Shown here piece after piece: positions 1-64,000 of a stretch of 64,000 bases of DNA. The position numbers and the translations under genes are program-made. This stretch comes from Lepus europaeus (taxonomy: Eukaryota > Chordata > Mammalia > Lagomorpha > Leporidae), in assembly GCF_033115175.1 (NCBI RefSeq), contig NC_084840.1, positions 75,531,179 through 75,595,178 on the forward strand, in the 5' to 3' direction. Every line of letters begins with the position of its first letter. Positions within the stretch are counted from its first letter, which is position 1. The notes under the pieces are model-generated. The model did not search any database. It saw only the letters and a list, made by a program, of their open reading frames with translations, and was not told the origin of the DNA.

Positions 1-750
1 AATTTTACAATGAAATGTAGCAGTCTTAATATTTACAGATTTTACCCATGTTTTTCCACTTGCCACTTTATCATAACCATTTTGCTTAGAGTTACATTAA
101 ACCAACAAATTAATCTAGGGAAGCGGAACAACTTTGCAAGATTTAGACTTCCAATCTGCAACTGAGGCACGTCTACATACCTTCCTTTTGGCTGTTAGTA
201 GGATCGAGGGGTTTACAACATACAGATACGTGCACATTTCATTGCAAGCTTATCTCTAGGTATTTGGGAGTTTGTTGCTTTCATGAAAAGACTTTGTTTC
301 CATTTCGGAGTAGGTATGTGGAAAGATGCTGTTGATTATTTAGTATCCAGCTACGTAGTTGATCTTTCTGCTGGACTGCACCAGCTTTTCCAGTAATTCT
401 CTTAGCTGAGCAATGATTCATGCATCCCTCTCTGATAATTATACTTCTTTTCATTGTCTCCTGATTTTCATCTCTCTGACAGGACCTTCTGGAGAAATCT
501 TTTTTAATGGTAAAAATAATGAGTTTTAGGGTCTGATTACTTATTTTAAGGGACGTTTCCTAATTCAGTGATTCACAAATGAGGGAAGATGAGAGTAAGT
601 GGAAAATGTGCTTTATTCAGGAAGAAATCAGTTCTTTGAAAAACAGTCCCATGGGCAATTCTGAGGTGGCTCAAGCCACCAGCCAAGTTTGGGAAATCTT
701 ACACTAATGTTCTCTTCTTAAAAATGTATTTAAGTTAAAAATACATTGTT

Positions 751-800
751 TTTTAAAAGATTTATTTATTATTTGACAGGCAGAGTTTTATATACATACA

Positions 801-835
<35 letters not shown>

Positions 836-1110
836 GCAGTCACACAGAAAGATCTTCCATCAGTTGGTTCACTCTGCAGTTGGCTATAATGGCTGGAGTT
901 GGGCTGATTCGAAGCAAGGAGCCAAGAGCTTCTTCCGGGTCTTCCATGTGGATGCAGGGGCCCAAGCACTTGGGCCATTTTCTGCTGCTTTCCCAGGGAC
1001 ATCAGCAGGGAGCTGGATTGTAAGTGGAGCAGCTGGGACTTGAACTGATGTCCATATGGGATGCTGACACTGCAGGCAGAAGCTTGACCTATGCCACAAC
1101 ACCCAGCCCC
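751..1110 (-). mobile_element. C-SINE
   Basis: Antisense C-SINE flanked by an exact 15-bp duplication taaaaatacattgtt at 736-750 and 1,111-1,125. The tail holds a (CA)n(GA)n tract at 798-835. Confidence 0.93.
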
Positions 1111-1187
1111 TAAAAATACATTGTTAAAACTAATGTTCCATTATTAAAGATACATTTAAGTTTAAGGGGTAACCCTGAATGAAGCAT

Positions 1188-1512
1188 CTCTGGCACTATG
1201 GCACACTAGGTTAATCCTCCATCTGAGGTGCCGGCATCCCATATGGGCACTGGTTCTAGTCCTGGCTGTTCCTCTTCCAATCCAGCTCTCTGCTGTGGAC
1301 TGGGAAAGCCGTAGAAGTTGGCCCAGGTGCTTGGGCCCCTGCACCTGGGTCGGAGACTGGGAAGAGGCACCTGGCTCCTGGTTTTGGATTGATGTAGTTC
1401 TGGCCGTTGTGGCCATTTGGGGAGTGAGCCAATGGAGGAAAGATCTTTCTCTCTGTCTCTCCCTCTCACTGTCTGTAATTCTACCTTTCAAATAAATAAA
1501 ATAAATCTTTAT
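1188..1512 (+). mobile_element. C-SINE
   Basis: Sense C-SINE from ctggcactatggcacac to the CT-rich tail and ctttcaaataaataaa. Confidence 0.9.
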
Positions 1513-1519
1513 AAAAATT

Positions 1520-1888
1520 TTTGTACATTTATTTGAAAGACAAAGAGACAGGAAGATAGAGGAGACAAAGGATGGCAGAGATTAGCCATCTGCTGGTTCA
1601 TTCCTCAAGTTCCCACAATGCTGGGCTCGCCAGGCTTAAGTAAGGGGCCTAGAACTCAAAACCAGATGCCTCTCACACCCCCCCCCCCCAGAAAAAGCCA
1701 GATGGCCCACATGAATGGTAGGGACTCAAGTGCTTGAGCCAGTGAGCTATCACCTCCTGTTTCTCAGGGTGTGCATTAAGAGGAAGCTGGAATTGGTGAT
1801 GGAGCTGGGACTTAAAGCCAGGCAATCCACTATGGGATGTGGGCACCCCAAGTGGCATCTTAACCACTGTTCTGAATGCTCACCCTTG
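1520..1888 (-). mobile_element. C-SINE, old
   Basis: Diverged antisense copy directly following the previous SINE. It contains a C10 run near 1,681. Confidence 0.75.
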
Positions 1889-1949
1889 AAGTGTTTCTTG
1901 TTTCTTGGATTACAAAAAAAGTTATCAGGAATTGAAGGTGTAGAGCTCT

Positions 1950-2320
1950 ATTTATATGTGGATATAAATGTAGCAATAGTATTGAGCTATAATCCACGTA
2001 AAAGACACCTTATCCATTTAAAGTATACAATTCAGTGGTTTTAGCACATATACAGAGTTGTACAACCATCACAATCATCAAGTTTTAGAATCTTTAATTG
2101 CTTCCAAAAGAACCCTTGTACCTTGTCATTCCCCATTCTCTTCTTCCCAGCCTTTGCCAACCATTACATTACTTTATGTTTTTCTGTGAATTTGCCTACT
2201 ATGGACATTTCACATAAATGGGATTGTATAATTTGTTACTTTTTTGGTCTGGCTTCTCTATCAGCATCATGTTTCATCCATGTAGTGGACTCATAGTGGT
2301 AGGAGAAAAAAGCCATTGAT
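1950..2320 (-). mobile_element. Ancient L1 3' UTR fragment
   Basis: Reads like the antisense of old mammalian L1 3' ends: agtatacaattcagtgg, then gttgtacaaccatcac. Confidence 0.6.
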
Positions 2321-2935
2321 TTCTTTCCACCAGATTCTACTGTTTCAATTATTGATGACATAGATTTGCTACTAATATCCTCCAGTGTAGCCTGTGATCA
2401 GCCTTTTTCTCTTGCTTGACCTGGATGGCCCCTTGTCTACAGGCTCATGCCAACACTGAGACTACCCAGTCCTCTAGCCTCTAACCCACATGGTGCTGGC
2501 AAGCTGGCAGGGCCCTCTTGGCCTTCATCTCCAGCCTGGTCTTGTTCTGTGTCCCAGCCCCTGTCTGCACTCCCAGGGTGACCATGCAGCCCTTACCTCC
2601 CAATCTTCAGAGCTGTTTCTCTTATGGCAATTTTCCACTCATGCAGCCCCGTTACTAGTCCTTGGCTTATGGCTGCTGTTGACTCTGGAGTGGATTTATA
2701 CATTTCTCCTATCCAGACCGTTTCTGGTCCACTGAGGCTGGACTGAGCCCTTTCTCCAATCCCTGTCACAGCCTCTGCTTTTCTGCATGATGGCCCTTCT
2801 TCAGGCTGAATTTCACTGCAGATCTATACTCTCTACCCTTCTCTCAGGGATCTGGGTATTATATCTTTGTGCCCTACTACCTACCTTTTGGGATGTGGTG
2901 TGGGCACATAGTGTTTTCGGGAAGGACGGCTTTTA
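2321..2935. other. Unassigned intergenic DNA
   Basis: No exon, repeat family or regulatory signature recognised. The plus-strand frame at 2,490-2,735 shows no known domain. Confidence 0.4.
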
Positions 2936-3090
2936 GTCCCGGGTTGTTCAGCCCCAGCACCAGTAACATTTGGGGGCAGATGATTCTTTAATATGGGCAC
3001 TCTGGTGTGTATTACCATACATTTAACATCATCCCTAGTCTCTACCAACCTGATGCCTACAGCACCTTGCAGCCCAGAGAAGCCTGAGTG
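2936..3090 (+). mobile_element. hAT-Charlie MITE fragment
   Basis: Resembles MER20-type consensus (acatttgggggcagatgattctt, then a tctctaccaacctgatgcc block). Confidence 0.5.
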
Positions 3091-3629
3091 CTTCCAGACA
3101 TTACTGCATGTTCCCTGGGAGCCAGATCTCTGCCCAGCTAAGAACTGCTGCTTGGGGATATTGGCGAGGGAATTCAGGGGTCCTGTTGAGATTGCTCCCA
3201 TCAGCAACACTGACTAAGCATCAGGAGGCCATTTTTCCTTTGCCCTGCCTAAACTAGTCAGAGACTGTGTAGTGAGACGTGATAGGAAAAGTCAACTGTA
3301 CTTCTCCTGTACACATCCCCATGTCTTTCACCAAACAATAAATCAATATCATGGAGCAGACCTCTGGCAACTGGCTGTCCTTCTCTGTCCTGTGCCAGTC
3401 TACACTCCACCTCCTTGCTTGGTTATAGCTCCAACAGGCTGACTCTACCAGTGCTACAGGCCATTGAGCCCTTTTTTCACAAAGCCTGCAGATCTCCCCC
3501 CTCATACTTCCCCAGCTTCTCCTACCCTGGTCTCCCATTTCCTTATTGTTTTCCCCTTTTCTTCTCCATCTCCTGGATGACCCCCTGCTTCCTCACCTGT
3601 CTGTGCATGGGGCACACTAACCAGAGCAG

Positions 3630-3850
3630 GTACCGTTACTAAGCACTTATTTTGGGCCAGGCACTACCACAGAGCACACATTACCTCCCTTAATTCTTCC
3701 ACAACTCTGTGAAGCCATCTTATCATCAGTGAGGGAATTGAGGCTAATAGAGATTTGGAAATCTACCCAAAGTCCCCTACCTAATATTTGGCAGTGACAG
3801 AACTTGAATCTTTCTGGCTTCAAGCCTAGGTCCTCAATGGCCAAGTGGTC
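3630..3850 (+). mobile_element. MIR
   Basis: Contains actaagcactta, a diverged ttcttccacaactctgtga core and the cagtgacagaacttgaatc end typical of MIR. Confidence 0.8.
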
Positions 3851-4389
3851 TGCAAACTTCTCATGTTTGTGTGGGATAGCAGGGAGGTATGCAAAGTTCC
3901 CGTGCACATCTGCTGACGTCTGCCTACACCAGAGCAATCTCATGCCTTCCATTAGAAAGTCGTAACAAGCTCCTTCCGGAAGGCAAGAAGGATCTTTCCA
4001 AAATGCTACTCAGGTCATGATTCTCCCTCCCCAGTGTCAAATGCATGAATGGTCACCTCTGCCTCCCTTTTGTGTTTGCTCTTGTCTTCTATTACCCCTT
4101 ACATACATTCCCATGTGACATCACACTACGAAGCTGAGGCCTGTGTCATCTTACTTCTCCCTTCCTGTTGCTTAAGTGGCAATCCTCAGCTGGTTGGTAT
4201 ATACTGACCTCACATCTTTATATTTTTGCCTATAGTGTTATCTGGGACATCAGAGGTATTCAGCAAATCCAATTATTTGAATGAATGAAGGCATGCATGC
4301 ATGAATAAATGGTTAGAATGCTTTGATGTGGATTTGTAAAATAGTGAACATAATCAATTTGAATGACTGGATCATATTTTTGTTTGCTT

Positions 4390-4708
4390 GTTTGTTTTAT
4401 TATTTATTTGACAGAGTTATACAGTGAGAGAGAAACAGAGAGAAAGGTCTTTCTTCCGTTGGTTCACCCCCCAAATGGCAGCTACAGCCAGCACACCACA
4501 CTGATCCGAAGCCAGGAGCCAGGTGCTTCCTCCTGGTCTCCCATGTGGGTACAGGGGCCCAAGCACTTGGGCCACCCTCCACTGCCTTGCTGGGCCACAG
4601 CAGAGAGCTGGAGTGGAAGAGGAGCAACTGGGACTAGAACCCAATGCCCATAGGGGATGCCGGTGCTGCAGGTGGAGGATTAACCAAGTGAGCCATGGCG
4701 CCAGCCCA
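4390..4708 (-). mobile_element. C-SINE
   Basis: Antisense full-length copy ending gagccatggcgccagccc. Flanks tggatcatattt and tgggtcatattt form the target-site duplication. Confidence 0.93.
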
Positions 4709-7150
4709 TGGCTGGGTCATATTTAACACCACTTCTTTCAATCCACTCGATGGCTTTCTAGAAGATACAGTTTATGATTCTAGTCTCATTGTTGGTATGT
4801 TCCTCTATCAAAACAAAAAGTAAATAAATAAACAAACCCAAAGTAATAGAAGAGTAATTGCTTACAAATTGGACAAAGACAGTTGCAGGTCATGTTTCAG
4901 TCTTATAACTTCTGCCACCTTTGAAAAACCAGTCAGAAGTTGAATCTCCCACCAGGCTCGTCATTTCCACAAGTCTTCCACTTTCTGGTGTTCAACAGGG
5001 AAGAAAGGATGAGGAAGGGTGGAAATACCTGCAGTTCAGGCCTAAAATGTGTGGTGCCCTGTCTAGGTATTTTATAACCTTTAAACATAATGCAAATTAT
5101 TGGTCAACTGAATGCATACCATAATAACTCATGACATCCATGACATCATTTCTGTAAAATTTATAATTAATACCATTCTGTGAACATCAACATCTACCCT
5201 GTTCAAAATACTTTGAGCAATAATTAAACTGGTTGTCGTTCTGGCTCATGTTGAGTGACCTGAATAGACTGCCATGTAGGTTGGAATTGGCCTTTATTTC
5301 AATTTGTCAAGCTAGGTCTTTGGAAGGAAGAAAGTAAGAAGGTCCCAGAGAAGAGCTTGAGAATTACACACTTGATTGATGGCAGAGCCACTTGGCAAGA
5401 ATTACTGCCAAGGTCGTTGGCCTTTGACTGCCTGAGGCCAAATTCCTTCCAGATTCATGGGGGCAGAAAAAGAACTGTGAGCTCCTGTATGTGGACCTTT
5501 GACTCATACAAGGGCTTACAGAGTGGTATTTCTGGCCAGAAACTTCCTTGTCCTGATGTAGGTCCATGAAGAACCCCCCAGGGTAAGTAATTGAAAGTGA
5601 ATAGCTATTTTGTGATCTGCTCCAAGCAGCTGCATATCTCCTGGGTGGGAGCTGCCATCAGCAATGCAGGCATGTTGGCTCACAGATATTGCTGAGAATA
5701 ATGTGGTTTTTGTTAGGCCTGTGATGACACAGTTTTCTCTTATAGGAATCTAATTAATGCCCTTTAAGAGAAAAACATGAGTATGTTCAGATCATTTGCC
5801 CTGGTTCTCTAAAGTCAGGCTTCTTCAGACTTTCCCAACAAGAATCAGGAAGCTTGTGTGAGACATAGGACTCCATAATACCAGTTAATAAAAAGGTCCA
5901 CATAGGAGAATATAAATCTGGGTATCCACTGTAATTTAATAGACTCTGCCCCAGCTGACTATATCTCCCATAGATCTCTGTTTAGGACTCATTAGGAGTG
6001 GCCTCTCCATCTTCCGTACTGTTGGAGTGAAGGAGTAGGGTGTCCTGACAAACCAGATACAGTTGTACCTTATGTGCCCTTTGGCTGTTGTTGTCCACCC
6101 TCTAGATGGTATCTGGGAGCTAGGAATGGAGACAGGATATGGAGAATCACACCCTCCTAAGATTGGAAGCTACCTTCTCCCAGAAGATCAGCAGCTCTTC
6201 TCCTTGTCTTCCTTCCATCTCTGAGAAAGAGATGGCAAGAGAAAGAGAGAAAAGGAGGGGGGTGGATTCCTCCAAGTGCTCCCTCTGTAAGTGGGAGAAA
6301 ACAGGAATCTCCTTGACCTGGATGAATAGCTGAGCAGTGGACAAGCTGATTGTACTTCTAGACTTTCTTGGACAGATTTCTCTTGGAACCACACCCTCCA
6401 ACTGGGACAGAGATGGAAGGATTTTGGGGGTGGATGTGTCTTCCATGTGACAAACATTTGCAGTAGCCTGATGGAGTCCAGGCTTACCATTGCTTCTCTG
6501 TTGAGGGAGGTCACTAGCATGCCAAAGGTGCTAGAGTGTGCTTCCACTGCTTATGATGATGTCTGACAGCATGACCTTGGATGAGCCCTTGAGATGCTGT
6601 GCTGCTTAGTTTCATCCTCTGTGTATTTTCTGGGTAGTGTGCAACACTGAAGGCTATGTGGGAAAGCCCATTGGAAACAGAGCTGTGAGAGCACATGCAT
6701 AAGGAAGCACGGACATTTGTTATCAGCATTGCTGCAATATATTTTGAAGATGAAAATAGCCTCTGCCTTTGAAGAATTCATAGTCCATGATATTCAGACA
6801 CTAATCAATATTCTGGAAAAAAAAGTGACACTTTTGTCCCTCCTAATGAAGGGCAATGTGGAGGGTGAGGTGGATTGGGAAGAATGCCTTACAGCAATGT
6901 GAGAGGGATTTCCAGGATGGATAAGATTTCCATAGGCAAAGATGAGGGCAAGCGTTGCAGTAGACAATGGTGTGTACACAGGTTCCCAGGAAGAGGAATT
7001 TGGAAGCCAAAGGGGTTGTGCTTGGCTTCTAGTGGAGATGCATGGACAACAAAGTGCAGAGATGGGCACTGGGAACAGGTTTCACAAAAAATCCCCAGTG
7101 GCAAGCTAAGGGATCTGAAAGTTACTCTGGACACAACAGAATGATACTGA
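4709..7150. other. Unassigned intergenic DNA
   Basis: About 2.4 kb without SINEs. No exon with convincing splice sites, RNA gene or known repeat was recognised. Confidence 0.4.
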
Positions 7151-7204
7151 GAGCTTAAGTAATAGATAGCATCTCTGTATCTCTCTCTCTCTTCTCCACC
7201 CATC

Positions 7205-7850
7205 CTCTCATTTTTTTAAGAGCAACATTGAGCAGAAGGTACAGAGTTCCCACAAACACTCCCACACACCCTGTGCCCCGACATTGGCACAGATTCCCCC
7301 TATCCACACCTCCTACCAGAGTGGAACATCTGTTACCATCTTTGAGCCTCAGCTGATCCTGCATTATCACCCAGTGTCCGAAGTTGACATTGGGTTTCAC
7401 TCTCAAAGATGCACATTCCATGGTTTTGGACAAATGTAGCTACCATTATAGTATCATACAAAGTATTGTCGTCCTCTGTGCTCTACCTATTCGTCCCTCC
7501 CTCTGCCTAACCCCTAGTAAACACTGATGTTTCTAGTGCATCCATACCTGTGCCTTTTCCAGTGGGCTTTTTCATGGAGTCGTATGCATTTAAAGTTCCT
7601 CCCTGTCTTTTCATGGCTGGGTGACTCATGTCTTCTTAGCATTGGGTAACCTTCATTGTCTGGATGGACCACAGTTTACCCATATTCCCACTGAAGGACA
7701 TCACTGCCACCCAGTTGTGGCAGTTATGCATAAAGCTGCTATAAACATCTATGTACAGGTTTTGGTGTGGGTATGAGTTCTCAGCTCCTTTGGGTAAATA
7801 TCACGGAGCTTAAGTCCTGGTTTGTAAAAGTCAGTCTCTCTTAGTTTAAG
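7205..7850 (-). mobile_element. Ancient L1 fragment
   Basis: Antisense L1-like text such as accacagtttacccatattc, then gcataaagctgctataaacat. Confidence 0.6.
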
Positions 7851-8299
7851 AAGATCCCGATCTCCTGTTTGAATGGAAGGTGTGGGTAATTAGAAGTTTC
7901 CTGTGCAGATAGATTTAGGAAAGCTGGAAGCAGATGCCAAACTTTGGAAGGGACACTATCATAGAGAATTTAAAACAAATAAAAATGAAGAAATAATCCT
8001 TTAAAAAGCTTAATCTGTAACTCTTAATACCTAGTGACTCTATATTCAAAACTGTTTATCTTTTTTTTTTTGGGGGGGGGGGAGATGGTCACAGGTGATA
8101 CTGCAACAAACCTTGCTGTTAGGCAGTTAGGAAGCAGGAAGCAGTAACAACTTACTGCTCATTTGTAGCAGTCTTTACACAAACAATTTGTAGCAAAGTA
8201 GTCACTGAAAAGTTGGTTTTCTTAAAAAATTATTAATAATTCTGGCGGGTGTTATAAATGAGTGAACTTTAAGTAGAAGTGGGAAGATCTAGTCAGGGA

Positions 8300-8440
8300 T
8301 GTGGTCCAGCAGTTCGTCCCTGGACTAACAGCATCAGCATTTCCTGAAGGTTTGTTAGAAATTCAAATTGTCAGTTCTGACCTACTGAACCAGAAACACT
8401 GGGTTATAGTCTGAGACACTATGTTATTACAAGCCCTCCC
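8300..8440 (+). mobile_element. MER5A-like hAT fragment
   Basis: Contains cagcatcagcatttcctg, gtttgttagaaattcaaat and gacctactgaaccagaaac, matching the MER5A consensus from memory. Confidence 0.7.
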
Positions 8441-8649
8441 AAAAATTCGGAGGCACACTGAGTCTTCAGAGGCCCTGATTTGCCAAGACTTTAGGCCTGG
8501 TGGGAAGCAGAAGGACTTGTGGGGTCTGAGATAGCTTCAGCAATCCAAGAGATCATCAGACATACAAACAGGAGCGAGGACAAGGAAGAGTGGGCAGCAG
8601 AAAGGAGCTAATGTGAGCTAACAGCAAACAACAAGTGTGGATATTATGA

Positions 8650-9060
<411 letters not shown>

Positions 9061-9474
9061 TCCTGCAGGTTATTTTGTTTCTACTTCGTTGCTAAGAACA
9101 CTATCACAGTTTATAGGTGATGCTGTAGTAACCATGGTCATGCATTTGTGCAGGAAATCTGTGTGGAGTGTGCCCTGTGTGCCACATTTCTAACACAGTA
9201 TCCTGCTCTTCTAGCCACAGTTGAATTTCCTAGAAGTAGACTCTTACCAAAGCTAGACCAATCAAATTCTTTTCTGAGAGACTTGGAAATGAGGAAATAA
9301 GTCAGATATACAGTAGAACTTGGAAATGTCTGTGGCTTTCTTCTATTGCTCTGAACCATAGATAAGCAGTGAAAAGTTTTTATTTTTTTATTCAACTTCT
9401 CCTTAGATTCTATGCATCACCTCAGGATTCTTCCAGTAAATTGTTTTGCTTGCATATTTGTTTTTTGGCTTAGG

Positions 9475-9650
9475 TCAGGATTTCTCAACCCGATGTTGTT
9501 GACATTTTGTGTTGAAAAGTTATTTGTGGTAGTGACTATCCTATGTACTGGAGGTTGTTTAGCAACACCTATGGCCTCTGCACACTAGATGCCTGTAGTA
9601 CCCCATCCCCTAAGTAGTGTCTGTAGGCATTTCCAGATGTACCCTGGAGC
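9475..9650 (+). mobile_element. MER20-like hAT fragment
   Basis: Begins aggatttctcaaccc, then ttgacattttg, and later cctctgcacactagatgcc, in the order of the MER20-type consensus. Confidence 0.65.
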
Positions 9651-9659
9651 AGTGGAAGA

Positions 9660-11391
9660 ATCTCCATTGGGAGCTAGTGGCTTAGACTACCTGAAGTTTG
9701 TTTCTGTTACTTGCAATGAAGAGTCTGAACATACCCTCAGCCCCAAAGTTTCTGGGAGACATAATTGTCTTAGAAGGGCTTCAAATTTGAATGAGCAACA
9801 ACTTTTACATCTGTAAAACTCCAGGCATATTTATATGGCTTTGTGCCTCAGGGCGACCTTCACACCAGTTCCCATCAAGGATCCAGAGGGTCCTGATTCT
9901 CAAGGAGACACAAGGGCTGCTGCCCTGATAGGGGGACACTCACAGTAAAAGCTTTTGTTTATAGCTAGTAAGGTCTAGAGTCAACTGTGCAGCCATGGAC
10001 AGCCAGTTCATGGGTTCTCATGCCTTTCTACAGTATTAATTGGAGTTCTTGCCAGGCTTCCTCCTGGGCTCCCTTTCTGATCCAGCTGTGGGCCTGGTTT
10101 ATGGAGTAAAGAAACAGACCTAATAGAATTAAGCTACCTCTGACCTCAGCCAAAGCTACCCTTTATGATCTTACCCAAACCTCCCAGCCCTTTCTCTACT
10201 GAGGCTGTCCTTCTTTCTTCTCATAAGCAGTTTATCTACTCAAGTATCAGAGTGTATTTCAGCTCCCATGTCTATAATGCCAATCAATGTATGTAGCAGG
10301 TAACTAAGGAAAATTAGAAATATAATTAGCTAGACTATTCTTAGAAGGTGTATGTTGGCTCCTGAAGATCACCATTGTCCTAACAGTTCTTAAATTATAT
10401 ACCTACCATCATATCCTTTGTGAATTATTGCATTTAAGTTTATCAGTTCTCAGATACTAGGATTTGCTTCTCTATCTTTCTAAAAATCAAGTTTATACTT
10501 CTCTGCCTTCAGTCAATGGCATTTCCAGTTTACAAAAGGAAGTATTATGATCCATGCCCTGGGTTGTAACCCGGTTAGATCTCTGGACTAAACTATTAGG
10601 TAAAGGTACTAAGGGTCAGCCAAGATAGGAAATAAAAAGAATACTTGGGCAGCATTGTTAATAATAGAGGAGAAGTGAAAACAATTAAATATGTGTCACT
10701 ATAATGTAACTGCATGGAATAGATCTTTCTTTTACTTTTCCTATTATGATGAAAAGATAACTACCAAGCCTGTGACTAACTAGACTGTTCAGTTCAACAG
10801 TTGATAAATAATACTTGCTTATGAATTCCAGAAACTGGCCCTGAGAAAGCCAGCTACAATTGCAAAGTAATCTGGCCCTCCCAAGTCATTACGACTGGAA
10901 GTTTGAATTTATTGTAACAAAATGTAAAGGAGTACAAGTAACTAAGGACACAGCAAGCATGGGCTCCAGGCTGAATGGACTTCAGCCTGGTTAATGAAAC
11001 ACTGGAATCTCTTAATTCAATAATTTGCCTCTTTCAGATCTCAGACAAATAACATTTGTAGCTGCTAGTCATGTTCTCATGCTGCTATTCCCTTCTAATA
11101 ATAAAGTCAAGCCACCAAGCAAGTTTCACAAGAAACTGTGTTGATATTCATGATACTTTATCAGACCCACAATTAGCTTCAGCACCTACCTACTCCTGAC
11201 TTGTCATTAGTATTTTTCTCAGCAGCCCAACTTCCCTTTTGTAACCTAAAAGCCCTAGATTGTCCTCACTGAGCAAGATAGTAGTTCTTGAGACCCTATT
11301 CTGCTATCATCCTCATCTGTTTGTAAATTAAACTTCTTTCCTTTATCCTCAAATTAAACTTTTTTGTTTTATCCTCAAACTTGTCCATGTT
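9660..11391. other. Unassigned SINE-free DNA
   Basis: No gene seen. The stretch from about 10,830 to 11,390, ending in repeated aaattaaacttctttcctttatcc-like text, could be an old LTR, but this is not firm. Confidence 0.35.
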
Positions 11392-12073
11392 ATTTTTTTT
11401 AAAGATTTATTTATTTACCTGAAAGTCAGAGTTACACACAGAGAGAAGGAGAGGCAGAGAGAGAGAGGTCTTCCATCCACTGTTTCACTCTCCAATTGGC
11501 CACAACGGCCGGAGCTGTGTTGATCCGAAGCCAGAAGACAGCAGCTTCTTCCGGTTTCCCATGCAGGTGCAGGGGCCCAAGGACTTAGGCCATCTTCTAC
11601 TGCTATCCCAGGCCATAACAGAAAGCTGGATTAGAAGTGCCGGGACTCGCCGGCGCCGTGGCTTAACAGGCTAATCCTCCACCTTGCAGCGCCGGCACAC
11701 CGGGTTCTAGTCCTGGTCGGGGCACTGGATTCTGTCCCGGTTGCCCCTCTTCCAGGCCAGCTCTCTGCCATGGCCAGGGAGTGCAGTGGAGGATGGCCCA
11801 AGTGCTTGGGCCCTGCACCCCATGGGAGACCAGGAGAAGCACCTGGCTCCTGGCTTCGGATCAGCGCGGTGCACTGGCTGCAGCGGCCATTGGAGGGTGA
11901 ACCAATGGCAAAAAGGAAGACCTTTCTCTCTGTCTCTCTCTCTCTCTCACTATCCACTCTGCCTGTAAAAAAAAAAAAAAAAAGAAGACGTGCCGGGACT
12001 CAAACTGGCACCCATGTGGGATGTTGGCACTGCAGGCAGCGGCTTTACCCACTATGCCACTGCACCAACCCCC
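11392..12073 (-). mobile_element. C-SINE split by a younger C-SINE
   Basis: An antisense C-SINE (11,392-11,648 and 11,990-12,073) is interrupted by a sense copy. The word tgccgggactc ends the left half and begins the right half. Confidence 0.92.
11649..11982 (+). mobile_element. C-SINE, young, nested
   Basis: Sense copy from cgccggcgccgtggctt to CTGCCTGT and a pure A run. Inserted in the older SINE above. Confidence 0.95.
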
Positions 12074-12083
12074 CTTGTTACTT

Positions 12084-12168
12084 TTTAAAAAGATTTTTTA
12101 TTTATTGGAAAGGCAAGAAGGAAGAGAAGGAGACACATACACACCCAGAGAGAGAGAAAGAAAAAGAG

Positions 12169-12204
<36 letters not shown>

Positions 12205-12458
12205 TCATCCACTGATTCACTCCCCTAATGACCACAATGCCTTGGTCTGGCTAGGCTGAAGCCAGGATCTGGGAGCTTCTTCTGGGTCTCCCACATGGGT
12301 GCAGGGTCTTAGAGACTTGGGCCATCTTCCACTGCTTTCCCAGGCACATTAGCAGGGAGCTGAATCTGAAGTGGGGCAGCTGTGACTCAAACCAGCATCT
12401 ACATGGAATGCCAGCACTGCAAGACACAGCTTAACCCACTGTGCCACAGTGCTGGCCC
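12084..12458 (-). mobile_element. C-SINE
   Basis: Antisense copy with a (GA)n tract at 12,170-12,200, ending cagtgctggccccc. Confidence 0.9.
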
Positions 12459-12574
12459 CTGTCCTAGTTATTTTGATTTGGCATCATTGACAAGGGCCAG
12501 ACTTTCAGTAACAATAAGGTTGTGTATATAAATTATAGTAACAGTCCAAAGTAGTAGCAGTGGTGGTGACAGTA

Positions 12575-12745
12575 GCAACAATAATAACTATGCACTGAGT
12601 ACTTAATATGTACTTAAAAATATTGGGGAACAATAGCCTCACAACAATCAAAAGAGGAAAAGATAATTACCACTCCAGTTGCATAGACAGACAGAGGTAG
12701 AGAGTTAATTAGCCAAGATCATGCTATCAGTGGCTGTTGAAGACA
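12575..12745 (+). mobile_element. MIR, diverged
   Basis: Core-like cctcacaacaatc and ccaagatcatgctatcagtgg fit MIR in sense. Confidence 0.6.
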
Positions 12746-13051
12746 ATTCCCATGTGTATACCAGCAAGAAACACATTAGACTGTGGGGTGGCAATGTATG
12801 ACTGGTTGAGTACTTTCTAAGTTACAGAAAAACATGTCTAATTTATATAATGACAGATGTGATTATTTTATTTATAAAATGGTATTTCTGCTTTCTACCA
12901 CAAACTATACGAATGAACCTTGAATATTTTCTGTGGCTTCTAAATTAAATGTTCACAGTCTAAGAACCCTGGAATTATCTTGGGATGAATATAGCAGAAA
13001 GACCTGTCTTGCACAGCTTGCAAGGAACCTGGTGTCTCTGAAAATATTTCT

Positions 13052-13175
13052 ATAGGAAGGTACTTCAAAAAATTTATGGAAAAATAGAATTAAAAAGAAG
13101 CTAACTTTGGTGCAAAAATTTTTGAAATCCATGGATAGCTTATTCATAATACACATTTGCATGAACTTTTTGAAG
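13052..13175. mobile_element. Palindromic MITE-like element
   Basis: The left end acttcaaaaaatttatgga and right end tgcatgaactttttgaag are inverted repeats. The same family appears at 41,098-41,205. A Tc1/mariner-type origin is likely from the short TIR form. Confidence 0.6.
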
Positions 13176-13409
13176 ACCCTTGCACATGCATGCATTTCAA
13201 ACTTTTTACATCAAAATATGCTTATCTTTTAATTGCGTTTTTCATGAACTTTTGAATTATACTCATATCAGAACAACAGAGAGCTCCCACACATATTGTA
13301 TATTTTTTTGAGATAACACCATTCCTAGTGATGTAGTTTTTTTATTACCTCTGCTCCTGACATATGAAAGCTCTTCAGATTCCCGTGTCAATTAATTTAT
13401 GTATTGTTA

Positions 13410-13530
13410 AAACACTTGGACCATTTTCCACTGCTTTCTTAAGTGGATTAGCAGGGAGCTACATCGGAAGTGAAGCAGCCGAGACTCTAACCAGTGTTCA
13501 TAACTTGCTGCATCACGATGGCAGCCACAC
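13410..13530 (-). mobile_element. C-SINE fragment
   Basis: Antisense internal piece: cacttggaccattttccac, then gcagggagctacatcg. Confidence 0.7.
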
Positions 13531-13661
13531 AATATATTTCTTGACATTGTTTATCCTAACTGAAATTTTGTATCCTTTGACTAACTTCTCCCCTCCTCTT
13601 AGATCCTGGTAACTACTAATCTGCTCTCTATTTCTTTCTTTGCTTCTTTTTTTTCTTTTTT

Positions 13662-14005
13662 AAGATTTATTGATTTATTTGAAAGGCAGAGCAACAGAGA
13701 GAAAAGGACACACACACAAACACACACACACAGAGATAGAGATTTTCCTTCTGCTCGTTCATTCCCCAAGTGTCTACAATATCCAGGTCTAGGCCAGGCT
13801 TAATCCAGGAGCCGGAAACTCCATCCTGGTCTCCTACATGAATAACAGGGGCCCAAATACTTGCGCTATCTTCTGATGCCTTTCCAGGTACCTGAGCAGG
13901 AAGCTGGATCAGAAGTGGAATAACCGGGACTCAAACCGGTACTCGGATATGGGATGACAGTGTAATAAATGGTGGCTTAACTCACTGTACCACAGCAGCA
14001 ACTCC
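13662..14005 (-). mobile_element. C-SINE
   Basis: Antisense copy from aagatttattgatttattt to accacagcagcaact, inside L1. Confidence 0.88.
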
Positions 14006-14375
14006 TTGACTCCCTATTTCTATGAGTTCAGCCTTTTTATATTCCACATACAAATGAGATCGTATAGTATTTGCTTTTCTGTGCCTGGGTTATTTTACTT
14101 AACATAAAGCCCTCCCACCCCCACAAGGATCATACAAGTTGCTGCAAATAACAGGATTTCCTCTTATCTAAAGGCTGAATAATGTTCCCTTGTGTATATA
14201 TGTCACATTTTCTTTAATCATTCATCCAATGATAAACACATAGGTTGATTCCATGTCTTGGCTATTGTGAATACTGTTGTAGTGAACAGGGGAATAGAGA
14301 TATATCTGACATAATGATTTCATTTCCTTTGAATCCAGAAGAGCCACTGAAAGATCATTTGGTAGTTCTAATTTT

Positions 14376-14682
14376 AATTAAAAGTTTTAAAATCTATTTG
14401 AGAGGCAGAGAGAGACATAGTGAGAGAGCTGTCATCTAATGTTTCACTCCTCACATCTTCATTGGCTGGAGCTGGGCTGGAGCTGAATCCAGGAGATGGG
14501 AACGTAATCCAGGTCTGTCATATCGCTGGGAGGAACCCAATTATTTGAACCAGTACCAGCTGACTTCCCAGCATCTGCATTGATAGGAGGCTGGTATCAG
14601 GAGCCTGAGCCAGGAATTGAACCCAGACACTCTGATGTGAGACATGGGCATCTTAACTGCTAGACTACATGCCTGCTCTTTT
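14376..14682 (-). mobile_element. C-SINE, old
   Basis: Diverged antisense copy inside L1. Confidence 0.75.
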
Positions 14683-14963
14683 AACTATTTTGAGATACTT
14701 CTTATATTTTTAACTATTTGAGATACTTCTTATATTTTCCTTAATAGCTGTATTAATTTACATGTCCAACATCAGGGTATAAGGGTTCTTCACATCATAG
14801 CCAACACTTATATTTTATCTTTTTGATGAAATTCATTCTACAGACATGAGATGATATCTCATTATAGTTTTTATTTGCATTTCTCTAATAATTATTGACA
14901 TTGAGTACTTTTAATATACATATTTTCCATTTGTATGTATTGTTTTAAGAAAGTTTTGTTTAG

Positions 14964-15283
14964 GGTCGCGCCGTGTCTCACTAGGATAATCTTCCACCTG
15001 CTGCGTTGGCACCCCAGGTTCTAGTCCCGGTTGGGGCGCCAGATTCTGTCTGGGTTGCTCCTCTTCCAGTCCAGCTCTCTGCTGTGGCCCGGGAGGGCAG
15101 TGGAGGATGGCCCAAGTGCTTGGGCCCTGCACCCACATGGGAGACCAGGAGAAGCACCTGGCTCCTGGCTTCGGATCAGCGAGATGCGCCGGCCGTAGCG
15201 GCCATTTGTGGGGTGAACCAACGGAAAAGGAAGACCTTTCTCTCTGTCTGTCTCTCTCTCAGTCTAACTCTGCATATCAAAAA
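14964..15283 (+). mobile_element. C-SINE
   Basis: Sense copy inside L1. Duplicated target aagtt(t/c)tgtttag on both sides. Confidence 0.93.
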
Positions 15284-15838
15284 AAAAAAAAGTTCTGTTT
15301 AGTTCCTTTGCCAAATTTTCAATTAAGCTGCTTGTTTTCTATAATCTCCTTAACATGTTTTTGACATTCTTTATCAGACATATTGCTTGCAAATATTTTC
15401 TCCTATTCTGTAGGTTATCTCTTCACTCTTGTTTCTTTGGCTGTAAAGAATCTTTGAGTTTTATGCAATCCCCTTTGTGTTATTTTTGCTTTGATGTCTC
15501 TGCTTTTGGGTTCACATCCACAAAACCATTGCCTAGACTCATGTCATGGCATGTTCCCCCATGTTTTTTTCTAGAAGTTTACGATTTCAGGTCTTGTTTA
15601 ACTCTTTATTTTGAGTTGATATTTGTATGATATGAGATAAGGAATTAATTCCATTCTTTTGAATGTGGTTACCCTCTTGGCCTAACACTACTTATTGAAG
15701 AAACTTTCCTTTTTCCCTTGTGTATTCTTGGAATCTTTATTAAAAATTAATTCCCTGTAATGCCCAAACTTATTTTTGAGCTCTCTGTCCTGTACCATTT
15801 GTACATGTGTCAGTTTTTATATCAGAAATGTGTTTTAG

Positions 15839-16163
15839 AAACCGGCGCTGTGGCATAGCAAGTAAAGCCGCTGCCCGCAGTGCTGGCTTCCCATATGGGC
15901 TCCCATTCAAGTCTCAGCTGCTCCACTTCTGATCCAGCTCTCTGCTATGGCCTGAGAAAGCAGTAAAAGATGGCCCAAGTTCTGAGGCCCCAGCACCCAC
16001 ATGGGAGACCTGGAAGAAGCTCCTAGTCCCTGGCTTCAGATTGGTGCAGCTCTGGCCATTGAGGCTAACTGGGGAGTGAACCAGTTGATGGAAGACCTCT
16101 CTCTCTGCCTCTGCCTCTCTAACTCTGGCTTTCAAACAAATAAATAAATCTTTAAAAAAAAAA
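15839..16163 (+). mobile_element. C-SINE
   Basis: Sense copy inside L1. Target duplication agaaatgtgtttta. Confidence 0.93.
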
Positions 16164-16318
16164 GAAATGTGTTTTAATTCGTACGACTTTTGAGTATATT
16201 TTGAAGTTGGCAGTGTGTTGTCCTTTCTGCTCAAGATTGCTTTGGCTAGTTGGGGTATTTTGTGGTTCCATATGAATTTTTATGATTGCTTTTTATCTGT
16301 GTGAAGAATATCATTGAT

Positions 16319-16658
16319 GGGGCCAGTACTGGGGGTAATGGGTTAAGCTGTTGCCCACAACAAATGCATCCCATATGGGCACCGATTTGAATCCTGGCTG
16401 CTCCACTTCTGATCCAACTCCCTGCTAATGTGCCTGGGAAATCTGCAGAGAATGGCCCAAGTGCTTGGGCCCCTGTAGCCACATGGAAGCTCTGGAAGAA
16501 GCTCTTGCCTCCTGGCTTCAGTCTGGCCTACCTCCAACCATTGCTGCCATTTGGGGAGTGACCAGTGGGTGGAAGATCTCTCCCTGTGTGTCTCTCCCTC
16601 TCTCATTTTCTGTGACTCTGCCTTTCAGATAAAAAATAAATAAACCTTTTTATAAAAA
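16319..16658 (+). mobile_element. C-SINE
   Basis: Sense copy inside L1. Target duplication gaatatcattgat. Confidence 0.93.
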
Positions 16659-16795
16659 AGAATATCATTGATTGTATTGAATTTGTAGATTGCATTGAGT
16701 ATTGTAGGCATTGTATCCCTCACTATTGAAAACCATTTTTATTGGTTTTCTCACGATTGTAAATGGCATAATTTTTTTTTTAAAATCACATTCAG

Positions 16796-17130
16796 GGTCC
16801 CAGTATTGTGGTACAGTGGATGAACCCACTGCTTGAGATGCTGACATCACATAGCAGAGTGCTGGTTCATGTCCCAGCTGCTCTTCTTCTGCTTCAGCTT
16901 CCTGCTAACGCACCTGGGAAAGCAGTGGATGATGGCCCAAGTACTGGGGTCCCTGCCACTAATGTGGAAGACCCAGATGGAATTCCTGGCTACCAGGGTT
17001 AGGCCTAGCCAAGTCCTGGCTATTGTGAACCTTTGGGAAGTAAACCAGCAGATAGAAGATCTGTCTCTCTTGCTCTCTGTCATTCTGTCTTTCAAATAAA
17101 TAAATAAATAAATAAATCTGTTTTAAAAAC
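16796..17130 (+). mobile_element. C-SINE
   Basis: Sense copy with an (AAAT)n tail. Flanks aaaatcacatt and aaaactcacatt. Confidence 0.9.
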
Positions 17131-17174
17131 TCACATTTTTAAAAAAATATAGTTACTGGTATATAGGAATATAT

Positions 17175-17580
17175 GTATAATTTCATTTTAAATATTTTTA
17201 TTGAGGTATAATTTGTATAGTATAAATTTATGCATTTATAGTATACAGTTTGAAGACTTTTAGAAAATTATATAATTGTGAGAAGATAATCACAGTCCAG
17301 TTTTAGAAAATACCTGTCATTCCCAAATGTTTCCTAGTTTCTATTTTTGATCATTCCCTACTCTCACACCTGACACCAGAAAACCATTACTTTGTTTATG
17401 TCTCTGTAATGTTTCCTGTTCTAGAAAATTCTTATAAATGGAGCCATGACTACTTAGTCTTCTCTTGAATTGTGCATATAGAAAATCGCATTGCCTTTGA
17501 AGAATTAATTTTGTTTGTTCTTTTTCAATCATTCTACCTTTAGTTTCTTTTCATCTTCTTTATATGTGTTTAGTGCTTAC
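17175..17580 (-). mobile_element. Ancient L1 3' UTR fragment
   Basis: Begins ttattgaggtataattt and contains agtatacagtttg, typical of antisense old L1 3' ends. Confidence 0.6.
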
Positions 17581-17599
17581 CCTTAAGTTTAACATATAT

Positions 17600-18792
17600 A
17601 CTCACTTAAAATACAAAGTGAGATAAAGAAAATGTCACATATATACACAATGGAATATAATACAAAGAGAATAAAATCCTGTTTGCAGCAAAATGGATGG
17701 AACTGGAAGACAGCATGTTAAGCAAAATAAGCCAAAACACCAAGACAAATACTGCATGTTTTTCCACAGATGTGGAAGTTTTAAGATAGTATGGAGCTGG
17801 CGCTGTGGCTCACTTGGCTAATCCTCCACCTGCGGTACCGGCACCCCGGGTTCTAGTCCTGGTTGCTCCTCTTCCAGTCCAGCTCTCTTCTGTGGCCAGG
17901 GAGGGCAGTGGAGGATGGCCCGGGTGCGTGGGTCCCTGCACCCACATGGGAAACCGGGAGGAAATACTCAGCTCCTGGCTTCGGATCAGCACAGTGCCGG
18001 CTGTGGTGGCCATTAGGGGAGTGAACCAACGGAAGGAAGACCCTTCTCTCTGTCTCTCTCTCACTGTCTGTCAAATAACAATTTAAAAAAAAGATAGTAT
18101 GGAAATACCTCAGAAATATTAATACAAATCTACCATATGACCCAGCCATCTCACGCCCGATAATTTATCCAAGGGAAATAAAATCAGCATTTGAAAGAGT
18201 GATCTGTACCTGCACGTACATTGCAGCTCAATTCACAATAGCTAAGATATGGAATCAACTCAGATGTCCATCAACTGAAGATTGGATAAAGAAATTATGG
18301 TATGTGTACACCATAGAATACTATATAGTGGTAAAAAAATGAAATCCTATTTGTAGCAACAAAGTGGATGCAACTGGAAACCATTATACTCAGTGAAATA
18401 AGCCAGGCCCCAAAAGACATATACCATATGTTAGCTTGATCTGTGATAACTAATAGAGTACCTAAAAGATAATCTATAGGAGTAAAATTTACATTTTGAG
18501 ATGCAATGATATTGAACAGCCCTTGTCTTGATTGTTGAGGAACAGTTTTTTTTCCATACTATTTGTTGAACTATACTTAGTGTGGGGTTAATCTTGTGAG
18601 TATAAATTTAATTGAAAATAGATCTTTGTATAAAATAGGAATGGGATAAGGAGTGAGGGTAGGAAGAATGGTGGGAATGCAGGCGGGAGGGAGGGTAGGG
18701 TGGGAAGAATCACCATGTTTCTAAAGTTGTATATATGTAATGCATGAGATTTGTATACCTTAAATAAAAGGTTTCTAGGTTACAAAAAAAAA
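17600..18792 (+). mobile_element. Rabbit L1 3' end, 5'-truncated, carrying a SINE
   Basis: L1 text in sense (acacaatggaatataatac, gcagctcaattcacaatag) runs to aaataaaaggtttct and an A run. A C-SINE splits it. Confidence 0.85.
17794..18089 (+). mobile_element. C-SINE nested in L1
   Basis: Sense copy with target duplication aagatagtatgg on both sides. Confidence 0.94.
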
Positions 18793-18839
18793 GGGACCCA
18801 TGTGGTAAGTCAACATGATATATTGAAGAGTCATAGAGA

Positions 18840-20170
18840 GACCTCCAGCACCTCATCTTCTGTATTCCACCTCCCTGAGAGTCTTGGGCTCTTATTCTAG
18901 CCCCACCTTCCTACTGCAGGACTTGAGCATCTTCAGGACTAAAGGCAACCCATCGAGCTGCCTTTATATGTTTTCTGGTCATGTCTATTGGGAGTTCTGT
19001 GTGCTTCCTGTACTTGGAAGTCTCTTTCTTTCTCCAAACCTGGGAAGTTTTCTCCTAGTATCTCACTAAAAAGACCTAATCCTTTCTCTCTCCATGCCTT
19101 CAGGAACTCCTAGAACCTGAATGTTGGGTATTTTAATAGTGTCCTATAGATTCCCAAACATATTTTTTAGATTTTTGTCATTGCACTATGACTCTATAGA
19201 TAAGTTTGCTCTCAGTGAATCTCTAGAGGCTTGTGGTGGGTGGGGCCAGAGAGCTCTGTTCAGTTCTTCAGGGTTAAGGGTGTGCCTTAGGTGACACACC
19301 CAGGTTTGGTGTGGGAAATCTTCTCTCTCTCATTTTTCAATCCGAAAGGAAGTAATTGCCCTCAGCTGAGCTCTTCTTGATGATGATCAGTGTCTGAGTA
19401 TTAGCCCCAGTGGGTATAATATTTGTCTGCTCTGCCCCAAGGACCACACAATGGATCTGTGCAGTCTTCAGTGTAAGTTCAGATTCCCCTGCAATGTCTC
19501 TCACTGGGTATCCAGGGCCACTCGAGCTTGTGGCATCTCCCACAGAGACTACTCAAGTCTAAGCCACACCATGATTTCTCCCATTCACCCTCAGTTGTAT
19601 TTTTTTTAAAGCCCCAGTTCAGAAGCTCCACACATTCACTAGGTCTTAGTCTCCTGTTATTACTCCCCACCAGAGTCAGGTTTTTCTGTTTGGCTGATTG
19701 CCAGGTACAGCCCTGAGCTGGCACAGCTGGTACGTATGTCCGAAATGGAACCTGCACTCTCTCCAATCACCTTACAAAGGCTTGTATGGTGATTGGAGAG
19801 AGAGAATCGTGTCTGTATCATCCCTTTTATTTTTTCTCTCCTCTAGTTAGGCTGGTGTACTTTCTCCCATGGGGCTCAAGGCTCGTTCCCTCTAGGCTTT
19901 TCCTGCTGTTTTTCCACCTGTGTCTCGGGTTACTGCAGTCTCATTTCACCTCTCTTTTCGGCACTGGTGTGGAGGCTCTCGGCTGCTGGAGCCCTGGGTG
20001 CCCATGCCCTCTACGTAGGTCCACCATGTCCCTCTAATTACAGAAGAGTTTCCTCTGCCATTTTTTCCCTAACTCTTCCCTGAGACTACATTATCTCCAC
20101 GTTTATTAAACTCTCTTCTCCTGGACTGGATCAGTAGGCTCCCTCCCTATTCTGCCATCTGGAATTGCAA
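18840..20170 (-). mobile_element. Possible antisense L1 5' region
   Basis: Text such as cctgaatgttgggtatttt, then tagtgtcctatagattccc, resembles antisense L1 5' UTR/ORF1. Only a weak match; no gene seen. Confidence 0.4.
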
Positions 20171-20484
20171 AATGATCTCCATTAATCTCAAGACAACCTT
20201 TAAAAATAGCTTTTTCTTTTTCAAAATGTCAACATTTTCTATTTTTTTTAATCACTGATGATATAAAAGCATGCAACTGTGTCAAGGAACTTTACTAAAT
20301 AATCTCATATATTTCAATGTTTACCTTTAGAATCTTCTAGATCTTATAATTTCATGGCCTTATCTTCTTTAACTAATGTCAGCTTCCTGCTACAGCTAAT
20401 TAATGTTGAGACCTCTTTTTATCTGTAATGTTGTGAGGTTTCAATATATTATAATTAGTATTGCACTTTTATTTATTTTTTACC

Positions 20485-21476
20485 GGGAATGGAATGGGTG
20501 GGTGGGAAGTGGAAATATTCTCAGATTTCTGAGGAATTGCCATACTATATTTCATCATGGTATACTAGTTTACATTCCACCCAACACCCAGTGTTTATTG
20601 ATGAATGAATTGCTTCATGTCTCAAAATGGAAACTTTTCAGGGTTTTCCAGATTGACAAATATTCAGTGTAAAAATAACCAAATATTGTACTTCTCTAAC
20701 AGGTGTTTGAATTTCAGTTGTCTTCAGAGGACATGAAAACTCTGGATGGCCTGAACAAAAATCTTCGCTGTTATCCAGCGAATATGTAAGTGGCTTTGGA
20801 AATGTGTTGCCTCCGTTTATTTTCTGATGAGGAGTGTAGGAAAGGCATTAGCTTCTATTGCCCTACTATCTATGAACATGCACTATGGGAATCACCAATG
20901 TAGCCTAATTCAGTGTTTGTAAAATGACACATACTTCTCTCAAACTTCAATTCTTATCAGATTTAAGGCATTTTCAACAACCTATGGTCCTAGGCAGCAG
21001 TCATCTTCATTCACCAGCATGTCTGTTTATATCTAAGGTCATTAAGATAATTTGCCTTCCACGATTTTAGACAAGTAAGTTAATAAGTAATCTCAGTAAC
21101 TGTAATGTACAACAAAAGTCCCATATTCATACATGATTGATTTATGCTTAATAGACTTTCTGGAAAAAGTAGTCTTGGATTATGGAGACTTTGGAAAAAT
21201 TTAGCTTAAACTGAAACACATGCGAGTTGCTTCCTATTTATGTTAGTAGCCTTGTTTGACAACATTCTCTTCCCTAAACATGCACATGTAAGAATTCATA
21301 AATTAAGTAAAAAAGTTTCACCTGTATTCTTCAAAGAAAGCAGTACTAATTTCAGAAGTCTTGAAAGTTTACTCATTAAAAAACCTTTTCAGAGAAGAAA
21401 ATAGAAGAATGAGTGTTTACAGATTAAAGTAAAATTTATTTGGTGATGAATTTCAACACATCACACTAATAATAAT
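20485..21476 (+). repeat. Inverted segmental repeat, left arm (contains orphan exon 8)
   Basis: About 990 bp matches the reverse complement of 53,517-54,497, with small indels and scattered substitutions. It covers an L1-derived piece, exon 8 and the first part of intron 8. Homology stops abruptly at both ends. Confidence 0.9.
20703..20785 (+). pseudogene. Orphan AKR1C exon 8 (duplicated fragment)
   Basis: An 83-bp exon on the plus strand has acceptor tctaacag and donor gtaagt. It encodes VFEFQLSSEDMKTLDG and ends RCYPAN. It is the paralogue of the exon at 54,206-54,288, differing mainly in the last ten codons. I see no exon 7 upstream and no exon 9 downstream in this orientation, so it is a stranded piece of a duplicated gene. 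The splice sites and frame are still intact. Confidence 0.88.
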
Positions 21477-21477
21477 C

Positions 21478-22400
21478 GCTGGGGACACCAAATACTATAA
21501 ATCTCTAATCTAGGGATGGAGTGATCCTTGGAACCTCCAAGCTGATGGCTGTCAACAAAGTCTTTACAGTTTGGTATGAAAATATTGAGACATGAGACAA
21601 GAGCTGCATAAGCATTGTCAAGATATCAAACAGACCTTAGCTGTTCTCCTACATAACTGTGGGAGTCAATATGTGTCCCTAGAATAGGTGGGAAATTTCA
21701 TGCATAAAGGGGCTTTAGAAACAGGTAAGAAGCTAGAGGTCTAACATCACCTTTCTTCCTAGTATTAAACCATCTCTATATAAAGCAAAAGTAACACATA
21801 AAGATTTCTCCTGCAGTAAACACTGACAGTGCAGTATCTACCATGACCTATTGTCAGATTAAGGAAAGATAAGGAAGAGAAGCTGAGCAAAGGTCCCAAA
21901 CTGAAAATTGCATCTTGGCAATCAGAAAAGGCAAAGAGGAAGAAGTGTTTATTTCAGGTCAACTTATATAAGTCAGGGCTGTTATCTGTAAACTAATTTG
22001 ATAGTTGAAGTTATTACACAGAGATTTTATAAGAACTGATGAATAGCCCTTTCTAATGCATTCTTATCAATTACACTGTTAGCTAATATCATTAGTTTCT
22101 GTTGTCTGTGTTTTTGAGGTTTTTAATCAAAACATAATTTCCTAACAACTTTGAATGTTTTTCAGATGCTTTTCTCAAGGTTGTTTCATAATATCAGCTG
22201 TTACGTTTGTATCTTTGATCCCATCGGGATTATGTTTTCTATAGGGTGTAAGGTAAAGGTTTTGTTTCAGACCTCTGCATGTGGAAATCCCACTTTCCCA
22301 AAACCAATTATTGAAGATAATCTCATTTCTCCAGTAAGTGTTTTTCAATCTTTGTCAAAGATTCGTTGTTTGTAGATGTGTGTATTTAATTCTGAGGATT
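21478..22400 (+). repeat. Direct segmental repeat A, first copy
   Basis: Starts with caccaaatactataaa and continues into an antisense L1 piece. It is similar throughout to 29,555-30,925 in the same orientation. This copy lacks the SINE found inside the other. Confidence 0.88.
22150..22400 (-). mobile_element. Antisense L1 piece within repeat A
   Basis: Contains tgtttgtatctttgatccc and ttctgcatgtgg-type text typical of antisense L1. Duplicated at 30,690-30,925. Confidence 0.7.
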
Positions 22401-22647
22401 CTATTCTGTTCTGTTGATGGAAACATCCATTTTTACATCATTTATATGCTGTTTTTATTATAATAGTATTATAGTGTGTTCACTTTCAATTAAACAATGC
22501 AATTCCATCTGATCTTGCAATGATCACTTGAAAAATGTCAATTAGACAATTTTGACCTCTCCATTATTGATTTCCCACTGCCACTAAAGATAAGCAATTT
22601 TTATCAATATTATTTTGCCTCTAATGTCACTCTGTCCATCATCAACA

Positions 22648-22690
22648 TAAATATATATATATTTATGTATATTATATATATATATATAGA
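22648..22690. repeat. AT-rich microsatellite
   Basis: Alternating (TA)n interrupted by ttatgta. Confidence 0.9.
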
Positions 22691-22765
22691 ATAATTACTG
22701 TGTCCTTAATTACTTACTCTGTTCTTCTAGTAGGCCAAAGTCAACACACTTAAGACTCCGCCACA

Positions 22766-23091
22766 TGGCCGGCGCCGCGGCTCACTAGGCTAATCCTCCA
22801 TTGCAGCGCCGGTACCCCGGATTCTAGTCCCGGTTGCTCCTCTCCCAGTCCAGCTCTCTGCTGTTGCCCGGGAAGGCAGTGGAGGATGGCCCAGGTTCTT
22901 GGGCCCTGCACCTGCATGGGAGACCAAGAGGAAGCACCCGGCTCCTTGCTTCGGATCAGAGCAGAGCGCTGGCCACAACGCACCTGCCATAGCGGCCATT
23001 TGGGGGGTGAACCACAGAAAAAGGAAGACCTTTCTCTCTGTCTCTGACTCTCTCTCACTGTCTAACTCTGCCTGTCAAAAAAAAAAAAAAA
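22766..23091 (+). mobile_element. C-SINE, young
   Basis: Sense copy with target duplication aagactc(c/t)gccac. Absent from the paralogous site near 48,840. Confidence 0.95.
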
Positions 23092-23124
23092 AGACTCTGC
23101 CACAAACACTTGATAACAAGTTTT

Positions 23125-23459
23125 TTTCAAATTTTTTATTATTTTTTTTTTATTTGACAGGTGAGACACATAGACAGTGAGAGAGTGAGAAACAGAGAGA
23201 AAGGTCTTTCTGCCGTTGGTTCACTCCCCAAACAGGCGTTACAGCCGGCGCTGCGCCGATCTGAGGCAAGGAGCCAGGTGCTTCTTGGTCTCCCATGTGG
23301 ATGCAGGAGGGCAAACACCTGGGCCATCCTCCACTGCCTTCCCGGGCCACAGCAGAGAGCTGGACTGGAAGAGGAGCAACCGGGACTAGAACCCAGTGCC
23401 CATATGGGATGCCGGCACCACAGGCGGAGGATTAACCAAGTGAGCCACGGCACTAGCCA
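23125..23459 (-). mobile_element. C-SINE
   Basis: Antisense copy flanked by acaagttttt. Absent from the paralogous site near 48,870. Confidence 0.94.
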
Positions 23460-23720
23460 GACAAGTTTTTGTTGCATTTTGAAGGTGAATGTGGCAAGCC
23501 TTGCATAAAGATGATATGTGGACTTTTAAAAAATAAAAGCAAAAACAGGATTTCAAACATCCAAGCTGTGTAAAAGGAATGGCATAGTCAAAAACTGCCA
23601 AGGATGGCAAAAGTGAAGCAGAAAACATGGCTGGATGATTATGAGATTTTGATTGAGAATTTTGTGAGATGTGCATTGTAGGCACACATGGAGATTCTGA
23701 GTAGAAATTTCACACTGCTT

Positions 23721-24420
23721 ATCCGTATTAGGTGAATAAAACCAACAAAACGGACTCAAGTTTTAATCCCCAATTAAATTCTCTTATGTTTGCAGATCTG
23801 CTTCACTTTCCAGCAACCTCAGTTGATCCAATGAGCCTTGGTAATGTCTCTGAACACCTTCAGCTGGATGTCGATCTCTATATTTACTCATTTCTTAATG
23901 CCTTTGAAGTTGAGCAATGTGTATGATCAGAATCACTTCCCTGCTGATATCAGAATGCCTTTACTTTATATGGAAGTAGAATTAATATTTTTCCTAGTAG
24001 GTTGAAAGGATTCTTATACTAGAAAATAATCCTAAAAATGAATTCATAAGAAGTACTTCCTTTTTTCTTTTCTTTATCTCAGCATTATAATAGGTATGCC
24101 TGACATAGGTCTCATCCTTCTCACTGGAAAGCAACCATGGCTTGGAGAAGTAATAGATCATAATCAGTTACACTTGAGAGTCTCTTTGGGAATGTTTTGA
24201 AATATGGAGGGTTCAACTCTTAGGATGTGGACTTTATAGAAAAAGAAGAGATTGAAAATCAAAGGAAGAGTGCAGAGGGAAAGTCCCACAGATGAGGAAA
24301 ATTGACAACAAACAAGACATAACTTTCTGGATTCTCTCATGTTACAGAATTTGAGACAGGGCCTATAAACATATATATAAATATATACTCCTTCCAGTGT
24401 GAATTCTAAGTGATGATAGA
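23721..24420. other. Unassigned AT-rich DNA
   Basis: No feature recognised. It does not match the sequence following repeat B at 49,790. Confidence 0.4.
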
Positions 24421-24641
24421 AATAAACATGGTACTGTTTAGAAACACATACATAATGAAAACTTGTATGTTAAAAAAAGTTAGATACCCTGTTATTGGTA
24501 TAAACAGAAGGCATATTCAGTATTCCAACTGACACTGGGAATTTTAATTGAAAAATAAATAAATATGGCAATGTTTGAAAACACCTTTGACAATGAAAAA
24601 TTGTATGAAAAATGGTAGAGATCCTGTTGTTGACACAGACA
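24421..24641 (+). repeat. Imperfect tandem duplication next to the LTR
   Basis: A unit of about 88 bp starting aaataaa(c/t)atggnaatgttt occurs at 24,421 and again near 24,555. The copies are roughly 75-80% alike. Confidence 0.6.
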
Positions 24642-25130
24642 AGAGACAGCTGAGGTCTGAGGTGTGTAGCCAGTTACAAGGGGCTCAAGTGACTCACGCC
24701 TGACATGCAGAGGTTGACGCAGCTGACATAGCAAATGCAAGCCTGACCTAGAAAAGGACATGCCTGGAACTCAATGCCTCTATTCAAAACCAAGATAGAA
24801 AAACTAAAAGCAAAACAAGATGACTTTACAGCTGGAGCTGTATAAATCCAAATACTGACTCCCAGCAAGGAGGTCATCAGTGACTGAGAGGTTTGCAAAA
24901 CTCTGTACAAACTTCTCCTACCCCAATGTATTTAAAGCCCGAGCCAATTTTTCCTAAAGGATTCCTATTGAGAAACCCCTCCCACCTTGGAAGCTTTCCC
25001 ATGCTTCAATAAAACTTTGCTTTTCTTTTTGCTAGGTAAACCTTCCTTCCTGTTAAACCCTTTGTGAACCTTGTTTGTCTGTGCACCTCAATCTTGCTGT
25101 CCATGGGGCACAAACCCAAACAGCAAGAAT
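24629..25130 (+). mobile_element. Probable solo endogenous retrovirus LTR
   Basis: The sequence has a TATA-like tataaatcc at 24,839, an AATAAA signal at 25,007 followed by a T-rich stretch, and a U5-like end of about 110 bp. No gag, pol or env frame lies on either side. The exact ends and a target-site duplication could not be set. The family is not recognised; gammaretroviral-type layout is an inference. Confidence 0.55.
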
Positions 25131-25184
25131 TACAGGACTCCTGCAACGTTACTATTGCTAGTATATTTGTGAGTGTAGAAAAAA

Positions 25185-25860
25185 ACTAACAATGATGTAT
25201 GTACATTATTTGGGGCAGGCTCAATTGTACTTGCCCCAAATGGTGGAGTTAGAAACGTGCCAGGGGGTTCCAATACAATCCCATCAAGGTGGCATGTACC
25301 AATGCCATCTCACTAGTCCAAGTGATCATCTCCAGCTCACAATTGAGCACATTGATAGGTCTAAGAGTCAAAGGGATCACACAAACAAGACTAGTGTCTG
25401 CTAATACTAACTGATAGAACCAAAAAGGGAGAGAAGGATCCAACATGAGAAGTGAGAGACACAGCAGACTCATAGAATGGCAGATGTCCTAAATAACACT
25501 CTGGCCTCAGAATCAGCCCTTAAGGCATTCGGATCTGGCTGAAGAGCCCATGAGAGTATTGTAGGCATGGAAAGCCAAGACACCATGGGAAAAAAAAAAA
25601 AAAAGAAGAAGACCTAAATGAAAGATCTCTGTGAGTGAGATCCCAGTGGAAAGAACGAGGCCATCAAAGAAGGAGGTACCTTTCTCTGAAGGGAGGAGAG
25701 AACTTCCACTTTGACTATGACCCTATCGGAATAATTTCGAAGTCGGTGAACTCTAAAGGCTTCTATAGCCTTGGCAACTCATGACTAGAGCCTAGGGAGA
25801 TTACTGACGCCATAAACAAGAGTGTCAAATTGTTAAATCAGCAACAGGAGTCACTGTGTA
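25185..25860 (+). mobile_element. Rabbit L1 3' UTR segment
   Basis: Contains gatctctgtgagtgagatcc, gaaagaacgaggccatcaaa and gggaggagagaacttcc, which I recognise as rabbit L1 3' UTR. It lacks the final G-rich part and poly(A). Confidence 0.75.
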
Positions 25861-25869
25861 CTTATGATA

Positions 25870-26790
25870 TTCTGGTGTTTTGAGTAACCAACCTAGTGGG
25901 TTTGATGAGTTTGAAGTGATATTCCATCATGATTTTGATTTGCACTTCTCCAATAATTACTGATGCTATGACATCGAGCATTTCTTTATATACTGTAGGC
26001 CATTTGTGTGTCATCTTTGTAATTATATATTCAGTAGCATGTTTATTTTAATTATATTATTTGTAGGTTTTTATTGCTTTAGAGACAGTCTTTTTATATT
26101 CTGGATATGAACCCCTTTTTAAATATGTTGTGCAAACACTTTCTCCCATTATATTGGCTGCCTTTTCATTCTATTGACCCTCATTGAATACACATCAGGT
26201 TTTATTTTTTTTTTTCTGGGTGGGGAAGACTCTGGCCCCCGTGGTCCTCTCCGTGCCACCACCTGCTCCCCCTTCTCCCCTCTGAGTGTGGGCTCCGTGC
26301 TGAGCATGGCCTCTGGATGCTGTCTCGTCTCCCTTTGCTCTGGTGAGCTGGTGTCTTGAGAGAAGCCCCCGGATTTCTTGAGCTTCTCTTTGGCCATTTG
26401 CCAACTGAGGATACCAATGGCTACCTAGGAGGAGTTTGGGCAGGTTCCAACAACAGAATGCGCACGAGCGATTATTGCAAAAGCTCAAAGCTCTCAGTGG
26501 CTAAGGTGTGAATGGGCCAATGTGTGACCCTCTAGGGGATGATCCAGGTTTATGTCCTGGAGCTCGGGCACGGGGCAGACAGGGTAAGTGTGGGTTTCTG
26601 TGGTTCCCGGCAGGGGTAGGGGCAGCAGAGCGCTGCACACAAAAGCATGCTGTCCCCATGGCTGGGCCCCCATGCTCCTCTTCCGCAGCCTCACCCGCCC
26701 TGCCTCACATCAGGTTTTAAGTTTAAAGTATTCCGCTTGTCTAATTTTGGTCTTGTTGCCTTTGCTTTAGTTATCAACCTTTAATTTTTA
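25870..26790 (-). mobile_element. Antisense L1 interrupted by the retrocopy
   Basis: L1 text before 26,205 (ttggctgccttttcattct) resumes after 26,719 (ttgttgcctttgctttag). Confidence 0.75.
26191..26719 (-). mobile_element. Unidentified processed retrocopy with 14-bp target-site duplication
   Basis: The word cacatcaggtttta occurs at 26,191-26,204 and again at 26,706-26,719. Between them is a 5' poly(T) run (poly(A) on the minus strand) and about 490 bp of GC-rich sequence unlike the AT-rich surroundings. It interrupts an antisense L1 that resumes afterwards. This is the signature of L1-mediated retroposition of an RNA. I do not recognise the source: minus-strand frames such as MAKEKLKKSGGFSQ are short and overlapping. 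No AATAAA is visible before the tail. Confidence 0.85.
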
Positions 26791-26889
26791 CACAAATGTG
26801 ATGAAATATTTAAAATCCATTTACTTTACATCCTAATGAAGCACTCACTTTAAACCGATGATTATAAAATCAATTTTTTTAAATTTCAG

Positions 26890-28010
26890 AATATTTTTAA
26901 ATTAACAAAATTGTGAAATAGTCAATGAGTTTGCATTTACTTTACACCAAACTTCCTCTATTATTAATATCAGATATTCCTATGATGTATTTGTCACAAT
27001 TAATGAAATATGTTCAACATGTCCTATTTTTTAATCCAAACTCTATTCTCCCAATGCCCCAAACCTCCAATCGTCACCATTATATGTTCAGACTATGGCA
27101 TTATTTAGCTCCCACATGTAAAAAGAATGTTTGGTGTTTATCTTTTTCTGTCTGCCTTATTTTACTTAATGCCATGTCTTCCAGTCCATGAATTATGCTG
27201 CACTGAGAGAATTTTAATCATTTTATGGCTGCATAGTGTTTTGCTCTGTGTGTGTGTGTGTGTGTGTGTGAACACGTGAGATTTTCTTTATCCGTTCATC
27301 TGGTGATGGACAGCTTGTTATATTCCACACCTTGGCTATTGTGAACCATGGTACAAATAAAATAGTGGATCAGGTGTCACTTTGATACCAAGTTTCCATG
27401 TCTTTTGGATGTATACTCAGTAGTGGGATTTCTAGGTCATATGGATGTTTTATTTCTAGGTTTTTAAAGAAATTTCCACAGTATTTTGCACACATACTCT
27501 ATGAATTACATACCTATAACCTGAATGAAAGTTCCCATTTTCCACATACTCACAAATATTTCTTGTCTTTTGTGTGTTTTTTTCTGTAATAGCCATTCCG
27601 ACAAGAGTGAGAAGGTATCTCATTGTGATTAAATTTGCCTTTCCCTGTGGCTAGTGATATTCAGAAGTTTTTATTAAACTTATTGGTCATTCTTCTTTCT
27701 TCTTTTGAGAGCTGTTATTGAGTTCCTTTGTCCATTACTAAATGGATTGGTTTTGTGGCTATTAATCTGTGGGTTTTTTCTGAGTATCTAATACATGCTG
27801 GATTTGAGTCATTTGTTGGAGAAGTAGCTTGCAAATATTTTATCCCATTCTGCCAGGTGTTTATTCAGTCTATGGATGGTTTCCTCTCTGTGCAGAATAC
27901 CTGAGTCTATTATAATCATAACTGCCAAGTTTGTTTATTTGCCTGTATTTCTAATGTCTTCAAACATCATGGCCTACACAAATGTATTGACATGTTTCCC
28001 TGATTTTTTA
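26890..28010 (-). mobile_element. Ancient antisense L1
   Basis: Contains gggatttctaggtcatatgg, cattccgacaagagtgag and ggtatctcattgtg, all typical of old L1 in antisense. A (TG)n tract lies at 27,247-27,270. Confidence 0.75.
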
Positions 28011-29554
28011 TTCTGTTTTATAATTTGAGGTATAATTTTATATATTGAATTCAGCATTTACATATATTAAAGTATTTATTGAAAATACTATTCTCATTGC
28101 AATGTACGTAAAAAGAACTAGTCGAGATCATTTGTCTGTGTGTATGTGGTATGACTTCTGAGTTCTATGTACTGAGAGTCTGGCCTTGTATCTAGCATAC
28201 AAGACAAATAAGTACAATACAAAGAAAAAAAAGAAAAGAAAAAGAAAATCTATGGGTTAATTCATGTAGATCCTTTTACCTAAAGCTGTGTTCCATTCAA
28301 TAGGTGGATATTCTTTTGAACTGTTGTAAAACCAAGGTGTTACCATGCTTTAAAAGCTCCCCAGGAAGTTATGAGTGGCTCAGGTCACCAACTCTTAGAA
28401 GCCATGGCTTCTGTTCATATTTGTCATTCAGACAACCCCCCACACATTGTGAGAAGGTGAAGTCAATAACTTACAGACATAAGGATACAATTGTGAATGA
28501 GTTTAAATGACTGGGAGCAAATAGTGGGTGTAGCCCCCCACAAATGACAAATGCTGGCATTATGAATAGCCTTCAGATGAACCAGGTTATGCTCCTCCTC
28601 ACATACGTGAACCCAGATATCCAACAGCACAGGCACAAACTAGAGGTAAATTAACAAACAACTCTTCATATCCCTTTGCAGGCCAGTCAATCCACTCTTT
28701 GCTTCCGTCATGTAACCCATGGGCCCTGAAAGTGTAGAAACATTTTATTCTTCTTATAAAAAAATTACAGAGGTGTGGATATGATGTTCCTCATGATTAA
28801 ATAGTGCACAATGTAGTTGTAGATCAACACATTACATTTTACTTGGTGAAAAAGCCAGTTATTATTTGTCAGTTAGAAACATTTTATAGTAATTATAAAA
28901 AAATCAACCAATAATCAGGGATGATTTTTTAATGGTGATTTTATAGCTTGATATTGTGAAGTACTTTTTTTTATCCGGTAAAAATAAAGGTAAATAGGCA
29001 TTATTTATAATACATTAAGTATTTTTATAAGAAATTTGCTATCTCCCAATGCAAGCTGTCTACTTCTTCCAATATTTCTCTGGGTCATAAAACATTGAGT
29101 ATCAGTTTCTGATAGAAAAATAGAAATAAATTGCTACTATGATTCTGATACAAACACAGCAGTTTAGAGAATTGCATCATCATACTATGTGTATGGTTCT
29201 GGTGCATTTCATAATCAGTGAAGATTCTGCATATCTGTTATTGAGCTGTTATTGAGGTTAACAAATTAAATGATGAAAAAAAATCTTACTTACTGCCCTA
29301 AAGCAACATCTCTTTTACTGAAGTGATTGTATTTTACAAAAAAAATAGTATTTTAATATTAACCAGGGCAAGAAAAATAAAATCCAGTAAAGACATCTCA
29401 GGAGATGTTGCAAAATTTTCTATAACCAGAGTGCATTGAGGAGGTCAGCTCTGGAAAACTAACTGGTATGATTCTGATCTCATTTCCATCAAGTTATTTT
29501 TTTGTATCATTGAACCCTTGGAGTCACTCCTAATCACTGACAATTCCAGATAAC
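28011..29554. other. Unassigned AT-rich DNA
   Basis: No SINE, exon or recognised repeat. An A-rich stretch is at 28,205-28,248. Confidence 0.4.
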
Positions 29555-30925
29555 CTCTGGGGTCACCAAATACTATAAACTTTTAATCTAGGCCTGGAAT
29601 GATCCTTGTAACCTCCTAGCAGATGGTTAGCAACAAGGTCTTTACAATTTGGTATGGAAATATTGAAACATGAGACAAGGGTTACACAAGAATTGTGCAA
29701 GATATCAAACAGACCTTACCTCACATAACTGTGGAAGTCAATATGTGCCCCTAGAACTGGTGAAGAAATTTCACATATAAAGTGGGTTTAGAACAAGTAG
29801 GGGCCAGCACTGTGGCTCAACAGGCTAATCCTCCACCTAGCGGCGCCAGCAAACCGGGTTCTCGTCCCGGTCGGGGTGCCGGATTCTGTCCCTGTTGGGT
29901 TGTCCCTCTTCCAGGCCAGCTCTCTGCTATGGCCTGGGAGTGCAGTGGAGGATGGCCCAAGTGCTTGGGCCCTGCACCCGCATGGGAGACCAGGAGAAGC
30001 ACCTGGCTCCTGGCTTCAGATCAGCGCAGTGCGCCGGCCGCGGCAGCCATTGGAGGGTGAACCAACGGAAGGAAGACCTTTCTCTCTGTCTCTCTCTCAC
30101 TATCCACTCTGCCTGTCAAAAAGAAAAAAAAATAAATAAAAGAAAAGAAAAAAAAATAAATAAAAGAAAAAAAAAATAAATAAAAGAAAAGAAAAAAAAA
30201 TAAATAAAAGAAAAAAAAAGAAGAAAAAAAAAAAAGAAACAAGTAGGAAGCTGGAGTTCCAGCATCTTATTTCTTCCTAATGTTTAAACCATTTCTAATA
30301 AAACAAAAGTAATACTCAAAGATTTCTCCAGCAGTAAAAACTGAGTGTCTACTACCATGAGCTTTTGTCAGATAAAGGGAAAAATAAGGGAGAGAAGGTA
30401 AACAATGGTCCCAAACTACAAGTTGCTTTTGGGAATCAGAAAAGGCAATGAGGAAGAAATGTTTATTTTAGGTGAACCTGGATAAGTCAGTGCCCTTATC
30501 TGTACAATAATTTGATAGCTGAAGTTACTGCACAGAGTGTTTGTGAGAACTCATGGATAGTACTTCTAGTGCATTGTGATCAATCACACTGTTAGCTAAT
30601 ATCATTAGTTTCTCTAGTCTGTGCTTTTGAGTTTTTTAATCTAAAAAAAATTGCCTAACTCAATTTTTGGATATTTTCCAAATGCTTTTCTCTAGTTGTT
30701 TCATAATGTCAGCTCTGACATTTGTATCTTTGATCCACTTTGGGTTGTGTTCTCTATAGGGTATAAGATAAAGGTCTTGTTTCAAACTTCTGCATGTGAA
30801 ATCCCATTTTCCCAATACCATCTATTCAAGAGTCTCTTGTTTCTCCAGGAAGTGTTTTTCAATCTTTGTCAAAGGTAAGTAATTTGTAGATGTATATTAT
30901 TTCATTCTGAGAATTCCATTCTGTT
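29555..30925 (+). repeat. Direct segmental repeat A, second copy
   Basis: Partner of 21,478-22,400, longer because of a young C-SINE at 29,802-30,234. Flanking unique words such as tggtatggaaatattga are shared with one or two substitutions. Confidence 0.88.
29802..30234 (+). mobile_element. C-SINE with composite A-rich tail
   Basis: Sense copy inside repeat A', flanked by gaacaagtagg and aaacaagtagg. The tail at 30,118-30,234 is a higher-order repeat built from A runs, aataaataaa and agaaaa. Confidence 0.95.
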
Positions 30926-31262
30926 GCATATGCCATTGTTTTTGTTCTAATATACTACATGTATTGATTTGCATTTGTTGAGTCATCTCTAAATCCCTAT
31001 AGTAAATTTCAGTTTGTCAGAATGAATGTTGGTTTTTTTCTTGATATTTTGTTGAATTTATTTGCTAGTATTTTGTTCAAGATTGTTTGCAATATGTTCA
31101 TAGGGATATTAACCTACCATTTATTTTTACCTTTTTTTTCCCAATGCACTTGTCTGAGCATAGAATTATAGTAAAATGTGCCTAGTGCCATAAGTTTGAA
31201 AGGTTACTTTTTTTCTATTTTTGGAATACTTTGAGAACAAGTGGCCTCATATTAGCTCCTCC
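30660..31262 (-). mobile_element. Antisense L1 piece
   Basis: Contains cttttttcttgatattttg-like text and attggattgc-type L1 motifs. Continuous with the L1 part of repeat A'. Confidence 0.6.
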
Positions 31263-31277
31263 TAAAAAGTTTGGTAA

Positions 31278-31585
31278 AGGGGTCAGCATTGATGTGTAGT
31301 GGGAAAACTGATACCTGAGATGCCAGCATCCCATATGAATGCCAATTAGTGTCCTAGTTGCTCCACTTCTAATCCAGCTCTCTGCTAATGGCTTTTGAAA
31401 AGCAGTCTAATATGGCCTAATTATTTGGATCCTTATATCCTTATATCCTTGGATGAAGCTCCTGGTTCCATGCTTCAACCTGGCTCAATTGCAGCCATCT
31501 GGGGAGTTAACCAGCAAATGGAAAATCTTTCTTTCCATCTCTCCCTCTCTCTGTAACTCTGCCTTTCAATAAATAATGTTTAAAA
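31278..31585 (+). mobile_element. C-SINE, old
   Basis: Diverged sense copy. Flanks aaaaagtttggta and aaagtagtttggta. Confidence 0.85.
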
Positions 31586-31711
31586 AGTAGTTTGGTAGAA
31601 ATCATTATTGTAGCCATGGAGTCCTCTGCTTAGGCCTCTAGATTCCTAAGCAAATGGGTATGAGTCTAGCAATTTAACTATAGAGGCTGAATTCTACTAC
31701 ATCAATTCTCA

Positions 31712-32050
31712 TTTTTAATATTTATTTATTTATTTATTTATTTGAAAGCCAAAGTTATACACAGAGAGAGAAAGAAAGGCAGAGAGAGAGAGTTCTTCCA
31801 TCCTCTGGTTCACTCTCCAATTGGCCACAATGGCCAGAGCTGTGCTGATTTGAAGCCAGGAGCCAGGAGCTTCTTCTGGTTTCCAATGCAGGTGCAGGGG
31901 CCCAAGGACTTGGGCTATCTTCTACTGCTTTCCCAGGCCATAGCAGAGAACTGGATCAGAAGTGGAACAGCTGGGACTAGAACCATCGCTCATATGGGAT
32001 GCCAGCTCTGCAGGCGGCAGCTTTACCCACCACACCATGGTGCCGGCCCC
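31712..32050 (-). mobile_element. C-SINE
   Basis: Antisense copy with a (TTTA)n end, finishing catggtgccggcccc. Confidence 0.92.
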
Positions 32051-32141
32051 TATTATATTGATTCTACTTGTTCAAATGGAACGGTGAAGAGAGACAATAT
32101 ATGTACATTTAAAGGGTATTGTGTACAAGTGTGATTTTAAG

Positions 32142-32212
32142 TATACTAATTCATTGTTATTATATGGACATAACAATTATATAAACATGTGGATGCTGAT
32201 GAATTATACTCA
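32142..32212 (+). repeat. 71-bp direct repeat, left copy
   Basis: Begins tatactaattcattg and ends gaattatactca. It is identical over all 71 bases, by eye, to 47,628-47,698. Together the copies bracket the block that carries the FIP1L1 segment. Confidence 0.93.
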
Positions 32213-32279
32213 ATTAAGTTCACATTTAAGAAAAGTCTACCATATGTAGAGTTCACAATCACTAATTTAAAAAAAAAAA

Positions 32280-32600
32280 AAAAATAAGCCAGACATAGAT
32301 GGACAAATATATGATTCCTCTTATATGGGGTATCTGAATAAGCAAACCTAGAAAGTAGAACAGAGGCTATCAGGGTCTGTGGGAGAGGAGAAAGGAGTTA
32401 TTATTTAATGGGTATAGAGTTTTGTTGGGGATGGCGAGAAAGTTTTAGATACAGAGATCACAGTGATAATAAACACACTGTCAATGTAATTGCAGTTACT
32501 AACACACAGAACAAAAAGTGTGATTGTTTTATAATAAATAAGCAAATGCAACATTACATAACCTAGAAAAATTTTTTACAATTCTTACAATTTTTCTTCC
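32280..32600 (+). mobile_element. Ancient L1 fragment, sense
   Basis: Starts at an A run, then aagccagacatagatgg and aacagaggctatcaggg. Confidence 0.6.
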
Positions 32601-32713
32601 AATAAATGAGTATTTCAAAACTGGCTTATTCAGTTAGATGGAGACTTGTTATAAAAATCAGGCAAACAGCTGTTAAACTGTGGTAACTAGATATCTTAAG
32701 ATATACGATTCCC

Positions 32714-33360
32714 AGGGCCGGCACTGAGATGTTGTGGGTAAAGCTGCTGCCTTCGCCACTGGCATACCATTTGAGTACCAGTTTGTGTCCCAACTGCTCT
32801 ACTTCCAATTGAGCTCCCAGACAATAAGCCTGGGACAGCAGCAGCAGATGGCCCAAGTGCTTGGGTCCCTGCCATCCACATGGGGGACCCAGATGGCAGA
32901 GTTTCAGGCTCTGGTGTTTGGCCTGGCCCTGCCCTAGCCATGGTGGTCATTCGGGGAACGAACCACATATGAAAGATCTCCTTTCCCTCTCTTTCTTTAT
33001 AACCCTGCCTTTCAAATAAATTAATCTTTTTTTTTTTTATTTGACAGGTAGAGTTACAGACAGTGAGAGAGAGAGAGAAAGAGAGACAGAGAGAAAGGTC
33101 TTCCTTCCACTGGCTCACTCCCCAAATGGCCGCTATGGCCGGAGATACACCAATCCGAAGCCAGGAGCCAGGTGCTTCCTCCCAGTCTCCCATGAGGGTG
33201 CAGGGGCCCAATCACCTGAGCCATCCTCCACTGCCCTTCCAGACCACAGCAAGAGCTGTGGAAGAGGGGCAGCCAAGACTGGAACCCAGCACCTATATGG
33301 GATGCTGGTGCCAAAGTTGGAGGATTAACCAAGTGAGCCACGGCGCTGGCCCAATAAATT
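32714..33360 (+). mobile_element. C-SINE with a second C-SINE inserted at its tail
   Basis: Sense copy (32,714-33,015). The word aataaattaatctttt recurs on both sides of the insert, near 33,016 and 33,352. Confidence 0.9.
33033..33351 (-). mobile_element. C-SINE, nested
   Basis: Antisense copy ending gagccacggcgctggccc. Inserted in the A-rich tail of the previous SINE. Confidence 0.94.
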
Positions 33361-33589
33361 AATCTTTTAAAAATAAATTAATTCCTGCTTTTTTCATCTT
33401 CCTAAACGCCTCATCCAGAAATACATATCCATGCACTTCCATATCAGAAAAATGCTTTAAAATTAAAAAAGCGTCTAAGACATGCTATTATAGAAAACAA
33501 ATTTCAGTAATACTGTCTTCCTAATATAGGTTCTGATTTATTTCAATATAGTTAATAAAGAAAATAGAATTTCAAACCTTCCAATTGTC

Positions 33590-33740
33590 TGAGTTAGGAT
33601 TCTAGTTCTGCTATTTTCTGGCTACTGCTTATACTCCTTAAGCTCCAGTTTCCTGAGCTGCAGAACTGCTCTAGATGTTGTTCTATAATGAAATGAGCTA
33701 ACACACGGGCTGTTCTTAGAAGAGTACCTTCGAAAGTGAG
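33590..33740 (-). mobile_element. MIR
   Basis: Antisense MIR: ttctagttctgctattttc, then cagtttcctgagctg and aaatgagctaacacac. Confidence 0.8.
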
Positions 33741-34400
33741 TTATTTCAACAATTACTCAGAAAACACAAAGCTACAATTGCAATGAAAAAGTTAATACTA
33801 GTGAACCTATTTTCTGGCTCAGTGGGAAATGAAAACGACAGAGGAGTCAGACCCAGCAGTGTTGGTGTCCAAGCTACTGTTAGCACCGCTGCAGGGCATT
33901 CCATCATACCCGGCCGTGTTTCCAGAAGTCTCCTCAGCCTCCTCAGCCGTCTGCAGACGTAACCTTCTCTAGTCTCCAAACGAACCCATTACAGCCAAAG
34001 GTACTGTCCTCTCTGTGTCACTAACAACACTTCCTGCATGTCTGCAGAAGTGCGGGGGAGGAAAAGAGGAGCCCGTGTCTCCTGTTCTGTCCACTGACAG
34101 GAAAAGAGCTGGGTTTCTCGCCTCCCAAATGCTAAGCACTGTTTACTTGAGCAATGAGCTGTGTCTTCAAACCACCATGAAGGGCTGGCCGCAAACTTTA
34201 TCCTCCAAACCAGGGCATTTCTCACACTGAAAAACAGTAATTATGCTAGGATAAAAGGTATAAAAGAGGATTATTCCAGTCAAACTGGATGTACAGCCAC
34301 CATTTACATGGGTGTTCTCTAAAACAAAGGCATACATTACTATATTTTGCCTCATCACAAACTTTATTTTAGTCTTAAAATTTTATACATTAGCAATCTA
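33741..34400. other. Unassigned DNA
   Basis: Two overlapping frames of 70-78 codons show no known domain. No splice context supports an exon. Confidence 0.35.
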
Positions 34401-34407
34401 ATGTGAA

Positions 34408-34607
34408 CAAAGCCAGGAGCCAGGAGCTTCTTCTGGGTCTCCCACGTGGGTGCAGGGGGCCATGCACTTGGGCCATCTGCTATTGCCTTCCCAGGCCATA
34501 GCAGAGAGCTGGATAGAAAGTGGAGCAGCCAAGACTCAAAGCGGTGCCCACAGGGGATGCCGGCACTGCAGGCAGTGGTTTTACCAGCTACGCCACAGTG
34601 CCCCGTC
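34408..34607 (-). mobile_element. C-SINE, 3' part missing
   Basis: Antisense copy lacking the tail half, ending cacagtgccccgtccc. Confidence 0.88.
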
Positions 34608-34614
34608 CCTTCTT

Positions 34615-35555
34615 TCAGTATTTAAAAAAAAAAAAAGAAGAAACACAATGTTTCCCTAGGAAAGATGGAATACTTTTAAAAGAAATACCTACTAAAGACC
34701 CCTGAGTTACAGCTGTCTTTTGTCATCTGCCTGTTATTCTTCAGGTGATTTAAGTGAGAACACACTAGGAACACAGTGCAACAAATGTGCTTCTGCGGTA
34801 AGCGGCAACTGAAAACACGGCTGCAAGCAGGGCCTGCACTGAGCTGATGGGTCTCTGTGTAGGCAGTCCTCCTTCTGATGGTGTATACCAACTGTCCACC
34901 TCAAAGTCATCTCTGTTATGAACACACAAATACATTAACTCAACTAGCTTATCTAGGGAATGCCAAATATACACAAGACATCGTGACTTGCATTTAGGGA
35001 AACACAGATGAAAACACACGGCCTACACTCTCCCCAACAGTTTACATTCTAGTAAAAATAAGGAGCGATTCAGATAGCTTCTAGCTATGAATATTTCTTT
35101 TAAATATAAATTGATATCACTCAGCAAATAACCAGTTAGGTATTTCTTCAGCCAGGAGTAGAATTCATTCATGGAAAGGTGATCTAAGAATAAACATGGG
35201 AAATCTGGAGAGGTTTTTAAATATGGAAAGTACATAGCTGAGAATGAACATGAAACTGACAAAAACACAGAAAAATAATCAGCTAATCACATCAGTAACC
35301 TAAACATTATTCAAAGATTTGTCACCCTTATAAACAGGCTGTATTGCAACAAAATGGAGTAATTTTACCATTCTGAATAAAGCAAGCTTCCAGGGAAAGC
35401 CATTGCAGCAACAGCCTACAGAGTTCTGGATACACTCACACTAGCAAAATATTTTTTTTTCATCACTAACATATACTACCTCTCCCCTACTTACTTTAAT
35501 AAACAGCTAGTATCAAACAGGCAAAATCTGTCATTTGGAGACAGATCGCAGTAGG
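34615..35555. other. Unassigned DNA
   Basis: No exon or repeat recognised. Possibly an intron of the FIP1L1 copy or older flank. Confidence 0.35.
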
Positions 35556-35559
35556 CAGT

Positions 35560-36015
35560 AAACAAGAAAAGTTTAATTTGTCATTTGCAACACCATGGCA
35601 TGGACCTGGAGGAGACTATGCTAAGTACCTAAAGGAAAAGTATTACTGTGTGATCTCACTTACATGTAAAATCTAAAAAGGTAGAACTCACATGTAAGGG
35701 GTAGAATGGAGGTTAACAGACATTGAGGTGGGGGTGGGCTAAGGAATGGAGTTGTTGATCAAAGAGAACAAAGCTTCAGTTAGAAGTTTTAAGAGATCAT
35801 TGCTCAGAATGATGTCTATAGTTAATAACAATTATACATTATACAATAGATAATAGATGTTTTTGCCACCAAAATAAACATACTAGGTGACAGATATGCT
35901 AATTAAATAATTTAGTCACTCCTCGTTGTGAATATATATCCAAGCATTGTACCCCATAAATTGTATTCCGTAAATATATGCAATTATTTGCCCATTTAAT
36001 TTAAAAAAAAAAAAA
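35560..36015 (+). mobile_element. Old L1 3' end
   Basis: Sense L1 text ending ccataaattgtattcc, then poly(A) at 36,002. Confidence 0.7.
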
Positions 36016-36117
36016 TCTTAAATGAAAATTCTTTCAATTCACCTTTAGAGCCTAGTAAAGGTTAAACAGAATTACACAGCAATTCAGTATGAGGAGACTT
36101 ATCAAACATGCATTATT

Positions 36118-36330
36118 ATTTTTTTTTTTTTTAATTTTTGACAGGCAGAGTGGACAGTGAGAGAGAGACAGAGAGAAAGGTCTTCCTTTTGCCGTTGGTT
36201 CACCCTCCAATGGCCGCCGCGGTAGCGCGCTGCGGCCGGCGCACCGCGCTGTTCCGATGGCAGGAGCCAGGTGCTTATCCTGGTCTCCCATGGGGTGCAG
36301 AGCCCAAACACTTGGGCCATCCTCCACTGC
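36118..36330 (-). mobile_element. C-SINE, 5'-truncated with target duplication
   Basis: Antisense copy that stops inside the element (ccatcctccactgc) but is still flanked by aaacatgcattatt on both sides. The truncation therefore happened at insertion. Confidence 0.94.
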
Positions 36331-37677
36331 AAACATGCATTATTTTTTACTGATTAGCTAAACATGTTCAAAGACAGATTCTTTCTACATTTTATAGCAC
36401 TCTCTTTTAGTGAACAAAGTGCTCATTTAAAACACCCTAGCCTGAAGCAGGAATCACATAACTCCCTTTTGGGTTTTTTAATCTCAGCATATTAGAAGAC
36501 CCAAGAATCTTGGGTATAACCCTGATCTATGCATGGTTTGTACCCAATTTAGTTGTTAGAACACAAGAGTCACTGGACTTTAGAAATGGTGTTTTCTGGA
36601 AGAAGCACCTATTCCAGTCTTGCCGTCCTCTTTCTGAAATCAGATAACCTCTAGAGCCACAAGTCATCCTCCACAGTATTCTCCCTATCTTTCTGGAGAC
36701 CGGAGGTGACAGCACAGGAGACTCGAAGCTGAGGACGAGAGGCAGAGGCAGTGGCTGAGCACCCCAGGAAAGGACTACTCACACCCAGTACGTGGCCCCA
36801 TCCTCTAACCCCAGCTGGCCCCTAAAACCAGACCACTCTCCTACAAAGGAAAAGGGAGGGCAACCACATGGCCTTCAGGTACCTACTGTTGCTGGTAGGA
36901 AGCAGCTCCCATCCCCCCACACTTCTCTTGTCCTGAACCACACCAGAGCTGTCATCTTCGACTGCCCACCCTCTCACAAGAAGGAACTATCATTTCCATC
37001 AATCTTGTCAGTTTCATAAAAGGTGATCAAGGAAGATAAACTTAAGAGGAATAAAGAAAGAAAGGCCACTGGAAAAGACTGAAAGCAAAAATAAAAATGG
37101 AATTTGGGGATTTTTTTCTCTTTTACCACTGACTTGATTTTTAATAAATAATCAAATGCTATTAAAAATATATACTAAAAAATGTACGTTACTTTTCTAT
37201 CTCGTTTCAAAGAAGTGAATACCAGGTACCTGGCACCCAATAGCAGTCTCCTAAAAGGAAAACAATATATACAGAAGACAATCAATCTGAAATCCTTATT
37301 TCACTATTCTCATAGGATTCTGCTTTTTAACCTACGCAATTCTAAACGTATCATTAAGTCACCACATGGTGCCATGGAGGACACGTTCTGCAGCAGTTTC
37401 AGTCTGGGGATCACTGCCACCCGTTTCTGGGTCACAGTTTTACTATCTGTGCCCTTCCCTGTTGAGACACCGTTGCTCTACTGTGCGGAAACAGCAAGAC
37501 GTACATGTTTCAGTGCAAATCTATTACAGACCACTTAATAAAGCACTACCTGCCACTTGTAAGGCAATGCAATTAACCAAGATATTGTTTCTAAGTATAT
37601 ACTTTAATTACTAATTCAAAATACAAGAAACACATGTTATTTTTCTTTCAAAATCAAGTGTTTTATTTACTATTTAC
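36331..37677. other. Probable FIP1L1 intron sequence downstream of the proline-rich exon
   Basis: No further FIP1L1 exon is visible on the minus strand. A 115-bp stretch at 37,104-37,220 is repeated at 39,329-39,442. Confidence 0.45.
37104..37220 (+). repeat. Local direct repeat in the FIP1L1 copy, unit 1
   Basis: Shares tttggggattttt, taataaataatcaaatgct and gaagtgaa with 39,329-39,442; about 80% alike by eye. The proline-rich exon lies between the copies. Confidence 0.75.
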
Positions 37678-37834
37678 CTGGTGGTGGAATCAGAGGTGGA
37701 GCAGTGCTGACAGTTGGAGGAGGTGGAAGAAACGGAGGCGGTGGAAGGTGGGTAGGAGGACCTCCTGGAGGGAAAAACGGAGGTGGTTTGCTAAAATTGT
37801 TGTCCACTTCAGCAGCACATCTTTCAGAAAGGAC
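37678..37834 (-). CDS. FIP1L1: FIP1L1 proline-rich exon
   Basis: This 157-bp exon encodes [20 protein letters not shown] and continues through [20 protein letters not shown] to LIPPP. The acceptor is tttcag and the donor is gtaaat. It directly follows the LPGAID exon in the human protein. One Ser is Cys (SERC). The exons that follow in the parent are not found in the window. Confidence 0.94.
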
Positions 37835-38061
37835 CTGAAATTAGAGCACAATTAACAGGACAAATTAATATTATCAAGGAATAAATATCCTTAACTAAGA
37901 TAAATCTTAGCAAGTTAATTATACTTAATCTGAAAAAAAAGCAAAAGGTAGTTTAATTCACAGGGACATGTATTTAGCGTTGAGGGGCAGAGCAGTTTGA
38001 GTGTGTGTAGTATGTGCACTTACATACACGTGAGTATCCATTCTCTCACACACACTTTTTT

Positions 38062-38390
38062 TTAAAAAAGATTTTAGTTATTTATTTGAAAGAGTTACAC
38101 AGAGAGAGGAGAGGCAGAGAGAAAAAGACAGAGAGAGGTCTTCCATCTAATGTTTCACTCCCCAATTGGCCACAACGGCCGGAGCTATGCCGATCCGAAG
38201 CCAGGAGCCAGGAACTTCTTGCCACACTGGTGCAGGGGCACAAGGACTTGGGCCATCTTCCACTGCTTTCCCAGGCCATAGCAGAGAGGTGGATCAGAAG
38301 TGGAGCAGCCAGGTCTCGAACCAGCGCCCGTAAGGGATGCCAGAACTTCAGGCCAGGGCGTTAACCTGTTGCGCCGCAGTGCCACCCCCC
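38062..38390 (-). mobile_element. C-SINE
   Basis: Antisense copy flanked by ctcacac(a/t)c(t)ttt, ending gcgccgcagtgccacc. Confidence 0.92.
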
Positions 38391-38409
38391 TCACACTCTT
38401 TTACAACTG

Positions 38410-38475
38410 TCTGTGACCAGTGCTGTGGCACAGTGGGTTAACGCCCTTGCCTGAAGTGCCTGTTCATATTCAAAG
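38410..38475 (+). mobile_element. C-SINE 5' fragment
   Basis: Only the head of a sense copy: agtgctgtggcacagtggg. Confidence 0.75.
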
Positions 38476-38671
38476 CCTAGGAAAAACTAGATCATTACCC
38501 AAAATACTCCTATGGAATAACTGTAATAAAAAAATTCTAAAAAAGAAATAAGCTCTTTGTATAAATAATGTAGCTAGTTCTATTCTCTGTTACTCAACCA
38601 AAGTTAAAGTATTTGGGTAAAGGCAATGGAATCCCCATCACAGCCATTACCCTAAGAAAGAACCAGGCATG

Positions 38672-38957
38672 GGGCTGGCGTCCTGGCACAGTGGTTAAGT
38701 CACTACCCACAACGCCAAAATCCCACTTGGGCACTGGTCTAACTTCAGCTACTGCTCCACTTCCAATTAAGCTCCCTGCTAAAGTGCTTGAGAAAGCAGA
38801 AGATGACCCTAGGGTTGAGCCCCTGCCACCCACACAGAAGACCCAGATGGAGTTCCAGGCTCCTGGTTCATCCTGGTCCAGCCCCAGCCACTAGAGTCAT
38901 CTGGGGAGTAAACAAGCCGAGGGAATATATCTAAACCACTGTCTTTCAAATAATTAA

Positions 38958-39000
<43 letters not shown>
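38672..39000 (+). mobile_element. C-SINE with (GA)n tail
   Basis: Sense copy. The tail continues into a GA microsatellite at 38,969-38,999. Confidence 0.9.
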
Positions 39001-39001
<1 letters not shown>

Positions 39002-39328
39002 AAGAATTTAGAAAAAATGAGAGAAAAGAAGAATTAAGATGGCAATAGGTGAGACACCCACAGTAGTACTAAATTGCAAAGTAAGAGAATGCATTGACAA
39101 GGTGCAAAGGAGGGGGCGGCAAGAAAAATAACTGTTTCATGTGAGCCTTGTCACTTTAAGACGAAGGGCTTCTACTTGAAAAATAAAATAAAGCAGCACT
39201 TCAAAATGCTGGTTTGTTGTACAGATGAAAAAGGAAGGCACCGCAGAAGCACCCCAAATCCACAGAAGCAGAACAGCAAGCAAAGTGGTACCTAAAAAGC
39301 AGGACTTTTGACAAATTCTCTGAGGGAA

Positions 39329-39442
39329 TTTGGGGATTTTTATTCTACTATCACTAATCTGGTTTCTAATAAATAATCAAATGCTGTTCAAAATATATTT
39401 AAAAATGCATGCTACTTTTCTATTTTACTTGAAAGAAGTGAA
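39329..39442 (+). repeat. Local direct repeat in the FIP1L1 copy, unit 2
   Basis: Partner of 37,104-37,220 in the same orientation. Confidence 0.75.
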
Positions 39443-39684
39443 CAGGCAACATACTGTGTATATAACTTAGACTTCTCAAATATTTACTGACTTAACTTTT
39501 CCTATGTACTGACGTAAGATTCAATAATTTGTGAAAAGTTTATGCTAATAACCTGGTTCTTAGGAGTAAAGAACAGAATTATTTTAAGAAATTGTGGCAT
39601 TTTAATGCTGGGGAAAAAGAAATGATTTACACTTAAAAGATGTTAAAAACACTACATAATTTATCAGTTGTAAAAATCAGAACA

Positions 39685-40008
39685 CTGGGGCCAGCACTGT
39701 GGTGTAGTGGGTGAAGCTACAGCCTGCAGTGTCGGTATCCCATATGGGCGCCAGTTTGAGTCCCGGCTGTTCCACTTCCAATCCAGCTCTCTGCTATGGC
39801 CTGGGAAAGCAGTAGAAGATGGCCCAGGTCCTTGAGCCCCTGTACCCAGTGGGGAACCTGGAGGAGGCCCCTGGCTCCTAGCTCCAGATAAGCTCAGCTA
39901 CGGCCATTGCGGCCTTCTGGGTAGTCAGCTGGTGGATGGAAAACCTCTCTCTCTCTGCCTTTCTTAACTCTGCTTTTCAAATAAATAAATCTTTAAGGAA
40001 AAAAAAAA
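39685..40008 (+). mobile_element. C-SINE
   Basis: Sense copy from tggggccagcactgtgg to poly(A), in the intron between the LPGAID and proline-rich exons. Confidence 0.93.
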
Positions 40009-40279
40009 GACTTCAGAAAAATAACTACTAAATTCCAAAATATAGATGAATAGACATAATATATATATAAACCAAAATTTAATAAGAGGAAAAAAAAAAC
40101 ATAAAAAAATCAAAACACTTTGGACATTTTCTAAAGTACTCAGAAAAAGGACTAAAGCTGGCAGTTTCACTTCCTGGAGCTCCACTTTAATTATCCAGTT
40201 TCCTCATATCAGTCTTTCACCTGAACACAGAGGAACTGCCCTTCCCCCAGAAAGGCCACATTAAATACAGCTCAGTCCA

Positions 40280-40640
40280 TACAGTGAGCTACCAGGGAGA
40301 CACTGGGCCACATCTTTAAGTATATGGGAACACTCAGGTGGGCAGGCACGCCACAGGAAGAGATGCTCACTTCCCTCTGGAGGGAGTTCCAGTCCTAGCT
40401 GTGGTTGATTCCAGCTCCCTGCTACTATGCACCCTAGGAAGCAGCAGGACATGGCTCACGTAGCTGCGTCCCTGCCATCCATGTGGGAGACCTGGACTGA
40501 GTTTTTGGCTCCCACCTCCAGCCTGACCCAGCCTAGGTAGCTGTAGGCATCTGGGGAGTAAACCAGCAGACTGGAGCGTGCTCTCTTTCTGTATGTGTAT
40601 CTCTGTGTTTCTCTCTCAAATAAATATTTTTTAATAAAGA
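40280..40640 (+). mobile_element. C-SINE, old
   Basis: Diverged sense copy: ctgcgtccctgccatccatg and ggggagtaaaccagcag. Confidence 0.8.
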
Positions 40641-40694
40641 TTTTAGTTTTTAAACAAAAATATCTGAGATCATAAATGAAGAAGGAAAAGCTTT

Positions 40695-40998
40695 AGGATC
40701 GGCATTGTGGTGCAGAGGGTTAAAGCCTGGGCCTACGGTGCCAGCATCCGACACGGATGCCGATTCGAGCCCTGGCTGCTCTACTTCTGATCCAGCTCCC
40801 TGCTAATGTGTCTGGGAAAGCAGAGGATGATGGCTCAAGTCCTGGGGCCCATGCGCCCACATGGGAGGCCTGGAAGAAGCTCCTGGCTCCCAGTTTCGGA
40901 TCAGTTCAGCTCCAGCTTTTGTGGTCATTTGGGGAGTGAACCAGCTGATGGAAGACTTCTCTAACTCTTTCAAATAAATAAAATAAATCTTAAAAAGA
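40695..40998 (+). mobile_element. C-SINE
   Basis: Sense copy from ggatcggcattgtggtgc to aaataaaataaatct. Confidence 0.92.
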
Positions 40999-41097
40999 AA
41001 CACATCTCTCCATTAAAAAAGAAAAAGGGAAAGCTTTTGTAATAAATTTAAGAGTGATTGGCTCCATATTTTAAATCTCTTTGCAGCACCTAATATA

Positions 41098-41205
41098 TAA
41101 GGGGATCTTCAAAAAGTTCATGGAGAATGCATGTGAAGAATAAACTATGCATAGATTTCAAAACTCCTCTTGTTTTTCCACAACTTTTTGAATTCCACTT
41201 CTAAC
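41098..41205. mobile_element. Palindromic MITE-like element
   Basis: Left end cttcaaaaagttcatgga and right end ccacaactttttgaatt are inverted repeats. Second member of the family seen at 13,052. Confidence 0.6.
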
Positions 41206-41276
41206 ACATCACCACAAATATGTATTGAATGAGGCAGAGCATACACAGTCCTGCAGCTGATGTCTAAATACTCAAC

Positions 41277-41370
41277 CTGAATGTTGCTATTTTCATTCGC
41301 CCGGCGCCGGCCTTCTACTCGGCTAATGGTGATAGTCTGACCAATAACGTCGATTGCCCCAGGTAATCTC
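41277..41370 (-). CDS. FIP1L1: FIP1L1 middle exon (LPGAID exon)
   Basis: This 94-bp exon begins one base into a codon and encodes [20 protein letters not shown] and then [11 protein letters not shown], as in the human protein. The acceptor is ttgcag and the donor is gttgag. The incoming phase fits exon 3 (phase 2) but not exon 4. Confidence 0.94.
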
Positions 41371-41518
41371 CTGCAACATACAAATACAAGAAATTCAGTT
41401 TCACCTAGTTAGAAGGTTTAAAAGTATTAAGTGACAAATAAAAACTAAAACCTTTTGTAATATATTCTCAACTAACATGAAGTTCACAACATACTTTGCA
41501 CTGTTACAAAAAATCTTT

Positions 41519-41863
41519 TTCTAAGATTTATTTATTTGAAAGGCAGAGGTGGGGGTGGGGGGGAGAGGGAGAAAGAAAGAGAGAGGGAGAAAGAGAGAGA
41601 GAGAATCTTCCAACTGCTGATTCACTCCCCAAATGGCCGCAGTAGCTAGGGTAGGGCCCAGCCAAAGCCAGGAGTTTGAACTCCATCCAAGTCTCCCACA
41701 TGGGTGCAGGGGCCCAGGGACTTAGGCCATCATCCCTTGCTTTCCCAGCTGCATTAGCAGGGAGCTGGATAGGAAATGGAGCAGCCAAGATTTGAAGCTG
41801 TACCCATTTGGGATGCTGGCACTGCAGATGGCAGTTTAACCCATTATACCACAACATGGGCCC
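41519..41863 (-). mobile_element. C-SINE, old
   Basis: Antisense copy with a G-rich start and GA tracts, inside the interval where FIP1L1 exons are missing. Confidence 0.9.
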
Positions 41864-41870
41864 TAAAATT

Positions 41871-42490
41871 GTTTTATTAGTATACTAACATACCCAGAAA
41901 CATCATAATGAGTAAACTTTCATTGCTTGTATAGCTTTTTGATAGCCTCCACCTGAATTTATCTTTACAGAACTGAATTAGTCTATGTAGACAGATGAAG
42001 TAAAATTTGTTAGCCACCACTAGAACACAAACCATAGTTCTATTAGAGAAAGTTTGAAAAGTGCCCACAAAAGCTTAAAAAGAAGTACTGCTCATTTTTA
42101 AATACACAGGATATCTTCCTTAATGATATATTCCAAGCATTAAAAAAAAAAGGGGGAATTAATTCTCCATTTCTGATAACTTGGTTTTAGATAAAAACGT
42201 CAAGCAATTGAAACACCTGTTCTACCTCCAATTGTACACAAAACCTCTTTAGAGTTTACGTACAGGAAGATAGGGAAAAGTTAGTCTACTACAAAATAAT
42301 GCTGCAAGTTTAACAGAGAAATATATTAAGTTAAATTTTTTAAAAATTAAAATAATGTCAAAAGCTATCTGTAGTTGAACAGAGAAGTGTATGCAAATTA
42401 GATTCATTTCTCTTTATCTTTCAATTCTAAACAATTCTGCTTTTACTACTTTACAGAGGTAAAATAAATTACAGCTCTGAATCATAACTA
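41871..42490. other. FIP1L1-copy intronic DNA without exons
   Basis: Searched on the minus strand for the acidic SDSDSDDDEDD exon and the Fip1-motif exons; none seen. Confidence 0.5.
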
Positions 42491-42504
42491 TTTAAAATTT
42501 AGTT

Positions 42505-42821
42505 TTTATTTATTTATTTATTTGACAGAGTTAGATAATGAGAGAGAGACACAGAGAGAAAGGTCTTCCTTCCGTTGGTTCACCCCCCACATGATCGCTA
42601 TGGCAGGCACGCTGTGCCTATCCGAAGCCAGGAGCCAGGTGCTTCTTCCTGGTCTCCCATGCGGGTGCAGGGCCCAAGCACTCGGGCCATTCTCCACTGC
42701 CCTTCCAGGCCACAGCAGAGAGCTGGACTGGAAGAAGAGCAACCAGGACTAGAACCCGGTGCCCATATGCGATGCTGGCGCCGCAGGCGGAGGATTAACC
42801 AAGTGAGCCACGGCACCGGCC
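42505..42821 (-). mobile_element. C-SINE
   Basis: Antisense copy with target duplication taaaatttagtttt. Confidence 0.95.
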
Positions 42822-42840
42822 CTAAAATTTAGTTTTAATG

Positions 42841-43045
42841 ACTCCAACTGCCTGCTAATACAGCTGTGGAAATGGCCCAAGTAATTGGGTTCCTGGCACA
42901 GCAAAGTGGGAGAACTGGATTTGGTTCCTGGCTCCCAGCTTTGTTCCCAGCCCAGCCCCTGGTAGCCTCAGGAGTCTGGGGAGTTCATTAGCAGATAGTT
43001 GTTCTATCTCTTCTGCCTAGCAAGTGAAAGCTAAAATAAAAAAAG
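42841..43045 (+). mobile_element. C-SINE, 5'-truncated, old
   Basis: Sense 3' half: ggcccaagtaattgggttcc, ending in gctaaaataaaaa. Confidence 0.75.
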
Positions 43046-43373
43046 CTAAAGGGAAACACATTTTTAAAAATCTTTCACACTGAAATTTAGGCTATGGGAC
43101 TCAATGTTTGCTCTGAATAGCAAACTCTGTATGATCTATTTAGGTGACAGGTGACCAGTTTTCCGGAAGCCCTTGCACATGCTATGTCCTCGCCTCTATT
43201 TTCTCCCACCTAATTCCTACACGTGCTTTCGATGGCACCCGATGAAAATGTCTGAAGGGTGTAGCTCACACCCAATACTAAAAGCGATGTTAAACACTGA
43301 CTCTTTCTAAGTGAACTGTGAAGTTACAAAGATTTTAAACAGGAAAGTAACTGGACTTCGAGGTCTATGTTAC

Positions 43374-43431
43374 CGGTTTTGGTACGCCATTTTCAGCGGC
43401 TTCATCTTCAACCCCAGATGGAGGATTAGCA
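43374..43431 (-). CDS. FIP1L1: FIP1L1 exon 4
   Basis: This 58-bp exon completes a Ser codon and encodes [19 protein letters not shown], matching human [20 protein letters not shown] with conservative changes. The acceptor is tttgtag and the donor is gtaaca, a weaker match at position +5 than its neighbours. It ends in phase 0, which is incompatible with the next exon present here. Confidence 0.92.
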
Positions 43432-43532
43432 CTACAAACAGTAACATAAGTGCACATGTCAGATACCACGACTCAGAGAGGCAGAAAAAGTTAACTGAAA
43501 AATAGATCTTAGTAAAAAAAATAAATAAATAA

Positions 43533-43657
43533 GACTGAGCGGGAGGAGGAAGAGGGGTGGGAATGTGGGTGGGCATGGTGGGAAGAATCACTATGTTCCT
43601 AAATTTGTATTTATGAAACTCACGAAATTTGTATTCCTTAAATAAAAGGTTTCTTTG
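43533..43657 (+). mobile_element. L1 3' end, strongly 5'-truncated
   Basis: G-rich tract gggaggaggaagagggg, then attccttaaataaaagg. Same terminus as the L1 at 18,650-18,780. Confidence 0.85.
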
Positions 43658-44009
43658 GGGAAATAATTAGGGGGGGAGGGGGGGCGGGACTGATCATACT
43701 AGTATTTAAGGCACGTCTATTAAAGTTTCCTAGAATTATTGTCCCCACTAGATGGTAAAATCCGCCTATCTTATTCTCTATTATCCTTAATACCAAGCCT
43801 GAAAACAAGCAGAACAAAAATGCCTTCACAACTTAATACAATTTAATGATCTGAAATTTGATGATGGCTATAATTCAAGTTTTTCTTCTGATGAACTGTA
43901 AACCTGATTATTTTCAAAGACCAGGTAACACATGAACTTGTCCTTTCACAGTAAAACTGATACGTAACAATAAAACATCCCCATTCCCCTAAGACTTCAG
44001 CGCACAGCC

Positions 44010-44175
44010 CTTAACTAACATATAACACTTCTACAGCACCATAATCTAACTAGCTTCCCACACTTTAAATACGAATTACTGATTTGACAGTGGGAGTTAG
44101 CCATTGCCTTACTTTACAGATGGGAAAACTAAAGTACAAAGCAACAAAGGGATTTGGCCCTAGTCTAAGAAATAT
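44010..44175 (+). mobile_element. MIR, diverged
   Basis: Core tttacagatgggaaaactaa followed by gggatttggccc. Confidence 0.65.
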
Positions 44176-44699
44176 TGAGTAGCATTTCTAAGAAAAATGA
44201 CCGGATATTGACAAGTTCGGAGCTCTTTTAATTACATTTCTGCTAATCTCTTCTGAACTTCCTATCAAGCAGTTTCTTTATACATCAATTTAATCTCTAT
44301 AGTGGCATTTTAAACAATCTCCAACTAAAGCAAAAACAATAAAAACCTATGGGATGAAAATTACTTATAAAACAGTGCATTTGTGAACCTATACCTTGTA
44401 ATCAATTTACTTTATTTTCCAACTGAAGAAGTGGGTTATGAATAGTTAACAGATTTCATAACTATAAACTATGCTAATCCAAATTTTGTGGTTGGGATCA
44501 GGGTCAGGAACTGTGGTGACACCATAAAACTCAGCACTAAATGAAAAACATAGGAAGTGTATCTAGGAAAGGAAGAACGCTCAAGTTTCAGCTCCTCCTC
44601 AGCTATTCCCCTTTCCACTTCCCACCCGACGCATCCACTGAGGGACACAATTACATCGGTTTGGTGGGTTCAGCACAGTGCAGCTACCCAATTCCCAAA

Positions 44700-45300
44700 C
44701 ATCTGCACTGCCCCAACAGGAAATCTCAGCTGTACTGGCAGCCACTCCTTTTCAACCCTCTCCTAAAGCCTGCCAGCCACTATGCACTATCTCCAGATCT
44801 GCCTATTCTGGACACGTCACATGCACGCTGTCCTCGGCCACGGGTCTCCTTCACCTAGCGTGATGTTCTCCAGGTGCTCCCGTGCTGCTACACGGTGCGG
44901 TACTTCACTGTCCTTTTCACAGCCCAACAGTATTCCGCTGCACAGACATACCACACTCAGCCTGTCACTCATCAGTCCTCGGGCTGCTTCCGTTTTGTTT
45001 TTTTAAAATGCATAATGCGGCTATGACCACTGACGGACAGCTTTCTGAGCTGATACGTGTTTTCATTTCTCTAAGGTATCAACCCAGGAGTGGAACGCCT
45101 GAGTCACACAGTAACTCTGTTTAACCACTGGATCAAACTACCAGTCTACGCTCCGAAGCAGCTGCACCTCTGACAAGCCTACCAGCAGTGTGCTGGGGTT
45201 TCAGTTTTGACACAGCGTCACCAACACCTGTTTTATCTGATTCCAGCCACCCCAGGGTGTTCAGTGAGATGCTCTCCGCTTTCTGAATACAAACATTCTT
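44700..45300 (-). mobile_element. Ancient L1 in FIP1L1 intron 3
   Basis: Antisense L1: cagtattccgctgcacagac, gtgttttcatttctctaag and accaacacctgttttatct. Old and heavily mutated, with CpG substitutions. Confidence 0.7.
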
Positions 45301-45840
45301 TAAGGTTCCCATTTTTACCACCCTGTCCTACATTATAGGACACCAGTGCATTCGGTCAGGGTAAAGTCAGCAAGAGTATGCGTGAGTTGTTCTGAAATTT
45401 AAATTTCTACAAATGCCACACCTCCCTGATAATTTGACAGAATCAGTCTTATAACATGTTAACTTTCAACTTATATACAAAGCACTGAAGTCATAACAAG
45501 GTGCATTAGACTATCAAAAATATTAATAGCTTATAAAAGCAGTAATCTTCAGAGTTCCTCAAAACTCCTGAGGTTAAAACATCTTCCTTAGTTTAATGAC
45601 TACACTGTACATTCTGCTACTGAGCTCACGGACGAGTAGTTACTTAATAGGAAAACCTAGTCAAGTCTAACTTTAAAAACCGTCCTCCGAGCTGCTACCA
45701 AGTGGAACTGGTCTAAGAGTAGGCCTTGTTGTCAGAAGAAAGTCTGACAGACTCGGCGACCTCCAAATGCTGTCAGAAGTCATTTTGACAGTTTGCTGAT
45801 GGACTCACACAATGTGTGTACAAGATCAACAGGCAATTGC
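45301..45840. other. FIP1L1 intron 3, proximal part
   Basis: No repeat or exon recognised. Confidence 0.5.
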
Positions 45841-45846
45841 ACTAAC

Positions 45847-45886
45847 CTGGTATTTTCTTCTTCTGGCCTTTCAACTTCATTTTCAT
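45847..45886 (-). CDS. FIP1L1: FIP1L1 exon 3
   Basis: This 40-bp exon encodes DENEVERPEEENT plus two bases. The acceptor is ggtag and the donor is gttagt. It lies only 92 bp downstream of exon 2. Confidence 0.93.
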
Positions 45887-45978
45887 CTACCAAACAGAAT
45901 AAACAAGCGAGTAAGTGAAGACAGCACTCTTACAGATCAGTCTCACGCAAATCTGAAGCGGTCGTCACAAGCACTAAC

Positions 45979-46023
45979 CTAGGTCCTTGGCCAAGTCACT
46001 GTGCACGTGCACGTCCCACGGGC
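45979..46023 (-). CDS. FIP1L1: FIP1L1 exon 2
   Basis: This 45-bp exon continues in phase 1 and encodes GPWDVHVHSDLAKDL, identical to the alternative human segment as I recall it. The acceptor is tttgtag and the donor is gttagt. Confidence 0.93.
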   Translation of the reverse strand, partial: ARGTCTCTVTWPRT

Positions 46024-46539
46024 CTACAAACACAGCAGAGTTAGATCACCTTACAATCCCTCCACCAGATACACCCTTACGGGACACCAGACTTCACAGA
46101 TACAAAGTTACACGTTCACACTACAAAGAACGTCACAGCGCCGCATCTTGACAGAGGAGCAATTTTTTTTAAGACGTTTATTCCAGTTAGGTCACTGAGG
46201 AGCTGCCTGGTGCCCAATGGACACCTTTACTATGCGACGCTGGAAACCATCAAGAATGTACGTTTTAGGAAAGCAAAAGATACAAACTTTCAAACCTCGC
46301 GAAACAGACGTGGGGCCCTGTGGCTCCACTAAAGTTAAACAATCCCGATGTCAAGTCACCTTGCAAGAAGCAAGCACAAGAGAAAAACAGATTAACACTG
46401 AACAAGGTAGGCCAAAAAGGGCCACGCGGTGCTTCCACAACGTGAGTTAATGGGTCCCTAAAAAAAAACGCACAACGTCAGCTTACACGGAGACGTCAGG
46501 GGTTTCTTTACGGGCCACAACCTGGGTCTCCGAGTTGAC

Positions 46540-47330
46540 TTTAGAAGCAGGACCCCGCCAGCGAGGCGCGCCGGCAGGTGCACCCCGCACACGGCAGACG
46601 GCAGCGTCTCCGCACCGCCTTTACTCAGCCAGACTTGCACAGCGGCTGTCCCCCAGCGGCGCGAGACTCCCCGGGGGTCTCCCGGGTGGGCCCCGCAGCC
46701 AGGCCGCCGGCGACGCGGGGCCCGGGGCCGCCAGGCCTCAGTGCGGCCTCAGGCCGCGGGGGCGGCGCGGGGCCGGGCGGGCCGCCCCGGAGACCCCCGC
46801 CGAGGGACAAGGGACAGGAAGCTCCGTACCGCCATACAGCCACTCTTCCTCCTCGTCCCCTCCGGTCCCGCCGCTCAGTTCCGACACAAGGCGGTCCACC
46901 TCGCCGGCCGACATGGCCGCCCGGCCGCCCCTTCACGGCGCCAATCAACAGCCCCCAGCCAACCCCCTCCCCAGCCTCGCTGCCCCGGGGGCGCGAGAAG
47001 GGCGCGAACCCGTCGGCGAGCGAGCCAAGGAAACACGAGACGCCAATCCCGGACAGGCGGCCGCGGCGGCGGAGGCGGCCAAGGCGAGGACTTCAGCACC
47101 GGCCGCCTGCGCACGCGCAGCAGCGTCCGAGCAGCGCGGCGTCTATAGATGGCTTCGCTTCCGCGGCCGCGGCCGCGGCCCCACCCCTGGCCCGACTGCG
47201 CCTGCGCGCTGCGCGTGGCCCCGCCCCCACACAGCGTCGCGCTTGGTCTTCCGGCGTGGCTTCCGGGCGGGCAGGCGCACTGCGCCGGCGCAGCTCCCCT
47301 CCCCCGCCCTGCCTTCGCCTAGGAAGACTT
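46540..47330. promoter_or_regulatory. CpG-island promoter of the FIP1L1 copy
   Basis: About 800 bp of very GC-rich, CpG-dense DNA surrounds coding exon 1. Upstream of the ATG are NRF1-like palindromes (GCGCACGCGCAG near 47,109; TGCGCCGGCGCAG near 47,281), GC boxes (CCCCGCCCCC near 47,219) and ETS-like TTCCGG repeats near 47,250-47,266. There is no TATA box at a typical position. CpGs have not decayed, which suggests recent arrival or germline hypomethylation. The long plus-strand frames here are composition artefacts. Confidence 0.85.
46830..46914 (-). CDS. FIP1L1: FIP1L1 coding exon 1
   Basis: From ATG at 46,914 the exon reads [13 protein letters not shown] and then [11 protein letters not shown], with donor gtacgg. 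Human FIP1L1 has E where this copy has D at residue 7. It encodes the acidic N-terminus implicated in poly(A) polymerase contact. The exon lies inside a CpG island. Confidence 0.95.
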
Positions 47331-47339
47331 CCTGTTCTC

Positions 47340-47511
47340 CCCTGTCTGTGATGCTTTGTCTAAAGCTTTGATTTATCTTAAAGGTTTTTGTTTATCAGCC
47401 TTAATACGCAGTTGTTACCTGTCGGTCCTCTTCTGCAAAAGAAATCATAATCCGTCCTCTAGGAATTAACGATTAATAGTCTTGAGAAATTAATTTTAAT
47501 AGCCAACAAAA
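47340..47511. other. FIP1L1 upstream flank up to the junction
   Basis: Base composition falls from GC-rich to AT-rich. The block appears to end at 47,511, where AKR1C-derived filler begins. Confidence 0.5.
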
Positions 47512-47622
47512 GCAAATTATCTTAATGACTTAGATATAAACAGACATGCCTGTGAATGAAGACGACTGCTGCCTAGGACCACAAGGTTGTTGGAAATGCC
47601 TTAATCTGAAAAGAAATGAAGT
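47512..47622 (-). repeat. 111-bp fragment of AKR1C intron 8 at the insertion junction
   Basis: Matches 53,936-54,046 in the same orientation with about two mismatches in 111 bases. It lies immediately inside the right 71-bp repeat and next to FIP1L1 upstream sequence, so it looks like filler copied from about 6.4 kb away. The older paralogue near 20,950-21,060 is inverted and more diverged. Confidence 0.9.
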
Positions 47623-47627
47623 AGTAA

Positions 47628-47698
47628 TATACTAATTCATTGTTATTATATGGACATAACAATTATATAAACATGTGGATGCTGATGAATTATACTCA
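47628..47698 (+). repeat. 71-bp direct repeat, right copy
   Basis: Exact copy of 32,142-32,212 in the same orientation. Sequence on the two outer sides differs, as expected for duplicated target sequence or templated filler at an insertion junction. Confidence 0.93.
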
Positions 47699-48015
47699 TA
47701 GGTACATTTATTGACATATATAAGTGATAGAACAGGCAAAATATTTTGCTGTCACATGGATATTCAAGTCTATGATTTTATTGTAAAGCTTTTTACCATT
47801 CTGAGGTAATGGAAAAAAAGAATGACCACATCCACATAGCTTATTTTAAATATTTTATATTTTTCAATATCATTACTATTAAATATTCTTGTAACTCTTT
47901 TGATGTGTGTTGAATTTTTACATTAAATTTTTATGTATGGATAGAAAACAGCTATATTATACCTATATCTATAGCTGTATCTATTTCTATATCTATCTTT
48001 CTTTCTCTTTATCTG

Positions 48016-48018
<3 letters not shown>

Positions 48019-48062
<44 letters not shown>
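48019..48062. repeat. (TA)n(TG)n microsatellite
   Basis: About 20 bases of TA followed by about 24 bases of TG, preceded by tatctat-type tetranucleotides. Confidence 0.95.
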
Positions 48063-48204
48063 ATAGGAATTCTGTAGGTATCTTAGAACATATGCTCCAT
48101 GAATAATGATTGACTACATTATACGGATACATTGCAACAACAAAAAATTCCTTAAGAAAGTAGGGGGTCTTTTTTCTGGAGTCATCAGTTTATTTCTTGA
48201 CTTT

Positions 48205-48530
48205 TGAACATTCATGTATTTATTTGAAAGGCAGGGTTATGAGAGAGAGGAAGGAAGGGAGAGATAGAGGTAGAGAGAGATCTTTCATCTGCCTGTTCAC
48301 TCCCCAATGCCTGCACTAGCCAGGGCTAGGCCAGACTAAAGCTAGGAGCCAGGAGCTTTCTCCTAATCTCCCATGTGGGTAATGGAGGGGCCAAGCTTTC
48401 CAAGACACATTAGCAAGAAGCTGGAGTAGTAGTGGAGCAACAGAGACTTGAACCAGCAACCCACATAGGATGTAGGTGTTGAAGGCAGTGTCCAAAACCC
48501 AGTACAACACAACACTGGTCCAATTTCTAC
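48205..48530 (-). mobile_element. C-SINE, old
   Basis: Antisense copy from gtatttatttgaaaggc to acaacactggtcc. Confidence 0.88.
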
Positions 48531-49030
48531 GAGTGGAAAGTGGAACTAGTTGAAATATTATCTCTGTTTTATTCTGTGAAGAATTAGTCCATTTTCATTC
48601 AAACAATACAGTTCCGTATGACCTTGCAATGATCCCTGAAAAAAGTCAATTAGACAGTTCTGACTTCTTCATTACTGATTTCCCGCTGCCACAAAAGATA
48701 AGTAATTTTCATCAAAATTATTTTACCTCTGATCTCAATCCATCATGGACATAAATGTTTCATTCCCATTATATAAAACACTTATTGAGTCCTCAGTTTC
48801 CTACGCTATTTCTCTATTAGGCAAAAGTCAAAACACTCAAGGGTCTGCCACAAATACTTGAAGAAAAATTTTGATACATTCTGAAAGTGAAGATGCTAAA
48901 TCTCGCATGAAGAATACATGTGGACTTTTAAAAAATAAAAGCAAAAAGATGACTTCAAACTTGCAAGTGGTATAAAGAGAAAGGCATATTCAAAAATTAT
49001 GAAGGATGGCAAAATTGAAGTAGAAAACAT

Positions 49031-49361
49031 AGCGGCCTGCGCTGCGGCTCAATAAGCTAATCCTCTGCCTTGTGGCGCTGGCACACCGGTTCTAGTCCCA
49101 GTCGGGGCGCCGGATTCTGTCCCGGTTGCCCCTCTTCCAGGCCAGCTCTCTGCTGTGGCCCGGGAGTGCAGTGGAGGATGGCCCAAGTGCTTGGGCCCTG
49201 CACCCCATGGGAGACCAGGATAAGCACCTGGCTCCTGGCTTCAGATCAGCGCAGTGTGCCGGCTGCAGCGGCCATTGGAGGGTGAACCAACGGCAAAGGA
49301 AGACCTTTCTCTCTGTCTCTCTCACTGTCCACTCTACCTGTCCAAAAAAAAAAAAAAAAAA
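49031..49361 (+). mobile_element. C-SINE, first of a tandem pair
   Basis: Sense copy inserted after gaaaacatagc in repeat B'. Ends in poly(A). Confidence 0.94.
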
Positions 49362-49367
49362 ATAGCA

Positions 49368-49698
49368 AGGCTGACGCCTCAGCTCACTTGGCTAATCCCC
49401 CGCCTGCGGCGCCAGCACCCTGGGTTCGAGTCCCAGTTGTGGTGCCGGTTCTGTCCCTGTTGCTCCCCTTCCAGTCCAGCTCTCTGCTGTGGCCCGGGAA
49501 GGCAGTGGAGGATGGCCCAAGTGCTTGGGCCCTGCACCTGCATGGCAGACCAGGAGGAAGCACCTGGCTCCTGACTTTGGATCGGCACAGCGCACCGGCC
49601 GTAGCAGCCATTTGGGGGGTGAACCAATGGAAAAGGAAGACCTTTCTCTCTGTCTCTCTCTCTCTCACTGTCTAACTCTGCCTGTCAAAAAAAAAAAC
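49368..49698 (+). mobile_element. C-SINE, second of a tandem pair
   Basis: Sense copy of a different subtype starting right after atagcaa. The site word reappears as catagcaaattg at 49,701. Confidence 0.93.
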
Positions 49699-49790
49699 AC
49701 ATAGCAAATTGATTATGAGATTTTGTTTGAGGCTTTTATAAGATGTGCATTATAGGCACACATGGAGATTAAGTAGAAATTGCACAACAT

Positions 49791-50335
49791 GGGTTTAAGC
49801 TCAAATGCTAAGCTCAAGATTTGGATTTGACGTTTATTGACAACTGATGATATTTAAAGTGGTGAGAATATCCATGGTCATAAAGGACTTGAGAAGACAG
49901 AAAAGTGTCCAGAAGTGACTTAGGGCATTTCAAGTTCACAGTTTACATTAATTCAAGGGTGAATCATTTGCAGAAAGACTGAGATGCACATTTTGGTAGG
50001 CTATGTCTCAGCTAAAGAGAATGGCTTGGGAAAGCCTGTTTGACAGCAAAAGGGTAACCACAGGAACAAAAAGAGTTAATAAGGGCTTACATTTCTGAAG
50101 GTGTATACAGGACATGAAAATTGTCATTCTCTGAGTTTCTTGATTAGTAGTCCATGACATTGTCTCAACCTTTGAAGAAAGTTCTTTAAAATGAGATACA
50201 GATACTGTTGTGATTGTTTAATTATCCTTATATCACTGAAGGCTATGAAAGGTAATTCTAAGACTTTGTAAAAATGTTTTGAGAAGAGAACACATTTAAA
50301 CAAATAGTAGAAACTTTTCTTTAAGAGTATAGATA
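49791..50335. other. Unassigned DNA
   Basis: No gene or repeat recognised. Confidence 0.4.
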
Positions 50336-50339
50336 GGGG

Positions 50340-50809
50340 CTAAATTTAATAATAAAATCTCAATGTCAATTCACTCATATGCATTATTTTTGTATTCTGT
50401 ATGTTAGTTACCACAAATAAGAGAAAATATATATTTGCCTTTTTCGGACTGCCTTATTTCACTATGCATAATGGTCTCCAATTGCATCCAATTTGTTGCA
50501 GAAGTCAGATGTTTGTTCTTTTTCACGGCTTGGGAGTCTACCATTGTGGATGTATATTGTAATGTCTTTATCCAGTAATCCGTTTTTGGACATCTGTGTT
50601 GAATTCACATCTTTGCTATTGTGAGTTGAGCTGCTATAAACATGGGGTACAGATACCTCTCACATGCTGATTTCATTTCCTTTGGGTAAATTCCCAGCAG
50701 TGGAATTTCTTGGTCATATGATAGTTCTATGTTTAGATTCCTGAGGAATCTCCATGCTGTCTTTCATAATGGTTGTACTAGTATACATTCCCATCAACAG
50801 TTTGTTTGT

Positions 50810-50840
<31 letters not shown>

Positions 50841-51310
50841 TTTTGACAGGCAGAGTGGATAGTGAGAGAGAGAGAGAGAGACAGAGAGAAAGGTCTTCCT
50901 TTTTGCCATTGGTTCACCCTCCAATGGCCACTGCGGCCGGCGCATCTCGCTGATCCGAAGCCAGGAGCCAGGTGCTTCTCCTGGTCTCCCATGGGGGTGC
51001 AGGGCCCAAGCACTTGGGCCATCCTCCACTGCCTTCCCGGGCCACAGCAGAGAGCTGGCCTGGAAGAGGGGCAACCGGGACAGAATCCGGCGCCCCAACC
51101 GGGACTAGAACCCAGTGTGCCGGCGCCGCAAGGCAGAGGATTAGCCTGTTAAGCCATGGCGCCGGCCCCATCAACAGTTTATAGGTACCAGTTCCCTTTT
51201 GTCGGCAGCAGCATCTGTTATTTTTATTTATTTATTTTTGGATGATAGCCATTCTGAGTAGGGTGAAATGAAACTTCATTGTGGCTTTTATTTACATTTC
51301 CCAGATGGCT
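50340..51310 (-). mobile_element. Antisense L1 split by a C-SINE
   Basis: L1 text (gggtaaattcccagcagtgg) up to 50,803 resumes at 51,179 (gataagccattctgag-type text near 51,245). Confidence 0.85.
50804..51166 (-). mobile_element. C-SINE nested in L1
   Basis: Antisense full-length copy with a (TTTA)n tail, flanked by catcaacagttt on both sides. Ends ccatggcgccggcc. Confidence 0.96.
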
Positions 51311-51804
51311 TCTGATCCTACCTTTTATTTGAAGACAATGACAAAAAAAAAGACTTTTGTCAGCCTTTGCAAGTAGAGACCTGTTTACTTTCCACTTCCT
51401 CATCTCTCTCACTCCTGACTCCTAAGCACTCTTCTTGGCTAAATCCCCTTGATTCCCACTTCCTTCAACTTAACATCCCCCCAAAGATACCAAATACCAC
51501 AGTATCTGCAGCTATGATCCATTAGCTTATAGAAGGGATCTCTGGACTCTTATTCATCTTTGCATTATTTCCATGCTTTATGGGATTTATACAGTGAGTT
51601 TTCTTGTTCCTGGAAGCATTGGAGAAGCCATGTATGAAAAGTTTTGTTAACTGCTCTACAGACTGACAGTGCTTCACACATGAATCCCAACAACATCAGT
51701 GGACTATCTGTTATCATCTCTCACCACAGTCCACAGACTTCTAGGAAAATCAGTTTGAGGGACTAATGAATCAGAATGAAAGAAAGCAGGCAAGTAATAA
51801 AATC
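51311..51804. other. Region downstream of the AKR1C gene
   Basis: No exon or repeat recognised between the L1 and the predicted polyadenylation site. Confidence 0.4.
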
Positions 51805-52033
51805 AGTGGTAGGTAAAAGTCTTTAATACAACAAGATTATATTATTTTCTGTAATAACAAGAATTTGTAGCCATGACCTTATACCCAGTAGATACAGCTC
51901 CAGCTGAGGGTCAGTTGCTAAGCAGCATAGATTAACCAGAAGAGAATTGCCCAGTTACCAGCATCTGAGATGTCTCCTGTCCCATGACACATGTGGGAGA
52001 ACTTGTAGTAGAATCATGAAAAAGGTCTCCACG
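51805..52033 (-). other. AKR1C 3' UTR with ATTAAA polyadenylation signal
   Basis: About 210 bases after the stop codon there is an ATTAAA hexamer on the minus strand at 51,827-51,822. AKR1C 3' UTRs are typically about 200 bases, so cleavage near 51,805 is likely. No SINE interrupts this stretch. Confidence 0.6.
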
Positions 52034-52076
52034 TTAATATTCATCAGAATATGGGTAATTTGGATGTTCAATAAAG
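52034..52076 (-). CDS. AKR1C exon 9, terminal coding part
   Basis: The exon begins after a tttttag acceptor, completes an Ile codon split by intron 8, and encodes FIEHPNYPYSDEY followed by TAA. The family's usual C-terminus is HPNYPFSDEY. The predicted full protein is 323 residues, the same as rabbit AKR1C5, which supports a functional gene. Confidence 0.93.
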
Positions 52077-53516
52077 CTAAAATGAGAAAAATGCACATTC
52101 TATACTCTGTGACCACATTTCTAGAATACTAAATAAGTGGTTTCTGTGATGCTACCATTATAGAAAAATAAAATGTTTGTTTTCATACTGGTTTTATTAT
52201 CCAACTTATATTCATGAGCATGACTTTATGGTAAATATATTTAATCATACTCAAAGTTTTCAAATTATATTTCTTTACTTGGAACTTAGCATACATTTCA
52301 TACACAATAAAAAATTCAAACATCTCTCACATAGCTGCATCTGTAAATTATGAAAGCCATACACAGTGCTATCTTACATCATATTTTCAAGGATAATAGA
52401 AACATATTTGAACATACTGTTCAATACTAAAAAGAGTTCACAGGTTATAGGTTACTGCTAGCAATTTGACATCATTTGTATTAATTCTTCAATTATTTAC
52501 TTACAGTCCATCATGCATAGCTTAATATATGATAAAATGAATTTTATTGATGAGACAGTGTTCAGTGTCCAAATGCTTCCTGTATTATTTGCATATTTCT
52601 ATATTTTCCTAACTACTTAAGATATAAAGTGGCAACACACTCAATACTTATTAAAAATGTTTATGGGTGTAGGAATCATACATTGCTTGCCACTGTCTTT
52701 GCCACTCTCCTAAACTTTCCATTATGTCTCTGCTATAGTTTTCAATTTTTATAGTAATCAAATATTAAAATTATAACACATCTACCAATTTTGAATATGT
52801 ACATTTTGCAATACATTAAACTTTTTTATTCATTTTTATCTTTATTTCTACCACAAAATTAGATTCTTTAGGTGGAATTAATAGAAATTCCTTACTATAA
52901 ACATTTATAGAAATTTTGTTTATTGGACAAAGGAGAGAAAAGATATTTCACTGGCTATATTCTCTTTCATTTTTATTTTTATTACTCCATTTTGATCCTT
53001 ATTTTGAGATCTACCTTTAAGAATTCATCCTCTGCATAGAGATTTCCATATGTCAGAAAATCATACCCAATGTTTCTATTAACTTTGTAAGGTCAGCCTT
53101 TGTAAAGGTGAATGAAGGATTTGAGTCCTTAACAAACACACAGTGAAAAGGAAGGGGAAAATATCAAACTAGAAATACATTATTTTACAAGTCTGTAATG
53201 GATAATTCCATACAAAGGGATATGTATTTCTGCATAAGGACATTATAAATACTAATCTGTATACTTATTGAACAGGTTTGCATTAGTATTACTTTCTATA
53301 CTTATTATTAGGTAGATATTTATGCATAAAAGATCAAGGGTGTTATTGAGAGTAATCCAAAAATTAAAAAAGCTCTCATGAAACAAATTAATGTCTCAAG
53401 GCTTCTTTCCATCCATTCTTGAAGCTATATTTGAAATGGATATCATCAAACCTAAGGTTCATTGGGTATTTCTTTAGGCATTACCCAATCTAATAGATTT
53501 ATTTTCTTTATGATTT
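52077..53516 (-). other. AKR1C intron 8, unique part
   Basis: AT-rich and free of SINEs; no other feature recognised. Confidence 0.6.
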
Positions 53517-54497
53517 CATTGTTAGTATGATGTATTGAAATTCATCACCAAATAAATTTTACTTTAATGTATAAGCACTCATTCTTCTGTTTTCTTCCTG
53601 GAAAAGGTTTTTTATGAGTAAACTTTCAAGACTTCTGAAATTAGTACTGCTTTCTTTCAAAAATACAGGTGAAGCTTATTTCCTTAATTTATAAGTTCTT
53701 ACATGCACATGTTTAGGGAAGAGAATGATGTCAAACAAGCTTACTAACATAAATAGGAAGCAAGTCCCTTGTATTTTAGTATCAGCTAAATTTTTCCAGT
53801 CTCTCCAAGATTCAAGGCTATTTTATCCAGAAAAACTGTCAAGCACAAGTCAATTATGAATGAATGTGGGGACTCTTGTTGTACATTACAGTTACTGACA
53901 TTACTTATTAACTTACATGTCTAAAATCGTGGAAGGCAAATTATCTTAATGACTTAGATATAAACAGACATGCCTGTGAATGAAGACGACTGCTGCCTAG
54001 GACCACAAGGTTGTTGGAAATGCCTTAATCTGATAAGAATTGAAGTTTGAGAGAAGTATGTGTCATTTTACAAACACTGAATTAGGCTACATTGGTGATT
54101 CCCATAGTGCATGTTCATAGATAGTAGGGCAATAAAAGCTAATGCCTTTCCTACACTCCTCATCAGAAAATAAATGGAGGCAACAAATTTATGAAAGCCA
54201 CTTACATATCAGCAGAATAATAACGCAGATTTTTGTTCAGGCCATCCAGAGTTTTCATGTCCTCTGAAGACAATTGAAATTCAAACACCTGTTAGAGAAG
54301 TATATAATATTTGGTTATTTTTATACTGAATATTTGCCAATCTGGAAAATCCTGAAAAGTTTCCAAACATTTTGAGACATGAAGCAAATCATTCTTCAAT
54401 AAACACTGGGTGTTGGGTGGAATGTAAACTAGTATGGAAATTCCTCAGAAATTTGAAAATATTTCTACTACTCACCCAACCATCCCGTTCCTGGACA
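53517..54497 (-). repeat. Inverted segmental repeat, right arm (contains AKR1C exon 8)
   Basis: Partner of 20,485-21,476. About 32 kb separates the arms, which are in opposite orientation. Confidence 0.9.
54206..54288 (-). CDS. AKR1C exon 8
   Basis: This 83-bp exon encodes residues 283-309 plus two bases, starting VFEFQLSSEDMKTLDG and ending RYYSAD. The acceptor is ctaacag and the donor gtaagt is perfect. The exon lies in the right arm of an inverted repeat whose left arm carries the orphan exon at 20,703. Confidence 0.95.
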
Positions 54498-55460
54498 TTT
54501 AACCAAGAGAAATTAAATCAGCTTATGAAGTGTCATTTGAATCTCCATGTTTACACACTTCAATTCACATTAGCTAAGATATGAGATCAACCCATATGTC
54601 CATCATCTGATAACTGGATAAAAAATTCTGGTTTATATACACAACGAAGTAATACTCAGCTATAAAAGAAGGAAATTCTGTTTTTCCAACAGAGTGGAAG
54701 CAACCGAGGAGAATTATGCTTAATGAAATAAGTGATACCCTAAAAGACAAATATATGTTTTCTCTGATTTGTGGTAGTTAACATATAGAATGCACACATG
54801 CAAGCCGGCGCCGTGGCTCCACAGGCTAATCCTCCACCTAGCAGCGCCAGCACACTGGGTTCTAGTCCCGGTCGGGGCTCCGGATTCTGTCCCGGTTGTC
54901 CCTGTTCCAGGCCATCTCTCTGCTATGGCCTGGGAGTGCAGTGGAGGATGGCCCAAGTGCTTGGGCCCTGCACCCCACGGGAGACCAGGATAAGCACCTG
55001 GCTCCTGCCTTCGGATCAGCGCGGTGTGCCGGCCGCAGCGTGGCGGCCATTGGAGGGTGAACCAATGGCAAAGGAAGACCTTTCTCTCTGTCTCTCTCTC
55101 ACTGTCCACTCTGCCTGTCAAAAAAAAATCTAGAATGCACACATGTAAACACCCACACAAACACAACTGAATGTAGAAGGGTGAAATTGACATCCTATGA
55201 TTTGATTATTCTTTATAGCTCTTGTGTATATTCCTGTGGAACAGTCCTTCAATTTTTTTACTTATTGAACACAATATTTAGTTGAGCATTAACTCTGTGG
55301 TTATAAAATCAATTGAATTAATGCTATCAAAAATTAAAAGAATAACGAAAGGAAGATGGAGAGAAGGACCAAAGGAGGTAAGGAGGTATCAATTTGTCTT
55401 AGAATTGTGTCTATGAAATATATACTTTCTGTTGTCTTTATGTTAATCATAAAAATTTTA
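54420..55460 (+). mobile_element. L1 3' region in AKR1C intron 7
   Basis: Sense L1 text (attagctaagatatgagatc, ggataaaaaattctgg) split by a SINE and running to a degraded 3' end. Antisense to the gene. Confidence 0.75.
54803..55129 (+). mobile_element. C-SINE, young, in intron 7
   Basis: Sense copy with target duplication tagaatgcacacatg. Confidence 0.96.
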
Positions 55461-55514
55461 AAATAATAGTAACTGTTAATATTATTTAAAATAATAATAA
55501 TGACTCTTCTGTGT

Positions 55515-55880
55515 GAGGAGTTGGTTTTGTTGCAGAAGGTTAATCAGCCACCTGCAATGCAGTCATGTCTTCTCAGAACCAATTGAAGTTCTAGCTGTTC
55601 CACTTCTGATACAGGTTCCTACCATGGGCTTGGGAAAACAATGGAGGAAGGCAAAAGTGCTTGTACCCCTCCACCCATGTGGGAATCTCAGATCTTGTTC
55701 CAGGCTCCTGGCTTCAGCATGACACAGGCCAAGTGTTGTGACCCTGGTGAGTGAATCAGCCAATGGCCAATGGAAGATTCTCTCTCTCACTCTCTCTCTC
55801 TCTTTCTCTCTCCCTCCCCTTCCCTTCTTTCTCTGTATCTTTGCCTTTCAAGTGAATAAATAAAAACTTTAAAAAAAACA
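55515..55880 (+). mobile_element. C-SINE, old, in intron 7
   Basis: Diverged sense copy with a CT-rich tail and ctttcaagtgaataaat. Confidence 0.8.
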
Positions 55881-56440
55881 TCAGTGAAAAATAAATAAAA
55901 GTGCACTACTAGCTATAATATATTAAAACCACACAACATTAAAGATAAAAAGAGATCTCAAGATTAGCTGTGCTGTAGAAGGAAGCTGACATTACTTAAA
56001 GAAGATAGGGCCATGTACTTACAAGGTCTAGAAAATTCTAAAGGCAAACATTGAAGTATATAAGATTATTTAGTAAAGATCCTTGATACAGTCACCTGTT
56101 TATATCCCATCAGTGAATAAAGAAAACAACAGAAAATTTTGATAATTTGAAAAAGAAAAAGGTATTTTTAAAAATTCTCTTGTAATTAATGGAGAGTTTC
56201 AATTCAATATTAAACAACAGCTTAAAGTCATATTCTATGTGGAAAGTAAAAGTCCTTACAAATTTTGTATAACAGTTAACTTAATTCAATGAAGAGTAAC
56301 TGAGATATTTTAAATATGAGGTATTAGTAAATGTTTTACCATACTGGAAAACAGAGCTTTATTTTGTAACTCTACAGAAATAAAAACATTCTCTTGAGGA
56401 GAGGAGTGAATTCAGATATGTATTTGCAGAGTGAGGAGAG
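55881..56440. other. AKR1C intron 7, unassigned
   Basis: AT-rich; nothing recognised. Confidence 0.4.
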
Positions 56441-56444
56441 GATC

Positions 56445-56755
56445 ATTGATGTGTCAGAATTACACAGTGACAGAATGAGTGAGAGACAGAGTAAGAGAAA
56501 GACAGAGATCTCTCATCTACCAGTTTACTCTCAAATGTCTGCAAGAATCAACATGGGGGGAGAGAAGTCAGCACCATGGAAATCAATTTAGATCTTTAAC
56601 AATTTAGATCTCTAAGGGGTATATGCATCCAAGCACAAGGACATAACTTGTTGATTCCCATGGGGGTGCACTAACAGCAAGATAGAAGCAGGGCTGGGGC
56701 TCAAATCCAGGCATTTCAGTATGCTAAGCAATGAACCAAATTCTTAATCTTGATA
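56445..56755 (-). mobile_element. C-SINE, very old
   Basis: Heavily diverged antisense copy, recognisable from the gagagacagagtaagag tract and final gctaagcaatgaacc. Confidence 0.55.
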
Positions 56756-57004
56756 TTCTTTCTGAAAGTATATATGCATGTCAGTGGACTCTTACATATA
56801 TTTCACATGGTATTTTAAAAACACCAGTTGAATTAATAACCAAATTTAGAAAGACCATAATGTTTTATAGATAATGTAGTAAAATATTATCCTGTCCCCA
56901 AAACACTTGGATCAGCCACAAAAATATAAATATACAAAAGTACAAATTTTTGTCATGAAAATATACCATAAAGAGAATACAGTTTGTCAAAACGTGTTGC
57001 AAAA

Positions 57005-57305
57005 GGTTTACTTATTTATTTGAAAGACATAGTTTCAGATAGAAGGAGAGAGAGAGTTATTCCAACTGCTGACTCACTCCCCAAATTGCCACAACAGCTG
57101 AGGCTGAGCCAGACTGATGCAAAGCTAGGGGATTCATACTAATCTCCCATTTGGTGGTAAGAGCCCAAACACCCTTGCAATCCTCCACTGCTATCCTAGG
57201 CACATCATCAGGGAGCTGGATCAGAGAGAAGAACTAGAATTGGCTTCCATATGGGATGCTGGAGTTGCTGGCAGCAGCTTGACCTGCTGTACCACACTGC
57301 ACCCT
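57005..57305 (-). mobile_element. C-SINE, old
   Basis: Antisense copy from aggtttacttatttatttg to taccacactgcaccc. Confidence 0.85.
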
Positions 57306-58230
57306 AAGAAAAATTTTGACAAATAGATCTCGATATAAAATTAAAGTCCAGAATACATAAACATGCTAGATTGAGTAGGGAACTATCTCCCAATACTTCA
57401 CTTTGCTAGGCTCCATACCCCTTGGCTCCATTAACTATTATGCAAAAATTGTAGTGTGGCCTGGTTTGTTCAATAGTCATAGAACTTGTCAGAAGCAATT
57501 GCTAGAGAGTTCTGAGAAGGCTTTGCCAGTATGCAATCAGTGACTTTGGATTGTGCCATGTAATGAAGAGAGACCTAGGAAACTTAGCTGTAGGATGAAA
57601 AAGTACATGGAGGAGCACTGAGGCATCCCATGCAATGCTCATTTAACATCATAAAGGGAGCTGCTTCGTTTACAATTCCTGAGGGAGTGGATTACAAGAA
57701 CATGAGAGAGCTCAATACAATGCAAGGTGGATGAGTTCAGGCTGACCCTAGGCTAATTCACAATTCATGTAAGGATGTTAAATTGGTTACAATCATCTGT
57801 TCAGAAGGTATTTTTTATTTTACAACTACATAATAATGGTAAAATAATGGTTTCTTAATTGAAAACACAGACACAGTCAATATATTTATATGGTGCTTCA
57901 CTAGATAGGAAAACCAATGTGAAAACAATATGAATATTAAGCTATATGAATTCTAAAATTGCAAAAAATATAATGTATAAACCAAAAATCACCTCACAAA
58001 ATGCCCTAATTTCAAAAAATGAAGATGTCTTCTGTATAAGGCTATAGAGTAAACTTCCAATTAGTGCTGAAAACCTGTTCTGTGTTTTCTGTTCAATCAT
58101 AATTATCTCTATCATTATGTCTAGAAATATACAGAAGTCTTGAATACATGGGCAGGCTTGGTGAAAGATGTCTTGACATCTTCCAAAGAGAAACAAATCC
58201 CAAGGACACGGAGCCCCACATGCCCATCAC
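57306..58230. other. AKR1C intron 7 adjacent to exon 7
   Basis: No feature recognised apart from exon 7's donor. Confidence 0.4.
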
Positions 58231-58396
58231 CTGAATGTTCTCTTTGATCTCCTTCTCTATGAAACTCTTGGCCAGGACCACAACCCCACGCTGCAGCTGG
58301 CAGTGAAGGGCAATCAGGGCTGGACTTCGCTGGTGCTTTTTTGCCAGGGCACAGATGACTGGGTCTTCCAGGAGAACTGGGGAGCTCTGGTCCACC
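58231..58396 (-). CDS. AKR1C exon 7, with R276E
   Basis: This 166-bp exon encodes residues 228-282, from [12 protein letters not shown] to IKENIQ. It completes W227 and leaves phase 0. The cofactor-tail motif reads [15 protein letters not shown]270 is kept, but residue 276, normally Arg, is Glu (codon gag). [13 protein letters not shown] differs from the usual PALIALRYQLQRG. The acceptor is ttgcag and the donor is gtgatg. Confidence 0.95.
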
Positions 58397-58484
58397 CTGC
58401 AAGGAGCAGGAGAAAAACTGACCTCCTGATGCTGAGCATTCAGTTTGATAAAAGGTTTCCAGAACAAACTGGAGGCCTACCCTA

Positions 58485-58570
58485 GACCAGCGCTTCTCAA
58501 AGGTGGCCTCTGGGCCAGCGGTGTTATTAGTATCAGCTGAGCTGTTTTACAAATATAGATCATCCCCCTC
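58485..58570 (+). mobile_element. MER5-like hAT fragment in intron 6
   Basis: Contains accagcgcttctcaaaggtg and tatcagctgagctg. Confidence 0.55.
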
Positions 58571-58657
58571 TTTGAGCCAGTTGAGACTAACTCTATAAAA
58601 CTAAGTGTCATATTTCATCAACAGTGGATTTTATGTCATGTTTCATTTTCCTTTTAC

Positions 58658-58767
58658 CATTTTGGATCTCGACTTGATCCCAGAGCACCATAGGCAACCA
58701 GGACAATGTCTTTGGACTTGCAAAAATCCAGCAGTTTGCTCTGATTGAGATATGGATGGCATTCCAC
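58658..58767 (-). CDS. AKR1C exon 6
   Basis: This 110-bp exon encodes residues 191-226 plus two bases of W227, from [15 protein letters not shown] to LGSSRDPK. Y216, which stacks on nicotinamide, is present in AYGALGS. The acceptor is ccacag and the donor is gtaaaa. Confidence 0.95.
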
Positions 58768-58897
58768 CTGTGGATAGACAAGTTTGAAAAATATCAGAGT
58801 ATATGGGGAAACTTAAAAAGTAAAAGTAGCTGAATATGGAAATGAGACATGGAAATTTAAACTCAAAATATCATCAAGTAGGATTTTACATTTTGCT

Positions 58898-58992
58898 ATA
58901 AAGACTTTATTTTATTTGAAAAGCAGAGAGAAAGAGAAAAACAGATAGAAAGGGAGAGACCAACAGAGAGAGGGAGAGATAAAGAGATTCTT
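58898..58992 (-). mobile_element. C-SINE tail fragment in intron 5
   Basis: Only the A-rich and GA-rich 3' end of an antisense copy. Confidence 0.6.
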
Positions 58993-60300
58993 AATTGTGC
59001 AAATGTCAAGTAAAAATAAAAATGTATAGTTAAAACGCAAATAACTTTGCAAACCCCAAAATAATAATCAGTTAAGACAAAAATCATCCATTAATGATCA
59101 TCTATTATGTAAAACATGTTCAGTTGTATTACACCCTCTATTGAATATATTTACCTACCTACTAGCAATTGCAGTGGGTGAAAATATTTGTTCACAAAGG
59201 AGATGTGGCTATGACTAGCTTAAAAAAGTGACCAAAAGATGCATCACTAAACGAGGGAAAACTATCTTTCTATGCTGTCTCTTGGAATACGATTTGATGA
59301 ACACAGCATTCTAGGGACATCTTCATGACGAAAACATTTAACCTTAATATATAATAAACCATCTAAACCCAACTTCTAACTTACAGAAAGTTGAAGTAGA
59401 GAAGCAAATGATTATTACAAGACAACAATCTGATGAATCTAGAACAACTGACAAAATGTGCATAGATATCACAGGAAAAAAGATTTCTGAACTTTGAAGG
59501 GGAAAAGCATGAGAAACATGACAGAATTCTATTTGTGAATTACTATTTTGTTTCTCTTTAAAGAGAAGACATCTGGGGATAATAATAAAAAATTATAGTG
59601 CTGAATGATGTTAAATGACAAGAGGTAGCAATTGCTAAGCACTTTAGATCTGATTATGAAAACTATAACTGTATGACAGTGTCTTCTATCATAGGAGGTA
59701 TTTGTGAGTTCTGTAAGGATGGGAAATCACCGACACATTATATTAAGAGGTTCAGCAAAATATTGCACATATGTAATGGATATAAAATTTTATGTCCATA
59801 ACTTTGGACATATGAAAAAATATAATAATCTGCGAATAGAGAAGAAAATACAAATATCAGCATTATCACAATTTTTGGATGTATGAAAGTTCCTAAAATA
59901 AAAGACTGGAATAAACCTAACACTGAAAGCCATAACAATTTTATAATTTTTTTTCTTGAAAATCAGAGTACTACATCATTACATAAGAAAATGATACATT
60001 TTATAAGTCATAATTTCATGTCAAATATTTTTACTGAGTGACTGTATGTTGTTAGATACTAACTAAGTTAGAACATAGAACAAGCTAAAAATCAATATTG
60101 TTGCACAGTTAATTTGAAGTCATTAGCAGTGTTTAGATGCAGATTAAAATGAATTCAAGGATGAGATCAGCTTAAGTTTGCTAAAATTTCCCGAGTGTGA
60201 TGTGGGCCACAACAACAACACCATAAAAGGTAACTTTCTTGCTCTTCCCCAGATTTTTTTTATACTTTTCAGTAAGTTTTTCCTTTATCTAAGACTCTGT
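58993..60300. other. AKR1C intron 5, unassigned
   Basis: AT-rich, no SINE or exon recognised. Confidence 0.4.
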
Positions 60301-60314
60301 TCAAGACACCTGAA

Positions 60315-60661
60315 GCCGGCGCCATGGCTCAATAGGCTAATCCTCCGCCTTGCGGCGCCAGCACACCAGGTTCTAGTCCCAGTTGGGGGCGCCAGATTCT
60401 GTCCCGGTTGCCCCTCTTCCAGGCCAGCTCTCTGCTGTGGCCAGGAGTGCAGTGGAGGATGGCCCAAGTGCTTGGGCCCTGCACCCCATGGGAGACCAGG
60501 AGAAGCACCTGGCTCCTGCCTTCGGATCAGCGTGGTGCGCAGGCCACAGTGCGGCAGCCATTGGAGGGTGAACCAATGGCAAAAAGGAAGACCTTTCTCT
60601 CTGTCTCTCTCTCTCACTGTCCACTCTGCCTGTCAAAAAAAAAAAAAAAAAAAAAAAAAAA
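60315..60661 (+). mobile_element. C-SINE, very young, in intron 5
   Basis: Near-consensus sense copy with a pure A tail of about 26, flanked by gacacctgaa on both sides. Candidate polymorphic insertion. Confidence 0.97.
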
Positions 60662-61105
60662 GGACACCTGAAAAAAAAAATCGATACCAAGAAGAAATAA
60701 TGAATGCAAAACAAACCCTATCTTCTCCTACATTCACTCTATCTTTACTGCCCATTAGATGTTTTCATGGCCTTCTCTGCTACATACAGTGACTTCCACA
60801 TCACATTCAGAGATTGATAAATCTATCTTTTCATTGAGGTCTGATTCTTGACTGCTCCTATCTTGATCATCTTCACCTCCCCAAATTCTTAAACATGTTT
60901 GAGCACTAGATTCTCCTTACCTTTAGAATAAGGCATCACCAAAAACAGACAACTTGCCCTTCCACACAGAGAGAATTTTGAGAATGCCTTGAGAATCTTC
61001 TCTCCCAAAGCATACATTGATCAGGAATCAGAGACAAGTGGACTTATCAGTGGCACAAGAAGGCAGGAATGAAAAGCAGAAGGCGAGGAGGCTGAGAGTC
61101 CTCAC

Positions 61106-61228
61106 CTGGTTGCAGACAGGCTTGTACTTGAGCCCTGGCTTCTTCAGAATCATCTCCAACTGCCTGCGGTTGAAGTTGGACACCCCAATGGACTTGGCCA
61201 ATCCTGCATCCTTGCACTTTTCCAAGGC
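61106..61228 (-). CDS. AKR1C exon 5
   Basis: This 123-bp exon encodes residues 150-190. It contains [18 protein letters not shown], the AKR family signature with nicotinamide-binding S166 and N167, and ends in YKPVCNQ with Q190. Compared with AKR1C5 as I recall it, position 151 is Leu (usually Glu or Ala). The acceptor is tcccag and the donor is gtgagg. Confidence 0.96.
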
Positions 61229-61660
61229 CTGGGAGAAAATATTGTGAAGAAATACTTGCACAAATGGCTAGATTAATGTAAAAGAATCTTTACACCATTT
61301 AAAAGAACGCTGACAAGAGATTATAATGAAGCTAATGGGCATTGAATGACAAAGGAGAAAAAGTAAAGAACAGCGGGGAGATGATGACCTTAAGAAAATA
61401 AATCCCTACTTCCTCTAAAATCAGAGAAATTACTGTTCTTGAATGAAAAATTGAGCCTGCCCTCTTTGCCCCTAATCTTTCTCCAGTTCTGTCTGGCACT
61501 TCCTAGTTTTATCTTAGTCTCCCACCCTTCCAGCACATTTGCCCTTAATAATGGCATGAATTTTTGCATCCAGAAAAGCATAACCCATTCTTTTAAACTG
61601 AATTGTAATCTAATACCTCCTCTTCCAGTTTTCTCTGTACTTACTCCTCCAAGTACTTAC

Positions 61661-61738
61661 CTCCCATGTTGCACAAATATCAACTATGTCATTTATTACT
61701 TTTCCTTGTTCATCTGCTGGGAATAGTTCCTCTCCAGG
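61661..61738 (-). CDS. AKR1C exon 4
   Basis: This 78-bp exon encodes residues 124-149, from [11 protein letters not shown] to DICATWE. This is the loop-A region that shapes the substrate pocket and varies between AKR1C members. The donor gtaagt is perfect and the acceptor is ctag. Confidence 0.94.
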
Positions 61739-62574
61739 CTAGAATAGAAGCAGTCATTTTTCACTATATCATCAGATTCAGGTATGCACACCCTAGCAAT
61801 ACACCCAAATGTATTCAGGGTGCGAATACTAAACTTCCATAAAATATGTAGAGCAACATTTCACAGACATGTTTTTGCAATATGTTTTGCATATGAAGTG
61901 GTAATTAGAATGTCACTATGATACAGACTTCTCTTCTCATATCTATTATGTGTGTATCAATGAATAGTATTTTGAAGACCCTAATGGTGTGGCATGGATT
62001 TATATTACTTTGTGTGCTCTGTTCTTTCTTTTAGAGAAATATATCTCTTTTACTATGAAAATTATTAGTTACATGACTTTGATCCCCACCAATAATGCAT
62101 TATAACCTTCACCCAGGCTACACAATTAGTGTTCCTCAACTCTTGAGAACAAGTGAATCAAACAGCATTCATTTGTGCCACAAAACATGGATCAAGAGTC
62201 TGTTATATAAAAATTGCAATACTAGAAGATGTAGATCAACTCTCAAAAATGGCCATGATTTAGAATTGCCCCAGAACCATATATGCCACCATGAAAAAGC
62301 TAAAAAAAAAAAAAAATTAATCCTGTGGTAGCGTTGTAGAAAATTACAGCTATAAAACTTTCCTAAGATTATTTAAAATCTGTAACTTACTCATGGCCTG
62401 GGCTCCTTATTTACAGAATACAATAGACTATATTGCTTAAACCATTTTGAGTGGTTTCTCTACCTATACAACAATAGGATTCAGAAAATTTTTCAGTGCC
62501 ATTTATGAGTCCATGAAAACGATGGTCACACTGACAGATAACGTGAAATAAATTTGATGTTGTTAACTGCCTAC
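61739..62574. other. AKR1C intron 3
   Basis: Nothing recognised; AT-rich. Confidence 0.5.
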
Positions 62575-62691
62575 CTTCAGAGCTACTGGGAAATGCATAA
62601 GGTACAGATCAACATAGTCCAATTGAAGTTTTTTCAGTGACTGCTCCAAGCCTTTTTGAACCAGTTCTGGTCGAAAGAAAGTGCACCAAAG
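62575..62691 (-). CDS. AKR1C exon 3
   Basis: This 117-bp exon encodes residues 85-123, from [10 protein letters not shown] to MHFPVALK. Catalytic H117 sits in YLMHFP. The acceptor is ctgcag, the donor is gtaggc, and both ends are phase 0. Confidence 0.96.
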
Positions 62692-62929
62692 CTGCAGGGG
62701 TTAAACAGTGGAAATTGTGCAGAATAAATACATTAGCCAAATTTCTTGGTTTCCTTCATCTAATTTTAAGATTTTTTTTCTTTTACTAGTTAAACATTGA
62801 TCCATATAGAAGGAAAATGATCCTTTCCTTTTGGATTTGATAGAATGGCTGTTATCAAATTAACAATAATAGTAATAATAAAATAATGGCAAAATTGTGT
62901 AGAAAATGCTACCCTCATACATTGTTTGT

Positions 62930-63300
62930 AATAATGAAATTAATACAATTACATAAAATAGTGCAGACATTCTTCAAAAAACTAAAATGGACCCACCATG
63001 TGAGTCAGATATCACACTTCTTGGAGTATATCTCAGGGAAGTGAAGTCAGCTTATGAAAAACATATTTGCATTTGGATGTTTATAGCAGCCAAATTCACA
63101 AGAGCAAAAAAATGGAGCAACATAAATATACATCAAATCAAAAGTGGATAAACAAAATCTGGTTTAAATGAATGATGAAAAATTACTTAGCCACAAAATG
63201 ATTTAAATCCTGATATTTGCAACAAAATTGATGAATTTGAGGTTCATTATATGAAGAAATATAAGCCCAACACAGCAAGACAACTGCCAGTGTTTTTCAT
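62930..63300 (+). mobile_element. L1 fragment in intron 2
   Basis: Sense L1 text: ttatagcagccaaattcac, then agtggataaacaaaatctgg. Antisense to the AKR1C gene. Confidence 0.75.
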
Positions 63301-63642
63301 CACTGAATTTTACCACGGACATCACAATATACCTTGACCTCTTCAATATATGATCATTGCTATGGAACACACACTTTGTGATATTTATGTTCATACATAA
63401 ATACATAAAGAAAAAATAGTGTTATATGTGTATGCAGATGTCTACACTGGAAGCAAATATGGCAGAACATTAAATATTTTTAAGAGAAAAATAAACATAA
63501 AATGTAATTAAAAGGAAAAAGTGTGATTTAAGTGTGGAAATAAGAAAAAAATCATCAACAACTAAAGACCTAATCATATAATTACCATTCCTATGATTCA
63601 CACTTCATCAGTTAGCAAATTTATACATTAAATATCCAATAC

Positions 63643-63810
63643 CTTTGAAGTGTAGAATACATCTTCTCTCTTCACAGTGCCATCAGCAATCTTGCTCCGG
63701 ATGCCCAGACCTACTTCCTCTTCATTTTGGTATGCGTGAGAACAATCAATATGGCGGAATCCAACATCTATGGCAATTTTGGTAGCCTCCCCAGCTTCAC
63801 TTTTAGGAAC
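63643..63810 (-). CDS. AKR1C exon 2
   Basis: This 168-bp exon encodes residues 29-84, from [10 protein letters not shown] to REDVFYTSK. It contains [18 protein letters not shown] with catalytic D50 and Y55, and its last codon is catalytic K84. The acceptor is tctctag and the donor is gtattg. The phase is 0 at both ends, as in other AKR1C genes. Confidence 0.96.
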
Positions 63811-64000
63811 CTAGAGAAGCAGCCAAAAGTGTTATTTGACGATCCATGTGATTAAAATTAGTTCAGGCCTCACAACACTCAATTTTTTTCTCATGTCAGA
63901 ATAAGTCTGCATTTGCATGGATCGATTTGCAAGAGGTAGGAAACTCAGGGACCTCCCAACTATACCAGCTTTAGTGATTTGATGGAAGGACAGAAAGGAT

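Follow-up and report, generated by a model that had tools for sequence, protein, structure and literature searches.

A patchwork copy of FIP1L1 beside an AKR1C gene

How did exons and a promoter of FIP1L1 come to lie among AKR1C sequences in the genome of the hare Lepus europaeus? The question arises in a window of 64,000 nucleotides (NC_084840.1, positions 75,531,179 to 75,595,178, contig C18 below), where an earlier note had described a recent, DNA-level transposition of a partial FIP1L1 gene. Our analysis indicates that the insert is most likely a germline, DNA-level, interchromosomal patchwork duplication, which left behind, on the 3' side of an AKR1C gene, a FIP1L1 pseudogene that is truncated and unprocessed.

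Positions 32213-47516 of the window are a patchwork copied from two separate parts of FIP1L1, the complete gene being located on another large contig, C10. Comparison of the window with C10 by blastn gave three blocks, at 32212-36121, 36330-42841 and 42839-47516, and nothing but a SINE parts the first from the second. Segment A (32213..42841, minus strand) is a copy of C10:122449433-122459843 and holds FIP1L1 introns together with the exons for residues 308-392; segment B (42842..47516, minus strand) is a copy of C10:122492538-122497237 and holds the first four coding exons and, with its CpG island, the promoter region. Both segments keep the parental order and orientation, and the 32,694 bp of parental sequence between them are missing, and with them residues 77-308, which include the Fip1 motif. 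When a FIP1L1 protein sequence was used as tblastn query, C10 matched it from residue 1 to residue 594, with residues 213-233 unmatched, whereas in the copy residues 77-308 and all those after 392 are absent. Two FIP1L1 loci thus exist, as the reading of the earlier note requires; the donor still stands on C10, however, so that the sequence was copied and not moved.

The insert differs from its parent by 200 substitutions in 15043 aligned bases (1.33%), plus 33 gaps, which agrees with a fairly recent event; segment A contributes 141 substitutions in 10378 aligned bases (1.36%) and segment B 59 in 4665 (1.27%). With lengths of 10.4 and 4.7 kb and identities of 98.6-98.7% by substitutions, the pieces exceed the values by which interspersed segmental duplications are recognized (at least 1 kb, at least 90%). 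A genome search with 401 bases of segment A returned 2 matches, and the same search with segment B returned, among the best 40 of 3062 candidates, 2 long matches and 38 short repeat matches. The SINE that parts the blastn blocks (36111..36331, minus strand), which we take to be C-type, carries a short duplication, AAACATGCATTATT, and is absent at the corresponding position of C10; being private to the copy, it is younger than the FIP1L1 insertion. An Rfam scan of the whole window gave 0 matches.

AKR1C-derived sequence lies on both sides of the insert. To the right, tblastn with a human AKR1C3 sequence gave nine exon matches (68459-52037), exon 1 lying beyond the window, and exons 2-9 of this AKR1C-like gene occupy 52037..63810 on the minus strand. 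The left side yielded just one fragment of AKR1C, inverted and located around exon 8 (20176-21473).

An exact target duplication and two empty paralogous sites

The insert is bracketed by an exact direct repeat of 71 bp (32142..32212, adjoining the insert, and 47628..47698, both read on the plus strand), whose outer ends are exactly the limits given in the earlier note, which had also mentioned identical flanking repeats. The 71 bp occur once at each of the two paralogous AKR1C sites examined, both on C18: the alignment with C18:76794001-76796500 (2577 columns, 87.2%) runs straight across the join, and that with C18:76838301-76841200 (302 columns, 80.8%) passes through it. Because these two sites are empty and hold a single copy, the repeat is a target-site duplication. 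A tandem 71-bp repeat already present at the target was considered and rejected, one copy being found at both paralogous sites. In the genome search with the 71 bp, the empty site at 76.794 Mb was absent among the matches listed and was found by alignment instead; no repeat spanning the empty site was found in the subset of genome sequence searched.

A flanking direct repeat is also a mark of L1-type retroposition, and it is the only feature here that would speak for insertion of a FIP1L1 RNA by that route. Processed retrocopies lack introns and carry a poly-A tail, whereas the copy has kept its introns as well as sequence upstream of the ATG, and no poly-A was seen at either end of the insert next to the repeat; moreover, 71 bp is long for an L1-type target duplication. 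We consider retroposition to have practically no chance of being correct, and the DNA-level origin proposed earlier is upheld.

The same genome search returned a third exact copy of the 71 bp at C18:69234484. It sits in a 3.7-kb stretch (C18:69232783-69236478) that corresponds to window positions 30444-34129, with 3 mismatches in 3702 columns and 22 gap bases, and that ends at a run of 200 Ns. As a copy of the left junction region ending at such a run, it was rejected as a second insertion; it is probably an assembly duplicate, although it may be a true recent duplication. This near-identical stretch at 69.23 Mb, on the same contig and beside a gap, shows that the assembly is less than perfect nearby, and it is the one observation that would favor an assembly chimera or a misplaced haplotype as the source of the insert. 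A chimera should match its donor exactly save for errors, whereas 200 substitutions, 33 gaps and the private SINE part the copy from its parent. Furthermore, the 164 kb around the insert are free of Ns, and the target duplication makes biological sense, as do the two empty paralogous sites, which could not be said of a misjoin. A chimera is consequently very unlikely, given the private SINE and the N-free surroundings.

Junctions and a proposed repair mechanism

Three of the four junctions share 1, 3 and 5 bp between the joined sequences and the remaining one carries five untemplated bases. At junction 2 (42839..42841) the two C10 pieces are joined over a common TGA, at the place where the 32,694 parental bp are missing; at junction 3 (47512..47516) GCAAA is common to the C10 piece and an AKR1C piece; and at junction 4 (47623..47627) the bases AGTAA have no template. 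Between the last two lies a templated filler (47517..47622, plus strand), a 106-bp copy of AKR1C intron 8 that differs by 2 mismatches from its likely source at 53941..54046 (plus strand), 6242 bp past the duplication; an unplaced contig, C604, matches the filler equally well.

Taken together, these features point towards the repair of one break with several template switches, of the FoSTeS/MMBIR kind, a reading to which we give a probability of about 0.6, and in which both the single event and its replicative nature are inferred. The C18 site would have suffered a break or a fork collapse, and the repair synthesis would have changed template several times. Read from left to right, it would have departed from C18 where the 71 bp end, taken 10.4 kb of FIP1L1 on C10 as template, jumped ahead by 32.7 kb and continued for another 4.7 kb through the FIP1L1 promoter. 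A further switch, to a stretch of AKR1C intron 8 that lies about 6 kb from the break, would have supplied 106 bp, and five bases would then have been added. A return to C18 71 bp upstream of the point of departure would have duplicated these 71 bp.

Three donor pieces in one orientation, the short shared sequences and the untemplated bases, and the exact 71-bp duplication with its two empty paralogous sites are all consistent with such a path. The several switches with templated pieces that FoSTeS/MMBIR calls for are seen in the anatomy only (two C10 pieces, AKR1C and back to C18), while the retention of the donor, as a copy gain, is seen in the complete FIP1L1 on C10. One age would be expected for one event, and the two C10 pieces (1.36% and 1.27%) and the filler (2/106) are in keeping with it. 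In addition, Gu et al. (PMC5120786) and Damert (PMC9132208) report microhomology along with templated pieces at insertions of this kind, for which they invoke FoSTeS/MMBIR. Several of these features can nevertheless be obtained otherwise. Sharing of one or three bases can be expected by chance, five untemplated bases are equally typical of end joining, the fill-in of a staggered break can also yield a 71-bp duplication, and the loss of 32.7 kb could be a later deletion.

The main rival to template switching is the capture of fragments at a staggered double-strand break, whose 71-base overhangs would have been filled in on both sides while NHEJ or polymerase-theta joining inserted two fragments from C10 plus 106 bp of local sequence. 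It would account for the exact duplication, the short or absent junction homology and the untemplated bases. In mouse and human cells, filling in 3' overhangs duplicates the overhang in tandem, as with overhangs of 47-54 bp in FLT3 (PMC8355091), and chimeric repair insertions that combine a proximal donor with a donor on another chromosome are described by Pace et al. (PMC2671141). However, with the donor intact, pieces of 10.4 and 4.7 kb must be copies or released fragments of a sister or homologue, and both keep the parental order and orientation. Besides, in Pace et al. the longest distant insert is 3,424 bp and target duplications span 4-21 nt. We hold this alternative to be possible but unlikely.

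The missing 32.7 kb also admit a sequence of two steps, in which the full 47.8-kb FIP1L1 stretch was inserted and 32.7 kb were later deleted within the C18 copy. Unchanged order and orientation fit this reading, as do the 3-bp TGA, an ordinary deletion junction, and SINE-like sequence near both ends. It requires a second event, though, at a locus where the filler reveals switching anyway, and we find it doubtful. The two-step reading is compatible with template switching and with fragment capture alike. A circular intermediate was rejected, as the C10 pieces stand in parental order with no permutation seen.

Relation to known insertions and duplications

Template-switched or captured, this is an event of a kind already known, and the FIP1L1 patchwork copy is a new, clean example of it. 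Pace et al. 2009 (PMC2671141) described ectopic copies at breaks with microhomology, filler or target duplication. The hare insert shows such borders too, with no poly-A. Each of their 20 chimeric cases had at least one donor within 5 kb, and 15 of them drew their second donor from a different chromosome; distant inserts averaged 302 bp. In contrast, the present insert is 15.3 kb long, its duplication 71 bp, and its local donor 6.2 kb away (6242 bp), outside that 5-kb distance. The patient interchromosomal insertions of Gu et al. 2016 (PMC5120786), for which template switching was proposed, combine copy gain in another chromosome with templated nearby pieces and microhomology of 0-5 bp. These likenesses notwithstanding, those events are recent and some carry several copy-number changes, whereas the hare insertion is old and read from a reference assembly.

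Human segmental duplications flanked by large direct repeats (about 4, 9 and 27 kb where stated) were described by Damert 2022 (PMC9132208), with one complex multi-fragment junction, and were attributed to FoSTeS/MMBIR. They share with the hare insert a duplicated gene segment bracketed by a repeat of target sequence, and short microhomology and extra or unrelated DNA at the junctions. The hare repeat, single in both empty paralogous sites, is 71 bp and not kilobase-sized, and the local donor of the filler can be named. We found no earlier report of a FIP1L1 copy beside AKR1C among the papers listed in our literature searches. Traces of origin are lost in most interspersed segmental duplications; here the four junctions can be studied side by side with the local filler donor, the 71-bp target duplication and both empty paralogous sites. 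At 15 kb the insert is intermediate in size, longer than the short repair insertions described by Pace et al. and smaller than the large duplications known from human, and it is a good test case for replicative template switching versus fragment capture.

Coding capacity of the copy

In the window, tblastn gave six FIP1L1 exon matches, all on the minus strand (residues 1-29, 26-43, 43-55, 57-85, exonic to 76, 308-340 and 339-392). They correspond to the coding part of exon 1 (46830..46914, ATG at 46914), exons 2 (45979..46023), 3 (45847..45886) and 4 (43374..43431), and, by tblastn match order, the 11th (41277..41370, residues about 308-340) and 12th exons (37678..37834, residues about 340-392), both with AG/GT borders. 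The six intact exons of the earlier note are thus present, although they are not consecutive, being the first four plus two later ones. Their splice sites are intact, with AG at 5/5 acceptors and GT at 6/6 donors, but the open frames that had been noted do not add up to an open gene: joining exon 4 to the next copied exon shifts the frame, with a stop after 15 codons. All six exons joined give 91 residues, ending at that stop.

Since the frame stops at 91 residues and the Fip1 motif belongs to the lost exons, the product would be broken; the parental exons that are missing match PF05182 at 32.7 and 60 bits, and Pfam gave no match for either predicted product of the copy. Neither the open frame through joined exons nor the Fip1 motif that mark a working gene was found. 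The copy is accordingly most likely a broken pseudogene, in which exon 4 would meet the next exon out of frame, and its present role as a protein is most likely none. Exonic divergence from the parent amounts to 5 substitutions in 479 bases, with one residue changed, too few for a selection test.

The putative CpG-island promoter region (46450..47450, minus strand) has 118 CpGs versus 117 in the parent, 112 of them common. In the island, 4 parental CpGs have become TG/CA in the copy versus 1 in the reverse direction, too few to judge island methylation, and in segment A the counts are 14 versus 14. The copied region may start a minus-strand transcript that would point away from the AKR1C gene end. 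A housekeeping CpG island has been carried into a steroid-enzyme cluster, and its effect on AKR1C expression is testable.

It is tempting to speculate, improbable as we judge it, that one replicative repair event placed a working CpG-island promoter and the FIP1L1 start codon beside AKR1C as a new gene of the hare lineage. The promoter would be active and exon 4 skipped, exon 3 being in frame with the residue-308 exon, to give a short protein of ~142 residues. Such a protein would keep the acidic N-terminal and proline-rich parts but have no Fip1 motif, and might be a competitor of the FIP1L1 parent in the polyadenylation complex. The ~142-residue reading frame ends at a stop two codons past the last exon.

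A partial copy of FIP1L1 at the edge of the AKR1C group

When the window (G000:C18:75531179-75595178, from a 2.93-Gb genome in 649 contigs) was aligned by blastn with C10:122390001-122520000, which carries the parental FIP1L1 gene, three blocks with at least 93% identity were obtained. Window positions 32212-36121 are a copy of C10:122449432-122453347, 36330-42841 of C10:122453329-122459843, and 42839-47516 of C10:122492535-122497237; between the second and third blocks the copy lacks 32,694 bp of parental sequence. The alignment break at 36.1-36.3 kb is caused by a 5'-truncated SINE (36111-36331) with a short duplication at both ends, which we take to belong to the C-type family; since it is found in the C18 copy only, its insertion came later than the FIP1L1 duplication. 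By tblastn, the exon matches on the C10 stretch run from residue 1 to 594, except 213-233, and all FIP1L1 coding matches in the window fall within residues 1-76 and 308-392. Exons are numbered by the rank of these matches; because residues 213-233 lack one, conventional numbering may place the two later exons one position further on.

To the right of the insert, nine exon matches on the minus strand (68459-52037, extending past the window end) mark an AKR1C-like gene. Further AKR1C-like exons follow on the plus strand (89061-112247 in window coordinates, loci L018-L020); some bear stop codons, which suggests pseudogenes of the AKR1C group. On the left, including 50 kb past the window, the sole AKR1C match is the exon-8 fragment at 20.7 kb, within an inverted piece of the exon-8 region (20176-21473, 88% to 54494-53518) with no other AKR1C exons nearby. 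Given the gene and further matches on one side and a single fragment on the other, the insert lies at the edge of the AKR1C group, in the orientation of the right-hand gene. The partial FIP1L1 gene near AKR1C described in the earlier note, and that note's main reading of a DNA-level event in place of retroposition, are borne out, with the corrections given here.

The right flank has counterparts in AKR1C paralogue regions of C18, at 76.79 and 76.84 Mb, and the window flanks, joined without the insert, were aligned to both. The reverse complement of C18:76794001-76796500 aligned end to end through the join (2577 columns, 87.2%), and C18:76838301-76841200 aligned through it over 302 columns (80.8%). 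As the exact 71-bp repeat that flanks the insert (32142-32212 and 47628-47698; the earlier note spoke of identical flanking repeats) is present once in each of these empty sites, the 71 bp was single before the insertion; apart from the insert and a second copy of the 71 bp, the join gained nothing. No other evidence speaks as strongly as these alignments for a biological arrangement.

Junctions and mechanism

At the left junction, 71 bp of C18 are followed by the C10 piece, with one A common to both. The two C10 pieces share TGA at the internal junction, and C10 and AKR1C intron 8 share GCAAA at the right one, after which come a 106-bp filler (47517-47622), an untemplated AGTAA and the second 71-bp copy. 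The filler equals window 53941-54046 bar two bases and has seven other matches in the genome; the window's own AKR1C gene and the unplaced contig C604 fit best, with two mismatches each, against three for C18:76789290. We take the window's AKR1C intron 8 as the probable donor because it has the same orientation and lies 6242 bp from the duplication. Both filler mismatches (47610 and 47616) are T to A, at most 13 bases from the junction, and may have arisen through error-prone synthesis during the template switch or simply by chance.

The insert shows what break repair by chained template switches, to which we give a probability of about 0.6, predicts: segments in parental order and orientation, a templated stretch whose source lies close to the break, short common sequence, and re-entry into C18 71 bp upstream of the exit. 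Fragment capture at a staggered break whose ends were filled in would account equally well for the 71-bp duplication and the untemplated bases, but less well for the two large copied pieces, and we regard it as rather unlikely. A later internal deletion in the C18 copy, compatible with either mechanism, seems doubtful. Damert (PMC9132208) describes five human duplications that have large flanking direct repeats, extra DNA and microhomology of 1-4 nt, and argues for FoSTeS/MMBIR where the junction is complex; other reports describe chimeric repair insertions (n=20; Pace et al., PMC2671141), patient insertions carrying templated pieces (Gu et al., PMC5120786) and duplications arising by fill-in at breaks (PMC8355091). 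The FIP1L1 insertion is a clean new example of this already known type of event.

Age and coding potential

Segment A of the insert (32213-42841) differs from the parent by 141 substitutions in 10378 bases (K2P 0.0137) and segment B (42842-47516) by 59 in 4665 (K2P 0.0128), with 33 gaps in total, one being the SINE. With generations of 2 years and a rate of 2.8e-9 per site and generation, for which a rabbit-hare split at 11.8 My provides the calibration (PMC6065068), this divergence corresponds to about 4.6-4.9 My. The figure may overstate the age of the insertion, as the donor haplotype could have differed from the reference beforehand. With the hare-rabbit divergence of about 4.4% implied by the same calibration, the rabbit would be expected to lack the insert.

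The splice sites are intact (acceptors 5/5, donors 6/6), as the earlier note stated, and the CpG island of the copy is as rich as that of the parent (118 vs 117 CpGs, 112 common). The six exons were also recovered, but when all of them are joined the reading frame changes at exon 4 and a stop follows 15 codons on, for a total of 91 residues. If exon 4 is skipped the frame is regained, and translation that continues past the last exon stops within the intron, at 142 residues. Neither predicted product gave a Pfam match with an E of 1 or less, and the parental exons that hold the Fip1 motif (32.7 and 60 bits vs a cut-off of 22.7) are absent from the copy. The copy is most likely a pseudogene. 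CpG richness at this age is no proof of promoter activity, and the putative promoter region may or may not fire.

Two observations concern the assembly. C18:69232783-69236478 (loci L037, L033 and L036), 6.3 Mb away, matches window 30444-34129 with 3 mismatches and 22 gap bases in 3702 columns; this 3.7-kb stretch, which takes in the left junction, stops at a gap of 200 Ns. It was probably duplicated in the assembly, at the end of a contig, but may instead be a true duplication of very recent date. The 1.1-Mb contig C604 carries an AKR1C region resembling the one at C18:76.79 Mb, together with a cytochrome b-like stretch (segments G000:C604:1078056-1083177 and 671432-671989); it may be a haplotype that was left unmerged and contains a nuclear mitochondrial insert.
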